Notes under the pieces: generated by a model
The model's database searches: none
What the model saw: only the letters and a program-made list of their open reading frames with translations
Told to the model about the DNA's origin: nothing
Shown: one piece after another, positions 1 through 64,000 of the stretch
Numbering within the stretch: position 1 is the first letter of the stretch
How the letters are laid out: each line of letters starts with the position of its first letter
Made by a program: the position numbers and the translations under genes
Source: Agromyces badenianii
GTDB lineage: Bacteria; Actinomycetota; Actinomycetes; Actinomycetales; Microbacteriaceae
Assembly: GCF_003070885.1 (NCBI RefSeq)
Contig: NZ_CP028913.1
Span: 2,046,001 to 2,110,000, forward strand
DNA: 64,000 nucleotides
Direction: 5' to 3'

Positions 1-1
1 G

Positions 2-703
2 CCCGCCTACAACGAGGAGGAGTCGATCGCCGAGGTCATCCGCGAAATCGGGATGGCTCTTCCCGGGGTCGACCGCCTCGTCGTCAACGACGGCTCGAGC
101 GACAGGACGACGGAACGAGCACGCGCGGCCGGCGCCGCGGTTGCGCAGCTGCCGTTCAATCTCGGAGTAGGAGGCGCTATGCGCCTCGGATTCAAGTATG
201 CGGTGGAGCACGGATACGACGTGGTCGTCCAGATCGACGCGGACGGCCAACACGACCCACGATCGGTGCCCCAGTTGCTGGAGATGCTGCCGGAAGCCGA
301 CATCGTCATCGGCGCGCGCTTCGCCGGAGTCGGCCAGTACGATGCGAGCCTCCTCCGGCGAATGGCCATGGGGGTGACGGCGAAGGTCCTGAGCCGCACG
401 GCGAAGCAGAAGCTGACCGACACCACATCCGGTTTCAAGGCATGCGGACCCCGAGCGGTGCGGCTGTTCTCCCAGAACTACCCGGCCGAATACCTCGGAG
501 ACACGATCGAGGCCCTCGTCATCGCTGCGCGGGCCGGATGCGTCATCCGTCAGGTCCCCGTTGCGATGCGTCCTCGGGCCGGCGGTCGTCCGTCGCACAA
601 CCCGCTCAAGGCGGCCGCATACCTCCTCCGCGCTTTCCTGGCGCTGGGCTTCGCATATATGAGGCCGGCACCGCCGGTCGCGGCCGCGAGCAGTGCAATA
701 TGA
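2..703 (+). CDS. GT2 family glycosyltransferase (dolichyl-phosphate-sugar synthase-like), 5' end outside window
   Basis: The frame is open at the left edge and starts with PAYNEEES, normally found within the first 15 residues of GT2 enzymes, so only a short N-terminus is missing. It carries the nucleotide-sugar motif VNDGSSDRT (visible residues 28-36) and the metal-binding DADGQHDP (79-86). Enzymes of this type move a sugar from a nucleotide donor to polyprenyl phosphate at the inner face of the membrane. The stop overlaps the ATG of the next gene by 4 nt (ATGA), indicating translational coupling with the DUF2304 protein, a common partner. The exact sugar cannot be read from sequence. Confidence 0.9.
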   Translation, partial: PAYNEEESIAEVIREIGMALPGVDRLVVNDGSSDRTTERARAAGAAVAQLPFNLGVGGAMRLGFKYAVEHGYDVVVQIDADGQHDPRSVPQLLEMLPEADIVIGARFAGVGQYDASLLRRMAMGVTAKVLSRTAKQKLTDTTSGFKACGPRAVRLFSQNYPAEYLGDTIEALVIAARAGCVIRQVPVAMRPRAGGRPSHNPLKAAAYLLRAFLALGFAYMRPAPPVAAASSAI

Positions 704-1104
704 GCCCGACCGCCTATGCCCTCGGCGTGATCGCCGCCCTCGCCACGTTCATCGTCGTCATCGAGCTTCTGCGCAGGCGTCGCCTGCGCGAGCGGCACGC
801 CATCTGGTGGCTCCTTGCCACGGCACTGGCAGTCGTCGCCGGCATCTTCCCCAACGTCCTGGTCTGGCTGTCGAAGGCGCTCGGAGTCATGCTTCCGTCC
901 AACCTGGTGTTCTTCGTCAGCATCGCCGTTCTCGTCATGGTGTGCATCCAGCACAGCGCCGAGCTGACCGACCTGGAATCGGAGACCCGCGTTCTCGCTG
1001 AGCGCGTGGCGCTGCTCGAGCTCGACCTCCTTTCTCAGCGTGAACAGCCGACGGACCATCGTCAACCCACTGACACTCCCGAGGACGGCGACGCGACGGC
1101 CTGA
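700..1104 (+). CDS. DUF2304 small membrane protein
   Basis: A 134-residue protein with three predicted transmembrane helices (about residues 3-22, 35-53 and 62-84). A leucine-rich, probably coiled-coil tail (about 88-115) and a polar, proline/threonine-rich end follow. It matches the DUF2304 family, small proteins usually encoded directly after a polyprenyl-phosphate glycosyltransferase. A role as membrane partner of the upstream enzyme is inferred from that context. The ATG overlaps the upstream stop. The last 43 bases overlap the 3' end of the convergent DUF2142 gene. Confidence 0.8.
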   Translation: MSPTAYALGVIAALATFIVVIELLRRRRLRERHAIWWLLATALAVVAGIFPNVLVWLSKALGVMLPSNLVFFVSIAVLVMVCIQHSAELTDLESETRVLAERVALLELDLLSQREQPTDHRQPTDTPEDGDATA

Positions 1105-2621
1105 CTGCCGTTGCGACGGACAGCCACATCGTCTTCGACCTGGACCAGCTGACCGTGGTCGAGACCGACCGGCTGACCGTCGATGCGCCGCCACACGAGG
1201 AACGCGAGGGCGGCTGCCGCCATGGTGAACGCGACGCTGCCTGCCAACCACACCATCATCGGTGTGACGGGTCCGCCCCACCACCACTCGCGCTGTAGAT
1301 CGAGATTGAAGCTCTGCACGTCGAGGCCAGTGACATAGCGACGGATGTTGACATGCAGGGCTACCGAGTTCGCGATCGCGAGCCCCAGTGCCGCGATCGT
1401 GATCTGGAGCCGAGACAGGCCGAGGTTCGGGCGGATCACTCCGGCGAGCGCCACACCGCCGAAGATGATGATCAACGGGTAGATGTAGCGCGGCTGCACG
1501 TACTCGCCGATGACGACATTGTCGTGCAGGAGGATGTACATCGGCACCGCGACGAGGCAGAACGCCACACCGCCCAAGCTCAGCCACTTCCGGATCCCGC
1601 CGGTCCGCAGTCCCCAGAAGACCACGGCGCAGAACAGGCCGAGAGTGGTGATCCACACGATTCCAGGCATGAAGGTGTCGAGCCAGCCGAGGCCCCACAG
1701 GCCGAAGACGCCGGCCCACAGCTGAGGCAGGAGTTTGGCATCCATGAACGCGAGCGTGCTCAGCGGGTACTTGCCGTCCACGGCCGTGTCGGAGGAGACG
1801 ATCGCCGACTGGCCGGTGCTGAAGAAGAGCACGACCGAGAGCACGGACAGCGCGAGCGGCAACAGGGCATGGAGCGCGAAGCGACGATCGGCCCGGAACG
1901 CGAGCACGGTTCCCGCGGCCATGGCCACTACAGCGTAGATCGCCGAGTCGCTGCGCGCGCCCGCTCCGATCACGACGAGGGCGGCGCTCATGGCAGCGAG
2001 CATCCACTTCTTCGCGCCGGACTGTTCGAAGAAGCCCCAGATCGCCAGCCAGAGGCCGGCGGCCGACAGCACCGACCACCCGCTGGGATTGACGCTGGCG
2101 ACGAGGAACATGCCCAACGGAACGAGCGAGATCGCCGTGCCCCACCCGAGGAGATGCCGCTGCCGTCGCGGGAGGAGCACGAACAGGCCGGTCAGTACCG
2201 CGACGAAAAGGACGGAGTTGACGATGCGCATCGCCACGATCGATATGGACAGGTCGTCACCCACGAAGACGTTCATGGCCTGGAAGAACACCGGCGGATA
2301 CGCGTGACCGTTCCAGTTCCCACGATCGGTGGTCTGCATTCCCTCATCGAGAGGGCAGGATGCGGCCTGCTCGGAGTAGAACCGGAAGCAGAGGGCGGCT
2401 TCGACCAGATCGGCGGGCAGCCTGCGCTTCTCCACCGAATCGGTCTCCTCGCACACACCGGCGCTCGGACCGCCGGCGCACCAGATGCTCGCCATGTGGT
2501 AGTCCTCATCGGGACTGGAGCCGGGGGGCGAGGCCAAGGCCCAGCTCAGCAGGGCGCCCAGGAGTGCCAGAGGTGCGAGGATCGCCGCCACCACACGCAG
2601 TCGCGGGCCGGTCTTCGTCAT
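1062..2621 (-). CDS. DUF2142 polytopic membrane protein (putative GT-C type glycosyltransferase)
   Basis: About 519 residues with a membrane anchor followed by the SPDEDYHMAS segment typical of DUF2142, then around ten hydrophobic helices. DUF2142 proteins resemble GT-C enzymes that use polyprenyl-phosphate sugars on the outer face of the membrane, and they sit in polysaccharide loci. The acidic DED pair after the first helix is where GT-C catalytic acids usually lie. The ATG at 2621, with a GAGG sequence about 14 nt upstream, is preferred to the possible ATG at 2663, which has no ribosome site. Activity is inferred from family and neighbours only. Confidence 0.75.
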   Translation of the reverse strand: MTKTGPRLRVVAAILAPLALLGALLSWALASPPGSSPDEDYHMASIWCAGGPSAGVCEETDSVEKRRLPADLVEAALCFRFYSEQAASCPLDEGMQTTDRGNWNGHAYPPVFFQAMNVFVGDDLSISIVAMRIVNSVLFVAVLTGLFVLLPRRQRHLLGWGTAISLVPLGMFLVASVNPSGWSVLSAAGLWLAIWGFFEQSGAKKWMLAAMSAALVVIGAGARSDSAIYAVVAMAAGTVLAFRADRRFALHALLPLALSVLSVVLFFSTGQSAIVSSDTAVDGKYPLSTLAFMDAKLLPQLWAGVFGLWGLGWLDTFMPGIVWITTLGLFCAVVFWGLRTGGIRKWLSLGGVAFCLVAVPMYILLHDNVVIGEYVQPRYIYPLIIIFGGVALAGVIRPNLGLSRLQITIAALGLAIANSVALHVNIRRYVTGLDVQSFNLDLQREWWWGGPVTPMMVWLAGSVAFTMAAAALAFLVWRRIDGQPVGLDHGQLVQVEDDVAVRRNGSQAVASPSSGVSVG

Positions 2622-2701
2622 CGTCGTTGTCACGCCTCGTTCATCCGTTCGCCGCACTTCCATTGTCAGGGGAGTGCGACCGAGCGTCCGCGCGACGCGG
2701 T

Positions 2702-2707
2702 TAAGCT
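2702..2707 (+). promoter_or_regulatory. -10 box TAAGCT of a leaderless start
   Basis: TAAGCT lies 6 nt before a GTG at 2714. This spacing recurs throughout the window and would place the transcript start at or next to that GTG. No clear -35 is visible. Confidence 0.5.
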
Positions 2708-2713
2708 GGACGG

Positions 2714-2815
2714 GTGATCTCCCTCAACCACACATGCTATCGGCCGCGACCTCTCAGCCGGATTCACCCGGCGACCGGGTGCTCCTTCGCGGCACGCGCG
2801 GCGTCAAGCCGGTGA
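2714..2815 (+). CDS. Putative 33-codon leaderless upstream ORF coupled to the next glycosyltransferase
   Basis: A GTG six bases after a TAAGCT box opens a 33-codon frame whose TGA (2813-2815) overlaps a GTG (2812-2814) in the frame of the following GT2 gene, giving a GTGA junction like the real gene overlaps nearby. The peptide has two cysteines and no run of one amino acid, so classical attenuation is not suggested. It may exist to deliver ribosomes to a glycosyltransferase start that lacks its own ribosome-binding site. The peptide itself matches nothing I recognise. Confidence 0.35.
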   Translation: MISLNHTCYRPRPLSRIHPATGCSFAARAASSR

Positions 2816-3906
2816 GCCCTGCGGACGGCGATGACAACCGGCCCGCACTGAGCGTCGTCATTCCCTCATTCAACTCTGCGCCCTGGCTTCCTAGCACCCT
2901 CGTGGCCCTGGCCAGCGCGATCGAGGCCGCACGGATCGCGGTGCAGGTGATCGTCGTCGACGACGGCTCGACCGACGACACTGCGGATACTGTGCGGCGG
3001 GCGGCTATGTCGTTCCCCGGGGCCGTGGAACTGGTGCAGCAGCCCAACCGTGGACGATTCCTTGCACGGTGGGAGGGAATCGACCGCGCGAGCGCGGAGC
3101 TGACGCTGCTCCTCGATTCCCGCGTGCTCATCGATTCGACTGCGCTGTCGCACGTCTTCAACGACCTCGGAGGGGCAGTTGCGCCCCGGCCGTGGAATGC
3201 GCACGTACGGATGGCGCCGGACGCACCGCTCGTCGGTCTGTTCTGGGACGTTCCCACCCACATATTCTGGGGCGGATATCTTCGTGATCCGCGCCCTATG
3301 GATATCACAAAGGAGACGTTCGATTCCGCGCCGAAGGGGACGACGATGTTCCTCGCGCCGACCCGGGTACTGCGAGACGCCTTCCGCGCGTCCTGGCCGT
3401 CCGGCGATGCCTCCCTGATGTCCGACGACACCACGGTGCTGCGCTGGATAGCCGAAGCCCACCCGATCAGAATCGACCCGGGCTTCTCGGCAACATACCG
3501 GCCCCGCACGACCGTTCGCGGATTCGCCTCGCACTCCTTCCTGCGCGGGACCCTCTTCGTTGACAGCTACGCGGGTACGACCCTCGCCCGCTCCGCCGTG
3601 CTCATCCTGCTCGCGCTGCTCCCGCCGGTCGCGGCACTGACCGTGGCGGCGCTCGCGATCCTCGGGCGCGGGGCGGGGGCGCTCTGGCTTCTCGGTATCA
3701 TCGTCGCCCTCGCCCTGCTCCCCCTCGTCCCGGCAGCGGTGAACCGGTGCCCGAAGCGGAGCCTGCTCGCCTACACGTGCTACCTTCCCGTCTTCGTCGT
3801 GCCGTTCTGGGCGGGGCTGGTTCGCGGGATCGTCGTGCATCGAGCGAAATTCACCCGCCACGTTTCGTCATCGGAGTCCGGTGGCAGCGAACAGGAGACC
3901 GCATGA
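2812..3906 (+). CDS. GT2 family glycosyltransferase with C-terminal membrane helices
   Basis: GT-A fold transferase of 364 residues from the GTG at 2812. SVVIPSFNS near the start and VVDDGSTDDTA are the donor-binding strands, and LLLDSRV takes the place of the usual DxD. The last third contains about three hydrophobic helices and a short cytoplasmic tail, so the enzyme is membrane anchored. In-frame ATGs at 2674 and 2734 would add 46 or 26 poorly conserved residues. The GTG is preferred because it overlaps the stop of a leaderless upstream frame. The 3' end overlaps the epimerase start by 4 nt (ATGA). The acceptor is unknown. Confidence 0.85.
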   Translation: MSPADGDDNRPALSVVIPSFNSAPWLPSTLVALASAIEAARIAVQVIVVDDGSTDDTADTVRRAAMSFPGAVELVQQPNRGRFLARWEGIDRASAELTLLLDSRVLIDSTALSHVFNDLGGAVAPRPWNAHVRMAPDAPLVGLFWDVPTHIFWGGYLRDPRPMDITKETFDSAPKGTTMFLAPTRVLRDAFRASWPSGDASLMSDDTTVLRWIAEAHPIRIDPGFSATYRPRTTVRGFASHSFLRGTLFVDSYAGTTLARSAVLILLALLPPVAALTVAALAILGRGAGALWLLGIIVALALLPLVPAAVNRCPKRSLLAYTCYLPVFVVPFWAGLVRGIVVHRAKFTRHVSSSESGGSEQETA

Positions 3907-4985
3907 TCATCTTCATCTACGGAACGACGGCCGAGGCGATCAAGATCGCCCCGGTTGCCCGGCGCCTCGGCGAACGGGGAGTCCCGTACCAGCAGTGGAT
4001 CACGCAGCAGCACACCGAGTCCCTGCGCAAGGTGATCCCCCAGCTCGGCCTTCCCGAGCCGGACCGGGTCATCGCGAACGGGAACAAGGGAGAACCGCTG
4101 ACCTCGCCTCTCCAGATGGTGGGGTGGGTAATGACCGTCTTCCGCTGGGGGCTGGCCAACATCCGGGGCATCCGCAAGACCCTGCCGAAGGGATCGGCGG
4201 TCATCGTCCACGGCGACACCGTCACCACCGTCTTGGGAACGCTGATCGGGCGCCGCCTCAGGGTGCCGGTCGCCCATGTGGAAGCGGGCCTCCGGTCGGG
4301 CAACTGGCGCCACCCCTTCCCGGAGGAACTCGACCGTCGCATCGTCGGCCGCCTCGCCGACATCCACTACGTGCCGTCGGCGGAGGCCGCGCACAACCTC
4401 GCCGGCCGGAAGAACGTCGTGAACACGCACGGAAACACGGCTAAGGACGCGGTCCTCGACACGCGTACGGGAGAGCAGCAGACGGAGGTACCCTATGGCC
4501 TGGTCCTCCTCCACCGTTTCGAGTTCATCTCGAACCGGGCTCTCGTGCGGGAGACGCTCGAGACACTCGACGCACACAGCCCGGTCGAACTCCGCGTCAT
4601 CGTGGACTCGTACTCGCAGGACGCCGTCGTCCAGACCATCGAGGAGCTCGGTCTCGAGAGGTTCGTCGTCATGCCGAAACTCGAGCACGGCCGATTCGTG
4701 GCTGCGCTTCGCTCAGCCACATTCATCGTGACGGATTCCGGCGGTATCCAGCAGGAGTCCGCGGTCGTCGGTACGCCGACTCTCGTCCACCGGAAGACGA
4801 CCGAGAGCGCCGAAGGCATCGGCACCAACGTCGTCTTGTCGGGCTGGGACTTCGGCGTCCTGAGGGAATTCCTGTCCGACTACGAGTCCCACCGTGTCGT
4901 GGACCCCGATGCTGGGGCGTCTCCATCCGACATCATCGTGGACGACCTCTTCGCTCGCGGGATCGCGGTGAGCCGAGTCGGCTGA
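3903..4985 (+). CDS. wecB: UDP-N-acetylglucosamine 2-epimerase (non-hydrolysing type)
   Basis: Interconverts UDP-GlcNAc and UDP-ManNAc in the cytoplasm, supplying ManNAc-type residues for a polysaccharide. The 360-residue protein is close to the usual 370-380. Family blocks are visible: HGDT (about 103-106), HVEAGLRSGN (125-134), HPFPEELDRR (137-146) and TDSGGIQQES near the C-terminus, which binds the UDP phosphates. The N-terminus IYGTTAEAIKIAPV differs slightly from the usual GTRPE motif, as in some UDP-GlcNAc/GalNAc epimerase subgroups. The ATG overlaps the upstream glycosyltransferase stop, so the two are co-translated. Epimerase family membership is firm; the exact substrate is less so. 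Confidence 0.88.
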   Translation: MIIFIYGTTAEAIKIAPVARRLGERGVPYQQWITQQHTESLRKVIPQLGLPEPDRVIANGNKGEPLTSPLQMVGWVMTVFRWGLANIRGIRKTLPKGSAVIVHGDTVTTVLGTLIGRRLRVPVAHVEAGLRSGNWRHPFPEELDRRIVGRLADIHYVPSAEAAHNLAGRKNVVNTHGNTAKDAVLDTRTGEQQTEVPYGLVLLHRFEFISNRALVRETLETLDAHSPVELRVIVDSYSQDAVVQTIEELGLERFVVMPKLEHGRFVAALRSATFIVTDSGGIQQESAVVGTPTLVHRKTTESAEGIGTNVVLSGWDFGVLREFLSDYESHRVVDPDAGASPSDIIVDDLFARGIAVSRVG

Positions 4986-4992
4986 CGTCGCC

Positions 4993-5880
4993 TTATCGGG
5001 CGTCCAACGCGATCCACTCCGGCTTGAGCAAGTCGGACTTGGCCGTGCCTGTCTGGGTCCAGGGGCGCGGCGCGACGACGGGCACGTCGCGACCACCCTG
5101 GTGCTGCATGAGGGCGGCCGCCCACCAGCTGAAGCTCGAATTGCTCATGATCATCGCCTTGCCGAGGGCCATTGCCTTGAGGGTCGCCCAGGTCCCGAGG
5201 ACGCCGTCCTCCACGAACTCGAACTCGCCGTCGGAACCGGACAGCTCGGTCTTGACGAGGTCGACCGAATCGGAGAACACGCGCACAGGCAGGTCGACTC
5301 CCTGGCTGCGCAATTGCCGGATGGCTCGCTGCGCATAGGCGACCGTCGCGACGAACTGCCGGTCGGGAGAGACGTCGAGGTAGTCGCCCCGGCGGAGGTG
5401 CAGCGTGATCACGTCGCGCCGCGCCAACTCCCCGATAATCTCGGTCTCCCGGGTCGATTCATCGACCGCCAGCATTCTCGACAGGATGTCGGACTCGATA
5501 CCCTCGAAGTACTTCGGCGACTGGAAGTAGCCGAAGAGCGTGGTGCCGGGACGGATCGCGTCGATGGTGGACTGGTAGGCATCGCCGTCGCGCTCGAAGA
5601 ACGTGCGCCCCCATGGTCGCTTCGGCACGGGCAACACCCGCTCCGCGTTCAGGCGCAGCGCGCGCCAGGAACTCTCCGACGGCGTCAGAACCCGACCGGG
5701 ATGGTCGATGGCCTGCAGGCCGAGGCGGTGCGTCCCCTGCACCGAGAAGTGCGAGACGTCGAGGTACAGCGGACACTCGAGCCGATTCGACTGCTCCCAT
5801 GCGGCCGCCAGGATGAAGAGCTGGTTGCCCAGCCCGCCCATAACGTAGCCACAAACACCGTCGTCACCGACACGACTCAT
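4993..5880 (-). CDS. GT11 family alpha-1,2-fucosyltransferase-like enzyme
   Basis: The 295-residue protein shows the GT11 signature GGLGNQLF (15-22), the GDP-binding HLRRGDY motif (161-167) and the C-terminal SNSSFSWWAA block. GT11 enzymes transfer L-fucose from GDP-fucose, typically in alpha-1,2 linkage to galactose. Related enzymes also occur in colitose-containing O-antigen loci. The nearby GDP-sugar genes on the other strand (gmd, SDR and a ColD-like gene) supply the expected donor, so the natural sugar may be fucose or colitose. The ATG overlaps the stop of the flippase gene by 4 nt, making a two-gene operon on the minus strand. Confidence 0.88.
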   Translation of the reverse strand: MSRVGDDGVCGYVMGGLGNQLFILAAAWEQSNRLECPLYLDVSHFSVQGTHRLGLQAIDHPGRVLTPSESSWRALRLNAERVLPVPKRPWGRTFFERDGDAYQSTIDAIRPGTTLFGYFQSPKYFEGIESDILSRMLAVDESTRETEIIGELARRDVITLHLRRGDYLDVSPDRQFVATVAYAQRAIRQLRSQGVDLPVRVFSDSVDLVKTELSGSDGEFEFVEDGVLGTWATLKAMALGKAMIMSNSSFSWWAAALMQHQGGRDVPVVAPRPWTQTGTAKSDLLKPEWIALDAR

Positions 5881-7148
5881 CTATTCTCTCCCTGTGAAGC
5901 TGTCCGCGCGTGAGCGAACTCGACCGCGATGAAGGCGATCAGGACGACCGAGCCGATCACCGCCTGCGAGACCAGCAGCGCTCCGACATCGGGGATCACC
6001 GACGTGAACGCGATCCACTGACCGGCAACTGATAGTACCAACACCGTCGCGGCCACCTTGGAGGCGGACGCGGTCATCCGGATGAGCATGCCCTGCGCGA
6101 CGATCCACGGCAGGTAGGCGAGCGACACGGGCACGAGGAGCTCGGCCGCCTGCTCGTAGGCCGACCCGTAGAGCAGGGAGATCACCAATGGCCCGAACAA
6201 CAGGAAGAAGAGCACGAGGGCGATTCCGGTCACTGCGGCCAGGCCCGCCGTGGCGAGGACGCCGAGTCGCATCAGCCGGGGGTTGTCGCGGTTTCGAACA
6301 AAACGCGGCAGCAGGTAGAGCGAGAGGGTGGATGGCAGGAGGAACGCCGCCTTCACCAGCACTGCCACGGCCGCGTACTGGCCGGCGAGCGTCTCGGACG
6401 CACCGGCCCGCAGAAGCAGGACGTCGGAACTGGTCAGCCAGGCGAACGAGACCGTCAGGACGATGATGGTCAGGCCGGCGGCCGAGAAAGCGCCCTGGAC
6501 CGGTCGGGGGATGTTCCTAGCGGCCCACCAGGCCCCGATCAGGGCGACCAGGGTCGCAGCGACGACGGCCCCGATGACACCGGACAACCCGAGCCCGATG
6601 AGGACGACGAGGAAGGTCAGGGCGACTCGGATGACCAGGGACTGCGTCGACCACCACACGGCGGAAGCCACTCGGCCCGATCCCTGGAGCAACCCGAGGT
6701 ACTGCGCGAAGAGGAAGCTCAGCGGGATGCACGCCGCCGCCGCGAGGATCACCCAGACCTGTGTGTCGAGCGATTGCGCCAGCACTGGCGACAACGCTGC
6801 GACGACGATGAGGCCGATCCCCCCGAGGACGAGCGCGTCGACCGGCCACCGATGCCATCGCTTCTCGGCTCCATCCGTCGTGAGAGCGGAGGCCGTGTGC
6901 ACCGTCACCAGGTTCTGCAGCGATGAGCTCCCGATGGCCGCCACGTTGACGACGACGAAGAACGCCGCCAGCAGGCCGAACTCGGCGGGGGCGAGGTACC
7001 TCGCGCTGACGATCTGGAATACGAATGAGGCGAGCACGCCGACGATCGTCGCGATCGCGATCGCTGAGAGTCCCTTGGCGTGAGTTCTGAGGTGTCCCCC
7101 GCCCCCCTCGGCCGGGGCGTCGTGGTCTCGCTCTGATCCGTCGGTCAT
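5877..7148 (-). CDS. Wzx-like polysaccharide flippase (MOP superfamily)
   Basis: A polytopic membrane protein of about 423 residues with 11-12 hydrophobic helices. It begins with the GLSAIAIATIVGVLASFVFQ helix and the YLAPAEFGLLAAFF segment typical of oligosaccharide flippases. It would move undecaprenyl-linked repeat units across the membrane. The chosen ATG at 7148 has GAGGA about 13 nt upstream. The GTG at 7232 lies directly behind a possible -10 (TAGTGT, 7233-7238) and adds an unlikely proline-rich extension. No Wzy polymerase is recognisable nearby, while an ABC-type exporter lies 6 kb away, so the locus may make two polymers. Confidence 0.82.
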   Translation of the reverse strand: MTDGSERDHDAPAEGGGGHLRTHAKGLSAIAIATIVGVLASFVFQIVSARYLAPAEFGLLAAFFVVVNVAAIGSSSLQNLVTVHTASALTTDGAEKRWHRWPVDALVLGGIGLIVVAALSPVLAQSLDTQVWVILAAAACIPLSFLFAQYLGLLQGSGRVASAVWWSTQSLVIRVALTFLVVLIGLGLSGVIGAVVAATLVALIGAWWAARNIPRPVQGAFSAAGLTIIVLTVSFAWLTSSDVLLLRAGASETLAGQYAAVAVLVKAAFLLPSTLSLYLLPRFVRNRDNPRLMRLGVLATAGLAAVTGIALVLFFLLFGPLVISLLYGSAYEQAAELLVPVSLAYLPWIVAQGMLIRMTASASKVAATVLVLSVAGQWIAFTSVIPDVGALLVSQAVIGSVVLIAFIAVEFAHARTASQGENR

Positions 7149-7297
7149 CGTCGTGCGGGCATCCTCACGGGGATCGGGGACGTGGAACGGACGCGTCGGT
7201 AGGCCGATGTGTCTCGGGAAGTGCAGATCCACACACTACAGGCCGTTGCAGCGTGAGCACCGGGAGGCCGCCCGCCCCGCGCCGTTGCCTCATCGAC

Positions 7298-7303
7298 TAT
7301 TCT
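7298..7303 (+). promoter_or_regulatory. -10 box TATTCT, leaderless start of the GDP-sugar operon
   Basis: TATTCT is followed by 7 nt and the ATG at 7311 with no room for a ribosome-binding site, implying a leaderless mRNA for the three-gene GDP-deoxysugar unit. Confidence 0.5.
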
Positions 7304-7310
7304 CGACGGA

Positions 7311-8252
7311 ATGCGCGTACTTCTCACCGGCGGCAATGGCATGCTCGCCCGGTCCATAGCTGATGCCTGGACCAGAATCGGCCGTCAGGACGAACTGATT
7401 CCGGTCACCCGCGCCGACGGGGACCTCCGGGATGCCGAAGCGGTTCGCCGCATCATGGCAGACGTTCGGCCCGACGCTGTCATCCACGCGGCCGCCCGCG
7501 TCGGCGGTATCGCAGCCAACATGGCCGACCCTGCCGGATTCCTGATGGACAACCTGCGTTTGGACTCCAACGTCCTGAGCGCGTCGCTCGACTCGTCCGT
7601 CGAGCGGTTCGTCTACTTCGGCAGCTCGTGCATGTATCCGAAGGACTACCGCCAGCCGCTGGTCGAGTCCGACGTCCTGGCCGCCCCTCTCGAGCCGACG
7701 AACGAGGGCTACGCCATCTCCAAGATCGCCGCCGCGCGATTCTGCGAGTACGTGTCCAGCCAGTTCGGACACGCCTACCGCGTGATCATCCCCTCGAACC
7801 TCTACGGCCCCAATGACGACTTCGACCTCCAGAGGGGTCACCTCGTCGCGGCCAGCATCGCCAAGGCCCATGCGGCCAAGACCAGCGGCGCATCATCCAT
7901 CGACGTGTGGGGAGACGGAACCGCGCGTCGCGAGTTCACCTACGTGGGCGACCTGGCCGGGTGGCTCGTCGAGAACCTCGATCGGCTCGCAGAATGGCCC
8001 GCTCTGATGAACGTCGGCAAGGGCGAGGACCACAGCATCCTCGACTACTACCGGGCAGCGCTCACAGCGGTCGACTACGAGTGCGAGCTGGTGACGGATC
8101 CCTCGAAGCCGGCCGGCATGCACCAGAAGCTCATGGACTCGTCCGTCGCGGCGACGTTCGGCTGGACCCCGACCACGTCCCTCGAGGACGGCATGACGGC
8201 CTCCTACGACGCGTACCTGGATTCACTCGCAACCACGGAAAGCGCAGGCTGA
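7311..8252 (+). CDS. fcl: GDP-L-fucose synthase-like SDR epimerase/reductase (possibly ColC-like)
   Basis: An extended SDR of 313 residues. It has the NADP-binding GGNGMLARS (7-15), the catalytic GSSCMYPK and YAIS-K (Tyr-x3-Lys) motifs, and PSNLYGPNDDFD with WGDGTARREF, all diagnostic for GDP-fucose synthase. This enzyme epimerises C3 and C5 and reduces C4 of GDP-4-keto-6-deoxymannose. The colitose enzyme ColC is a close relative acting on the 3-deoxy intermediate. Because a ColD-like gene follows within 4 bp, ColC activity is a real alternative. Sequence alone cannot separate the two. It is the first gene of a tight operon with that gene and gmd. Confidence 0.85.
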   Translation: MRVLLTGGNGMLARSIADAWTRIGRQDELIPVTRADGDLRDAEAVRRIMADVRPDAVIHAAARVGGIAANMADPAGFLMDNLRLDSNVLSASLDSSVERFVYFGSSCMYPKDYRQPLVESDVLAAPLEPTNEGYAISKIAAARFCEYVSSQFGHAYRVIIPSNLYGPNDDFDLQRGHLVAASIAKAHAAKTSGASSIDVWGDGTARREFTYVGDLAGWLVENLDRLAEWPALMNVGKGEDHSILDYYRAALTAVDYECELVTDPSKPAGMHQKLMDSSVAATFGWTPTTSLEDGMTASYDAYLDSLATTESAG

Positions 8253-8255
8253 ACG

Positions 8256-9428
8256 ATGTCATCCATCCGATTCCCGCTGGCAACGACGACGTGGGATTCC
8301 CACGAATACGACGCCATCCAGCGCGTCGTCGAGAGCGGCCGATTCACCATGGGACCCGAGGTCAGGGCCTTCGAGGAGGAGTTCGCGGCCTCCGTCGGCA
8401 GCCGGCACGCCGTGATGGTCAACTCGGGCAGCAGCGCCAACCTCATCGCGCTCACCGCGCTCGTGACGGCTCCGCATATCGACCTGAATCCCGGTGATGA
8501 GGTCATCGTCCCCGCCGTCTCCTGGGCGACGACCTACTACCCCGTCCAGCAGTTGGGCCTCCGGCTGCGCTTCGTCGATGTCGACCTCGACACGCTCAAC
8601 ATCGATCTCGCTGCCGTCGAGGCCGCGATCACGCCGGCGACCAAGGCCGTGCTGGCCGTCAACCTGCTCGGGAACCCGGCAGACCTGATCGGCCTGGCCG
8701 CCCTGTGCGCTCAGCACGGACTGATCCTGATCGAGGACAACTGCGAATCCCTCGGTGCCTCCATCGACGGCAAGCAGGCGGGCACCTTCGGCATCGCCGG
8801 AACGTTCAGCTCGTTCTTCTCTCACCACATCTCCACAATGGAGGGCGGGCTGGTCGTGACGGATGACGACTACGTCCACCAGGCCGCCGTCTCTCTGCGT
8901 GCGCATGGGTGGACACGTGAGCTGCCGTTCGACAACCTCGTACACCCGAAGACCGGAGACAGCTTCGACGACCTCTTCCGGTTCGTGCTGCCCGGCTACA
9001 ACGTGCGGCCGCTCGAGATGTCGGGCGCCATCGGGCGCCAGCAGATCCGCAAACTGCCGGGCTTTGTCGAGGAGCGGCGCCGCAACGCGACTCGCTTCAC
9101 GGAGGCGTTCACCGGCAACGACAACGTGCGCATTCAGCAGGAGAACGGCGAGAGCAGCTGGTTCGGGTTCGCCCTCGTGCTCGAGGGCCCGCTGTCGGGT
9201 CGCCGATCTGAGGTCGTCCGGGCGCTGACCGCTGCCGGGATCGAGAGCAGGCCGATCGTCGCGGGCAACTTCACCCGCAATCCCGTCATGCGCCACCTCG
9301 ACGCGATCGTGCCCGACGCACTCCCCGCGGCCGACCGGATCCACGACGACGGCCTGTTCGTCGGAAATCACCACTTCCCCATCGACGACGAGATCGGCAT
9401 CCTCGCCGAGGTCTTCGACAACCTATGA
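8256..9428 (+). CDS. DegT/DnrJ/EryC1-family PLP enzyme with His in place of catalytic Lys (ColD-like 3-dehydratase)
   Basis: A fold-I PLP enzyme of 390 residues. PLP-contact segments are present: NSGSSAN (56-62), [11 protein letters not shown] (86-96) and EDNCES (160-165). The position that should hold the Schiff-base lysine reads [12 protein letters not shown], with His190/His191 and no lysine. Histidine there marks GDP-4-keto-6-deoxymannose 3-dehydratase (ColD) and the related RfbH/E1 dehydrases, which remove the C3 hydroxyl instead of transaminating. The neighbouring GDP-mannose 4,6-dehydratase would make exactly the ColD substrate. An aminotransferase role (perosamine type) is therefore unlikely. 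Confidence 0.82.
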
Positions 9429-9501
9429 CGGTGGTCACTCTCCGCGCGCCATGGCGCCTGCGGTGAGCGGCGGCCCCGGACAGAAAGCCATTCGATCTGA
9501 C

Positions 9502-10524
9502 ATGGAACCCAAGAGAGCATTCATCACCGGAATCACCGGGCAGGACGGCAGCTACCTCGCTGAACTGCTGCTGTCGAAGGGCTACGAGGTGCACGGCCTC
9601 ATCCGCCGCGCCTCCACCTTCAATACAGTCCGCCTCGATCACCTCTTCCAGGATCCGCACGACCCCGACCATCGCCTCACACTCCACTACGGCGACCTGA
9701 CCGATGGTTCGCGCCTGGTGACGTTGATGGACAGCATCCGACCCCAAGAGATCTACAATCTCGCAGCGCAGTCCCACGTGCGGGTGAGCTTCGACGAGCC
9801 CGAGTACACGGGCGACACCACGGGTCTCGGGACGACCCGCCTCCTGGAGGCGATGAGGCTCGCCGGGCTGGAGAGCCGGTACTACCAGGCGAGCAGCTCG
9901 GAGATGTTCGGCGCGACCCCGCCGCCGCAGAATGAGTCGACGCCATTCTACCCACGATCCCCCTACGGTGCCGCGAAGGTCTACTCCTACTGGATGACCA
10001 AGAACTACCGTGAGGCCTTCGGGCTCTTCGCCGTGAACGGCATCCTCTTCAACCACGAGTCGCCGCGCCGCGGTGAGACCTTCGTGACCCGGAAGATCAC
10101 ACGCGCCGCTGCGCGGATCGCCGCCGGAGTGCAAAGCGAGCTCTACATGGGCAACCTCGATGCCGTGCGCGACTGGGGCTACGCGCCCGAGTATGTCGAG
10201 GCGATGTGGCGGATGCTCCAGCACGACACGCCGCAGGACTACGTCGTTGCTACGAACACAGCGTACACAGTGCGCGACTTCCTCTCCTTCGCCTTCTCCC
10301 GGGTCGGGCTCGAATGGGAGAAGTACGTCCGGTTCGACGAACGTTATATCCGACCGACGGAGGTGGACGCCCTCGTCGGCGACTACGGACTCGCCGAGCG
10401 CGAGCTCGGATGGACCCCTTCCGTCACGACTCCCCGACTCGCTGAGCTCATGGTCGATCACGACGTCAAGGCGCTCGAAGGTGGAGGATCCCACCTGACG
10501 GATACCGTCGACTGGCCCGTCTGA
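9502..10524 (+). CDS. gmd: GDP-mannose 4,6-dehydratase
   Basis: Converts GDP-mannose to GDP-4-keto-6-deoxymannose using bound NADP. The 340-residue protein shows [15 protein letters not shown] (NADP site), [23 protein letters not shown], the catalytic Tyr-x3-Lys in SPYGAAK, and [10 protein letters not shown], all hallmark Gmd motifs. ATG 9502 is chosen because the protein then begins just before the Rossmann strand; the in-frame alternative at 9451 adds 17 atypical residues. It lies 73 bp after the ColD-like gene. Substrate would come from manC at 57-58 kb. A long hairpin terminates the unit. Confidence 0.93.
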
Positions 10525-10536
10525 GGCGCCCTCTCA

Positions 10537-10588
10537 CGACGAAAGCGACGCACGCACCACTCCGGTGGTACGTGCGTCGCTTTCGTCG
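10537..10588. terminator. Bidirectional hairpin terminator between gmd and the repeat protein gene
   Basis: A 24-bp stem with one mismatch and a 4-nt loop (TCCG) lies 12 bp after the gmd stop and just past the stop of the convergent gene. It lacks a clear T-tract but its length and position fit a shared terminator. Confidence 0.7.
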
Positions 10589-10595
10589 TCTCGGG

Positions 10596-13025
10596 TCAGG
10601 GAACCGTGACCGTCGTACAACCCAGCAGGACGTTTCCGCCTGCACCGTTGTTGATCGCGTACGCACAGACGTTGTGCGTCCCGGCTGTCGTCGTGACCGT
10701 CGTCCAGAATCCGTGCGTCGGCCCGTACGCCGGGTAAACGTTGCCCACGTCGGTTCGAGCGAGGTTGGCGGTGATACCCACACTGAACGAGTCGACGTAG
10801 ACGTGGACGGCGATCGGCGCCGACGTGTCGGGGTCGATGGCCCATCCGCCGACGTCGATCGCACCGGGCTTGGCGATCGCGGCTTCCAGGCCGCCGAACG
10901 GCGCACGGCCGAGATCGTTGATGTAGTGCCCGGGCACGATCACCGTCGTGCAGCCGAGCAGCGCGGGACCGCCGGGTCCCGTGTTGATGCCGTAGGCGCA
11001 TACGCTGTGGGGCCCGGGGGCGGCAGGAACCTGCTGGGAGTATCCGTGCGCGGCCCCGTACCCGGGGTATGCGGCCCCGACGTCAGCACGGTCGAGCGAT
11101 GCCGTCGTCGCGACGCTGAAGGAGTCGACGTAGACGTGCACCTGGATGGATGCCGCCGTGTCGGGGTCGATTGCCCAACCCGATGCGGTCACTCCCGTCG
11201 CGTCGACGCTCACACCCTCGAGGTACCCGATCGGCACGCGCCCCTTCTCCACGATCGGGGCCGTCACTTGGACCACGCGACAGCCGAGGAGCGAATTCCC
11301 GCCCGCCGCCGTGTTGATGCCGTAGGCGCACACGGTGTGCGTACCCGGCGACGCCGGCATGGTCGCTCCGAATCCGTGCTTCGTCCCGTTCGCGGGATAG
11401 ACGGCCGCCAAATCCGGACGTTCACCGTTCGCGACGACGGCCATGCTGAAGGAGTCGACGTAGACGTGCACCTGGATGGATGCGGCCGTGTCGGGGTCGA
11501 TGGCCCAGCCGGACACCTCGACCTGGCCGACGCCGCCCTTGATCACCTCGAGGTTGCCGACGGGCGCGCGGCCCTTCTCACTCAGTCCGGACGGGTCGGG
11601 GACAACCACCTGCATACAGCCCAACTGGACGTGTCCGCCCGGCCCGGAGTTGATGCCGTAGACGCAAACGGTGTGCGCTCCCGGAGCCGCCGGAACCGTT
11701 TGGCTGAAGCCGTGCTTGGTCCCGTACTCGCTGTACTGGCCGGGGATGGCCGTGGACGCCGCGTTGGCCGTATAGGCCGCGCTGACCGAGTCGACGTAGA
11801 TGTGGATCGTCGACGGCTCGACGGTGTCGGGGTCGAGGGACCATCCGATCGCCTGGATGCCTGACGTGGTCGTCTTGACCTCGGTCAGGGCGCCCACCGG
11901 CGAACCGCTCTTCGCCGTGCGGGGGAAGCAGCCGAGCAGGAGGTTTCCGCCGGGCCCCACGTTGATCGCGTACACGCAGATCGACGTGTTGCCCTCGCCC
12001 TGTGCCGGAACGGACACGTCGAAGCCGTGCAGCCGGCCGTTGCCGTAGGCCGCGGCAACGTCGTCACGCGGCAGGTTCGCCGGGTGCGCCGAGCTGACCG
12101 ATCCGACGTACACGTGGATCGACAGGGATGCCGACGTATCGGGGTCCATGGCCCAGCCTGCCACCCGGAACACGCCCGGCTTCGGCTCGACGAGCTCGAC
12201 GTTCCCGATCGGGTTGTTGCGAACCGTGTCGGTGGGCGAGCCGAACCAGTCGTTGTACATGCGCCAGAAGTTGCGGTTGCCATATGCGCTGCACGCATCC
12301 CCGGTGCCGTAGAGATTGTTGAGCGCCGCTGCATTCGGGGTATACGGCGTGTAGTAGTAGAGCGCAGCAGTCGCCTTATTCTGCACTCGCACGTCTTTCG
12401 TGCCGCAGGCTGCATTCGGGTGGTATCGCACCGCGTTGACCTCGCCGATGCGAATCGAGGTGAACGAGCCTCCGGGGTTGGTGTACCAGGTCAGCTGCCG
12501 ACCGGCGGCGAACACCTGGTTGAAGAAGCCGTAATAGGTGGAATCACAGGAGGACGTATCGGGGCATCCGTATCCCATCGCCTTCCGCATCACCCCATCG
12601 GACGGTGCGGAATCGGTGATCAGGCCCTGCTCCTTCTGGAGCGTAACCAGGATCACTTTGGCGCTCAGACCGCAAGCCTGCTGCACCTTGAAGATGATTC
12701 GCGCCGCTGATTCACCAGCCGCTCCCTGATACGTCGAACAAGTGCCGAAGCTCCAAGTCCGCGTCGGCGTGGTCTCCGTGTACCGCGGCAGGCAGTTCGA
12801 GTTCGCACAACTCCCGACCTTCTGCTCCAAGAATCGCTGGATCTCCGCCTCCGACATGGCAGAGCCGTTGTAGAAGTTGGCGTCACTGATGATGTACCCG
12901 GGGTCGAACTCCGAGCCGGTCACCGCCGCGGCAGGTGCGGGCGCGACTGCGATCGGTACGATCGTTCCACCGACGACAGCCAGCACAGCGAAGAACGCCC
13001 ACGCGATTCTGGTCCTGATCGTCAA
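10596..13025 (-). CDS. Secreted protein with cysteine-rich N-terminal domain and five tandem WAxDPDT repeats
   Basis: The likely start is TTG at 13025, with GGAGG 9 nt upstream, giving 809 residues and a classical signal peptide (arginines, hydrophobic core, cleavage near APAAA). Residues about 38-268 form a cysteine-rich domain containing ILVTLQKEQGLIT, which loosely recalls lysozyme or transglycosylase folds with a catalytic Glu; that is only a guess. Residues 272-809 are five repeats of 103-111 residues. Each has a PxG start, W-A/S-x-DPDT, a HVYVDS strand and two cysteines about 16 apart. Its place in the polysaccharide locus suggests glycan or wall binding. An ATG-like start at 13094 would disrupt the signal peptide. 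Confidence 0.8.
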   Translation of the reverse strand: MTIRTRIAWAFFAVLAVVGGTIVPIAVAPAPAAAVTGSEFDPGYIISDANFYNGSAMSEAEIQRFLEQKVGSCANSNCLPRYTETTPTRTWSFGTCSTYQGAAGESAARIIFKVQQACGLSAKVILVTLQKEQGLITDSAPSDGVMRKAMGYGCPDTSSCDSTYYGFFNQVFAAGRQLTWYTNPGGSFTSIRIGEVNAVRYHPNAACGTKDVRVQNKATAALYYYTPYTPNAAALNNLYGTGDACSAYGNRNFWRMYNDWFGSPTDTVRNNPIGNVELVEPKPGVFRVAGWAMDPDTSASLSIHVYVGSVSSAHPANLPRDDVAAAYGNGRLHGFDVSVPAQGEGNTSICVYAINVGPGGNLLLGCFPRTAKSGSPVGALTEVKTTTSGIQAIGWSLDPDTVEPSTIHIYVDSVSAAYTANAASTAIPGQYSEYGTKHGFSQTVPAAPGAHTVCVYGINSGPGGHVQLGCMQVVVPDPSGLSEKGRAPVGNLEVIKGGVGQVEVSGWAIDPDTAASIQVHVYVDSFSMAVVANGERPDLAAVYPANGTKHGFGATMPASPGTHTVCAYGINTAAGGNSLLGCRVVQVTAPIVEKGRVPIGYLEGVSVDATGVTASGWAIDPDTAASIQVHVYVDSFSVATTASLDRADVGAAYPGYGAAHGYSQQVPAAPGPHSVCAYGINTGPGGPALLGCTTVIVPGHYINDLGRAPFGGLEAAIAKPGAIDVGGWAIDPDTSAPIAVHVYVDSFSVGITANLARTDVGNVYPAYGPTHGFWTTVTTTAGTHNVCAYAINNGAGGNVLLGCTTVTVP
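10599..12212 (-). repeat. Five in-frame tandem repeats of about 310-333 bp
   Basis: The repeats encode residues 272-374, 375-485, 486-595, 596-706 and 707-809 of the secreted protein. Repeats 3 and 4 share about 39 identical bases (starting at 11115 and 11445, exactly 330 bp apart) and a further near-identical stretch, pointing to recent duplication or gene conversion within the array. Confidence 0.85.
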
Positions 13026-13034
13026 CGGTCCCCG

Positions 13035-13039
13035 CCTCC
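13035..13039 (-). promoter_or_regulatory. Shine-Dalgarno GGAGG deciding a TTG start
   Basis: On the minus strand GGAGG is followed by 9 nt and TTG (13025-13023). No other start near the signal peptide has a ribosome site. A TATTCT -10 candidate lies at 13075-13080 upstream. Confidence 0.6.
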
Positions 13040-13175
13040 CAAGAAATGCGCCGCAGCCCCCGCGAAGCACGTTCAGAATAGGACACGAACACATCGATCG
13101 GGGCCAGCGACACTCCTTCCGCGTTGCGCCCGCGGAGCACGCGGCCCACGCGGCACCTGATCAGGGATGACTCGG

Positions 13176-13181
13176 TAGGAT
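13176..13181 (+). promoter_or_regulatory. -10 box TAGGAT of the wzm-wzt operon
   Basis: TAGGAT about 35 nt before the wzm ATG, giving a short leader that carries the GAAGGA ribosome-binding site at 13208-13213. No -35 match is obvious. Confidence 0.4.
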
Positions 13182-13216
13182 CGTTGAGATCCCGATTGAC
13201 TGAATGTGAAGGACAG

Positions 13217-14131
13217 ATGAGCGAAGAGAGCGCGGCCGGCCCCGTACGAACGGTGCCCGAGCCTCTGCAGCGACTCGGACGGGACGCCTCCTTCGCGCGA
13301 GGCACTTGGTCCTCGTTCATCGAGGTGTTCGGGCGGCGCGAGCTTCTCGGTCGCCTCATCAGTCGCGAGATCCGAGCGAAGTACAAGAACAGCAGCCTGG
13401 GCATCGTCTGGTCGCTGATGCGCCCACTCGCTCAACTCCTCATCTACTACGTCGCCATCGGCCAGTTCCTCGGTGCCGCGCGTTCGATTCCCGATTTCGC
13501 GATCTTCGTCTTCACGGGTCTCACGGCGTGGGCCCTGTACTCCGAGATCATCACCGCCGGAACCAACTCCGTGGTCAACAACTCGGGCCTGGTCAAGAAG
13601 GTCTACCTTCCGCGCGAGATCTTCCCGCTCGCCGCCGTCGGCGCATCGTTGTTCAACTTCGCGGTGCAGTTCGGCATCCTGATCGTCGCGACCCTGGTGC
13701 TCGGTCGACCGCCGATCCACGCCGATCTGGCCTACCTCCCGCTCTCGGTCGCGCTGATCCTCGTGTTCGCGACCGCCCTCGCACTCGTCCTGTCCGCGCT
13801 CAACGTGTACCTCCGCGATGTCCAGCACCTCGTCGAGATCCTGCTGCTCGTGCTGTTCTGGGCCTCGCCCATCGTCTACTCGGTCGGATTCGTCCACACC
13901 GCGATCGGCGGCACCATCTGGGAGCAGCTCTACCTCGCCAACCCCGTCACGCTCGCCGTTCTCGGCATGCAGAAGGCGATGTGGATGGCCGGAACGACCG
14001 ACACCACTCAGTACTGGCCTGATGACCTCGCACTGCGCATGCTGGTTGCGACGGGCATCTGCCTGATACTGCTCTGGATCGCGCAGCGGATCTTCTCTCG
14101 CCTCCAGGCCAACTTCGCGCAGGAGCTATGA
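13217..14131 (+). CDS. wzm: ABC-2 polysaccharide export permease (Wzm-like)
   Basis: The 304-residue integral membrane subunit of an ABC exporter for complete lipid-linked polysaccharide. The amphipathic N-terminal region contains ELLGRLISREIRAKYKNSSL, then WSLMRPLAQLLIYYV, the usual ABC-2 entry segment. Six hydrophobic helices follow, with the LSALNVYLRDVQHLVEILL block typical of the family. GAAGGA lies 5 nt before the ATG. The stop overlaps the start of the ATPase gene (ATGA), as is normal for wzm-wzt pairs. Confidence 0.92.
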   Translation: MSEESAAGPVRTVPEPLQRLGRDASFARGTWSSFIEVFGRRELLGRLISREIRAKYKNSSLGIVWSLMRPLAQLLIYYVAIGQFLGAARSIPDFAIFVFTGLTAWALYSEIITAGTNSVVNNSGLVKKVYLPREIFPLAAVGASLFNFAVQFGILIVATLVLGRPPIHADLAYLPLSVALILVFATALALVLSALNVYLRDVQHLVEILLLVLFWASPIVYSVGFVHTAIGGTIWEQLYLANPVTLAVLGMQKAMWMAGTTDTTQYWPDDLALRMLVATGICLILLWIAQRIFSRLQANFAQEL

Positions 14132-15336
14132 CAACAATCACCGACCAGCCGCTCGTCCGCGCTGAGAACGTCTCGAAACGCTTCGTCCTGCACAAGGACA
14201 AGTCGCTCAAGGACCGGGTCCTGTACTGGGGGTCGCGCTCGAAGTCGCGCTCCGAGTTCCTCGCACTCGACGATGTCACCCTCGACATCGCACTCGGGGA
14301 GACCGTTGGACTGATCGGTCACAACGGCTCGGGCAAGAGCACGCTTCTGAAGGTCATCGGCGGCATCATCGAAGCCACATCCGGCGCCGTCTTCCGGCGA
14401 GGGCGGGTCGCTGCGCTCCTCGAACTCGGTGCGGGATTCCACCCCGACCTCTCCGGCCGCGACAACGTCTACCTGAACGCCGCGATCCTCGGGATGACGA
14501 CCGCGCAGACCGATGCCGTCTTCGACGACATCGTCGAGTTCGCGGGCATCGGGGAGTTCATCGACTCACAGGTCAAGTTCTACTCGTCGGGGATGTACGT
14601 GCGACTCGCGTTCGCCGTCGCCGTGCACTCCGACCCCGACCTACTACTCGTCGACGAGGTGCTCGCCGTCGGAGACGAGCCCTTCCAGTTGAAGTGCATG
14701 AACAAGATCCGGCAGTTCCAGAAAGAGGGGCGCACCATCGTCCTCGTCAGCCACTCCGCCGAGCAGGTTGCCGATGTCTGCACCCGCACGGTCGTCCTCG
14801 AAGGCGGCGTTGTCGTGCACGACGGAGACGTCGGCTCCGGCATCCGTATCCTCCGTGAGGGATACGAACGCGATCGCCTGGCAGCTGAGACCGTCGAGGT
14901 GGCGGCGCATCCGGCGGTGGAGATCCTCGGCGTCACCGCCACCACCCACGGCGATCAGCCGCTCGGGACCTCGCCGCTCGAACGCGGCACCGACCTCAAC
15001 ATCACCGTTCATGCACGTGTGAACTCCTCGGTCGAGTGGATCACCGGCTTCACACTGCAGACACCGCTCGGGCAGGCCGTCTACCGGCTCAATTCCGAAG
15101 GCCTCGATCTCGCGCTTCCCACCGAACCCGGCGAGTACGACGTGCGGTTCGAACTGCCAGCGACGAACTTCGGCACGAAGCGGCTGGTGATCAGCGCCGG
15201 GGCTACGACCACACAGGGTGAACCGATCACCCTGCTCGAACCTGCTGGCTTCCTCGACTACGCGGACGACCCCTTCGGAGCGGGAATGGTGCAGTTCGCT
15301 CCCCTCGGGTCGGTGGCGCCGACGACGGCGCGATGA
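14128..15336 (+). CDS. wzt: Polysaccharide ABC transporter ATP-binding protein with C-terminal carbohydrate-binding domain (Wzt-like)
   Basis: Residues 1 to about 240 form the nucleotide-binding domain: Walker A GHNGSGKST (64-72), signature FYSSGM (151-156) and Walker B LLLVDE (172-177), followed by the LAVGD loop. Residues about 250-402 form an extra beta-rich domain like the Wzt C-terminal domain, which recognises the modified non-reducing end of the exported glycan and so sets export specificity. It is coupled to wzm upstream and overlaps the following glycosyltransferase by 4 nt. The extra domain implies that chain length or capping is controlled before export. Confidence 0.93.
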   Translation: MTTITDQPLVRAENVSKRFVLHKDKSLKDRVLYWGSRSKSRSEFLALDDVTLDIALGETVGLIGHNGSGKSTLLKVIGGIIEATSGAVFRRGRVAALLELGAGFHPDLSGRDNVYLNAAILGMTTAQTDAVFDDIVEFAGIGEFIDSQVKFYSSGMYVRLAFAVAVHSDPDLLLVDEVLAVGDEPFQLKCMNKIRQFQKEGRTIVLVSHSAEQVADVCTRTVVLEGGVVVHDGDVGSGIRILREGYERDRLAAETVEVAAHPAVEILGVTATTHGDQPLGTSPLERGTDLNITVHARVNSSVEWITGFTLQTPLGQAVYRLNSEGLDLALPTEPGEYDVRFELPATNFGTKRLVISAGATTTQGEPITLLEPAGFLDYADDPFGAGMVQFAPLGSVAPTTAR

Positions 15337-16214
15337 GCACCCCCGCATCCGCTCGGCCGATCATCGCGATCCTCAGCGTCAGCTACGGATCCGCCAGCGA
15401 GATCGCGAGCATGCTCCGAAGCGTCCGCCGCGCGACCCAGCATCCCACGCTGCTGACAGTAGCGGACAACCTCCCGACCGCCGTCGGCACCGAAGATGCA
15501 GTCGTCCGTGCCGGCGGTCGATACACGCCGTTGCCCGACAATCCCGGCTACGGCGGAGCCATCAATGCCCTGGTTCGCAAGCTGCCGCCGTCGGTCGAGT
15601 GGATCATGGTCACGAACCCCGACGTGCTGTTCCACGATCATGCGATCGATCTGATGCTCGAGGCCGGCATCGCTGACGATCGCATCGGCGCCATCGGTCC
15701 GATGATCCTGAACGACGACGGCACGCTGTATCCGTCCGCGCGGTCGGTTCCAAGTCTCCGCACCGGTGTCGGACACGCGTTGTTCAGCGGCATCTGGCCG
15801 TCCAACCCCTGGACGCGTCGCTATCACTCGTCGCAGGCGACCGACCAAGCACGAGACGCCGGCTGGCTCTCAGGTTCGTGCGTGCTGGTGCGACGCACCG
15901 CCTTCGAAGATATCGCAGGCTTCGACGAGGACTTCTTCATGTACTTCGAAGACGTCGATCTCGGGTACCGTCTGGGCCGAGCTGGCTGGCGCAACCGGTA
16001 CGTCCCTGCGGCGCAGGTCACGCACTCAGGGGGCCACTCGACCACGACGGAATCCTCGGCGATGATCCGCGCCCATCACCGTAGTGCCGCGCGCTTCGTG
16101 GAGAAGAAATACCCTGGTCGGGCATACTGGCCCCTGCGCGCGCCGTTGCTGATCGGCCTCCGAATGCGCTCCCGGCTCGCGGAGCGTCGCGCTCGAAGCT
16201 CAAGAGCCGACTAG
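15333..16214 (+). CDS. wbbL: GT2 rhamnosyltransferase (WbbL-like)
   Basis: A soluble GT2 enzyme of 293 residues with ILSVSYGS at the N-terminus, [17 protein letters not shown] as DxD equivalent, and the C-terminal GSCVLVRR...[15 protein letters not shown] block where ED is the catalytic base region. It resembles mycobacterial WbbL, which adds rhamnose from dTDP-rhamnose to GlcNAc-diphospho-polyprenol to start a wall polymer linker. dTDP-rhamnose genes flank it directly. It is coupled to wzt by ATGA. Its TAG stop interlocks with the TAG stop of convergent rmlA. The acceptor could also be a repeat-unit sugar. Confidence 0.82.
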
Positions 16215-17074
16215 CGGGCGATCAGGTGCCGCAGGTACGCACCGTACCCGCTCTTCACAAGAGGTCCGGCCAGTCCCTCGAGTTCGTCGTCATCGATCCA
16301 CCCGGCACGCCAGGCGATCTCCTCGATGCATCCGATCTTGAAGCCCTGGCGGTCTTCGATCACGCGTACGTACTCCGAAGCCTGCATCATCGACTCGAAT
16401 GTGCCGGTGTCGAGCCACGCCGTTCCGCGATCCAGCACCTGAACGTGCAGCTTGCCTTGACGCAGGTACCGTTCGTTGACCGTGCTGATCTCCAGCTCGC
16501 CACGATCACTCGGCTCGATGGTCTTCGCGATCTGCACGACCGAGTTGTCGTAGAAATACAGTCCCGGAACCGCGAAATTGCTCTTCGGCACTGCCGGCTT
16601 CTCCTCGATGGAGATGGCGGTGTTGTCCTCCGAGAACTCGACCACGCCGTACGCGGTCGGGTTGCTCACCTGGTACGCGAAGATCACGGCACCGTCGATG
16701 TTCGCGTTCGCGCGCAGTGCTGAGCCGAGTCCGGTTCCGTGGAAGATGTTGTCGCCGAGGACGAGCGCCACCGAATCGTCGCCGATGAACTCCTCACCGA
16801 TGATGAATGCCTGCGCGAGCCCATCGGGGCTCGGTTGCACTGCGTACTCGATGGAGATTCCGAGGTCAGAACCGTCCCCGAGCAGGGCACGGAACTGCGA
16901 GTTGTACTCGGGAGTGGTGATGATCAGGATCTCCTTGATCCCGGCCATCATCAGCGTCGACAGGGGGTAGTAGATCATCGGCTTGTCGTAGATCGGCATC
17001 AGTTGCTTCGAGATGCCCTTGGTGATCGGCCACAGCCGAGTGCCGGAGCCGCCGGCGAGGATGATGCCGCGCAT
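16211..17074 (-). CDS. rmlA: Glucose-1-phosphate thymidylyltransferase
   Basis: First enzyme of dTDP-rhamnose synthesis, joining dTTP and glucose-1-phosphate. The 287-residue length is standard. It has [16 protein letters not shown] (pyrophosphorylase signature), [28 protein letters not shown] (metal-binding Asp) and ISIEEKP. It lies 1 bp downstream of rmlC on the same strand, so the two are co-transcribed from the promoter in front of rmlC. The two other rml genes are on the opposite strand 2 kb away. Confidence 0.96.
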
Positions 17075-17075
17075 G

Positions 17076-17684
17076 TCAGTCCTTCGCGTTCAGTGAGTCG
17101 TAGTATGCCCGGGCCGCCGCCCATGTCGGCAACAGGCCGGAGGCAGCAGCCTCGTGCAGGCCGGGCGCCGCGGTGTCTTTCGGTGAGAGCAGCAGGTCAC
17201 CGGCGGCCTCGGGGAACACGAGACCGACATCCGGGTCGGTCGGATCGATCCCGTGCTCTCGCTCAGCGTTGAAGGTCGAGGTGACGAGGTAGCTCACGGT
17301 CGCATCATCGGTGAGTGCGACGAAGCAGTGCCCGAGGCCTTCAGCGATGTAGATCGCCCGTCGATCGACGTCATCGAGGAGCACTGAGTCCCATTCACCG
17401 AACGTCGGCGAACCGACCCGGATGTCGATCACGAAGTCCAGTACGGCACCACGGTTGGCGGTGACGTACTTCGCCTGGCTCGGCGGAACATCGGCGAAGT
17501 GGATGCCGCGTACGACTCCCCGCTTCGAGACGGAGCTGTTGCCCTGCGCAAGAGCGAGTGGGTGACCGATCGTCTCGGCGAGTCGGTCGAAGCGATACCA
17601 CTCGAAGAACACGCCACGATCGTCTGGGAACTGCGTGGGCGTGATCTCGTAGCTGTCGGGAATGCTGAGTTCGCGGATCTGCAC
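17076..17684 (-). CDS. rmlC: dTDP-4-dehydrorhamnose 3,5-epimerase
   Basis: A 202-residue cupin that inverts C3 and C5 of dTDP-4-keto-6-deoxyglucose. Characteristic blocks are [30 protein letters not shown] with the catalytic His, [18 protein letters not shown], and [15 protein letters not shown] at 17684 is preferred: a TAGGCT box ends 8 nt upstream, so the transcript would be leaderless. A TTG at 17693 lies inside that box. The C-terminus is slightly longer than in enteric enzymes. Confidence 0.93.
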
Positions 17685-17692
17685 AGGACACA

Positions 17693-17698
17693 AGCCTA
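17693..17698 (-). promoter_or_regulatory. -10 box TAGGCT of rmlC-rmlA
   Basis: TAGGCT on the minus strand, 8 nt before the GTG of rmlC, consistent with a leaderless rmlCA transcript. Confidence 0.5.
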
Positions 17699-17742
17699 CT
17701 CGACCGTCGCTGGGCGGGATGCATCCCGCATCTTCGACCGCG

Positions 17743-19800
<2,058 letters not shown>

Positions 19801-19804
19801 GGCC

Positions 19805-20656
19805 ATGCGCTACCTCATCACCGGCGCCAACGGCATGCTCGGGCGCGACCTGCAATCCGCCCTTGACGACCGCGAAGTCACCGCACTCGGCCGCGCCGAC
19901 CTCGATGTCACGGATGCCGCGGCGGTTGCCGCGGCAGTGCAGGGCCATCAGGTCGTGATCAACTGCGCCGCGTACACGAAGGTCGACGATGCGGAGTCGC
20001 ACGAGGACGACGCATATGCGGTGAACGCCGTCGGTGCGCGCAACCTGGCCATCGCGGCGAACGGAGCGGGCGCAAGACTCGTGCAATTGTCGACCGACTA
20101 CGTGTTCAACGGGTCGGCGACCGAGCCGTATGCGGAATCGACGCCGTACGATCCCATCTCGGCCTACGGCCGCACGAAGGCGGCCGGCGAACGATTCGCC
20201 CTCGATGCGAACCCCGGCGCCACGTACGTGGTCCGAACCGCTTGGCTCTACGGCGCACACGGCCCCAATTTCGCGGCGACGATGCTCGCGATCGCGCAGT
20301 CGAGGGAGTCCTGGTCGGTGGTCGACGACCAAATCGGTCAACCCACCTGGACGGGTGACCTCGCGCGCCAGGTGCTCGCACTCCTCGACGCCGATGCACC
20401 TCGTGGCATCTATCACGGCACCAATTCCGGTCGTACGAGCTGGTACGACTTCGCCAGAGCCGTGCTCGCCGAGAACGGGCTCGACCCCGACCGGATCACC
20501 CCGACCGACAGCAGCGCCTTCGTCCGACCGGCGCCGCGACCGGCGTTCTCGGTGCTCGGACACGAGGCGTGGGAGTCGGCGGACCTCTCGCCGATGCGCG
20601 ACTGGCGCGAGGCGCTCACCGAGGCGACTGCGCGCGGCGTGTTCGCCCGCGACTGA
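19805..20656 (+). CDS. rmlD: dTDP-4-dehydrorhamnose reductase
   Basis: Last step of dTDP-rhamnose synthesis. The 283-residue SDR has TGANGMLGRDL (NADPH site), NCAAYTKVDDAE, QLSTDYVFNG, the catalytic YGRTKAAGE, RTAWLYG and the C-terminal RPAPRPAFSVL block. It is a single-domain enzyme, not fused to rmlC as in some actinobacteria. It directly follows rmlB, and the pair forms an operon. The downstream gene is convergent. Confidence 0.96.
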   Translation: MRYLITGANGMLGRDLQSALDDREVTALGRADLDVTDAAAVAAAVQGHQVVINCAAYTKVDDAESHEDDAYAVNAVGARNLAIAANGAGARLVQLSTDYVFNGSATEPYAESTPYDPISAYGRTKAAGERFALDANPGATYVVRTAWLYGAHGPNFAATMLAIAQSRESWSVVDDQIGQPTWTGDLARQVLALLDADAPRGIYHGTNSGRTSWYDFARAVLAENGLDPDRITPTDSSAFVRPAPRPAFSVLGHEAWESADLSPMRDWREALTEATARGVFARD

Positions 20657-20714
20657 ACGGGCTACCGGCGACGCCTGGACCGCCGCCCTCACAGGAAGCG
20701 CCCGGCGTCGTGCC

Positions 20715-22229
20715 TCACATCATGCGCGAATAAAGCTCCACCTGCATGCGTCGCGACCACCGACTCTGGAGCGTGGTGAGGTCTGACTCGAGAATGCGCG
20801 GATCACGCGACTTGGATTCGAAGTGATACAGGCGCGCCCACGGACTGAACACCGCTGACCGACCGCTCGAGCGCACCTTCATGTTGAGGTCGACGTCGTT
20901 GTAGTTGCCGGGTAATTCGCGCGTGAAGCCGCCCACCTCGAAGTACACGTCCCGGCGGATGAGCGCGCATGCTGCGGTGACTCCGGAGACTTCGTGATCC
21001 GTCGCCATCGACTTGATCGCGTCATCCCGCCCGCCTGCCCATCCGAACGCCGCGTGACCGGCGACACCGCCCGTGTAGACCTGCCCGGCGTGCTGCACGG
21101 TGCTGTCCTCGAAGTAGAGCTGCGCCCCGACGATGCCGACGCCCTCCTGCTGTGCGAGACCGAGCAAGGTCTCGATCCAGTCATCGGTGACGACCTCGAC
21201 ATCGTCGTTCAAGAGCAGCAGGTACTCGCCAGACGCAGCGACGGCACCACGGTTCATCTTCGCACTGAAGTTGAACGGGGCATCCCACAGCACGAGTCGA
21301 AGCTTGTCGCCGCAGAGCTGCTCGAGTTGCTCGACGACCGAGTCGGGCGTCTCTCGGTCGGCGACGACGACGAACTCCACGTTCGGGTAGGTGGACCGCT
21401 CGACGATGCCCTTGATCGCCTCGACGACGAGCACTCGATCGGTGCCGGCGATGCTCGCGGCGCCTCCTCGAGTGGGGATCACGATCGATACGAGTGGTGC
21501 ATCGACGATCGCGTACCGGACGCGCCGTATGAACGGCTTGATCTCGTCGACCGCGGCATCCACGCCGATCTCGGCGAGGTGGGCGCTGACGACCGCGTTC
21601 TGGGCGGCCGAGGTGCCGGCGAAGTCGCCGGGTGCGAGGTCCTCAGTGGCGAGAACGGCAGGGTTCAGCGCGATCTCCCACCCTGCAGCGCCGGCCCGCA
21701 ACGCGAGATCGAGCAGCTGCGCACGGCGCGCTTCAGACCTGAAGCCTCCGATGGCTCGCAGTTCGTCGATCCGCGACGTCACCACAGGGCCGAGGTAGTC
21801 GTTGCTCCGAAGCCGGATGGGCGAGAACAGCGGCCTGAGCAACGGGTGTCCGGCCTCCGAAACCGAGTCGCCGTACGTGAGGGCGACCGCCGGAAAGCGG
21901 TCGTGGAAACCGACGACCTTCGGCAGGAGATCTGCGAGGACCACGCCCCATCGGATGACGAAGAGGAATTCGGCCGTGCTCTCGGCGAGCCGCGCGTTCA
22001 GCAATGGTGCGTCGGCGTGAAGGATCCCGACGCCGATGGACTCGGCGGCTGCGATCATCTCGGAGGTGTCTTCGAGGGCCGCATCATCGACGACGATCAA
22101 TACGTTCGCGGGATCGAACCCGGCGCTGAGCACGGATTGTGCGGTACGCAGGACATCTTCGGGCGAGCGGCCGGCGGAGTCGATCCACCCCTCGACGCGA
22201 GCCGCGAGCGCGGCGTCGGCGACGCTCAT
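20715..22229 (-). CDS. Large GT2 glycosyltransferase with degenerate N-terminal half
   Basis: About 504 residues. The first half looks like a worn GT2 fold (VLIVVDDA, FLFVIRWGVVL) without intact DxD. The second half, from VSIVIPTRGG, is a complete GT2 domain with FSAKMNRGAVAASGEYLLLLNDDVEV (donor and metal site) and a C-terminal block around PGNYNDVDLNMKVRSSG. This layout is common in O-antigen and rhamnan loci. ATG 22229 overlaps the stop of the small upstream gene by 4 nt (ATGA). Upstream open frame to 22487 is antisense noise. The transferred sugar is unknown; rhamnose is plausible from context. Confidence 0.85.
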   Translation of the reverse strand: MSVADAALAARVEGWIDSAGRSPEDVLRTAQSVLSAGFDPANVLIVVDDAALEDTSEMIAAAESIGVGILHADAPLLNARLAESTAEFLFVIRWGVVLADLLPKVVGFHDRFPAVALTYGDSVSEAGHPLLRPLFSPIRLRSNDYLGPVVTSRIDELRAIGGFRSEARRAQLLDLALRAGAAGWEIALNPAVLATEDLAPGDFAGTSAAQNAVVSAHLAEIGVDAAVDEIKPFIRRVRYAIVDAPLVSIVIPTRGGAASIAGTDRVLVVEAIKGIVERSTYPNVEFVVVADRETPDSVVEQLEQLCGDKLRLVLWDAPFNFSAKMNRGAVAASGEYLLLLNDDVEVVTDDWIETLLGLAQQEGVGIVGAQLYFEDSTVQHAGQVYTGGVAGHAAFGWAGGRDDAIKSMATDHEVSGVTAACALIRRDVYFEVGGFTRELPGNYNDVDLNMKVRSSGRSAVFSPWARLYHFESKSRDPRILESDLTTLQSRWSRRMQVELYSRMM

Positions 22230-22510
22230 CCGAGCACGCGCCGCTTGACGACGCGGAGGACGCGCACGGGCAGGGTCACGACGCGCCCGGCACGCCACGT
22301 CAGCGATGACTTCATGCCGGCGAGATTCGCCTCCACAGCAACGGCCTCGCTCGGCGACAGCCGACTGGCGGCCTGGAGTTCCTTGACCTGCTGCTCGAGA
22401 CCGATGATGCGATCGGTGAATTCCAGCCGCTCCTCGGCGAGCACGGCCTCGACGCTCACGCCGACGTCGGGCCGCGTCTCGGGCCATCGCGTGCTCTGGG
22501 CGTCACTCAC
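22226..22510 (-). CDS. Small coiled-coil protein coupled to a glycosyltransferase
   Basis: A 94-residue protein from a GTG at 22510 with GAGAGGA about 12 nt upstream. The middle (about 22-60) has heptad-like leucines (RLEFTDRIIGLEQQVKEL), predicted coiled coil. The end, SLTWRAGRVVTLPVRVLR, is a basic amphipathic segment resembling the tail of the methyltransferase at 17.7 kb. It is translationally coupled to the large GT2. No enzymatic motif is present, so a scaffolding or membrane-anchoring role is a reasonable inference. I do not recognise a named family. Confidence 0.65.
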   Translation of the reverse strand: MSDAQSTRWPETRPDVGVSVEAVLAEERLEFTDRIIGLEQQVKELQAASRLSPSEAVAVEANLAGMKSSLTWRAGRVVTLPVRVLRVVKRRVLG

Positions 22511-22538
22511 GTGGATCTCATCCTCTCGTCGGCGGTCG

Positions 22539-22544
22539 TAAACT
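22539..22544 (+). promoter_or_regulatory. -10 box TAAACT, leaderless start of a GT2 gene
   Basis: TAAACT is 6 nt before the ATG at 22551. The following six bases (22545-22550) read TAGGCT on the minus strand and could serve the divergent small-protein gene, so the two promoters abut. Confidence 0.5.
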
Positions 22545-22550
22545 AGCCTA
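22545..22550 (-). promoter_or_regulatory. Divergent -10 box TAGGCT
   Basis: TAGGCT on the minus strand, 34 nt before the GTG at 22510, directly abutting the plus-strand -10 box. Confidence 0.4.
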
Positions 22551-23507
22551 ATGCCCTCGACGAGACCGCCCCGTGAGAGCTCGACCTCGAACCCGGCCTC
22601 CGAACGCGTCACCGCCGTCGTGCCCACCTACCACCCCGATCCCGGTGTCCGAGCGAGACTTCACGCACTGGCGAGACAAGTCGATCAGGTCATCGTCGTC
22701 GATGACGGATCCGGTCCCTCCGCAGACGCCTTCCTCGACGGCATCGCGGCTGAGGGATTCGTCGTCGAGCGACTGCCTCGCAACGCCGGCATCGCAGCGG
22801 CGTTGAACGCGGGCGTACGGCTGGCACTCGCCGGCGGCAGTGATTACGTGGTGAACCTCGACCAGGACACCGATCTGCCGAGTGGCTATGTCGAGACCGC
22901 GCTCGCGCAGTTCGCGAGAGCCAACCCCGTGACACGACTCGGCGTCGTCTGCGTCGATGCCGTGAACGGCGCACCGGCCCTGCCCACCTGGGTTTCACCC
23001 GAGGGGTTCGGGCTCGTTCCCGAAGCCATTCAGACCGGCTTCGTGATCAGCCGGGAATGTCTCGAGGTCTCGGGCCTGTTCGACGAGCGCCTGGTGATCG
23101 ACTGCGTCGACACCGAGTTCTGCCTTCGCATTCGCGACCGGGGTTTTCGGATCGCGGTCGCAGAGGGCACCGATATCCGCCATTCGATCGGCCGACGCGC
23201 GGAGCTTCGTCCGTTCGGCATCCCGATGCGACACGCGAATGGTCGCCTCGCGACCTACCAGTACCACTCGCCATTCCGCCGGTACTACATCGCCCGGAAC
23301 AACATCGACCTGATCTTCCGCTACGTCGGAAAGCGTCCGAGGTGGGTCGCGAGCGTGGTGAAGCGCGAGATGGGTGGAATGATCGTCTCGATGGTGAGCG
23401 GCCCGCAGCGCCTCGCACAGGTGCTCGCGATCTGCACCGGCACACTGCACGGTCTCATTCGCCGACGAGGGATGATTCCCGGATGGCTCAAGCGCCTGAT
23501 CACCTGA
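22551..23507 (+). CDS. GT2 family glycosyltransferase (rhamnosyltransferase-like)
   Basis: A 318-residue enzyme with AVVPTYHPD at the N-terminus, VIVVDDGSG, RNAGIAAALNAGV, VNLDQDTDLP (metal site) and a C-terminal FVISRECLEVSGLFDERLVIDCVDTEFCLR block. This pattern matches RfbF/RgpB-like rhamnosyltransferases that use dTDP-rhamnose. The C-terminal end is rich in Arg, Lys and hydrophobic residues and may bind the membrane. It probably heads a two-gene unit with the GT4 enzyme 49 bp downstream. Confidence 0.85.
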   Translation: MPSTRPPRESSTSNPASERVTAVVPTYHPDPGVRARLHALARQVDQVIVVDDGSGPSADAFLDGIAAEGFVVERLPRNAGIAAALNAGVRLALAGGSDYVVNLDQDTDLPSGYVETALAQFARANPVTRLGVVCVDAVNGAPALPTWVSPEGFGLVPEAIQTGFVISRECLEVSGLFDERLVIDCVDTEFCLRIRDRGFRIAVAEGTDIRHSIGRRAELRPFGIPMRHANGRLATYQYHSPFRRYYIARNNIDLIFRYVGKRPRWVASVVKREMGGMIVSMVSGPQRLAQVLAICTGTLHGLIRRRGMIPGWLKRLIT

Positions 23508-23556
23508 CTTCGTCGTCGGGCGAAAGCAGAGCCCGGCCCGAACGGAAAGGAGCCAC

Positions 23557-24696
23557 GTGACCACCACCCTCCGCGTCATCGTCGACCAGATCATCGCCCC
23601 GGTGCCCGGCGCACTCGGCGGGTACACCCGCGACCTCACGAGTGCGATCATCGCGGCCACTCCCCGGAACTGCGCGGTCGAGGGCATCGTGTCGTCGTCG
23701 CCCCCCGATGACTACGACCGCGTGCTCGCGGAACTGCCGGGGCTCGCCGGGCTGTACAAGACGACCCTGGCCCGGCGCGAACTCGCCGGGGCCTGGCAAC
23801 TGGGCCTCACGACCTCACCAGGCCCCGGCATCATCCACGCACCGAGCCTCTTCGCGCCGTTGCGCCGGCACGACCGCTCGGTCGACGGCAGCCAGATCGT
23901 CGTCACCGTGCACGACGTGCTCGCGTGGACCCATCCAGAAGCCCTCAGTACGACCTCCGTCGCCTGGCAGAAGGGCATGCTGAAGCGCGCGCGCAAGCAC
24001 GCCGACGCGGTCGTGGTGCCCACGCACGCGCTCGCCGAGCGACTCGCCGAGATCGCCGACTTCGGCGACCGTATCCGCGTCATCGGCACGGCCCCGCGGG
24101 GCGGACTCGCGGTCGGCGTCGATGCGCCGACACGTGCCGCGCGGCTCGGGCTCCCGTCGGAATACCTCGCGGTGCCGGGCACACTCGAGCCCCGCAAGGG
24201 ACTCGTCGACGTGCTCGCAGCACTGAGCCGGCGCGGAGTGCCCGAGATTCCGATCGTCGTGCTGGGGCCCGAGAGCTGGGGCGACCAGCATCTCATCACG
24301 GTCGCCGAGGAACAGGGCATCTCGCCCGCGCGCATCACGCGGCTCGACGACCTCGACGCTGCCGATCTCGCGGTCGTGATCGCCGGCGCCACCGCCTTCA
24401 TCGCCCCCAGCCACGTCGAAGGCTCGGGCACGGCCGTGATCGAGGCGTTCAGTCTCGCGACGCCGGTCATCCACTCGGATGCCCCGGCATACCTCGAGGT
24501 CTCGGCCGGCGCCGGTCTCGCGGTGCCGGTCGGGGTCGGCGACGGGTACGGCGATCGACTCGCGGCCGCCATCACCTCGGTGGTCACCGATTCGAGGCTC
24601 GCCGAGCAGCTCGCCATCGCCGGCAGCGATCGGAGCCGCGCATTCAGCTGGCGGGATTCCGCCGAGCGCATGTGGCAATTGCACGCCGACCTCTGA
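23557..24696 (+). CDS. GT4 family glycosyltransferase
   Basis: A GT-B fold transferase of 379 residues. The N-terminal domain includes GALGGYTRDL and the VTVHDVLAWTHPE loop. The C-terminal donor domain has VPGTLEPRKGLVDVLAAL and PSHVEGSGTAVIEAFSLATPVI, which holds the E-x7-E motif of GT4 enzymes. GAAAGGAG precedes the GTG start by 6 nt. As a retaining enzyme with NDP-sugar donor it may add mannose, glucose or rhamnose. It ends the polysaccharide locus, facing the convergent LCP gene 55 bp away. Confidence 0.88.
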   Translation: MTTTLRVIVDQIIAPVPGALGGYTRDLTSAIIAATPRNCAVEGIVSSSPPDDYDRVLAELPGLAGLYKTTLARRELAGAWQLGLTTSPGPGIIHAPSLFAPLRRHDRSVDGSQIVVTVHDVLAWTHPEALSTTSVAWQKGMLKRARKHADAVVVPTHALAERLAEIADFGDRIRVIGTAPRGGLAVGVDAPTRAARLGLPSEYLAVPGTLEPRKGLVDVLAALSRRGVPEIPIVVLGPESWGDQHLITVAEEQGISPARITRLDDLDAADLAVVIAGATAFIAPSHVEGSGTAVIEAFSLATPVIHSDAPAYLEVSAGAGLAVPVGVGDGYGDRLAAAITSVVTDSRLAEQLAIAGSDRSRAFSWRDSAERMWQLHADL

Positions 24697-24751
24697 TCGG
24701 CCTGCCCCGGCCTCGGGTCCGTTCAGCGAAGCCGGAGACCGGCGCCCGCCC

Positions 24752-26116
24752 CTACTCCTCGGTCGGCTCAGGCGACGGCGGATACACCGCCTGCTGCACG
24801 AGCTGGCGGATGTACTCGTAGTCGGGATCTTCCGGATCCACGCCGTTCTCAGGGACGAGCTCGACGTCGACGATCGGCAATTGCTTCGTCTTGCCTGCGA
24901 GGTTGACGAAGTAGCCGAGACTGCCCTGCGGAACGTCCGTCTTCACGACCTGAGAGCCCGCGGCAGCGATCTCCTGGAACTTCGAGAGCACGTTCGCGGG
25001 GTTGAACTGCGCGAGCACCGCCTCTTGGATCTGGCGCTGACGGGCCATGCGGTCGTAGTCGCTCGTGCCATGGCGCGAACGCGCGTACCAGAGCGCGTGA
25101 TAGCCGTCGAGGTGCTGGTCCCCCGCGGGAATCCACTCGGCGACCGTCGTGAATGTCTCGTCGGCGTGGATCGGCACGTCTTCGGGCACCGTGACGGTGA
25201 CGCCGCCGAGCGCATCGATGAGCTGCTGGAAGCCCGCCATGTCGATGAGCGCGTAGTACTGGATCTCGAGCCCGGTGATCGCCTCTGCGGCATCCCGCAT
25301 CGCCTCGATGCCGGGTTCACTGCCCTGCGCGACGGCATCGGGGTACATCTCGGGGCTCATCAGCTCGACCTCGGTGTAGATCGAGTTCAGCAGGCAGACG
25401 TCGACCTCGCAGCCGTCGATCGACCCGTAACCCTCGGGATACAGCTCCGCGAGCGAGGTGCCCTCGGGGAACGGCACATCCTCCATGTTGCGAGGCAGGC
25501 CGATGGTCACGGCTTGCCCGGTCTCGGCGTCGACGCTGATGACCCTGATGCTGTCGGGGCGCAGCCCGTCGCGATCAGGCCCGGCGTCACCGCCGAGGAG
25601 CAGGAAGTTGTACTTGCCGTCGACGGGTTCCTTCGATGGCCCGGCCACGAACACCGATGAGAGGAACCCGCTCGCGGTCGTCGCGACGTAGGCGCCGTAC
25701 GCCGCGGTGCCGGAGAGTGCGACCATCACGAGCGTCGTGAGCCCGGCGACCCACGCCCGGGCCGACGGTGCGGTCTTCACGAGCCGCACGAGCCGCAGCG
25801 TGTCTAGGGTCAGGATCACCCAGAGCACCGCGTAGAACGCCAGCAGGGCGGCGACGACCCACAGGGTGATCGTGGTCGAGAACACCGTGTACAAGGTCGC
25901 CGGCCACAGCAGCCAGACGACGAGGGCCACGATCGCGAGGGTCCAGAGCACGAGCGTCGCCCCGAGCCCGAAGCGACCGAGGCGCCGACTGCCGGCGAGC
26001 ACCTGGGGCGCACCGGGGATCAGGAAGTTAAGCACGACGAGCCACCACGCGCGACGGGTCATGACCGTGCGCGAGGCGGCATCCGGGTAGCGGATCGGGC
26101 TGGCGGCGAGCGTCAT
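24752..26116 (-). CDS. LytR-CpsA-Psr (LCP) family wall-polymer ligase
   Basis: About 454 residues. Four hydrophobic helices occupy the first 150 residues, an unusually large membrane part. The extracellular LCP domain follows: [21 protein letters not shown] (Asp/Arg pyrophosphate site), [30 protein letters not shown] and the [22 protein letters not shown] signature. LCP enzymes move polymer from undecaprenyl diphosphate to peptidoglycan on the cell surface. Its position beside the glycan genes fits. The ATG overlaps the purE stop by 4 nt, so it is co-translated with purE. M. tuberculosis has an LCP gene at the equivalent place. Confidence 0.93.
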
Positions 26117-26619
26117 CGGTTCTGTTTGAGCCGTTCGTTCTTCTCCTCGACGAGCGCGGCGAGGCTGGTCGCGTAGTCGGCGAGCGCGGTGGAGAGGGCG
26201 GTGTCTGCGGTCGCGAGGATCTTCACCGCGATGAGGCCGGCGTTCTTCGCGCCGCCGATCGAGACGGTCGCGACGGGAACGCCGGCCGGCATCTGCACGA
26301 TCGAGAGCAGGGAGTCGAGGCCGTCGAGTCGCGAGAGCGGCACCGGCACGCCGACGACGGGCAGGGTGGTGACCGATGCGAGCATGCCCGGCAGGTGCGC
26401 CGCTCCCCCGGCACCGGCGATGATGACCTTGAGCCCGCGGCCCGCGGCATTCTTGCCGTAGGCGATCATCTTCTCGGGCGTGCGGTGCGCCGAGACGACC
26501 TCGACCTCGTGCGCGACGCCGAACTCATCGAGCAGCGCGGATGCCTCGCGCATCACGTTCCAGTCGGAATCGGAGCCCATCACGACGCCGACGAGCGGTG
26601 CGGTGTTCGTCTCAATCAC
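26113..26619 (-). CDS. purE: N5-carboxyaminoimidazole ribonucleotide mutase
   Basis: Moves the carboxyl group of N5-CAIR to give CAIR in purine synthesis. The 168-residue protein shows [22 protein letters not shown] (catalytic His) and [13 protein letters not shown], all standard for class I PurE. GTG 26619 lies 9 nt after a TACACT sequence, again suggesting a leaderless mRNA; longer upstream frame is noise. It overlaps the LCP start, and purK lies 75 bp upstream. Confidence 0.95.
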
Positions 26620-26693
26620 TTGACCGAGTGTAGAGGCGTGTGCTGTGAGATGACCGCAGGGCACGCGGCACCGCTGCCGACGAGGGCCCGGCG

Positions 26694-27851
26694 TCAGTCC
26701 TGGAACTCCGCCGCCGCCGCCCGAGCCTCGTAGACGACCGTGTCGAGATCGTCGCCGGTCGCGGTGACGTGGCCGATCTTGCGGCCGGGCCGCGGCGCCT
26801 TGCCGTAATTGTGGATCTTGACCGTCGGATGTCCGGCGAGCGCCTCGGCATAGCGGTCGGCGAGGGATCCCTCTGCCGGGCCGCCGAGCACGTTCACCAT
26901 GACCGACCAATCGTCGCGGGTGCCGGTGCCGCCGAGCGGCAGGTCGAGCACGGCTCGCAGATGCTGCTCGAACTGCCCGGTGGTCGCGCCGTCCATCGAC
27001 CAGTGACCGCTGTTGTGCGGCCGCATGGCGAGCTCATTCACGAGGATCCGGTCATCGCTCGTCTCGAAGAGCTCGACGGCGAGCACGCCCGTGACCCCGA
27101 GCCCTTCGGCGATCGTGATCGCGACGTCGGCCGCGACATCCGCGAGCTTGCCGGCCGATCTCGGCGCCGGGGCGATGACCTCGCTGCACACCCCGCCCAC
27201 CTGCAGGGTCTCGACGAGCGGCCAGGCCGCCACCTCGCCGGAGGGGCGCCGAGCCACGAGTTGCGCGAGTTCGCGCCGGAAGTCGACGAGCTCTTCGACG
27301 AGCAGCGCCCCGGCCCGGCCGTCTTCGGCGATCGTGCCGAACCACTCGGCGACCTCGGCGGCGCTGCGCACGACGCGCACGCCCTTGCCGTCGTAGCCGC
27401 CGCGCGGCGTCTTCACGACGGCCACGCCGCCGTGCGATGCGATGAAGTCGTCGAGGTCTGCGAGCGTCTCGACGCGGGCCCAATCGGGTACCGGCAGGCC
27501 GAGCTCTGAGAGGCGCTCGCGCATGAGCAGCTTGTCTTGGGCGAAGGCCAGCGCATCGGGCCCGGGGTGCACCGGCACCCCGGCATCGACGAGCGCGCGC
27601 AGCACGTCTTGCGGCACGTGCTCGTGATCGAAGGTGACGACATCGACCTCGCGCGCGAAGGCGAGCACCGTGGCGGTGTCGGTGTAGTCGCCGACCCGAT
27701 CGGCCGCGATCGCGGCCGACATCCCCTCGGCTTCGGCGAGCACTCGGAGATCGACTCCGAGCTCGATCGCCGCGGGGATCATCATCCGGGCCAGCTGGCC
27801 CCCACCGATCACTCCGACACGCACGCCATGCACTCCGTTCGCCGTCGTCAT
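26694..27851 (-). CDS. purK: N5-carboxyaminoimidazole ribonucleotide synthase
   Basis: ATP-grasp enzyme that carboxylates AIR to N5-CAIR with bicarbonate. The 385-residue protein has [13 protein letters not shown] at the N-terminus, the ATP loop [13 protein letters not shown], and the metal-binding [27 protein letters not shown] 27851 is used; codons further upstream run antisense to the gtrA-like gene. A TAGACT box (27877-27882, minus) lies 25 nt upstream. Sequential action with PurE accounts for the pairing. Confidence 0.95.
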
Positions 27852-27876
27852 CGGCACCCGTGCGGGCGCCGAGTTC

Positions 27877-27882
27877 AGTCTA
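27877..27882 (-). promoter_or_regulatory. -10 box TAGACT of purK
   Basis: TAGACT on the minus strand 25 nt before the purK ATG, 17 bp away from the divergent leaderless promoter at 27900. Confidence 0.4.
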
Positions 27883-27899
27883 GGCCGCGCCCGACGGCA

Positions 27900-27905
27900 T
27901 AGGAT
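27900..27905 (+). promoter_or_regulatory. -10 box TAGGAT, leaderless start of the GtrA-like gene
   Basis: TAGGAT is followed by 6 nt and GTG at 27912. The GTG at 27906 lies directly behind the box and is less likely to be the start. Confidence 0.5.
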
Positions 27906-27911
27906 GTGCCG

Positions 27912-28523
27912 GTGTCCACTCGCCTCGCCAGCGCCCTCGCACGCCTGTGGGAGGGGCTCCTCGCCTACGCGGTGAAGTTCGGCGTCGTGGGCCTGATCGG
28001 CTTCGTGATCGATGTCGCGCTGTTCAACCTGCTGCGCCTCGGCGTCTTCGGCGAGGGGCACTGGGCCCAGTCGGCGATCGGCGCGAAGACGATCTCCACG
28101 AGCGTCGCCATCGTCTTCAACTGGCTGGGCAACCGCTACTGGACGTTCCGCAAGCACCGCCGGCGCAACTACCTGCGCGAGTTCGTCGAGTACGTCATCG
28201 TGTCGCTCGGCGGCATGGCGATCGCACTCGGATGCCTCTGGGTCAGCCATCACTGGCTCGGCTACACGAGCCTCGTGGCCGACAACATCGCGACGAACGT
28301 CGTCGGCCTCGCGCTCGGCACGGCATTCCGGTTCGTTCTGTACCGCTATTGGGTGTTCGGACATCACCGCGCCGACGGCCTCTCGAACCTGGCGCGCGTC
28401 GAAGAGGCGCAGCGCACGCTCTTCGAGGAGCCTCCAGCCAGCGATCCAGGCGCTGCAGCGGATGCCCCGGCCGCGGCCGACCCGCCGGGCGACACGGTCG
28501 CCGGGTCCGGCGACCGCTTCTGA
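27912..28523 (+). CDS. GtrA-like membrane protein
   Basis: A 203-residue protein with four hydrophobic helices in the first 150 residues (KFGVVGLIGFVIDVALFNLL first; FVLYRYWVFG last) and an NRYWTFRKHRR loop, the GtrA hallmark. GtrA-like proteins are thought to flip polyprenyl-phosphate sugars or support their transfer; mycobacterial arabinogalactan has a comparable member. The C-terminal 50 residues are acidic, Ala/Pro rich and probably disordered. The gene after purK is GtrA-like in M. tuberculosis as well. Confidence 0.88.
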   Translation: MSTRLASALARLWEGLLAYAVKFGVVGLIGFVIDVALFNLLRLGVFGEGHWAQSAIGAKTISTSVAIVFNWLGNRYWTFRKHRRRNYLREFVEYVIVSLGGMAIALGCLWVSHHWLGYTSLVADNIATNVVGLALGTAFRFVLYRYWVFGHHRADGLSNLARVEEAQRTLFEEPPASDPGAAADAPAAADPPGDTVAGSGDRF

Positions 28524-28541
28524 CCCGGGGCTCGCTCGGCG

Positions 28542-29432
28542 CTACTCCGCCGCGGCGTCGGCGGTCGGCTGGAACCACGGCGGGTACACCGCGACTCGCG
28601 CACGCACGCCCGCGCCGGCGAGCGCGGCACGCACTCGGTCGCGCACCGGGTCGTTCGCGACCGCGATGAGCGCCACGCTGTCGAGCGGCAGGCACTCCCG
28701 CACGAGCAGCTCGGCGCCGTCGAGACCGGATCCGTCGTCTTCGCGGTACAGCCGCTGCAACAGCCGCTGCACATCGGACCACTCCGTCGCCACCGTGGCA
28801 CCGGCGACCGCGGCGTCCGCCTCGCTCACGACGATCGTGCCCGGGGTCTCGGGGTCGCCCGCCTGCGCGCTCGCGAGCGAGCTCACGAAGATCACGAAGT
28901 CGGAAGGCGCGCGCTTGACCGCGTCGTCGTGCAGGCGGGGGTCGGGGGTGGCGGTGCGCACCGCCTCCCAGACATGGGCGTCGGTGGTGAGCAGGAACGG
29001 CACGTAGTCGGCGACCACCGCATCGGTGTCGGCGATCGTGGCGGTGCGCCGGTATTCGCGCGCATGGGGAGCTGCGAGGTCGACGACCGGGACGGCCCCC
29101 GCGGCATCCGCCAGAAGGGCCCCTGCGTCGAGGATCGGCGGGAGGTTGTCGATGTGCGTCACGTGGTAGATGCGCATCGCCTTCAGATCGAGGCGCGGGG
29201 CGTCTGAAGCGATCGCCGGACGCGAGGCGCCGGGCACTCGAGCCGGCGGGCGGCCGCTGCGGGTCGTCGTCGACCGTGCGGAACGTGGCACCGGGGCGGG
29301 CGCGGGCTTCGCCTCCGGTTCCGGCGGCGGGAAGCAGATGGCGCAGAGGCCGTCATCGAAACCGTGTTTGCATTCGTCGGCCAAGAGGAACCCTTCATCG
29401 TGCGGCTCGCGCTCGGGTGCGCAAGAGACCAC
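28542..29432 (-). CDS. DarT-like (DUF4433) ADP-ribosyltransferase domain protein without DarG partner
   Basis: A 296-residue protein. Residues about 87-290 match the DarT/DUF4433 family: IYHVTHIDNLPPILDAGAL (88-106) with His90 in the NAD pocket, the ADYVPFLL strand (141-148) and AELLVRECLP (240-249), whose Glu241 aligns with the catalytic glutamate. DarT toxins ADP-ribosylate thymidine in single-stranded DNA. The N-terminus carries Cys21-x-His23 and Cys30-x2-Cys33, a possible zinc knuckle, then a Pro/Arg-rich linker. The usual HxxR-like and SPMLY segments are altered (TTDAHVWEAV). No macrodomain antitoxin flanks it. Activity is uncertain; a tamed or repair-linked homologue is possible. Confidence 0.7.
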   Translation of the reverse strand: MVSCAPEREPHDEGFLLADECKHGFDDGLCAICFPPPEPEAKPAPAPVPRSARSTTTRSGRPPARVPGASRPAIASDAPRLDLKAMRIYHVTHIDNLPPILDAGALLADAAGAVPVVDLAAPHAREYRRTATIADTDAVVADYVPFLLTTDAHVWEAVRTATPDPRLHDDAVKRAPSDFVIFVSSLASAQAGDPETPGTIVVSEADAAVAGATVATEWSDVQRLLQRLYREDDGSGLDGAELLVRECLPLDSVALIAVANDPVRDRVRAALAGAGVRARVAVYPPWFQPTADAAAE

Positions 29433-29438
29433 CTGTCA

Positions 29439-29444
29439 ACGTTA
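29439..29444 (-). promoter_or_regulatory. -10 box TAACGT, leaderless start of the DarT-like gene
   Basis: TAACGT on the minus strand, 6 nt before the GTG at 29432, so the gene probably has its own leaderless promoter. Confidence 0.45.
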
Positions 29445-29481
29445 CGTCCTTTGGAGGCGTGCCGCTGCACGAACCCCCCAC

Positions 29482-30045
29482 TCAGCGCCCGCCCCAGGCC
29501 ACGGTGTCGCCGTCGATCATGGATTGCTCGGCGCGACGCCGGTCGGCGACGCGGGAATGCTCGTGCTCCATGAGCTCCTGCAGGGCTCCCTGCACGAGCT
29601 CGGGCTTCGGCACGTCTTTCAGCACGAACGGCTGCTCGTGACCCGTGTTGATGCGCACATCGCCCGAGCCGAACGCGCTCTGCCCCCACGTTCGGCGCAC
29701 CGTCACGTCGTAGCCCCGGCTGTGCAGCAGCTCCTGGCGCACCCGCACGAAGACACCGCTGCGCACGATGATGCGCCTCGTGGTGATCGTCGTGCGCCGG
29801 GTGAGCCAGCCGAGGTAGGGCAGGAACGAACCGAGCAGCACGATGAGCACCGCTCCGGCGACGATCGCGAGACCCTGCCAAGGTTCGGGCGCGACACCGA
29901 GCCCGTATGCGGTCGCTCCGGCCACCGCGATGAGCAGCAACGCGGGAATCGTGAGCACGCGCGCATGCCGCCGGACCCGTGCGACGACGCGCTCGGGAGG
30001 CTGCGCCGGCGGCGCGGCCGTTTCGGGTGTCGCGGCAGGCCTCAT
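29482..30045 (-). CDS. PH-domain (DUF304-type) membrane protein
   Basis: A 187-residue protein with two adjacent helices (about residues 30-48 and 58-80). They are followed by TRRTTITTRRIIVRSGVFVRVRQELL, the bacterial PH-domain core that links membrane helices to a beta fold. The C-terminal 30 residues are charged. Function is unknown for the family; a scaffold at the membrane is usually proposed. It starts 6 bp after the birA stop on the same strand, and the same PH-birA order exists in mycobacteria. No good ribosome site is visible, so coupling to birA is likely. Confidence 0.8.
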   Translation of the reverse strand: MRPAATPETAAPPAQPPERVVARVRRHARVLTIPALLLIAVAGATAYGLGVAPEPWQGLAIVAGAVLIVLLGSFLPYLGWLTRRTTITTRRIIVRSGVFVRVRQELLHSRGYDVTVRRTWGQSAFGSGDVRINTGHEQPFVLKDVPKPELVQGALQELMEHEHSRVADRRRAEQSMIDGDTVAWGGR

Positions 30046-30051
30046 AGGTCA

Positions 30052-30972
30052 TTAATACCGCAGGTGCGTGACGTCTCCAGCGGCGACAGACCACGGCTCA
30101 CCGTTCTCACGCTCGATCACGACCAGTCGTCCGTCGGCGTCGAGGCGTTCCGCGCGCCCGAGCAATTCGCGGTCGCCCGGAAGTTCGACCCGGACCTCGC
30201 TGCCGATCGTGCCGCAAAGTGCAGTGACGCGGTCGGCGACACCGCTCGCCGCGGCATCCGCCCCCGAACTCGCGAACGCGTCGAACAGCTCGAGGAAGGT
30301 GGCGAGGTAGTCGGCGAGCACGGCATCGGCATCGGGCCGCTCGCCGGTGACGAGCAGCAGCGAGGTCGACGTGAGCGTGGGCAGGTCGTGCTCGTCGAGC
30401 GTGAGATTGAGGCCGGCGCCGACGATCACGGCTCCGGAATCGGGCAGGAGCTCGGACAGGATGCCGCAGATCTTGTAGCCCGAGACGAGCACGTCGTTCG
30501 GCCACTTCAGTTCGATGTCGACGCCGCCGCTGCCGTCGGGCTGCCCCGATTCCTCGACACGTTCGTTCCGCTTGCGCCGGCGAGTGGATGCCTCGCGGCC
30601 GGCGTCGGGCTCGGGCGACGACGGCTCGGGCGGCTGCAGGTACGGCTCGACCGCTCGGCGCACCGCCTCGGTCATCGCCGCGCCGGCGATGAGCGGGATC
30701 CAGCCGTAGGAGTCGGCCGGGAACGACGCACCCCCGGGGAGCTCCGGTCGCAGCAGCATCGAGATCGCGAGCGTCTTGCCGGTCGGCGCGAGCCACACCC
30801 GCCCGAGTCGACCTCGTCCGCGCGTCTGGTTGTCGGTGACGAGTACCGCGCCGTGACCCCACTCCGCGGCATCCGCCCCGCTCGCAGCCTCACGCAGCTC
30901 GTCGTTCGTCGACCCGGCCTCGGCGAGGAATTCGAACCGTGGCACAGCCGCGCGCGATCGTTCCCAATCCAT
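30052..30972 (-). CDS. birA: Biotin-[acyl-CoA carboxylase] ligase
   Basis: Attaches biotin to the carrier lysine of acyl-CoA carboxylase. The 306-residue enzyme lacks the DNA-binding N-terminus of E. coli BirA. It has AGSTNDEL, TDNQTRGRGRLGRVWLAP (biotinyl-AMP loop), KWPNDVLVSGYKICGIL and VGAGLNL. A charged Pro/Glu/Arg-rich insert of about 36 residues (roughly 112-147) splits the catalytic core before the KWPND motif. It is divergent from accD, whose partner alpha subunit is 7.5 kb downstream. Confidence 0.94.
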   Translation of the reverse strand: MDWERSRAAVPRFEFLAEAGSTNDELREAASGADAAEWGHGAVLVTDNQTRGRGRLGRVWLAPTGKTLAISMLLRPELPGGASFPADSYGWIPLIAGAAMTEAVRRAVEPYLQPPEPSSPEPDAGREASTRRRKRNERVEESGQPDGSGGVDIELKWPNDVLVSGYKICGILSELLPDSGAVIVGAGLNLTLDEHDLPTLTSTSLLLVTGERPDADAVLADYLATFLELFDAFASSGADAAASGVADRVTALCGTIGSEVRVELPGDRELLGRAERLDADGRLVVIERENGEPWSVAAGDVTHLRY

Positions 30973-30978
30973 GCCATC

Positions 30979-30984
30979 ACCCTA
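30979..30984 (-). promoter_or_regulatory. -10 box TAGGGT, leaderless start of birA
   Basis: TAGGGT on the minus strand is 6 nt before the birA ATG. Confidence 0.5.
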
Positions 30985-31134
30985 CCCAGCGGCGGCATCG
31001 CGCGGATCAGCGCCGAAACGGGGCGACGCGGTCGATGCGCCGTGTCCGCCCGCCTCGAGCACATGGCGATAGCCACCAGCCTCGACTCGGTATTTGTAGG
31101 AATCCGTCAAGGAAGTCGGCCAGTTGCTCACCGG

Positions 31135-31140
31135 TAGAGT
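31135..31140 (+). promoter_or_regulatory. -10 box TAGAGT, leaderless start of accD
   Basis: TAGAGT is 7 nt before the accD GTG at 31148. Confidence 0.5.
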
Positions 31141-31147
31141 GAACGGC

Positions 31148-32746
31148 GTGACCGAAGCGACTGACGGCCCCGACCTCTCCACGACCGCCGGCAAGCTCGC
31201 CGACCTCAAGCTGCGCTACCACGAAGCCGTGACGGCCTCGGGCGAGGCGGCCATCGAGAAGCAGCACGCCAAGGGCAAGATGACGGCGCGCGAGCGCATC
31301 GCCGAACTGCTCGACCCGGGCTCCTTCGTCGAGCTCGACGAGTTCGTGCGGCACCGCACCCACGCGTTCGGCATGGAGGCCAAGCGCCCCTACGGCGACG
31401 CCGTCGTGACCGGCACGGGCACCATCCACGGCCGTCAGGTCGCCGTGTACTCGCAGGACTTCACGATCTTCGGCGGCTCGCTCGGCGAGGTCGCAGGCGA
31501 GAAGATCATCAAGGTCATGGAGCTCGCGCTGAAGACCGGCGTGCCGATCATCGGCATCCTGGACTCGGGCGGCGCCCGAATCCAGGAGGGTGTCGTCGCG
31601 CTCGGCAAGTACGGCGAGATCTTCCGCCGCAACACGCAGGCTTCCGGCGTCATCCCGCAGATCTCGATCGTCTGCGGCCCGGCCGCCGGCGGTGCGGTCT
31701 ACTCCCCCGCCCTCACCGACTTCGTCATCATGGTCGACAAGACCAGCCAGATGTTCGTGACCGGCCCCGACGTGATCAAGACCGTCACCGGCGAAGACGT
31801 CGGCATGGAGGAGCTCGGCGGCGCACTGACCCACAACACCGTGTCGGGCGTCGCCCACTACCTCGCGAGCGATGAATCCGACGCGCTCGATTATGCACGC
31901 ACGCTGATCTCGTTCCTGCCCGACAACAACATGACGGATGCCCCGGTCTACGACGCCGAGGCAGAGCTCGAGATCACCGATCAGGACCGACGGCTGAACA
32001 CCGTCATCCCCGATTCGCCGAACCAGCCCTACGACATGCACGCCGTCATCGAGGGCATCGTCGACCACGGCGACTTCCTCGAAGTGCAGCCGCTGTTCGC
32101 CCCGAACATCGTGATCGGCTTCGCCAGGGTCGAGGGCCGCTCGGTCGGCATCATCGCCAACCAGCCGAGCCAGATGGCCGGCACGCTGAACATCGCGGCG
32201 GGCGAGAAGGCCTCTCGCTTCGTGCGCTTCTGCGACGCCTTCTCGATCCCGATCCTCACCCTCGTCGACGTGCCCGGCTACCTGCCGGGCACCGACCAGG
32301 AATGGACGGGCGTCATCCGTCGCGGCGCGAAGCTGCTCTACGCCTACGCCGAGGCGACCGTGCCCCTCGTCACCGTCATCACCCGCAAGGCGTACGGCGG
32401 CGCATACATCGTCATGGGGTCCAAGCAGCTCGGCGCCGACATCAACCTCGCCTGGCCGACCGCCGAGATCGCCGTCATGGGCGGCCAGGGCGCGGTGAAC
32501 ATCCTCTACCGCGGTGAGATCAAGCGCGCCGAAGAGGCGGGCGAAGACGTCGCGGCGGTGCGCACCAAGCTCGCGAACGAGTACACGTACAACGTGGCAT
32601 CGCCGTTCCTCGCCGCCGAACGCGGAGAACTCGACGGGGTCATCGAACCCGCTGCCACGCGCGTCGCGGTCGTCAAGGCGCTGCGTGCGCTCCGCACGAA
32701 GCGAGCGAGCCTGCCGGCGAAGAAGCACGGGAACATCCCGCTGTAG
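31148..32746 (+). CDS. accD: Acyl-CoA (acetyl/propionyl-CoA) carboxylase beta subunit
   Basis: Carboxyltransferase of 532 residues that passes carboxyl from biotin to acetyl- or propionyl-CoA, feeding fatty-acid synthesis. It carries [20 protein letters not shown], the acyl-CoA site [25 protein letters not shown], and the biotin-binding [12 protein letters not shown] with [13 protein letters not shown]. This matches actinobacterial AccD5/PccB. GTG 31148 follows a leaderless promoter; ATG-like codons at 31124 fall inside the promoter. The epsilon subunit gene starts 8 bp after the stop. Confidence 0.95.
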
Positions 32747-32754
32747 GGAGCGAC

Positions 32755-32985
32755 ATGAGCGACGACATCGACGACCGCGCGGCCGCGCTTCGGTTCGAGA
32801 GCCGAACGGTGACCCCCGACGACGCTGCGGCGGTGACGGCCGTGCTGCTCGCCGCCCTCGACGAGGAAGCGTCGGTCGCGGCATCCGTCGACGAACCCCG
32901 CCGCGACGCCTGGGTGCGCAGCGGCACGGCCATGCGCCGGCCGATCGACGTCGGTCCCGGCCGTTGGGTCCGCACCGGTCGTTGA
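32755..32985 (+). CDS. accE: Acyl-CoA carboxylase epsilon subunit
   Basis: A 76-residue protein with an acidic N-terminus and the short C-terminal signature W-x-RSGTAMRRP...GPGRWVRTG, typical of the actinobacteria-specific epsilon subunits that stabilise and stimulate the carboxylase. GGGAGC precedes the ATG. The gene directly follows accD as in other actinobacteria. Such small genes are often missed. Confidence 0.88.
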   Translation: MSDDIDDRAAALRFESRTVTPDDAAAVTAVLLAALDEEASVAASVDEPRRDAWVRSGTAMRRPIDVGPGRWVRTGR

Positions 32986-32992
32986 CCGGGTG

Positions 32993-33037
32993 GCCTCCGA
33001 CGCCTCGGCTGGCCGAGGACACGGCGTCGTCGGAGGC
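32993..33037 (+). terminator. Nested hairpin after accE
   Basis: Outer arms of 9 bp (GCCTCCGAC / GTCGGAGGC) enclose an inner CTCGGC/GCCGAG stem, 8 bp after the accE stop. It is followed by an A-run, not a T-run, so termination would rely on the stem. Confidence 0.5.
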
Positions 33038-33054
33038 GCAAAAAGGGGCCCCCG

Positions 33055-33080
33055 AAAAAAGGGGGACGAGCGTGTCCCCC
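33055..33080 (-). terminator. Intrinsic terminator of the kinase operon
   Basis: Reading the minus strand: GGGGGAC, a 6-nt loop, GTCCCCC, then six T residues. This is the clearest Rho-independent terminator in the window. It lies about 300 nt after the last minus-strand gene, so that mRNA has a long 3' untranslated part. Confidence 0.75.
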
Positions 33081-33229
33081 GAAATGACGACTTTGCACTC
33101 CTCCACCCGTCGACCAATATTGTCAATGCAGGCTCCACAGGAGTCGCCATCGTCACCGGTCGGGTAACCGATGACAGTTGGGGGCGAGTCAGGGCGATAT
33201 TCGGGTTGTCGCCGTGACTCGGGCTTGAT

Positions 33230-33256
33230 GGGGGGTCGATCTCAGATCGGCCCCCC
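33230..33256. other. 27-nt inverted repeat downstream of the kinase operon
   Basis: Two 13-base arms (GGGGGGTCGATCT and AGATCGGCCCCCC) around one base, one G-T mismatch. It is about 120 bp past the minus-strand stop. It may be an additional terminator or an mRNA-stabilising hairpin. Confidence 0.45.
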
Positions 33257-33377
33257 ACCTTCATGTCCGGCCCTCTTCGCGCAGGACCGGCCGGATTCTC
33301 CGCGTCAGCTCAGGCCGCGTCGACCTGCGCCGACGCTTCGGCCTGGTGCTGTCGCACCGCACGCCGGTCAGAACCGA

Positions 33378-34388
33378 TCACGTCTGCCGCGGGATCTCCA
33401 GCCACAGTTCGACCTCGGGCTCATCGTCTTCGGGGTCGGTTCCCTGCTCCTCCTGCTCGCGCAGGCCCACCACGGTGACCGCGACCGGCGATGCCTCCGC
33501 TGCGGTGCGGACGATGATGCGGTCGGCCGTGGACCCCGATACCGCCTCCGCCACCCTCGACAGCACGCGATCGCGCACCGTCTCATCGAGGTCGTCGATG
33601 CCGCCCTCATCGAGAAGGGTCACCGTGATGCCGCGCGCACGGGCCCGCTGCACCTCGATGCGTACGACGTCGGTCAGCAGCATCCGGCCCCGGATCTCGT
33701 CGCGGATCGCCGCCTCGAGCATGCGGCACTCTGCGCGCTGTTCGTCGGTGAGCGAGCCGTTGCGGTCGGCGATGCGCCGCAGCATCGGGGCTGCGAGTCG
33801 GTTGGTGTGCGCCAGACGCACGCGACCCTCGAAGAGGTGCGCGTCTTGGGCGGCCTGCCATGCGGCGGCCTCTCGCTCGGCCTGGGCGTAGCGTCGGGTC
33901 TCGCGCGCCGCGTTGGCCAGCGCGGTGGTCAGCATGTGCGCGATCGCGACCCAGACCATGCTGCCGATCACGCCCAGTCCGCCGAGCGAGAGCGGCCCGG
34001 CCCACACCACGCTCTGCACGGCGAGGGCGATCACGCCGAGCCACGCCGCGGCCAGCTGCCTGCGGGCGGCAGCGATCGTCATGAGGGTGCCGACCGCGGC
34101 GACGTACCAGGTCGCGTACCCGTTCTCGGCGCCGGGATCGAGCTGGCTCGTCACGAGCAGCGGCAGCACGATGCAGACCGCGAGATCGAACGCCGCGAGC
34201 CAGTCGGGCATGCGCACGCGCTTCGTCGGCCACAGGCTCAGGATCGTCGCCACCGTGTAGAGCAGCAGCGCCACGACCGCCGGCCAGGGTGACGCCGGCA
34301 CGTCGAGGGAATAGACGCCGAGCACGACGTGGTACACCGAGAACAGCGCGCCCAGCACGAGCAGGAGCCAGCGGGGAATGGAGATCAT
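33378..34388 (-). CDS. Membrane protein resembling a degenerate sensor histidine kinase
   Basis: A 336-residue protein with about five hydrophobic helices in the first 170 residues. A helical linker rich in Ala/Arg/Glu and a C-terminal alpha/beta region follow, laid out like a kinase ATPase domain but without N, G1 or G2 boxes. There is no clear phospho-acceptor H-box. The ATG overlaps the stop of the intact kinase gene by 4 nt. The pairing suggests a pseudokinase that modulates its neighbour. I do not recognise a named family. Confidence 0.6.
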   Translation of the reverse strand: MISIPRWLLLVLGALFSVYHVVLGVYSLDVPASPWPAVVALLLYTVATILSLWPTKRVRMPDWLAAFDLAVCIVLPLLVTSQLDPGAENGYATWYVAAVGTLMTIAAARRQLAAAWLGVIALAVQSVVWAGPLSLGGLGVIGSMVWVAIAHMLTTALANAARETRRYAQAEREAAAWQAAQDAHLFEGRVRLAHTNRLAAPMLRRIADRNGSLTDEQRAECRMLEAAIRDEIRGRMLLTDVVRIEVQRARARGITVTLLDEGGIDDLDETVRDRVLSRVAEAVSGSTADRIIVRTAAEASPVAVTVVGLREQEEQGTDPEDDEPEVELWLEIPRQT

Positions 34389-35626
34389 GCGCTGCCCTCC
34401 GCTCCGAGCGGCCACGCGATCGTCACGGTCGTGCCGTGGCCGAGCTGGGATTCGATCCTCGCGATGCCGCCGACGTTCGCCATGCGTTCCTCGATCGAGA
34501 CCCGGAGCCCGAGACGTTCGGCCGGGACCCGTTCGATGTCGAACCCGCGACCGTTGTCGGCCACCTCGATGACGCAGCCGCCCGCCCGTACCCCCCGGAT
34601 GCGCAGCTCGCGTCTCGTCGAGAGTCCCGAGTCGTCGGCATGCTGCAGACTGTTCACCATCGCCTGCACCGCCGCACTGTAGAGCCCTTCCATAGCCTCC
34701 ACCGGCAGCTCGACGCCGCCGGCGTTCACCACCCGCACGGTGAACGGCGTGTTGAAGGTCGTGAGCGCCGCACGCAGCCGCCGCACGAGCACCGGCAGTC
34801 CGACCCGGTCGAACGCGCGCGGTCCGGTCGCCCCGGCTTCATCGAGGCGCTGCACGGCATCGCGGGCCATCCGGGCCGCCAGGTGCTCTGCTTCGGGCGA
34901 GGTGGCGGCCGCGGCGGAGAGCAGCGTCGTGAGCACGCTGTCGTGCACGAGCGCGTCGACCTTGACGCGTTCGATCTCGTTCGCGTGCTGCCGAGCGGCG
35001 ACGTCGTAACGCTGCAACGCGGCCTCCTGCGCTGAGTCCACCGATTCGGCGGCCTGGCGCAGCATCGTGATGATCGCGAGCACGACGACGCCCAGCACGA
35101 CCGCGTACAGCGCGTCGAGCACCGCCAGCAGCGGCCCCGCGTCGCCGCCGGCGGGCAGGAGCCGGATGGTGCCGTAGATGGCCGGCACGACGAGCGTGTA
35201 CACACCGGCCCAGACCGGCAGGACTGCGATGACGGCCGCCGTCGTCGCGACCGTGCAGAGGTAGTACAGCCACGGCGCGCTGCCGTCGAGGGCGGCCGGG
35301 TCGGCGACGAGGAACGGCCACGACACGAGCGCGAGCACGTACAGTGCAGCGAACCCGAGGCACGCCGCGCGTACCGCCACCTTCGTGACGGTGGCCACGG
35401 CGAGCGCGACGATCGCGCCGTACAGCACCGCCATCAGGGCGGCCCCGGCGCCTGGCACGAGCGCGCCGGCCTGCTCGAGGGCCACTGGCACGGTCTGCGC
35501 GCCGAAGACGAGCCCGAAGAGGCCGACGGCACGACCGGCAACGGTTTCGACCTGTGCACGGGTCACGGTGGCCCGGCGACGCGCGAGGCGCGTCACCCGC
35601 CAGTCAACGGCCGGCATCTCCGCCAT
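34385..35626 (-). CDS. Sensor histidine kinase (NarL-system type)
   Basis: A kinase of 413 residues. Six or so hydrophobic helices fill the first 190, then a helical segment leads to ALVHDSVLTTLLSA (His at about 228), the H-box of LuxR/NarL-partner kinases with the adjacent Asp. The HATPase domain has NSLQHA (N box), VADNGRGFD (G1) and GHGTTVTIAWPL near the end. It overlaps the response-regulator stop by 23 nt with the chosen ATG 35626; ATG 35617 is an alternative. The signal it senses through its membrane part is unknown. Confidence 0.85.
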   Translation of the reverse strand: MAEMPAVDWRVTRLARRRATVTRAQVETVAGRAVGLFGLVFGAQTVPVALEQAGALVPGAGAALMAVLYGAIVALAVATVTKVAVRAACLGFAALYVLALVSWPFLVADPAALDGSAPWLYYLCTVATTAAVIAVLPVWAGVYTLVVPAIYGTIRLLPAGGDAGPLLAVLDALYAVVLGVVVLAIITMLRQAAESVDSAQEAALQRYDVAARQHANEIERVKVDALVHDSVLTTLLSAAAATSPEAEHLAARMARDAVQRLDEAGATGPRAFDRVGLPVLVRRLRAALTTFNTPFTVRVVNAGGVELPVEAMEGLYSAAVQAMVNSLQHADDSGLSTRRELRIRGVRAGGCVIEVADNGRGFDIERVPAERLGLRVSIEERMANVGGIARIESQLGHGTTVTIAWPLGAEGSA

Positions 35627-36311
35627 CGTCGAGCCCGGGGAGGATCCCATCCTCGACGGCACGGCGCAACAGGTCGACCTTGGTCGGCGCAGGGCGCCTG
35701 ACCTCGATGTACTTCGCCCGGATGCGGTCGAGGTACTCGCGCGCGGTCGAGTGCGCGATGCCGAGCTGCGCCGCGACGAGCTTCAGCGGCAGTCCCGAGG
35801 CGTACAGGTGCAGCACATCGTGCTCTCGACGCCCGAGCTGCGCCTTCGCGAAGTCGCGGTCGGCCTCGATGGCGCTCGCCCACTCCACGTTGTTGAGCAC
35901 CTCGCCGCCTGCGACCGTGGCGATCGCAGCGACCACCGCCGACATCGGCGAGGCCTTCGGAATCACGCCGGCAGCACCGGCGGCGAGCGCCTCCCGCACG
36001 GCGGCGACGCGGTCGGCGATGCTGTGCACGAGCACCGCACTGCCCGTCGCGAGCACCGTGCGCACGTTCTCGGTCACCGACGACCCGTCGCCGAGCGACA
36101 GGTCGAGCACCACGACATCGCACGAGCGACCGCCGAGCCCCGCGAGCAACTCCGGCACGCTCGCCGCGTCGACCACGACGTTGTATCCGGCCTCGCGGCA
36201 TGCGGCCCGCAGCCCGAGTCGCACGGCCTCATGGTCGTCGACGATCGCGACGGTTGCCGCGTCATCCCCTGCCCCGGCCCGTGCTGCGGTCACGACGTCC
36301 CCCTGTTCCAC
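35604..36311 (-). CDS. LuxR/NarL-family response regulator
   Basis: About 235 residues: a receiver domain with TVAIVDDHEAVRLG, phospho-acceptor Asp in VVLDLSLGDGS, the conserved Lys in GVIPKASP, then a C-terminal helix-turn-helix (LGRREHDVLHLYASGLPLKLVAAQLG...STAREYLDRIRAKY). It is transcribed ahead of the two kinase genes, making a three-gene operon. GTG 36311 sits 6 nt behind a TATCGT box; GTG 36317 is an in-frame alternative. Its target genes cannot be deduced from the window. Confidence 0.88.
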   Translation of the reverse strand: MEQGDVVTAARAGAGDDAATVAIVDDHEAVRLGLRAACREAGYNVVVDAASVPELLAGLGGRSCDVVVLDLSLGDGSSVTENVRTVLATGSAVLVHSIADRVAAVREALAAGAAGVIPKASPMSAVVAAIATVAGGEVLNNVEWASAIEADRDFAKAQLGRREHDVLHLYASGLPLKLVAAQLGIAHSTAREYLDRIRAKYIEVRRPAPTKVDLLRRAVEDGILPGLDDGGDAGR

Positions 36312-36313
36312 GT

Positions 36314-37654
36314 TCACACGATAGCGCGGAGCCGGGCGACGGCTTCGATGTGGTGCGTATTGGGAAACATGTCGAACGCGCGAAGCTCGTCGAGTTCGTA
36401 CCCGCGCTCGCGGAAGAGGCCGACATCGCGGGCGAATGCGACCGGGTCGCAGGCGACGTAGACGAGCTGGCGCGGGCGGAGCGCGGCGAGTCGTTCCACG
36501 ACCGCGCGACCGGCCCCGGCGCGCGGCGGGTCGAGCACGAAGGTCGCGTCGCGCAAGCGCGCTCGCTCGGCCGCGCCCGCCCCGGCGGCGAGTTCGTCGA
36601 GGTACCGGTCGACGCGGGCGGTCACCGCGCGGGCGCCGATCCATTCCGAGAGGTTCGCCCCGGCGTGCTCGGTGGCGCGCGCGTCGGACTCGACGGTCGT
36701 GATGCGCAGCGTCTCGCCGAACCGATCGCCGACGGCCGCGGCGAGCAGGCCGACACCGCCGTAGAGGTCGTGATTGGCGGCGCGCGGGTCGAAGAGCTCG
36801 CCGTCGATGAGGTCCTGCACGGCTCGCGTGAGCGTCGCCGCGGCACCGCGGTGCACCTGCCAGAAGCCGTCGCGATCGAGCCGGAAGGTGCGCTCGCCGA
36901 CTCGCTCCTCGATGGTCGCGCGCGCGCCGTTCGGCCGTCGATCGCCCTCGACCACGACGACCGCCGGGTCTCCAGCGCTCGGGGCGACGAGGTCGATCGC
37001 ACTCGCACCGGCGAACCGCTCGTCGAGCGGCGCGAGCGCCTCGAGTTCGGGCGCGGCGAGGGGCAGGGACGCCACGGGCACGATCGTGTGGCTCCGGGCC
37101 GCGTACGGCCCGACACGGCCGTCCGCGTCGACGTGCAGGCGCATCCGCGTGCGCCAACCGGTCCCGTCGTCGAGCGAGACGCCCGGAGCGAAGCCCGACT
37201 CGACCGGCTCGACGTGCACGTCTGCTTCGAGGCCGGCCATGCGGGAGAGGGCTTCGCGCAGCACCTCCCCCTTCAGGGCCCGCTGTCGCGGCATCCGGAT
37301 GTGGCCGAACTCGGCCCCGCCCGCTCGAAGCTCGGGCGCACGGTCGACGGATGCCTCGGCCCACACGTGCTCGCGGCGATCCGGCGAGGCGTCGAGCACC
37401 GCCACCGTCTCGGCTCGCCAGAATCGTTCACGACCCTGGTCGCTGACCCGCGCCGCGACCCGCTCGCCCGGGATCGCGTCGGCGACGAACACCACGCGCC
37501 CCTCGTGGTGCGCGACGAACACGCCGCCGTGCGCGACCCGTTCGATCTCGAGCTCGATCACCGGCCCGTCGGTGGCGGGCGCTTCGGGGGCCGGGCGAGG
37601 CGACCGCGACGGCCTCCGCACGCGGGGACGACGTTGGCGTCGGTTCTCAGGCAT
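36314..37654 (-). CDS. Class I SAM-dependent RNA (uracil-5-) methyltransferase, TrmA/RlmD family
   Basis: A 446-residue protein: basic disordered N-terminus, a TRAM-like beta domain (about 30-90), and a C-terminal methyltransferase with HDLYGGVGLLAAAV (SAM), VLDPPRAGAGRAVVERL, VYVACDPVAFARDV with the catalytic cysteine, and MFPNTHHIEAVARL. It methylates C5 of a uridine in rRNA or tRNA. It lacks the four-Cys iron-sulfur motif of RlmD. ATG 37654 is used; upstream frame is promoter region shared with divergent maf. The exact uridine is unknown. Confidence 0.9.
   Translation of the reverse strand: MPENRRQRRPRVRRPSRSPRPAPEAPATDGPVIELEIERVAHGGVFVAHHEGRVVFVADAIPGERVAARVSDQGRERFWRAETVAVLDASPDRREHVWAEASVDRAPELRAGGAEFGHIRMPRQRALKGEVLREALSRMAGLEADVHVEPVESGFAPGVSLDDGTGWRTRMRLHVDADGRVGPYAARSHTIVPVASLPLAAPELEALAPLDERFAGASAIDLVAPSAGDPAVVVVEGDRRPNGARATIEERVGERTFRLDRDGFWQVHRGAAATLTRAVQDLIDGELFDPRAANHDLYGGVGLLAAAVGDRFGETLRITTVESDARATEHAGANLSEWIGARAVTARVDRYLDELAAGAGAAERARLRDATFVLDPPRAGAGRAVVERLAALRPRQLVYVACDPVAFARDVGLFRERGYELDELRAFDMFPNTHHIEAVARLRAIV
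36318..36323 (-). promoter_or_regulatory. -10 box TATCGT of the two-component operon
   Basis: TATCGT on the minus strand, 6 nt before GTG 36311, overlapping the last codons of the upstream methyltransferase gene. Confidence 0.4.
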
Positions 37655-37701
37655 GCAACGAGCATTCCACAGCGCCGCCCACCCCACGGCAGGATGGACC
37701 C

Positions 37702-38352
37702 ATGCGCCTCTATCTCGCCTCGACGTCGCCCGCCAGGCTGCAGACGCTCCGCGCTGCAGGCATCGAGCCCATCGCAGCGCCGCCCGGTGTCGACGAGGAG
37801 GCGGTCGTCGCCGCCCGTGAGGCCGAATCCGGGCCGCTCCCCGCGCGCGAGATGGTGCAGCTCCTGGCGCAGGCGAAGGCCGAGGCGCTCGTCGGCACCG
37901 AACCCGGCGGCGCTCCGATCGACGGCCTCATCCTCGGCGGGGACTCCGCGTTCCTCACCGGCGGCGCGATCCACGGCAAGCCGCACCTGCCGCATGTGGC
38001 GAAGCAGCGCTGGCTCGCGCAGAACGGCGGGCACGGCGAACTCTGGTCGGGTCACTGGCTGATCGATCATCGAGGCGGCCGCGTGAACGCAGCCGTCGGC
38101 CGGGCGGATGTCGCGACCGTGCGCTTCGCCGCGCTCGACGACGCCGAAATCGACGCCTACATCGCCTCGGGCGAGCCCCTGCTCGTCGCCGGAGCGTTCA
38201 CGATCGACAGCCTCGGCGGACCGTTCATCCGGCGCGTCGAGGGCGACCCGTCGACCGTCGTCGGGCTCTCGCTCTCCACGCTGCGCGACCTCGTGCGGGA
38301 GCTCGGCGTTGCCTGGCCCTCGCTCTGGAACCGGGTGCCCACCGCCGGGTGA
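37702..38352 (+). CDS. maf: Maf-family nucleoside triphosphate pyrophosphatase
   Basis: A 216-residue protein with the N-terminal [17 protein letters not shown] signature and [24 protein letters not shown], the actinobacterial form of the Maf catalytic block. Maf proteins hydrolyse non-canonical NTPs (dTTP/UTP type) and are linked to cell-division control. The C-terminal [15 protein letters not shown] block is also typical. A CAGGAT sequence 6 nt before the ATG is a weak leaderless -10. maf sits near accA3 in mycobacteria too. Confidence 0.9.
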
Positions 38353-38448
38353 CACGCACCGCGAGAACGCCGCCCCGCCCGACCGCATCCCGCCGCACGC
38401 ATCCGACCCCGGCGCCCGGCGATTGTCGACGCCCGCAAGAGACATCCG

Positions 38449-38475
38449 CTCTTTTTGTGGAAGGCGTCCAAAGAG
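38449..38475 (+). promoter_or_regulatory. Candidate operator upstream of accA3
   Basis: An inverted repeat with 6-bp perfect arms CTCTTT / AAAGAG lies where the -35 region of the accA3 promoter should be. A lipid-responsive repressor site is possible but unproven. Confidence 0.3.
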
Positions 38476-38492
38476 CCCGACGCCCCGAGCAA

Positions 38493-38498
38493 TAGGCT
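38493..38498 (+). promoter_or_regulatory. -10 box TAGGCT, leaderless start of accA3
   Basis: TAGGCT is 8 nt before the ATG at 38507. Confidence 0.5.
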
Positions 38499-38506
38499 TG
38501 AGCATT

Positions 38507-40285
38507 ATGCCGCGTATCACCAGGGTCCTCATCGCCAACCGTGGCGAGATCGCCGTCCGCGTCATCCGGGCCGCCCGTGACGCCGGCCTCGGCTCCGTCG
38601 CCGTCTACGCCGACCAAGACCGCGACGCGCGGCACGTCAAGCTCGCCGACGAGGCCTACGCCCTCGACGGCACCACGAGCGCAGACACGTACCTCGTGAT
38701 CGACAAGATCCTCTCGGTGGCCCGCCGCTCGGGCGCCGACGCGGTGCACCCCGGCTACGGCTTCCTCGCAGAGAACCCCGACTTCGCCCGCGCCGTCATC
38801 GACGCCGGCATCGTCTGGATCGGGCCGTCGCCCGAGGCCATCGAACGACTCGGCGACAAGGTCTCCGCGCGCCACGTCGCCGAGAAGGTCGGCGCTCCGC
38901 TCGCGCCCGGCACCCTCAACCCGGTCGCGGATGCCTCCGAGGTGCTCGATTTCGTCGACGTGCACGGCCTGCCCGTGGCGATCAAGGCCGCCTTCGGCGG
39001 TGGCGGCCGAGGCCTGAAGGTCGCCCGCACCCGCGAGGAGGTGCCCGAGCTCTTCGAGTCGGCCACTCGCGAGGCCGTCGCGGCGTTCGGCCGCGGCGAG
39101 TGCTTCGTCGAGAAGTACCTCGACCGGCCCCGTCACGTCGAGACCCAATGCCTCGCCGACGCGCACGGCAACGTCGTCGTCGTCTCGACCCGCGACTGCT
39201 CGCTGCAGCGTCGACACCAGAAACTCGTCGAAGAGGCCCCGGCGCCGTTCCTCACCGAAGAGCAGACCGCGCTCCTCTACGAGTCCTCGAAGGCGATCCT
39301 GCGCGAGGTCGGCTACGTGGGCGCCGGCACGTGCGAATTCCTGATCGGCCAAGACGGCACGGTCTCGTTCCTCGAGGTGAACACCCGTCTCCAGGTCGAG
39401 CACCCGGTTTCCGAAGAGGTCACCGGCATCGATCTCGTGCGCGAGCAGTTCCGCCTCGCCGAGGGCGGCGTGCTCGACGCCGTCGACCCCGTCACCATCG
39501 GCCACTCGATCGAGTTCCGGATCAACGGCGAGGACCCGGGTCGGGGCTTCCTGCCCGCGCCCGGACCGGTGCACCAGCTGCGGTTCCCCGGCGGCCCCGG
39601 CGTCCGCATCGACTCCGGCGTCACCTCGGGCGACGAGATCTCGGGCGCGTTCGACTCGCTGCTCGCCAAGCTCATCGTCACGGGCCGCGACCGCAAGGAC
39701 GCGCTCGAGCGCGCTCGACGTGCGCTCGACGAGTTCGAGGTCACCGGGCTCCCCACCGTGCTGCCCTTCCACCGCGACATCGTCACAAATCCGGCCTTCG
39801 CGCCCGAGGGCGACGAGCCGTTCTCGATCTACACGCGCTGGATCGAGACCGAGTACGACAACCGTCTCGAGCCCTGGTCGGGCGAGCTCGCCACGACGAC
39901 GGGCGCCGACGCACGCACGAGCGTGGTCGTCGAGGTCGCAGGTCGCCGGGTCGAGGTGACCCTGCCGAAGCGGCTCGCAGGCGGGTCATCCGCTGCCCGA
40001 AGCGCTGGAGCCGCACCGCGGCGCCGCGCAACCGGGCACTCGGTCGACACCGCGACCGGCGACGCCGTCAAGGCACCGATGCAGGCGACGATCGTGAAGG
40101 TCGCGGTCGCCGAGGGCGATCACGTCGTCAAGGGCGATCTGGTGCTGGTGCTCGAGGCGATGAAGATGGAACAGCCGATCCTGGCCCACAAAGACGGTGT
40201 CATCGGCACCGTGAACGCCGAGGCCGGCGCGACCGTCTCGAGCGGGCACCTGCTCCTCGCCATCACCGACGCACCCGCGGCCTGA
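38507..40285 (+). CDS. accA3: Acyl-CoA carboxylase alpha subunit (biotin carboxylase and biotin carrier)
   Basis: A 592-residue fusion. The first 450 residues are biotin carboxylase: [38 protein letters not shown] (ATP-grasp loop), and [16 protein letters not shown]. After a poorly conserved linker comes the biotinyl domain, [12 protein letters not shown]...[10 protein letters not shown], with biotinylated Lys553. It supplies carboxybiotin to AccD and is biotinylated by BirA, both encoded upstream. Upstream in-frame codons back to 38108 are antisense noise. Confidence 0.97.
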
Positions 40286-40286
40286 G

Positions 40287-40310
40287 CTCTCGGCAGACCC
40301 TCGCCGAGAG
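40287..40310. terminator. Bidirectional terminator between accA3 and the lipoprotein gene
   Basis: Perfect 8-bp arms CTCTCGGC / GCCGAGAG with an 8-nt loop in the 35-bp gap between two convergent stop codons. Confidence 0.6.
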
Positions 40311-40320
40311 TCGGGCGGGA

Positions 40321-41076
40321 TCAGACGTGCCCGATCCCGAAGTTCCACGGCGCGAAGATCACGCTCGTGACCGTCGGGTTGGCCGAACCAGCCCACTGGT
40401 TGACCGAAACGGCATTCGCGTTCGCGTACTTCCAGTACGTGTCCGTCCACGAGTCGTACAAGCGCTCTCCGATGACCGGCCCGGTCTCGGCGGGGAACTC
40501 GTCATACCCGTTTCCGTGCCACTGCTCCCCGAGCTCGTCAGCGAACGCACGCAGATCGTCGCCGGGTCGGAAGTCCTGCACGGTCGAGACGTGGATGCCG
40601 TTGCCGACGATCGGATGCGTGAACCGAACACTCACATTCATGTCGGCTGAGATCCCGCCGGGCTCGTGGTCGTCGATGATCTCCGCTCCCGGCCACGCGT
40701 AGCGAGTCGTCGGAAACCACTCGTGGCCGCCGGGGTACTCCGCGATGTCGGGGGGTCCGCCGAGTACCTCGGACAAGGTGTCGACGAAGACGTTCGCCTC
40801 TGCGTCGTAGGACAGCTCGGCGACGACGAAGCCCGTGCTGTTGACGAGTTCGAGGTGTTCGGGTCGCACGGTGATGTGGACGACCACCGCATCGACCGCT
40901 GGTTCGGGGTCTCCAACGGGCGCGGCCGTCGGTGAGGGAGTCGCAGGTGCGGCCGAGGGAGTGGGCGCGGTCGTCACGGGAGGCGGTGGTGTGAGGTCGG
41001 GTGGCGACACCACACAGCCTGTCAGCACGCTCGCAGCGATCAGAATCGTCACCACACGCACTACGCGACCGGTCAC
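40321..41076 (-). CDS. Putative secreted lipoprotein, function unknown
   Basis: GTG 41076 has GGAGG 5 nt upstream, giving 251 residues. A lipoprotein signal peptide ends in the lipobox LTGC (about residues 18-21), then a Pro/Thr/Ala-rich linker of 40 residues and a folded domain with many aromatic residues (HEWFPTTRYAW, YDSWTDTYWKYANA, FAPWNFGIGH). No enzyme motif is recognised. An ATG at 41088 overlaps the ribosome site and is less likely. It follows the permease gene on the same strand with a 111-bp gap. Confidence 0.65.
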   Translation of the reverse strand: MTGRVVRVVTILIAASVLTGCVVSPPDLTPPPPVTTAPTPSAAPATPSPTAAPVGDPEPAVDAVVVHITVRPEHLELVNSTGFVVAELSYDAEANVFVDTLSEVLGGPPDIAEYPGGHEWFPTTRYAWPGAEIIDDHEPGGISADMNVSVRFTHPIVGNGIHVSTVQDFRPGDDLRAFADELGEQWHGNGYDEFPAETGPVIGERLYDSWTDTYWKYANANAVSVNQWAGSANPTVTSVIFAPWNFGIGHV

Positions 41077-41187
41077 GGTTGCCTCCATCTCCCCGGAGAT
41101 TGCGGGTGCAACGACGCTAGTGCATCGGCGAGACCCGGAGAATCGTATCCGGATTGCGATTTGATCACGAGCGGCCGGACGATCGAA

Positions 41188-42705
41188 TCAGGCGGGCGGC
41201 TCCGCGCCCTGCGGGGTCGGCAGTTCGACCTCGCTGACCCCCTGCTCGTGGCCGAGGCGCGAGCGGCGCCGGCCGTAGAGCAGGTAGATCACCACGCCGA
41301 TCGCGAGCCAGGCGAGGAAGCGCACCCAGGTGAGCGTCGTCAGGTTGAACATGAGCCAGAGGCAGAGCACGGCTGAGAGGATCGGCAGCACGGGCAACCA
41401 CGGCACCCGGAACCCCCGCGGCAGGTCGGGGCGGGTGCGCCGCAGGATGACGACGCCGACGCTCACGAGCACGAAGGCCGAGAGCGTGCCGATGTTGATC
41501 ATCTCCTCGAGCAGGCCGACGTCGGTGAAGGCCGCGACGAACGCCACGACCGTGCCGCCGATGATCTGGATGCGCGCAGGGGTCTTCGTGCGCTCCGTCG
41601 TCTTCGACAGCCACCGGGGCAGCAACCCGTCGCGACTGAGCGCGAACACGATGCGCGACAGGCCGAGGAGGAGGATCATGATCACGGTCGTGAGGCCGGC
41701 GAGCGCACCCAGCGAGATCACCGCGGAAGCCCAGTCCTGGCCGACGAGACGGAACGCGGTGGCGAGTGACGGAGTCTCCTCCTCGGCGAGCTCGCGGTAC
41801 GAGACCATGCCCGTCATGACGATCGACACGAGCACGTAGAGCAGCGTCACGATGCCGAGACCGAGGAAGATGCCGCGCGGCAGCCGCTTCTGCGGCTCGC
41901 GCACCTCTTCGGCACTCGTCGCGACGACATCGAACCCGATGAACGCGAAGAACACGAGCGCGGCAGCCGAGAGCATGCCGAAGATGCCGTACTGCGCCGG
42001 TGCAGCCCCGGTCAGCCACGAGAATAGCGACTGCGTCCAGGCATCGGTGGCACCGCCCTCGGTGGGCACCGCCTCAGGGATGAACGGCGTGTAGTTGGCG
42101 GCCTGCACGAAGAAGAAGCCCACGACGATCACGAAGACCACGATCAGCACCTTGATGATGGTGAACACCGCCCCGACCCTGGCGGTGAGCTTCGTACCGG
42201 CGACGAGCAGGGCCGTGAAGACCGCGACGATGAGGAACGCCGGCCAGCTCACCTCGAGGCCGCCGATCTGGAACGTCGCCGGAAACGGCAGTCCGAACGC
42301 GAGCAGTGCCTCGCCGAGGTAGACGCCCCAGTACTTCGCGAGCACGGCGGCGGCGGTGAACATCTCGAGGATGAGGTCCCAGCCGATGATCCAGGCGAGC
42401 AGTTCGCCCATGGTCGCGTACGTGAAGGTGTAGGCGCTGCCCGCCACCGGCACGGTCGAGGCGAACTCGGCGTAACACATGATCGCGAGGCCGCACGTGA
42501 CCGCGGCGAGCACGAAGGAGAGGATCACGCTCGGGCCGGCGAAGTTCGCGGCAGCCTGCGCGCCGACCGAGAAGATGCCCGCGCCGACCGCGACGGCGAT
42601 GCCCATGAGTGCGAGGTCCCAGGTTCCGAGCGATCGCTTGAGGCTTCGCTCCTCATCGTGCGAATCGGCGATCGACGCCTCGACGGATTTCACTCGCAGG
42701 TTCAT
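41188..42705 (-). CDS. APC-family amino acid permease
   Basis: A 505-residue transporter with 12-13 hydrophobic helices. The first has the GIAVAVGAGIFSVGAQAA substrate loop of APC amino-acid transporters, and MCYAEFASTVPVAGSAYTF is typical of the CAT/YfnA group. AFIGFDVVATSAEEVREPQKRLPRGI is the central signature. It probably imports a cationic or neutral amino acid by proton symport. GGGGGG lies just upstream of ATG 42705. The long open frame further upstream (to 44325) is the antisense of lpdA, not a fusion. Confidence 0.9.
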   Translation of the reverse strand: MNLRVKSVEASIADSHDEERSLKRSLGTWDLALMGIAVAVGAGIFSVGAQAAANFAGPSVILSFVLAAVTCGLAIMCYAEFASTVPVAGSAYTFTYATMGELLAWIIGWDLILEMFTAAAVLAKYWGVYLGEALLAFGLPFPATFQIGGLEVSWPAFLIVAVFTALLVAGTKLTARVGAVFTIIKVLIVVFVIVVGFFFVQAANYTPFIPEAVPTEGGATDAWTQSLFSWLTGAAPAQYGIFGMLSAAALVFFAFIGFDVVATSAEEVREPQKRLPRGIFLGLGIVTLLYVLVSIVMTGMVSYRELAEEETPSLATAFRLVGQDWASAVISLGALAGLTTVIMILLLGLSRIVFALSRDGLLPRWLSKTTERTKTPARIQIIGGTVVAFVAAFTDVGLLEEMINIGTLSAFVLVSVGVVILRRTRPDLPRGFRVPWLPVLPILSAVLCLWLMFNLTTLTWVRFLAWLAIGVVIYLLYGRRRSRLGHEQGVSEVELPTPQGAEPPA

Positions 42706-42752
42706 CGTTCCCCCCAGTGGTCGGCGCCGCCCCGCGCGGTGCCGAGTTCCCC

Positions 42753-44189
42753 TCAGCGTACGATGTGCATCGCGCGCGCCGCATCCGTCAGCGAACCGCT
42801 CAGCGACGGGTAGACCGGAAACGCCTCCGCGAACTGGTCGACCGTGAGCCGGTGCTCGACGGCGAGCGTCATCGGGAAGACGAGCTCCGACGCCTTGGGC
42901 GCGACGATGACGCCACCGATGATCGCGCCCGATCCGCTCGACGCGAACAGCTTCACGAAGCCGTCGCGGATGCCCATCATCTTCGCGCGCGGGTTCGAGG
43001 CGAGCGGCAGCTTGTAGACGACGCCGGGCACGACCCCCTCCTCGATCTCCTTCTCGGTCCAACCGACCGTGGCGATCTCGGGCTGGGTGAAGATGTTCGA
43101 GGTGATGTTGCGCAGCTCGGGCGGGTTCACGATGTCGCCCATGGCGTGGAACACCGCCGTGCGCCCCTGCATCGAGGCGACCGAGGCGAGCGGCAGGAAG
43201 GTGGTGCAGTCGCCCGCCGCGTAGATGTTCGGCATCGAGGTTCGCGCGACCCGATTGACCCGGATGTGGCCGCTCTCGGCGAGCTGCACGCCGGCCTCTT
43301 CGAGACCGAGGTCGACGGTGTTCGGCACCGAGCCGACCGCCATCAGGCAGTGGCTGCCGCGCACCTCGCGCCCGTCGGTGAGCGTCGCCACGACGGTGTC
43401 GCCGTCGCGCACGACCGACTCGGCGCGCGACTTGTTCATGACTTTCATGCCGTTGCGCTTGAAGACCTTCTCGATGACGGATGCCGCGTCGGCGTCTTCG
43501 CCCGGCAGCACCTGGTCGCGGCTCGAGATGAGGGTGACCTTCGCACCGAGCGCCCGGTACGCGGAGGCGAACTCGGCGCCCGTGACGCCGGACCCGACGA
43601 CGATGAGATGCTCGGGAACCTGTTGCAGGTGGTAGAGCTGCGTCCACGTCAGGATGCGCTCGCCGTCGGGCACCGCCGACGGCAGCACTCGGGGCGATGC
43701 GCCGACCGAGATGACGAGCGTGTCGGCCTCGATGCGGTCGAAATCGGTGCCGCCCTTCGCCGTCGAGACGATGATGGCGTTCGGCCCGTCGAGGCGCCCC
43801 TCGCCCTGCACGAGGTGCACGCCGGCCTCGATGAGGTTGCCGCGCATGTCTTCCGACTGTTGGGCCGCGAGGCCGAGGAGCCGCTTGTTGACGGCGGCGA
43901 GGTTGATCGCCACATCGGGCTTCACCGGCTTGTCGGCCGAGCCCTTGGCGTAGAACTGCACGCCGAGGTCGGCGGCCTCTTTGACGGCGTTGGACGCCTC
44001 GGCGGTCGCGATGAGCGACTTCGAGGGCACGACGTCGGTCAGCACGGCGGAACCGCCGACCCCCGCCCGCTCGATGAGGGTGACCTCGGCACCGAGCTGT
44101 GCGCCGGCGAGCGCCGCCTCGTACCCTCCGGGTCCTCCTCCGAGGACGGCAATGCGTTGCGTGCGCTCGAACTCGTAGGCCATGCTCAT
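42753..44189 (-). CDS. lpdA: LpdA-like FAD pyridine nucleotide oxidoreductase lacking the redox disulfide
   Basis: A 478-residue flavoprotein with FAD motif IAVLGGGPGGYEAALAGAQLG, NAD motif LIVVGSGVTGAEFASAY, and NIYAAGDCT. The active-site block reads GVGGSAVLTDVVPSKSLIA where dihydrolipoamide dehydrogenases have GGTCLNVGCIPSK, so both redox cysteines are missing. It is therefore not a classical lipoamide dehydrogenase. The relative in M. tuberculosis (Rv3303c) is described as an NAD(P)H:quinone reductase. It is divergent from punA, with a 21-bp palindrome between them. Confidence 0.88.
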   Translation of the reverse strand: MSMAYEFERTQRIAVLGGGPGGYEAALAGAQLGAEVTLIERAGVGGSAVLTDVVPSKSLIATAEASNAVKEAADLGVQFYAKGSADKPVKPDVAINLAAVNKRLLGLAAQQSEDMRGNLIEAGVHLVQGEGRLDGPNAIIVSTAKGGTDFDRIEADTLVISVGASPRVLPSAVPDGERILTWTQLYHLQQVPEHLIVVGSGVTGAEFASAYRALGAKVTLISSRDQVLPGEDADAASVIEKVFKRNGMKVMNKSRAESVVRDGDTVVATLTDGREVRGSHCLMAVGSVPNTVDLGLEEAGVQLAESGHIRVNRVARTSMPNIYAAGDCTTFLPLASVASMQGRTAVFHAMGDIVNPPELRNITSNIFTQPEIATVGWTEKEIEEGVVPGVVYKLPLASNPRAKMMGIRDGFVKLFASSGSGAIIGGVIVAPKASELVFPMTLAVEHRLTVDQFAEAFPVYPSLSGSLTDAARAMHIVR

Positions 44190-44199
44190 ATTCTGTCAG

Positions 44200-44220
44200 T
44201 TGCTGGCCGCCGGCCAGCAA
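44200..44220. promoter_or_regulatory. Perfect 21-bp palindrome between lpdA and punA
   Basis: TTGCTGGCCG-C-CGGCCAGCAA starts 11 bp upstream of the lpdA start codon and lies 36 bp before the punA -10 box. Its position suggests an operator, mainly for lpdA. The cognate regulator is unknown. Confidence 0.45.
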
Positions 44221-44255
44221 ACGAGCAGGAGCGTGCTGCGACATCCGCTGCTGGT

Positions 44256-44261
44256 TAGAGT
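44256..44261 (+). promoter_or_regulatory. -10 box TAGAGT, leaderless start of punA
   Basis: TAGAGT is 6 nt before the punA ATG. Confidence 0.5.
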
Positions 44262-44267
44262 GGAACG

Positions 44268-45095
44268 ATGCACGCTGCAAACCCGCTCGACGACCCCACC
44301 GCCGACCCATTCGCCATCGCCGCACTCGCGGCTGAGCGCATCGCCGAGATCACCGGGGTCGAGCGTCACGACATCGCCCTCACCCTCGGCAGCGGCTGGA
44401 GCCGCGCCGCCGAGCTCATCGGCGAGACGACGCACACCATCGCCGCGACCGACGTGCCCGGGTTCTCGAAGCCCGCCCTCGAGGGCCATGTCGGCACGCT
44501 GCGCTCGGTGCTGCTGCCGAGCGGCAAGCGCGCCCTCGTCATCGGCGCCCGCACCCACTACTACGAAGACCACGGCGTGCGCCGTGTCGTGCACTCCGTG
44601 CGCACCGCGGCCGCGACGGGCGCCAGCACGATGATCCTCACGAACGGTGCCGGCGGCATCAAGGAGCACTGGACGCCCGGCACCCCGGTGCTGATCAGCG
44701 ACCACATCAACCTCACCGCCGATTCACCCCTCGAGGGCGCGACGTTCATCGACCTGACCGACCTGTACTCCAAGCGGCTCCGCGAGCTGGCACGCAGCAT
44801 CGCGCCCGAGCTCGACGAGGGCGTGTACTGCCAGTTCCGCGGCCCCCACTACGAGACGCCCGCCGAAGTGCAGATGGCGAAGATCATCGGCGGCCACATC
44901 GTCGGCATGTCGACGGCCCTCGAGGCCATCGCGGCGCGCCAGGCGGGCATGGAGGTGCTCGGCATGTCGCTCATCACGAACCTCGCCGCCGGCATCCAGA
45001 AGTCGCCGCTGAGCCACGAAGAGGTCATCGAGGCCGGCCGCGCGGCCGAGCCGGTGATCTCCAGCCTGCTCGCCAAGATCGTCGCCGAGCTCTGA
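44268..45095 (+). CDS. punA: Purine nucleoside phosphorylase
   Basis: Phosphorolysis of (deoxy)inosine and guanosine to base and (deoxy)ribose-1-phosphate. The 275-residue trimeric-class enzyme shows LTLGSGWS (phosphate), GHVGTLRSVLL, ARTHYYED, LTNGAGGIKEHW, FRGPHYETPAEVQM and VGMSTALEAIAA with the base-binding residues. It is followed 10 bp later by a phosphosugar mutase that can process its product; the same pair exists in mycobacteria. Confidence 0.95.
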   Translation: MHAANPLDDPTADPFAIAALAAERIAEITGVERHDIALTLGSGWSRAAELIGETTHTIAATDVPGFSKPALEGHVGTLRSVLLPSGKRALVIGARTHYYEDHGVRRVVHSVRTAAATGASTMILTNGAGGIKEHWTPGTPVLISDHINLTADSPLEGATFIDLTDLYSKRLRELARSIAPELDEGVYCQFRGPHYETPAEVQMAKIIGGHIVGMSTALEAIAARQAGMEVLGMSLITNLAAGIQKSPLSHEEVIEAGRAAEPVISSLLAKIVAEL

Positions 45096-45105
45096 GGTGG
45101 AGCGG

Positions 45106-46818
45106 ATGTCGCAGACCGACGCCGACCAGCGGCGCATTTCACTCGCCGAAGCCTGGCTCCGGCAGGACCCCGATCCCGAGACTCGCGCAGAGCTCGCCGC
45201 GATCGTCGACGCGGTGCGCGCCGGCGACCCCGCGGCATCCGCCGACCTCGCCGACCGATTCGACCAGCGGCTCGCCTTCGGCACGGCCGGGCTCCGCGGA
45301 GAGATCGCGGCCGGTCCGAACCGCATGAACCGGGTGCTGGTCGCGCAGGCAGCCGCGGGCCTCGCGGCCTACCTGCTCGCCCGCGGCGCCGCCGATGCCG
45401 CGGCCACGACGCCGTCGATCGTGATCGGCTACGACGGTCGCAAGAACTCCGCGGTGTTCGCCCGCGACACGGCCGAGATCATGGCCGGCGCCGGAGTGCG
45501 CGCGACCCTGCTCCCGCGGCTGCTGCCGACCCCCGTGCTCGCGTTCGCGGTGCGTCATCTCGACGCCTCGGCGGGCGTCATGGTGACGGCCTCGCACAAC
45601 CCGCCGAACGACAACGGCTACAAGGTGTACCTCGGCGGCGACGACCACGGATCGCAGATCGTCTCCCCCGCCGACGCCGAGATCGCGGCGCAGATCCAGC
45701 ACATCGCCGACACGGCGAGCGTTGCCGGGTTGCCGCGCGGCGAGTTCGCGACGGCGCCCGAGTCAATCGTCGAGGAGTACGTTCGGCAGACGGCGCTCGT
45801 CGCCTCGCCGCCGGCAGCGCAGCCGAACGTCGTGTACACCGCGATGCACGGCGTCGGGTGGCAGACCATGGCGAGCGTCTTGACCGCAGCCGGATTCGAC
45901 GCGCCCACGCTCGTCGAGGCGCAGATCCAGCCCGACCCGGGGTTTCCGACCGTGTCGTTCCCGAACCCCGAGGAACCGGGCGCGATGGATCTCTCCTTCG
46001 CCCGTGCCCGCGAGGTCGGGGCCGAACTCATCGTCGCGAACGACCCCGATGCCGACCGCCTCGCCATCGCGATCCCCGACGCCTCCGCCGAGGCCGGCTA
46101 CCGGCGCCTCACCGGCAACGAGGTGGGCCTCATCCTCGGCTGGCAGGCCGCCGAACGCGCCGCAGCCGTCTCCGGCGACTCCGGGCCGAGCGGCACGCTC
46201 GCCTGCTCCATCGTCTCCTCCCCCGGTCTCGAGGCGATCGCCGATGCCTACGAGCTCGACTTCGAGGCGACGCTCACGGGCTTCAAATGGATCTCCCGGG
46301 CGCCCGGCCTCGTGTTCGGGTACGAAGAGGCGCTCGGCTATCTCGTGAACCCCGGCACGGTGCGCGACAAAGACGGCATCTCCGCCGCCCTCGCCTTCCT
46401 GTCGCTCGCCGCAGCGCTCAAGGCCGAGGGTCGCACGATCGACGACCACCTCGATGCGTTCGTCGAACGGTTCGGATGCCACGCTTCCGCCCAGATCTCG
46501 ATCAGGGTCACCGAGCTCTCCCGCATCGGCGAGATCATGGCCCGGCTCCGCGCCGAACCGCCCGCCTCGGTCGGCGGAATCCGGGTGGAGCGCATCGAGG
46601 ACCTCTCCGACGGATTCGGTGAGCTGCCGCCCTCCGACGTGCTGCGCATCGTGCTCAACGGCGGCGGGCGGGTGATGGTGCGGCCGAGCGGCACCGAGCC
46701 GAAGCTCAAGGTCTACATCGACGCCGTCGCCGAGACCGGGTCGGTCGCCGAGCGCCGCGCCGCGGCATCCGCCGCCGTCGCCGCACTCGAAGCGGGCATG
46801 CGGGAACTCACCGCGTAG
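45106..46818 (+). CDS. Phospho-sugar mutase (phosphopento-/phosphogluco-/phosphomannomutase family)
   Basis: A 570-residue alpha-D-phosphohexomutase. The family blocks are FGTAGLRGEI, the phosphoserine loop TASHNPPNDNGYK, metal-binding DPDADRLA, sugar-specificity block GFKWIS...GYEEALG, and the phosphate-binding RPSGTEPKLK. This long form resembles PmmB/PgcA-type enzymes that often act on glucose- or ribose-1-phosphate. After punA, interconversion of (deoxy)ribose-1- and -5-phosphate is the likely role. GGTGGAG precedes ATG 45106. Confidence 0.9.
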   Translation: MSQTDADQRRISLAEAWLRQDPDPETRAELAAIVDAVRAGDPAASADLADRFDQRLAFGTAGLRGEIAAGPNRMNRVLVAQAAAGLAAYLLARGAADAAATTPSIVIGYDGRKNSAVFARDTAEIMAGAGVRATLLPRLLPTPVLAFAVRHLDASAGVMVTASHNPPNDNGYKVYLGGDDHGSQIVSPADAEIAAQIQHIADTASVAGLPRGEFATAPESIVEEYVRQTALVASPPAAQPNVVYTAMHGVGWQTMASVLTAAGFDAPTLVEAQIQPDPGFPTVSFPNPEEPGAMDLSFARAREVGAELIVANDPDADRLAIAIPDASAEAGYRRLTGNEVGLILGWQAAERAAAVSGDSGPSGTLACSIVSSPGLEAIADAYELDFEATLTGFKWISRAPGLVFGYEEALGYLVNPGTVRDKDGISAALAFLSLAAALKAEGRTIDDHLDAFVERFGCHASAQISIRVTELSRIGEIMARLRAEPPASVGGIRVERIEDLSDGFGELPPSDVLRIVLNGGGRVMVRPSGTEPKLKVYIDAVAETGSVAERRAAASAAVAALEAGMRELTA

Positions 46819-46824
46819 GCAGTC

Positions 46825-46847
46825 GCCGGCCGGGCACTCCGGCCGGC
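46825..46847. terminator. Bidirectional terminator between the mutase and PTS genes
   Basis: Perfect 9-bp arms GCCGGCCGG / CCGGCCGGC with a 5-nt loop, in the short gap between convergent stop codons. Confidence 0.6.
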
Positions 46848-46851
46848 CACG

Positions 46852-47136
46852 TCAGCCGAGCGAGGTCTCGAGCTTCGCGCCGATCTCTTCGACATCGAAG
46901 TAGTTCGACACCTCGATGATCTCGGCGTGGTTGCGACCGACGGCGTGACGAACCGCGGACGACAGCTCGGTCGAGGTCAAGATGATCTGCGCGTCAGCGG
47001 CCGCCGCGGCGATGCCCGGCAGATCGCTCGCGTCGACGTCGGCTGAGAGTCCGAGCCGGTCGAGGGCGCGCTCGGCGTTGACCTTCAGGATCGCGGAGGT
47101 GCCGATGCCCACCCCGCACACGGCGACGATCTTCAC
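46852..47136 (-). CDS. PTS IIB component (ascorbate/lactose-type)
   Basis: A 94-residue protein starting KIVAVCGVGIGTSAILKVN, where Cys7 in CGVGIGTS is the phosphorylated residue of SgaB/UlaB-type IIB proteins. It would pass phosphate from IIA to an incoming sugar at the membrane IIC. The GTG overlaps the IIA stop (GTGA), so the two are co-translated. No IIC gene lies nearby, which is unusual; the permease must be elsewhere or the pair has a regulatory role. Confidence 0.85.
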   Translation of the reverse strand: MKIVAVCGVGIGTSAILKVNAERALDRLGLSADVDASDLPGIAAAAADAQIILTSTELSSAVRHAVGRNHAEIIEVSNYFDVEEIGAKLETSLG

Positions 47137-47591
47137 GCGCCCGCCCGGTCGTCGAAACCGAGCAGGGCCCGCAGCTCCTCGGGCGTCTCGGCCCTCGCGA
47201 TGCGCCCGACGATGCCGCGGTCGTTGAAGGCGTTCGCGAGCTTCGCGACCCACGCGACGTGCTCTTCGGCGTTCGACACGGCCAGTCCGACGACCACGCG
47301 CACCGGGTCGTTGTGCGGGTGGCCGAACGGCACCGGCTCCGCGAGCGTCACTACGGCGAGGCCCTCGCGACGCACGTCGGGACCCGGGCGCGCATGCGCG
47401 AGGGCGAGGCCCGGTGCGATGACGACGTAGGCGCCGAACTCCTCGATGACGGCGATCATGCGATCGGCGTACTCGGAGCGCGTCGAACCCGAACGCACCA
47501 GGGCACGGCCCGCTTCGCGCACAGCGGCGCGCCAGTCGTCGACGTGCACTCCGAGCAGGATGGCATCGTCGGGGAGCGGCGGGAGGATCAT
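47133..47591 (-). CDS. PTS IIA component (fructose/mannitol/ascorbate-type)
   Basis: A 152-residue protein of the PTS EIIA type 2 family. His66 in APGLALAHARPG is the phosphorylation site, and the following VTLAEPVPFGHPHNDPVRVVVGLAV strand is typical. It receives phosphate from HPr. It lies 52 bp after adenosine deaminase on the same strand and is probably in its operon. This may point to a nucleoside- or pentose-linked sugar. Confidence 0.88.
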   Translation of the reverse strand: MILPPLPDDAILLGVHVDDWRAAVREAGRALVRSGSTRSEYADRMIAVIEEFGAYVVIAPGLALAHARPGPDVRREGLAVVTLAEPVPFGHPHNDPVRVVVGLAVSNAEEHVAWVAKLANAFNDRGIVGRIARAETPEELRALLGFDDRAGA

Positions 47592-47643
47592 GGTGGTCCG
47601 TTCGAGGTGGTGCAGGCGGGTGCGCGGTACAGCCTCCGTCGCG

Positions 47644-48765
47644 TCAGGCGTCGTCGAAGCCGTCTTGGATCTGCTCGGCGAGCTCTTCGCGGTCGTCGAG
47701 CGGCAGGAACGCCGACGCTGCGGCGTTCAGCTGGAACGTCTCGAAATCGTCGAGGTCGTATCCGAACGCGTCGCTCAGGAGCGCCAGCTCGCGCGTGAGG
47801 CTCGTGCCCGACTGCAGACGGTTGTCGGTGTTCACCGTGACGCGGAACCCGAGCTGGTACAGCAGGTCGAAGGGGTGGTCGATCAGCTCGTCGCCCCACG
47901 CCGCGATCGCTCCGGTCTGCAGGTTCGACGAGGGGCTCGTCTCGAGGGCGATCTCGCGGTCGCGTACCCACTGGGCGATCGGACCGAGCGAGACGTAGGT
48001 GTTCTCGTCGTCTTGACGCTCGATCAGGAGGTCTTCGGCGATGCGCACGCCGTGACCGAGGCGCAGGGCCCGGCCGTCGAAGAGCGCGCTGCGGATCGAC
48101 TCGAGGCCGTCGGCCTCGCCGGCGTGCACCGTGACCGGGAAGTACTGGCTCGCGAGGTAGTCGAACGCCGTGCGATGGCGGCTCGGCAGGAAGCCGGCCT
48201 CGGCCCCCGCGATGTCGAATCCGACGACGCCGCGGTCGCGGTGCCGCACCGCGAGCTCGGCGATCTCGAGACCCCGATCGGCATGGCGCATGGCGGTGAC
48301 GAGCTGGCCGGCGCGGATGCCGCGACCCTGGCCGCGGGCGTCGTCGATGCCCTGCTCGATGCCCTCCTGCACCGCCTCGACGGTCTCGTCGAGGCTGAGC
48401 CCGCGGGTGAGATGCTGCTCGGGCGCCCAGCGGATCTCGCCGTAGATCACGCCGTCGGCAGCGAGGTCCTGCACGAACTCGCGGGCGACCCGGCGCAGCC
48501 CGTCGCGGGTCTGCATGACCGCGGTCGTGAGGTCGAAGGTCTTCAGGTACTCGACGAGCGAGCCCGAGTTGGACTGCGTCGTGAACCACTGGCCGAGGGC
48601 CTCGGCATCGGTCGCCGGCACTTCGAAGCCGATCTCGTCGGCGAGCTCGATGAGCGTCTGCGGACGCAGGCCCCCGTCGAGGTGGTCATGCAGCGAGATC
48701 TTCGGCAGGGACTGGATGTTCGTGCCGTCGCCTTCGAGGCGGTACTCCGTCGGAATCGTGTTCAC
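47644..48765 (-). CDS. add: Adenosine deaminase
   Basis: Zinc hydrolase converting (deoxy)adenosine to (deoxy)inosine. The 373-residue protein has the metal ligands in SLHDHLDGG (His26, His28), VHAGEADG (metal and substrate region), RLGHGVRI, and TVNTDNRLQSGTSL with the metal-binding Asp. The product inosine is the substrate of PunA encoded 3 kb away. It starts at GTG 48765, 6 nt after a TATCGT box, and leads into the PTS IIA/IIB genes. Confidence 0.95.
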   Translation of the reverse strand: MNTIPTEYRLEGDGTNIQSLPKISLHDHLDGGLRPQTLIELADEIGFEVPATDAEALGQWFTTQSNSGSLVEYLKTFDLTTAVMQTRDGLRRVAREFVQDLAADGVIYGEIRWAPEQHLTRGLSLDETVEAVQEGIEQGIDDARGQGRGIRAGQLVTAMRHADRGLEIAELAVRHRDRGVVGFDIAGAEAGFLPSRHRTAFDYLASQYFPVTVHAGEADGLESIRSALFDGRALRLGHGVRIAEDLLIERQDDENTYVSLGPIAQWVRDREIALETSPSSNLQTGAIAAWGDELIDHPFDLLYQLGFRVTVNTDNRLQSGTSLTRELALLSDAFGYDLDDFETFQLNAAASAFLPLDDREELAEQIQDGFDDA

Positions 48766-48771
48766 GAGTCA

Positions 48772-48777
48772 ACGATA
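48772..48777 (-). promoter_or_regulatory. -10 box TATCGT, leaderless start of add
   Basis: TATCGT on the minus strand is 6 nt before GTG 48765, identical to the box before the response-regulator gene. Confidence 0.45.
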
Positions 48778-48828
48778 GCGACAGGGCGCCCGGGAAGTCT
48801 CGGCAATCTCGAAGCAAGTCGACGCGCG

Positions 48829-50130
48829 TCAGCGGCCGATACGGTCGGCGATGAGGGGCCCGCCGTCTTCGACCGGGTCGCCGGCGTCGCCGATGCGCCA
48901 CGCACCCTCGACGGCCTCGAGGGCACGGGCGAAGCGAGCGGGCTCGTCGGCATGCAGCGTGAACAGCGGTTCACCCTTGCCCACGGCGTCGCCGGGCTTG
49001 GCGTGCAGCTCGATTCCGGCGGCGTGCTGCACCGGATCCTGCTTGCGCGCGCGACCGGCGCCGAGGCGCCACGCGGCGATGCCGAATGGCAATGCGTGCT
49101 GCGCGACGAGCACTCCGTCGCGCTCGGCGGTCACCACGTGCTGTTCCCGCGCCACCGGCAGCGCTGCGTCGGGGTCGCCGCCCTGCGCGCGGATGGCGCG
49201 GCGCCAGGTGTCCATGGCGCGGCCGTCGTCGAGCGCCGCCTCGACCTCGGCATCGGGCTGCCCCGCGAGCGCGAGCATCTCGCGTGCGAGCGCAACGGTG
49301 AGGGCACGGACGTCCGACGGGCCGCCGCCGGCGAGCACCTCGACCGACTCGCGCACCTCGTTGGCGTTGCCGATCGTCAGCCCGAGGGGCACGTTCATGT
49401 TGGTGATGAGCGCCGAGGTCGCCACGCCGGCGTCTTCGCCGAGCTCGACCATTGTGCGGGCCAGTTCGCGCGAGCGATCGATGTCGGTGAGGAAGGCGCC
49501 GGAGCCGAACTTCACGTCGAGCACCAACGCGTCCGTGCCCTCGGCGATCTTCTTCGACATGATCGACGAGGCGATCAGCGGGATCGCCTCGACCGTGGCC
49601 GTGATGTCGCGGAGCGCGTAGAGCTTCTTGTCGGCCGGCGCGAGGCGCGCCCCGGCGGCGCAGATCACGCCGCCGACGTCACGGAGCTGGGCGAACATCT
49701 CGTCGTTGCTCAGATCGGCACGCCAGCCGGGGATCGACTCGAGCTTGTCGAGCGTGCCGCCCGTGTGACCGAGGCCTCGCCCCGAGAGCTGGGGCACCGC
49801 GACGCCGAATGTCGCGACGAGGGGCATGAGCGGCAGGGTGATCTTGTCGCCCACTCCGCCCGTGGAGTGCTTGTCGCTCGTCGGCTTGCCGAGTGCCGAG
49901 AAGTCCATGCGCTCGCCACTGGCGATCATCGCCATCGTGAGGTCTCGGATCTCACGCCGCGACATGCCGTTGAGGAAGATCGCCATGGTCATGGCCGACA
50001 TCTGCTCGTCGCCGACGTACCCGCGGGTGTACGCGTCGACGAGCCAGTCGATCTCGGGCGTCTCGAGCTCGTGGCCGTCGCGTTTCGCCCGGATCAGGTC
50101 GACGGCATCGAACGGTTCGACGGTTCTCAT
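48829..50130 (-). CDS. deoA: Thymidine (pyrimidine nucleoside) phosphorylase
   Basis: Splits thymidine, deoxyuridine or uridine into base and sugar-1-phosphate. The 433-residue dimer-type enzyme carries DKHSTGGVGDKITLPL (phosphate site) and SGRGLGHTGGTLDKLE, the thymidine phosphorylase signature, then the C-terminal domain with GKGEPLFTLHA. It overlaps the cdd stop by 4 nt (ATGA). CDD turns cytidine into uridine, which DeoA can cleave. Confidence 0.96.
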   Translation of the reverse strand: MRTVEPFDAVDLIRAKRDGHELETPEIDWLVDAYTRGYVGDEQMSAMTMAIFLNGMSRREIRDLTMAMIASGERMDFSALGKPTSDKHSTGGVGDKITLPLMPLVATFGVAVPQLSGRGLGHTGGTLDKLESIPGWRADLSNDEMFAQLRDVGGVICAAGARLAPADKKLYALRDITATVEAIPLIASSIMSKKIAEGTDALVLDVKFGSGAFLTDIDRSRELARTMVELGEDAGVATSALITNMNVPLGLTIGNANEVRESVEVLAGGGPSDVRALTVALAREMLALAGQPDAEVEAALDDGRAMDTWRRAIRAQGGDPDAALPVAREQHVVTAERDGVLVAQHALPFGIAAWRLGAGRARKQDPVQHAAGIELHAKPGDAVGKGEPLFTLHADEPARFARALEAVEGAWRIGDAGDPVEDGGPLIADRIGR

Positions 50131-50546
50131 GCATTCACTCCCTTGAACTCGGCGAGCTGCCGCGGGCCGAACGCGTCGGGCAGCACCTCGTCGATCGTCT
50201 TGATTCCCGACACGGTGTCGAGCAGCATCCCCTCGGCGGAGTGCTCGTACAGCAGCTGCCGGCAGCGCCCGCACGGCATGAGCGCGGCACCGTGGCCGTC
50301 GACGCAGGCGAAGGCGACGAGCTTGCCGCCGCCCGACATCACGAGCGCGGAGACGAGCGAGCACTCGGCGCAGAGCGTGACCCCGTAGGAGGCGTTCTCC
50401 ACGTTGCAGCCGCTCACGACGCGACCGTCGTCGACGATCGCCGCAGCCCCGACCGGGAACTCCGAGTACGGCACGTAGGCCTTCGCCATCGCCTCGCGGG
50501 CGCGCCCGCGGAGCTCGTTCCAATCGATCGCATCCGTTGCGGTCAT
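50127..50546 (-). CDS. cdd: Cytidine deaminase
   Basis: Zinc deaminase of 139 residues for cytidine and deoxycytidine. It has VGAAAIVDDGRVVSGCNVENASYG, the catalytic CAECS block (with the proton-shuttling Glu) and zinc ligands in PCGRCRQLL. It is encoded between the nucleoside ABC transporter permease (52 bp upstream) and deoA (4-nt overlap), so import and breakdown are in one operon. Confidence 0.96.
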   Translation of the reverse strand: MTATDAIDWNELRGRAREAMAKAYVPYSEFPVGAAAIVDDGRVVSGCNVENASYGVTLCAECSLVSALVMSGGGKLVAFACVDGHGAALMPCGRCRQLLYEHSAEGMLLDTVSGIKTIDEVLPDAFGPRQLAEFKGVNA

Positions 50547-50598
50547 GGTGCTCCCCCGTTCCAGGATGAAGGTGTGCGGGCGCGCAGCGGCGCCCTCG

Positions 50599-51884
50599 TC
50601 AGGATTTGATGTACGGCTTGCCTGCGGCGGCCGGCCCTCGAACCTTGCCGACGAGGCCCGCGACCGCGAAGATCGTCACGACGTAGGGCAGCATGAGCAT
50701 GAACTCGCTCGGCACGGGCGAGCCGATCACCGAGAGGGTGTTCTGCAGGTTCGATGCGAAGCCGAAGAGCAGCGCCGCGAGCGTCGCCTTGATCGGATCC
50801 CATTGCCCGAAGATGACGGCGGCCAGCGCGATGAAGCCCGCGCCCGCGGTCATCTCCTTGTTGAAGGCGATGCCCGAGCCGATCGTGAAGAACGTGCCGC
50901 CGAGACCGGCGATCGCACCCGCGAGGGCCACGTTCCAGAAGCGTGTGCGGTTGACGTTGATGCCCACGGTGTCGGCCGCCTGGGGGTGCTCGCCGACGGC
51001 GCGCAGACGCAGGCCCCACTTCGTGTGGAACAGTCCGATGTAGACCGCGGCGACCGCGATGTACATCAGGTAGACGACGACGGTCTGCCGGAAGAAGACC
51101 GGCCCGATGATCGGGATGTCGCCGAGCAGCGGGATCGGCCAGCGGTCGAAGCGCGGCGGTGTGTTCAGGAGCGCCGCGTTGGGGGCGAGCACCTGCGAGA
51201 AGAAGAAGCTCGTGAGGCCGGTGACGAGCACGTTGAGCACGACACCGACGATGACCTGGTCGACGAAGTACTTGATCGCGAAGGCGGCGAGCACGAAGGC
51301 GACGAGCATGCCGGCCACCATGGCCGCGAGGAGGCCGAACCACGGCTCGCCGGTCACCGAGGCGACGACGGCGGCCGTGAATGCGCCGGCGAGCAGCTGA
51401 CCCTCGATGGCGATGTTGATCACGCCGACGCGTTCGCCGAGCACGCCCGCGAGCGAACCGAAGATGAGCGGCACGGCGAGGCTCAGCGAGCCGAAGAGCA
51501 GGCCGATCATCGGCAGCGAGGCTCCGGCGGCCGCCCACGTGAGGAAGCCGAACATGAAGAGGATCGCGAACACGACGATCGTCCAAAGCGGAAGACGTCG
51601 CTTCGAGGAGACGAGCCACGCGGAGTAGGCCGTGATGGCTGCGAGCAGGACCACGACCGTCCAGAGGGCGGGCATCGAAGGCACCGTCACCTCGGGCAGC
51701 TGCACCGCATCGGTCGGTGCCGAGAGGCGGAACTTCGTGACGCCCTCTCGCGGTGCGAACACCGCGAGCGCGAGCGCGGCGAGGGTGAAGACGGCGAACG
51801 CGATCGGAGCCTTCCAGCTCGTCACGACGGTGGTGGCGAGCGCCTCGGGCTGCGGCGCCGTGCGGTGATGCTCTGCGGTCGTGC

Positions 51885-51888
<4 letters not shown>
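50599..51888 (-). CDS. Nucleoside ABC transporter permease 2 (NupQ-like)
   Basis: A 429-residue permease with 10-11 helices. It has the branched-chain/ribose-family blocks FGSLAGVLGERVGVINIAIEGQLL, GLRLRAVGEHPQAADTVGINVN (ATPase coupling loop) and GAGFIALAAVIFGQWDP. These match permeases working with BMP-type lipoprotein receptors for purine and pyrimidine nucleosides. The long N-terminal part (about 120 residues) with two extra helices is characteristic. It overlaps the first permease gene by 4 nt. Confidence 0.9.
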
Positions 51889-54757
<2,869 letters not shown>

Positions 54758-54764
54758 GCTCCCG

Positions 54765-54770
54765 ATCCTA
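54765..54770 (-). promoter_or_regulatory. -10 box TAGGAT of the nucleoside transporter operon
   Basis: TAGGAT on the minus strand, 7 nt before ATG 54757. The -35 region falls in the first of two direct repeats. Confidence 0.5.
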
Positions 54771-54786
54771 GTGACGGTGCCGCATC

Positions 54787-54859
54787 TGTTGGAGATGCTG
54801 CGCGGATGTTGTGGGGTCGGATTCCGCCCCGCTCAAGTGTTGGAGGTGCTGCACCGATG
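54787..54859. repeat. Two 22-bp direct repeats upstream of the nucleoside ABC operon
   Basis: Near-identical copies (54787-54808 and 54838-54859, three mismatches, 51 bp apart, roughly five helical turns) flank the promoter region. They could bind a regulator cooperatively. Confidence 0.4.
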
Positions 54860-54876
54860 CGCGCACCGCAACGCGG

Positions 54877-54909
54877 ATCGGGGAGACCGGCGTCGCCGGC
54901 CTCCCCGAT
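54877..54909 (-). terminator. Terminator after the first BMP gene
   Basis: A 9-bp outer stem (ATCGGGGAG / CTCCCCGAT) with an inner CCGGC/GCCGG stem, 16 nt past the BMP stop. It would limit read-through into the ABC transporter genes. Confidence 0.6.
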
Positions 54910-54924
54910 GCGTGATGACTCGTC

Positions 54925-56016
54925 TCAGCCGGCGAGGTAGGACTCGACCGTGACGTCGCCCGCGATGATCGCAGCCTTCAGGTCGTCGAGCTCACTCTGG
55001 AGCGTCGAGGAGACCTTCGACTCGAAGTCGTGGAACGGCGCGAGGCCGACGCCCTCGTTCTCGAGCGTGCCGATGAAGGCCGTCGGGTCGAAGTCGCCGT
55101 TGCCGGCAGCAAGCACGGCCTCGTAGGTACCGACGTCGATGCCCTTGAGGATCGAGGTCAGCACGAGGTCGGCGACGGAGGGGTCGGTCTCGGTGAAGTC
55201 GGCGTCGACGCCCATGAGGGCGACGTCGGCGCCCGAGTCGCGGATCGCAGCAGCGGCCGACTGGTAGATCGGGCCGCCGACGGGCAGCAGCACGTCGACG
55301 TTCTGGTCGAGCAGGCCCTGCGCGGTCTGGCGCGCGGTGTCGTTCGCCTCGAAGCCACCGGTGAAGAGGCCGTCGGTGCCGTCCCAGCCGAGAACCGTGA
55401 CGCCCTTGCCCTTCTCCTCGTTGTAGTAGTCGACGCCCTGCTTGAAGCCGTCCATGAAGATCGAGACGGTCGGGAAGTTCATGCCGCCGAAGGTGCCGAC
55501 CGTGTTGGTCTTCGTGTAATCGGCTGCAGCGTATCCGCCGAGGAAGGCGGCCTGCGCCGTGTCGAAGAGGATCGGCTTGATGTTCGGCGCGTCGATCTCG
55601 CCGTCGAAGTCGTTGTCTGCAGCGTCGTCGATGATGACGTATTCGACATCGGGGTTCTCGAGCGCCGACTCGACCGTGGCCGCCGAGAGCGCGAAGCCGA
55701 CCGTGACGATGAGATCGCAGCCCTGGTCGACGAGGTTCGTCAGGTTGGGCGCGTAGTCGGTCTCGGAGTCGGACTGCACGTCGATGAGCTCGACACCCAG
55801 CTCGTCGGCCGCCTTGGTGGCGCCCTCGAAGCCGAGCTGGTTGAACGACTTGTCGTCGAAGCCGCCCGAGTCGGAGACCATGCACGGCTGGAAGTCGATG
55901 GCCTCTCCACCGCCGTCGCCGGATTCCTCAGGTGCGGATGCGCAACCGGCGAGCAGCACGGCCGCCCCGAACAGCGCGAGACCGCCGAGCGCGGCTTTCT
56001 TGGTCGTGACCTTCAC
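54925..56016 (-). CDS. BMP-family lipoprotein, nucleoside-binding receptor 1
   Basis: A 363-residue lipoprotein. The GTG at 56016 has GGAGG 5 nt upstream. The signal peptide ends in the lipobox LLAGC, and the mature protein has CMVSDSGGFDDKSFNQLGFEG, the first-strand signature of basic membrane proteins that bind purine nucleosides. DTAQAAFLGGYAAADYTKTNTVGTFGG and LGWDGTDGLFTGGFE follow. It delivers substrate to the downstream ABC permeases. It has its own terminator, suggesting it is made in excess over the membrane parts. Confidence 0.93.
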   Translation of the reverse strand: MKVTTKKAALGGLALFGAAVLLAGCASAPEESGDGGGEAIDFQPCMVSDSGGFDDKSFNQLGFEGATKAADELGVELIDVQSDSETDYAPNLTNLVDQGCDLIVTVGFALSAATVESALENPDVEYVIIDDAADNDFDGEIDAPNIKPILFDTAQAAFLGGYAAADYTKTNTVGTFGGMNFPTVSIFMDGFKQGVDYYNEEKGKGVTVLGWDGTDGLFTGGFEANDTARQTAQGLLDQNVDVLLPVGGPIYQSAAAAIRDSGADVALMGVDADFTETDPSVADLVLTSILKGIDVGTYEAVLAAGNGDFDPTAFIGTLENEGVGLAPFHDFESKVSSTLQSELDDLKAAIIAGDVTVESYLAG

Positions 56017-56142
56017 TGTGTCCTCCAAAGACTGGATGCCCCGACCGTTCCGAGGCTCGTGCAGTCACGTTACCGAATGTTGCGCCGAGCGCCATCGCCA
56101 GAGCGGCCCGCGACATCCAATGGTTATCAAGACGCGATGTTC

Positions 56143-56158
56143 TGCTCATATGAGCAGC
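56143..56158. promoter_or_regulatory. Perfect 16-bp palindrome upstream of the first BMP gene
   Basis: CTGCTCATATGAGCAG lies between the second BMP gene and the first, about 127 bp before the GTG of the latter and 18 bp past the stop of the former. It is an AT-centred island in GC-rich surroundings and is a good operator candidate. Confidence 0.5.
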
Positions 56159-56176
56159 GGCGACGCGGAATCCCCG

Positions 56177-57283
56177 CTACGGAGCGCTCGGCGACTCCAC
56201 GACGATCTCTCCGGCGATGATCGCCTGGCGCAGGCCTTCGATCTCGCCGTCGAGCGACGTCGTCACCACCGGCGCGAGATCGTGGTATGGCGCGATCTCG
56301 ACCCCGCCGTTCTCGAGCGTGCCGACGAACGGCTCATTCGAGAACGAGTCGTCGAGCACGCTGCCGACGATCTCGACCATCGCGTCCTGCGTGTTCTTCA
56401 GCACGCTCGTGAGGATCACGGGGCGGTACTCCGCAGCGAGCGACTCGTATCCGTCGCTGTCGACCCAGATGATCGACACCCCGCCGCGTTCGAGGGCCGC
56501 CGATGCCGCACCCTCGCCGACCTGGCCGGCGACGGGCAGGATGACATCGGCGCCCTGGTCGATGAAGCCCTCGGTCAACGTCTTGCCCTTGTTGACGTCT
56601 TCGAAGTCGCCCGTGAACGCGCCGTCCTGGGCAGCCTTGTCCCAGCCGAGCACGCGCACCTGCGCGGCATGCACCTCGTTGTACTTGGCGACGCCGTCGA
56701 CGAAGCCGTCCATGAACAGGGTCACGGGCGGCTGGTTGCCGCCGCCGAACGTCGCGACCACGCCGGTCTTCGAGACCCCCGCCGCGAGGTAGCCCGCGAG
56801 GTACGCGGCCTGCGCCGTGTCGAAGACGACCGGCTTGACGTTGTCGGCCTCGACCGTCTCGTCGACGATCGCCAAGGCGAGCTCGGGGTTCTTCTCGGCC
56901 TGGTCGAGCGTCGATTCCGCCAGCTCCCAGCCGACCGTCACGATGAGCTCGCAGCCCGACTCGACGGCCTGCTGCACGTTCGGTGCGAGGTCGGTCTCGC
57001 CGGTCGAGACGATCGCCTCCGCCTCGATGCCGTACTCGTCTTCGGCGGCCTGCAGCCCCTCCCAGCTGGACTGGTTGAATGAGCGGTCCTCGAGACCGCC
57101 GGAGTTCGTGACCATGCGCACGCACGACTCGCTCGCCTCGCCGCCGCCACCGGACTCGGGCGCCGAGGCGCACGCGACGAGGGCGAGGGATGCCGCGACC
57201 ACCGTCGCCGCACCGACGAGGCTCCGGCGCAGCGACGTGCGACCCTGCACCATCCGACCCTGAGACATCCGACCCTGAGACAT
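56177..57283 (-). CDS. BMP-family lipoprotein, nucleoside-binding receptor 2
   Basis: A 368-residue paralogue of the neighbouring receptor. The lipobox is LVAC, and CVRMVTNSGGLEDRSFNQSSWEG and DTAQAAYLAGYLAAGVSKTGVVATFGGG match the family. Three in-frame ATGs (57283, 57268, 57253) come from tandem 15-bp units, so the N-terminus before the signal peptide is repeated. The true start may be any of them. It begins 23 bp after manC on the same strand and may be co-transcribed with it. Ligand preference probably differs from receptor 1. Confidence 0.9.
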   Translation of the reverse strand: MSQGRMSQGRMVQGRTSLRRSLVGAATVVAASLALVACASAPESGGGGEASESCVRMVTNSGGLEDRSFNQSSWEGLQAAEDEYGIEAEAIVSTGETDLAPNVQQAVESGCELIVTVGWELAESTLDQAEKNPELALAIVDETVEADNVKPVVFDTAQAAYLAGYLAAGVSKTGVVATFGGGNQPPVTLFMDGFVDGVAKYNEVHAAQVRVLGWDKAAQDGAFTGDFEDVNKGKTLTEGFIDQGADVILPVAGQVGEGAASAALERGGVSIIWVDSDGYESLAAEYRPVILTSVLKNTQDAMVEIVGSVLDDSFSNEPFVGTLENGGVEIAPYHDLAPVVTTSLDGEIEGLRQAIIAGEIVVESPSAP

Positions 57284-57306
57284 CCGGAACCCGCTCTCTC
57301 GTGCCG

Positions 57307-58425
57307 TCAGAGCACGTCGTTGGACCCGCCGAGCCGAAGAGCGTCGACGACCGCTTTGACCCGCTGGGCATGCTCGCTCGTCGTGACGAGGAGCGCATCG
57401 GGCGTGTCGACCACGACGATATCGTGCACGCCGATCAGGCTGATCACCCGCTTCGAGCGGCTCACGACGATGCCGCTCGACGCATCGGAGAGCACGCGCG
57501 CGTTCTCGCCGAGGATCGCGAGTTCGCCGGAGCGGCCCGCGGTGTTGAGCTTGGCGAGCGAGGCGAAGTCGCCCACGTCGTCCCACGCGAAGTGACCGCG
57601 GATTACCGCGAGTCGGCCGGCCGCCGCCGCTGGTTCGGCGACCGAGTAGTCGATCGCGATCTTCTCGAGGCGCGGCCAGATGCGATCGACGGCCGGTCCT
57701 CGTGTGGCCGGGTCGTCCCATTCCGCGGCCAGCTCGATGAGACCGGCATGCAACTCGGGCTTCGTGCGGGCGATCTCGGCGAGCAGCGCGTCGGCGCGCG
57801 CGATGAACATGCCGGCGTTCCAGAGGTGGGCGCCGCCGGCCAGGTAGCTCTTGGCCGTCGCGAGGTCGGGCTTCTCGACGAAGCTCGCGACCGCCTCGAC
57901 GTGGGCGGCGCCCTCGACCACGAGGGGGGCGCCGCACTCGATGTAGCCGAAGCCGACGGCGGGCTCGGTGGGGGTGATGCCGATCGTCGCGATGTACCCG
58001 GCCCGGGCGGCCGCCACGGCATCGGCGACGGCGGCCCGGAAGAGCGAGGAGCCCGAGATCACATGGTCGGCGGCGAACGAGCCGATGATCACGCCGGGCT
58101 CGCGGCGCTCGAGGATCGCGGCGGCGAGGCCGATCGCGGCCGTCGAGTCGCGCGGCTCGCTCTCGAGCACGACGTTGTGGTCGGCGAGGCCCGGCAGCTG
58201 CTCCTCGACGGCCGCGCGGTGGGCGCGCCCCGTGACGACCATGATGCGGTCGTCGCCCGAGAGCGGAGCGAGCCGATCCCACGTGTCTTTCAGGAGCGTC
58301 TGACCCGAGCCCGTGAGGTCGTGCAGGAACTTCGGAGCGTCGGCTCGAGAGAGCGGCCAGAGCCGCGAGCCTACGCCGCCGGCGGGGATGACGCTGTAGA
58401 AACCGTCGATCGGGGTTGATTCCAT
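57307..58425 (-). CDS. manC: Mannose-1-phosphate guanylyltransferase
   Basis: Makes GDP-mannose from GTP and mannose-1-phosphate. The 372-residue protein has VIPAGGVGSRLWPLSR (nucleotide loop), SEPRDSTAAIGLAA, IGSFAADHVI, FVEKPD and LWNAGMFIAR, all standard for GDP-mannose pyrophosphorylases. It lacks the C-terminal isomerase domain of bifunctional forms. It is the only GDP-mannose source seen in the window and would feed gmd. ATG 58425 follows a TACGCT box by 6 nt; upstream frame to 58512 crosses the promoter. Confidence 0.93.
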   Translation of the reverse strand: MESTPIDGFYSVIPAGGVGSRLWPLSRADAPKFLHDLTGSGQTLLKDTWDRLAPLSGDDRIMVVTGRAHRAAVEEQLPGLADHNVVLESEPRDSTAAIGLAAAILERREPGVIIGSFAADHVISGSSLFRAAVADAVAAARAGYIATIGITPTEPAVGFGYIECGAPLVVEGAAHVEAVASFVEKPDLATAKSYLAGGAHLWNAGMFIARADALLAEIARTKPELHAGLIELAAEWDDPATRGPAVDRIWPRLEKIAIDYSVAEPAAAAGRLAVIRGHFAWDDVGDFASLAKLNTAGRSGELAILGENARVLSDASSGIVVSRSKRVISLIGVHDIVVVDTPDALLVTTSEHAQRVKAVVDALRLGGSNDVL

Positions 58426-58431
58426 CAGGAC

Positions 58432-58437
58432 AGCGTA
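58432..58437 (-). promoter_or_regulatory. -10 box TACGCT, leaderless start of manC
   Basis: TACGCT on the minus strand, 6 nt before ATG 58425, in the divergent region shared with sdhC. Confidence 0.45.
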
Positions 58438-58504
58438 ACCGCAGCAGCACCGGGCCATATGGGTGGCGGATGCCGCGGCATCCGGTATCTCGACGTCGAG
58501 AGAG

Positions 58505-58518
58505 TTAGGCACGCCTAA
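58505..58518. promoter_or_regulatory. DtxR/IdeR-like palindrome upstream of sdhC
   Basis: TTAGGCACGCCTAA, a perfect 14-bp palindrome, 24 bp upstream of the sdh -10 box, hence over or next to the -35. TTAGG/CCTAA half-sites resemble iron boxes, but the spacing is shorter than the 19-bp consensus. Iron control of an Fe-S and haem complex would make sense. Confidence 0.4.
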
Positions 58519-58542
58519 GCGGCGGTCGGACGGGCGCCGGGC

Positions 58543-58548
58543 TACACT
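58543..58548 (+). promoter_or_regulatory. -10 box TACACT of sdhCDAB
   Basis: TACACT about 70 nt before the sdhC ATG, leaving a leader of roughly 60 nt that ends with AAGGAGGG (58604-58611), a strong ribosome-binding site. Confidence 0.5.
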
Positions 58549-58617
58549 CGGATCGGGCCGTGTGCCCGTAACGCCCCCGCCTCTTCGGGCGATTCACACA
58601 GCCAAGGAGGGTTGTTC

Positions 58618-59040
58618 ATGCCAGAGACCTCGGCAGGAACCCTGACCGCACCCGCGACGCCCGCGAAACAGAAGCCTGGTGGCACGCTGTACCGCGGCCG
58701 TGAGGGAATGTGGTCATGGGTGCTGCACCGCATCACCGGTGTCGCCATCTTCTTCTTCCTCCTCGTGCACGTGCTCGACACGGCGCTCGTGCGGGTGAGC
58801 CCCGAAGCGTACAACGCGGTCATCGGCACCTACCAGACGCCCATCATGGGTCTCGGCGAGGTCGCCCTGGTCGGCGCCATCGTCTTCCACGCGTTCAACG
58901 GCCTGCGCGTGATCCTCGTCGATTTCTGGTCGTGGGCGACCCGGCACCAGAAGGTGCTGTTCTACATCGTCATCGGCCTCTGGATCGTGACGATGCTGGC
59001 CTTCGTGCCGCGCCACCTGATCAACGTCTTCAGCCACTAG
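58618..59040 (+). CDS. sdhC: Succinate dehydrogenase cytochrome b556 subunit
   Basis: A 140-residue membrane anchor of complex II with three helices. The WSWVLHRITGVAIFFFLLVHVLDT segment contains the SdhC signature and the HAFNGLRVILVDFW loop holds the predicted haem-ligand His. It anchors the SdhA/SdhB dimer and passes electrons to menaquinone. It has the strongest ribosome site in the window. The sdhD gene starts 11 bp later. Confidence 0.94.
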   Translation: MPETSAGTLTAPATPAKQKPGGTLYRGREGMWSWVLHRITGVAIFFFLLVHVLDTALVRVSPEAYNAVIGTYQTPIMGLGEVALVGAIVFHAFNGLRVILVDFWSWATRHQKVLFYIVIGLWIVTMLAFVPRHLINVFSH

Positions 59041-59051
59041 GGAGCGGCGAC

Positions 59052-59483
59052 ATGACTGCCATCGAGTACTCCGATCGCCCGCGCCGTCGCGGCGTCAACC
59101 TGGAGAAGTGGGGCTGGATCTACATGCGCGCGTCGGGCGTCGTGCTGATCGTGCTCATCTTCGGCCACCTCTTCGTGAACCTGATGGTCGGCGACGGCGT
59201 GAAGGCGATCGACTTCGGCTTCGTCGGCGGCAAGTGGGCCGACCCGTTCTGGCAGTGGTGGGACGTGCTGATGCTCTGGCTCGCACTCATCCACGGCGCC
59301 AACGGCATGCGCACGATCGTCAACGACTACACGAACCCCGGTGTCGTGCAGAAGGTGCTGAAGGGCGCCCTGTTCGCCTCGGCGGCCGTGCTCATCATCC
59401 TCGGCACCCTCGTGGTCTTCACCTTCGAGCCGTGCCCGGTGGGCGCCCCCGCCGACCTGCTCCCCTCGTTCTGCGCTGCATAG
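59052..59483 (+). CDS. sdhD: Succinate dehydrogenase hydrophobic membrane anchor subunit
   Basis: A 143-residue second anchor with three helices ([60 protein letters not shown]). GHLFVN and IHGANGMR carry the histidines expected for haem and quinone sites. It is placed between sdhC and sdhA as in other actinobacteria. GGAGCGG precedes the ATG. Confidence 0.93.
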
Positions 59484-59490
59484 GAGATCC

Positions 59491-61299
59491 GTGAACCACC
59501 AGAACGCCGACGCCGAGACCACTGTCATCGACGGCGTCCACTACCACCAGTTCGACATCGTCATCGTGGGTGCCGGCGGCGCCGGAATGCGCGCGGCGAT
59601 CGAGGCAGGGCCCGGGGCCAAGACCGCGGTCATCTCGAAGCTCTACCCGACCCGCTCCCACACGGGTGCGGCGCAGGGCGGCATGGCCGCCGCGCTCGCG
59701 AACGTCGAGGAAGACAGCTGGGAGTGGCACACCTTCGACACGGTCAAGGGCGGCGACTACCTCGTCGACCAGGATGCCGCGGAGATCCTCGCGAAAGAGG
59801 CGATCGACGCAGTCATCGACCTCGAGAACATGGGCCTGCCGTTCAACCGCACGCCAGAGGGCAAGATCGACCAGCGGCGCTTCGGCGGCCACACCCGCGA
59901 CCACGGCAAGGCACCCGTGCGCCGTGCCTGCTACGCGGCCGACCGCACCGGTCACATGATCCTGCAGACGCTGTTCCAGAACTGCGTGAAGCTCGGCATC
60001 AACTTCTTCAACGAGTACTACGTGCTCGACCTCGTCATGACCGAGGTCGACGGCCGCAACCAGCCCTCGGGCGTCGTCGCCTACGACCTCGCCTCGGGCG
60101 AGCTGCACGTCTTCCAGGCCAAGGCCGTGATCTTCGCCACGGGCGGCTTCGGCAAGATCTACAAGACCACCTCGAACGCGCACACCCTCACGGGCGACGG
60201 CGTCGGCATCATCTGGCGCAAGGGCCTGCCCCTGGAAGACATGGAGTTCTTCCAGTTCCACCCGACCGGACTCGCGGGTCTCGGCATCCTCCTCACCGAG
60301 GGAGCCCGCGGCGAGGGCGCGATCCTCCGCAACGCCTCGGGCGAGCGCTTCATGGAGCGCTACGCCCCGACCATCAAAGACCTCGCACCGCGTGACATCG
60401 TCGCGCGCTGCATGGTGCAGGAGGTCGCCGAGGGGCGCGGTGCCGGCCCCCACAAGGACTACGTGCTCCTCGACTGCACGCACCTCGGTGCCGAGGTGCT
60501 CGAGACGAAGCTGCCCGACATCACCGAGTTCGCTCGCACCTACCTCGGCGTCGACCCGGTGTACGAGCCCGTGCCCGTGATGCCGACCGCGCACTACGCG
60601 ATGGGCGGCATCCCGACGAACGTCTCGGCCGAGGTGCTCTCCGACAACGACACCGTCGTGCCGGGCCTCTACGCAGCCGGCGAGTGCGCGTGCGTCTCGG
60701 TGCACGGCTCCAACCGTCTCGGCACGAACTCGCTGCTCGACATCAACGTCTTCGGAAAGCGCGCCGGCCGCAATGCGGTCGAGTACGTGAAGACCGTCGA
60801 CTTCACTCCCCTGCCGAGCGACCCGGCTGCGGCCGTGCGGAGCATGCTCGAGCAGCTCCGCGACTCGAACGGCACCGAGCGCATCGCCGCGATCCGCAAA
60901 GAGCTGCAAGACGAGATGGACAAGAACGCCCAGGTGTTCCGCACCGACGAGTCGCTCGAACACGTGACGAAGGTCATCGCGGGGCTCCGCGATCGCTACC
61001 GGAACGTCGCCGTGCACGACAAGGGCAAGCGGTTCAACACCGACCTGCTCGAAGCCGTCGAGCTCGGCTTCCTGCTCGACCTGGCCGAGGTGGTCGTGTA
61101 CTCGGCTCGCAACCGTCAAGAGAGCCGCGGCGGCCACATGCGCGACGACTTCCCGAACCGCGACGACGTCAACTACATGCAGCACACGATGGCGTACCTG
61201 TCGGGCGACGCGCACTCGTCGGATGCGGCCGACCACATCCGGCTCGACTGGAAACCGGTGACGATCACGCGCTACCAGCCCATGGAGAGGAAGTACTGA
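59491..61299 (+). CDS. sdhA: Succinate dehydrogenase flavoprotein subunit
   Basis: A 602-residue catalytic subunit oxidising succinate to fumarate. It has [16 protein letters not shown] (FAD), [21 protein letters not shown] with the His that binds FAD covalently, [22 protein letters not shown] and [21 protein letters not shown], the standard SdhA blocks. AGGAG lies 6 nt before the GTG start. Confidence 0.97.
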
Positions 61300-61300
61300 C

Positions 61301-62059
61301 GTGAGCACTGCAACGCTCGAAGCCCAGTCGACGGATGCCGCGATCCAGTCGTTCACCGTCACGTTCCTGATCCGCCGCTTCGATCCCGACGTCGACACCG
61401 AGCCGCGCTGGCAGGACTTCGATGTCGAGATGTACGCGACCGACCGCGTGCTCGACGCCCTGCACAAGATCAAGTGGGAGCAGGACGGCTCGCTGACGTT
61501 CCGGCGGTCGTGCGCGCACGGCATCTGCGGGTCCGACGCCATGCGCATCAACGGCCGCAACCGCCTGGCGTGCAAGACGCTCATCAAGGACCTCGACATC
61601 TCGAAGCCCATCTACGTGGAGGCCATCAAGGGCCTGCCGCTCGAGAAGGACCTCATCGTCGACATGGAGCCGTTCTTCGCGAGCTACCGCGAGGTGCAGC
61701 CGTTCCTGGTGGCCAAGTCGGCAGCGCCGGCCGGCAAGGAGCGCGTCCAGTCCGTCGCCGAGCGTGCGATCTTCGACGACACGACCAAGTGCATCCTGTG
61801 CGCCGCGTGCACCTCGTCGTGCCCGGTGTTCTGGACCGATGGCCAGTACTTCGGCCCGGCGGCGATCGTGAACGCGCACCGCTTCATCTTCGATTCGCGT
61901 GACGACAACGCGCAGACCCGGCTCGACATCCTCAACGACAAAGAGGGCGTGTGGCGCTGCCGCACGACCTTCAACTGCACCGAGGCATGCCCTCGCGGCA
62001 TCGAGGTGACGAAGGCGATCGCCGAGGTCAAGCAGGCCGTCATGCGCGGCAAGCCGTAG
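61301..62059 (+). CDS. sdhB: Succinate dehydrogenase iron-sulfur subunit
   Basis: A 252-residue subunit with three cluster motifs: CAHGICGSDAM...C for [2Fe-2S] (about 69-89), CILCAACTSSCP for [4Fe-4S] (about 166-177) and CTEACPRGIEV contributing to the third cluster. It carries electrons from SdhA FAD to the membrane quinone. GTG 61301 starts 1 bp after the sdhA stop; no separate ribosome site, so translation is coupled. Confidence 0.97.
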   Translation: MSTATLEAQSTDAAIQSFTVTFLIRRFDPDVDTEPRWQDFDVEMYATDRVLDALHKIKWEQDGSLTFRRSCAHGICGSDAMRINGRNRLACKTLIKDLDISKPIYVEAIKGLPLEKDLIVDMEPFFASYREVQPFLVAKSAAPAGKERVQSVAERAIFDDTTKCILCAACTSSCPVFWTDGQYFGPAAIVNAHRFIFDSRDDNAQTRLDILNDKEGVWRCRTTFNCTEACPRGIEVTKAIAEVKQAVMRGKP

Positions 62060-62074
62060 ACGCGATCGCGACGA

Positions 62075-62108
62075 CGAAGGGGCTGGTGCGAATGCACCGG
62101 CCCCTTCG
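62075..62108 (+). terminator. Terminator of sdhCDAB
   Basis: A 15-bp stem with one mismatch and a GAAT loop, 16 nt after the sdhB stop. No T-tract follows. Confidence 0.65.
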
Positions 62109-62311
62109 CGTGTCTGCGGCGCCACACGATGCAGTGCAGCCGCGCGGCGCGCTGCTCGGGTGCGGGTGATGCGCCGGGGATCCGGCTCACGCAGGCTCTG
62201 CCGGTTCGTCGTTCAGGCGATGGGTCGATCGTGCCGCAGACGATCGCCCCGCCCCAGCGGGCGAGCCCTGAGCCGCGGTCAGTGCGCACACCGAGCGCGG
62301 GGGTCCGTCAC

Positions 62312-62317
62312 TAGGCT
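62312..62317 (+). promoter_or_regulatory. -10 box TAGGCT, leaderless start of the YihY gene
   Basis: TAGGCT is 6 nt before GTG 62324. The bases between the sdh terminator and this box (62109-62311) show no other feature. Confidence 0.5.
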
Positions 62318-62323
62318 TGACCC

Positions 62324-63598
62324 GTGAGCGAGCGCGGGGCGGGGCCCACAGGGCGACAAGACGAGGCATCCGTCGAGCACGCGGCCGCCGACCCGCTCGG
62401 CCTCGATGAGCACTCGCTCTCGGCGAAGGAGCGACTGGACGCATTCAGCCAGCCGATCCGCGATCGCTTCGAGGAGCCGATCAACAAGGTCAGCACGATC
62501 ACGCAGAAGACCATGGCGCTCCTGCCGGTGCGGGTGTGGCGCCACTTCCTCTACCGCAACGGATTCATCCTCTCGTCGGGGCTGAGCTACCAGTCGCTGT
62601 TCGCGATCTTCGCCGCCGTCTACGTCGTCTTCGCGGTGGCCGGCATCTGGCTGACCGGAAACGACGAGACGCTCGATGCGTTCGTGGCCCTCCTCAACAC
62701 CTACGCACCCGGACTGATCGGGCCGAACGGCGTCATCACGACGGAGGAGCTCACGGCGATCGCGTCCTCGAGCACGAGCCTGTTCGGCTGGACCGGCGCC
62801 TTCGCCCTCGCCGGACTGATCTGGACCGCGATCGGCTGGATCACCTATGCGCGCATCGCGGTGCGCAGCATCTTCGGACTCCCCAAGGACATGCGGGCGT
62901 ACGTGCTGCTGAAGGCTCGTGACTTCCTGGTCGGCTTCGGGTTCGGCGCGATCCTGATGCTCGCGACGGTGCTCTCGGTCGCGACCACCTCGTTCCTCGG
63001 ATGGGTGCTCGACATCATGGGCCTCTCGGCGGACTCCGGTTGGTCGGAGTTCTTCGTGCAGGCCGGAGCGATCATCGTCGTCTTCGTCATCGACACGCTC
63101 GCCCTCGCCGTCATGTTCCGATTCCTCTCGGGCGCGACGATGCCGTGGCGGCGCATGTGGGTCGGCTCGCTCCTCGGCTCGGCGGCCCTGTCGGTGCTCC
63201 AGCTGCTCGGAAGCACGCTCATCTCCGGGGCGAGCGACAATCCCCTGCTCGCCACCTTCGCCGTGTTCATCGGTCTCCTCCTCTGGTTCCGGCTCACGAG
63301 CATCGTGATCCTCGTGGCAGCGAGCTGGATCGCCGTGGAGGCATCCGACGCCCATGAGACACTGCTGCGCGTCTCGCCCGAGGAGCTCGAGGCCGAGCGG
63401 CGCAAACGCGAGCAGCAGGCGCTCGTGACCGCCGCCCGGGTGCGGGTGCGCGAGGCTCGCGCTGAGGTCGACCGCGCGAACTGGCTGGGCGGATTCGGCG
63501 CACGACGCCATCTCGCGAAGGCCGAGCAGGAGCTCGCCGACCTCGAAGCCTCGACCTCGGCGGTCGACGCGCGAAACGACGTCGGACGCCTCCCGTAA
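62324..63598 (+). CDS. YihY/BrkB family inner membrane protein
   Basis: A 424-residue protein with a hydrophilic N-terminus, about six helices between residues 80 and 335, and a charged C-terminal helix likely to form a coiled coil (RRKREQQALVTAARVRVREARAEVDRANW). LSSGLSYQSLFAIFAAVYVVFA is the BrkB/YihY signature. The family was once thought to be RNase BN; current evidence favours a membrane transport or envelope role. Its stop codon lies within the -10 box of the next gene. Confidence 0.9.
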   Translation: MSERGAGPTGRQDEASVEHAAADPLGLDEHSLSAKERLDAFSQPIRDRFEEPINKVSTITQKTMALLPVRVWRHFLYRNGFILSSGLSYQSLFAIFAAVYVVFAVAGIWLTGNDETLDAFVALLNTYAPGLIGPNGVITTEELTAIASSSTSLFGWTGAFALAGLIWTAIGWITYARIAVRSIFGLPKDMRAYVLLKARDFLVGFGFGAILMLATVLSVATTSFLGWVLDIMGLSADSGWSEFFVQAGAIIVVFVIDTLALAVMFRFLSGATMPWRRMWVGSLLGSAALSVLQLLGSTLISGASDNPLLATFAVFIGLLLWFRLTSIVILVAASWIAVEASDAHETLLRVSPEELEAERRKREQQALVTAARVRVREARAEVDRANWLGGFGARRHLAKAEQELADLEASTSAVDARNDVGRLP

Positions 63599-63601
63599 GA
63601 T
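63596..63601 (+). promoter_or_regulatory. -10 box TAAGAT, leaderless start of xthA
   Basis: TAAGAT is 6 nt before ATG 63608 and includes the TAA stop of the YihY gene. Confidence 0.5.
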
Positions 63602-63607
63602 CGATCC

Positions 63608-64000
63608 ATGCCCTCTGCGAAACCCCTTCGTCTCGCCAGCGTCAACGTCAACGGGGTGCGAGCCGCATTCCGCAAGGGCATGGGCGAATGGCTGGCCGGT
63701 CGCGACGTCGACATCCTCGCGATGCAGGAGGTTCGGGCCTCCACCGAAGACCTGCAGGGCCTCCTCGGCGAGGAATGGGACATCCTGCACGATCCCGCCA
63801 CCGCCAAGGGGCGAGCGGGCGTCGCGATCGCGAGTCGCAACCGGGCGAGCATCCACCGCGTCGAGCTCGGCGCGACGGAATTCGACAGCGCCGGTCGCTG
63901 GCTCGAAGCCGACTACGAGGTCGGCGACCGCGTCGTCACCGTGGTTTCGGCGTACGTGCACTCCGGCGAGGCCGGCACTCCCAAGCAGGTCGAGAAGTTC
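63608..64000 (+). CDS. xthA: Exodeoxyribonuclease III (AP endonuclease), 3' end outside window
   Basis: The first 131 codons of a metal-dependent DNA repair nuclease that cuts at abasic sites and trims 3' ends. RLASVNVNGVRAAF carries the Asn that starts all ExoIII enzymes, ILAMQEVRA the metal-binding Glu, and RAGVAIASR and ADYEVGDRVVTVVSAYV follow as in the family. The frame is open at the right edge of the window. Confidence 0.92.
   Translation, partial: MPSAKPLRLASVNVNGVRAAFRKGMGEWLAGRDVDILAMQEVRASTEDLQGLLGEEWDILHDPATAKGRAGVAIASRNRASIHRVELGATEFDSAGRWLEADYEVGDRVVTVVSAYVHSGEAGTPKQVEKF

Follow-up and report, generated by a model that had tools for sequence, protein, structure and literature searches.

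We analysed a 64,000-nt stretch of Agromyces badenianii DNA (Microbacteriaceae, Gram-positive), called the window in the following, that covers bases 2,046,001-2,110,000 of a single-contig genome of 3.05 Mb. Its central features are listed in Table 1. The genes of an SDR, a PLP enzyme and gmd follow each other as intact open reading frames on one strand, and their spacing of 3 and 22 bases is operon-like. Several more glycosyltransferases are encoded around this block. An 832-aa repeat protein (GWAIDPDT...VHVYVDS) without Pfam family is found immediately past gmd on the opposite strand (10596-13094, -), and a WecB-related Epimerase_2 protein at 3897-4985 (+) scores under the WecB cut-off (151 vs. 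210 bits). Left of the window we find an O-antigen-ligase/polymerase-type gene and further glycosyltransferases. Here, the adjoining 18 kb (L174) encode a DUF7657/DUF7654 protein (7677-9716, -) and a Wzy_C protein (2640-3998, +), which indicates that the polysaccharide locus reaches past the window edge.

Table 1. Genes of the window related to the putative colitose pathway and to glycan export (window coordinates).
Feature	Position	Strand	Length or profile match
colC-like SDR, predicted GDP-L-colitose synthase (C5 epimerase / C4 reductase)	7311..8252	+	313 aa
ColD-type PLP enzyme, catalytic His190	8256..9428	+	390 aa
gmd, GDP-mannose 4,6-dehydratase	9451..10524	+	357 aa as called
GT11 glycosyltransferase, likely colitosyltransferase	4993..5880	-	PF01531 77 bits
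Wzx-type flippase	5877..7232	-	PF13440 and PF01943
manC, mannose-1-phosphate guanylyltransferase (GDP-mannose supply)	57307..58512	-	TIGR01479, PF00483, PF22640
Wzm/Wzt-type ABC polysaccharide exporter, two genes	13124..15336	+	PF01061; PF00005; PF14524 below its cut-off
dTDP-rhamnose genes rmlA (-), rmlC (-), rmlB (+)	16211..19800		TIGR01207 and TIGR01181 above cut-off; TIGR01221 slightly under (146 vs. 156)
LytR-CpsA-Psr (LCP) ligase, possible wall attachment	24752..26116	-	PF03816 88 bits (cut-off 24.6)

A preliminary description of this DNA had proposed a gmd within the block and a manC at about 57 kb, and both are borne out. The gmd product exceeds the NCBIfam cut-off (TIGR01472, 500 vs. 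415 bits), is 52% identical to Gmd of E. coli O55 and is the only Gmd-grade match in the genome (next match 63 bits). Judged by sequence, tree and predicted fold, it is a Gmd. Since the model match starts at residue 21, the true start of the gene may be an internal ATG. For ManC, PF00483 and PF22640 score above their cut-offs, while TIGR01479 (249 bits) stays under the cut-off of this bifunctional model (373). The protein is 96% identical to one of Agromyces hippuratus, and of at least 120 matches to it, most of those with a named species come from Agromyces.

The PLP enzyme matches ColD with an E-value of 3e-132 (phmmer), so the assignment is not a matter of chance. In the phmmer alignments, H190, i.e., the first His of an SHH motif, aligns with H188 of ColD, and the respective column holds Asn or Lys in the ColD chains 3b8x, 2r0t and 3gr9; the structure titles identify 3b8x as H188N and 3gr9 as H188K S187N. 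In 5/5 other DegT proteins the position is occupied by Lys. A Schiff-base lysine, named beforehand as the telling residue, was looked for in the alignment and a His was found instead. That is, the proposed replacement of this lysine by His is confirmed by the alignment, with H190 as the functional residue, and the enzyme is a ColD by sequence, tree (39 of 107 rows used) and fold. The predicted model has pLDDT values below 50 in the active-site loop (189-195).

ColD genes (E-value threshold 1e-100) are present in 28/398 genomes of the family, spread over 14/85 genera, and in 3/396 genomes drawn from the phylum, each count including the genome of the window. An SDR gene adjoins ColD in all 28 family loci (at most 84 bases apart), and Gmd is encoded within about 1.5 kb in 22 of them (23 at a looser cut-off). 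Among named genomes, we considered the best 80 of at least 577 confirmed relatives. These 80 include Cellulomonas, Cryobacterium, Microbacterium, Agromyces cerinus, Plantibacter flavus, Arthrobacter, Mycolicibacterium, Kineococcus and Streptomyces, as well as many Proteobacteria and some archaeal bins. Within this best-80 set, the SDR is found within 300 bases of ColD in 74/80 loci and at 2.5-2.8 kb in six Paracoccus loci, and 66/80 fetched stretches contain Gmd. The family sample contains nine further genomes of this (database) genus, and ColD was found in none of them, while the matches listed contain relatives in the named species A. larvae (73%) and A. cerinus (66%). The block is thus patchy and may have been acquired laterally. 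A wall polymer with colitose in such a host had been called notable; the find is less singular than suggested, with ColD loci scattered over Microbacteriaceae and other Actinomycetota.

The SDR had been described as being of the GDP-fucose-synthase type. This has to be refined: it belongs to the SDR class that is linked to ColD and lies outside the clade of GDP-fucose synthase (Fcl). Percent identity was dropped as a discriminator, given 39% (254 bits) to ColC of E. coli O55 vs. 38% (215 bits) to E. coli Fcl. Against the Fcl equivalog model the SDR reaches 296 bits, below the cut-off of 500, and the profile models it matches include no curated ColC model. It retains the Ser/Tyr/Lys triad and the C107/H177 dyad; in GDP-fucose synthase, as described in PMC12362431 and PMC7949155, such a Cys/His pair provides base and acid for the epimerisation at C3 and C5. 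We found three alignment columns that separate ColC from Fcl. They were set aside as evidence, since we know of no role for them.

The unrooted tree comprises 78 of 107 distinct SDRs (thinned; the four truncated SDRs of L015, L044, L120 and L142 are excluded). Here, E. coli Fcl groups with six family proteins (seven rows, support 100/100), and the window's SDR lies outside this group, placed among the ColD-linked SDRs with that of Cellulomonas chitinilytica as a near neighbour. Two SDRs without a listed ColD match (L143 and L144, from genomes of 1.4 and 1.6 Mb) are ColC-like and also placed among the ColD-linked ones; both have Ala for Cys and a long branch, and their fetched stretches contain no ColD. 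In a rooted tree of 32 rows and two very distant outgroups (Gmd, RmlB), Fcl falls within the ColD-linked set and shares one branch (98/97) with the Gram-negative ColCs, i.e., it is nearer to these than are the actinobacterial SDRs, which lie outside that branch. The AU test does not reject a topology with all ColD-linked SDRs in one clade (p=0.27). The tree thus shows that the SDR is no Fcl, without thereby making it a sister of E. coli ColC. From its gene company and its exclusion from Fcl, we infer it to be ColC-like.

The epimerase cysteine divides the ColD-linked SDRs. Of the 42 distinct actinobacterial ColD-linked SDRs among the matches listed, 15 keep it, while the other 27 have Ala (26) or Val (1) instead, and all replaced actinobacterial rows of the 78-row tree fall within one clade (100/99). 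The window's SDR belongs to the Cys class (Cys107, His177) and lies outside the Ala clade. Ala/Val-type SDRs adjoin colD in L016-L028, L030-L035, L048-L050, L052, L055, L057, L058, L060 and L061. In the remaining ColD-linked SDRs (n=56, again among the matches listed), the cysteine is replaced by Thr in eight and by Asn in one. ColD occurs with a Thr-type SDR (SATVYP motif) in eight bins, seven of them archaeal and one labelled Rhodobiaceae (L064-L066, L070, L072, L077, L079, L085); none of their fetched stretches contains a Gmd. Near the non-Cys SDRs, an RmlC-like epimerase was found in 1/15 named loci (among the matches listed), namely a weak match of 52 bits in L052 about 6 kb from the SDR; flanks were read by Pfam for two such loci with 10 ORFs each.

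This split raises the alternative that the SDR of the window does not invert C5, such that the pathway ends in a GDP-3,6-dideoxy-D-hexose (tyvelose-type, D-arabino) instead of the L-sugar. The frequent loss of the cysteine speaks for it, and so does the rooted tree, which gives no evidence that E. coli ColC is more closely related to the actinobacterial SDRs than to Fcl. Furthermore, PMC7949155 reports for Campylobacter that Fcl-like reductases have no epimerase activity if Thr/His or Tyr/Arg stand at the Cys/His positions. There, restoring the cysteine (DdahC T110C) still gives no epimerase activity, so the dyad alone is no proof; for human GFS, the activity of C116A is below detection (PMC12362431). 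Against the alternative stand the intact Cys107 and His177 of the window's SDR, its position outside the Ala clade and its GT11 neighbour, a gene seen with Cys-type SDRs only (see below). We therefore consider a D-configured product unlikely for this locus.

The same evidence can be read on a wider scale. The Cys/Ala split and the GT11 pattern fit two products, L-colitose and a D-configured 3,6-dideoxyhexose. We tentatively suggest, as a possibility we would not yet favour, two ColD pathway classes in Actinobacteria: a Cys class that would make GDP-L-colitose and feed GT11, and an Ala clade that would have lost the C5 epimerase base and would make a GDP-3,6-dideoxy-D-hexose, e.g., GDP-D-tyvelose, via ColD and a pure C4 reductase. 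Tyvelose is listed among Agromyces wall sugars and is, to our knowledge, known only via a CDP route; if the suggestion is true, the Ala class is a GDP route to a tyvelose-type sugar. The cysteine would then allow a prediction from sequence of the 3,6-dideoxyhexose that a given strain may produce.

A second alternative is a GDP-L-fucose pathway, in which Gmd works with a GDP-fucose synthase and the PLP gene in between is unrelated. The SDR's similarity to Fcl fits this, fucose is reported for the wall of Agromyces aureus (PMC5217419), and 4/10 GT11-bearing family genomes without ColD have an Fcl-type SDR at most about 22 kb from GT11 (the Fcl-type SDR data cover part of the ten). The SDR, however, does not belong to the Fcl clade and misses the Fcl cut-off by far, and ColD co-occurs with an SDR of this class in nearly every ColD locus seen, which makes fucose a quite improbable product. 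The genome contains no second close Fcl-type SDR (next match 38 bits) and, as reported above, no other Gmd, such that a GDP-fucose source elsewhere in the genome is not likely either.

For the PLP enzyme itself, an E1/RfbH-type iron-sulphur 3-dehydrase acting on CDP sugars is the second-best family by score (E1 186 bits, RfbH model 267 bits), and some homologues are publicly named CDP-6-deoxy-D-xylo-4-hexulose-3-dehydrase. The RfbH equivalog cut-off is 423 bits, though, and E1 needs four Cys for its cluster according to PMC8987622, while the PLP enzyme has two Cys in all (C151, C163); its neighbour is Gmd, with no CDP-glucose dehydratase there. We thus give this reading next to no weight. The E1-type name looks wrong for several ColD homologues, because the features tested on the window's ColD do not support E1. 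Hardly any credence is left, too, for an aminotransferase of the GDP-perosamine synthase type.

We also evaluated GT11 as the colitosyltransferase of the locus. The window's GT11 is 25% identical to that of E. coli O55 (L038), which we take to be WbgN. E. coli WbgN is reported to transfer both colitose and fucose (PMC12409901, PMC11987014). GT11 was sought with loose rules, i.e., PF01531 at E 1e-8 in whole genomes and tblastn with the window's GT11 (at least 60 bits) over up to 8 kb of sequence on either side. In the family, 14/398 genomes contain it, 4/14 together with ColD and in all four at most about 20 kb from it; this co-occurrence is modest (hypergeometric p=0.012, or 0.051 if the genome of the window is left out). 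Being found near either ColD or an Fcl-type SDR agrees with a family in which either donor is used. Given the modest co-occurrence, we prefer the linkage to SDR type as evidence: family genomes show GT11 with 4/8 Cys-type but 0/19 non-Cys SDRs (Fisher p=0.004; one of 28 genomes with an SDR of undetermined type left out), and named loci (best 80 of at least 577) with 13/55 vs. 0/24 (p=0.007; one of 80, untyped, left out), where the p-values overstate the linkage since related genomes are not independent. What stands of the proposed role is the membership in GT11 (PF01531) and the linkage to colitose genes; on these grounds, the window's GT11 is likely the colitosyltransferase.

Taken together, the genes of the block quite probably make GDP-L-colitose (3,6-dideoxy-L-xylo-hexose). 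That is, the colitose pathway proposed for this Gram-positive locus is supported by an apparently complete gene set, with the enzymes right and the sugar probably right. ManC would supply GDP-mannose, which Gmd would convert to GDP-4-keto-6-deoxy-D-mannose. ColD, using PMP and, where Lys is usual, His190 as acid/base, would remove the C3 hydroxyl and release ammonia. The ColC-type SDR would then invert C5 by Cys107/His177 and reduce C4 with NADPH. GT11 would probably attach colitose to a lipid-linked glycan. Export of this glycan would be by Wzx, by the Wzm/Wzt exporter or by both, and the LCP ligase may couple it to the wall. Beyond the identity of ColD and Gmd, this scheme is inferred, which concerns the SDR as ColC, the reactions, the transfer by GT11 and the coupling to the wall.

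Since Wzx, a Wzm/Wzt-type exporter, rhamnose genes, glycosyltransferases, an LCP ligase and an O-antigen-ligase/polymerase-type gene are present, the locus is in line with a surface or wall glycan that contains rhamnose and is decorated by colitose. With several glycosyltransferases and two routes of export encoded, more than one acceptor and carrier polymer are conceivable. Colitose is probably placed on a surface or wall polysaccharide of A. badenianii, and the nearby LCP-type ligase and export genes suggest that the colitose glycan may be attached to the wall.

Colitose is a rare double-deoxy sugar that is best known from Gram-negative surfaces, e.g., of some E. coli. Reviews (PMC8987622, PMC11987014) assign it to Gram-negative O antigens. 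In the open-licence literature, including the topics dideoxyhexose, glycopolymer and tyvelose, we found no report of colitose in a Gram-positive. The pathway as such is already known; new is the host group, which is shared with many relatives. Judging from the intact Agromyces gene set and the occurrence of ColD across Actinomycetota, sugars of this kind are probably part of Gram-positive surface glycans as well, and they may be missing from routine lists of wall sugars.

Compared with known systems, the crystal structures of E. coli ColD (2gms, 3b8x, 2r0t, 3gr9) match the PLP enzyme over the full length with the catalytic His in the same place; the identity is 52%. E. coli O55:H7 (L038, NC_013941) has the same gene set of ColD, ColC, Gmd, ManC and GT11 (identities of 52% for ColD, 52% for Gmd, 39% for the SDR and 25% for GT11). 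In contrast to the window, its genes are part of a Gram-negative O-antigen cluster and do not form one block, and host and polymer differ. A search of E. coli genomes with the window's colD as DNA query gave no match; the O55 genes were located by reading the annotated chromosome, where the record gives family names only for ColD and ColC, such that labels were assigned by place and homology. The Ala-type ColD loci (Agromyces cerinus L052, Microbacterium oxydans L055 and others) also hold gmd, SDR and colD together, but their SDR is without the epimerase Cys and no GT11 was found. In Cellulomonas chitinilytica (L039), the remaining locus differs from the window, with another DegT and other sugar genes, but the five-gene block of GT11, Wzx, colC, colD and gmd shows the same arrangement, with identities of 55, 47, 75, 77 and 85%, respectively.
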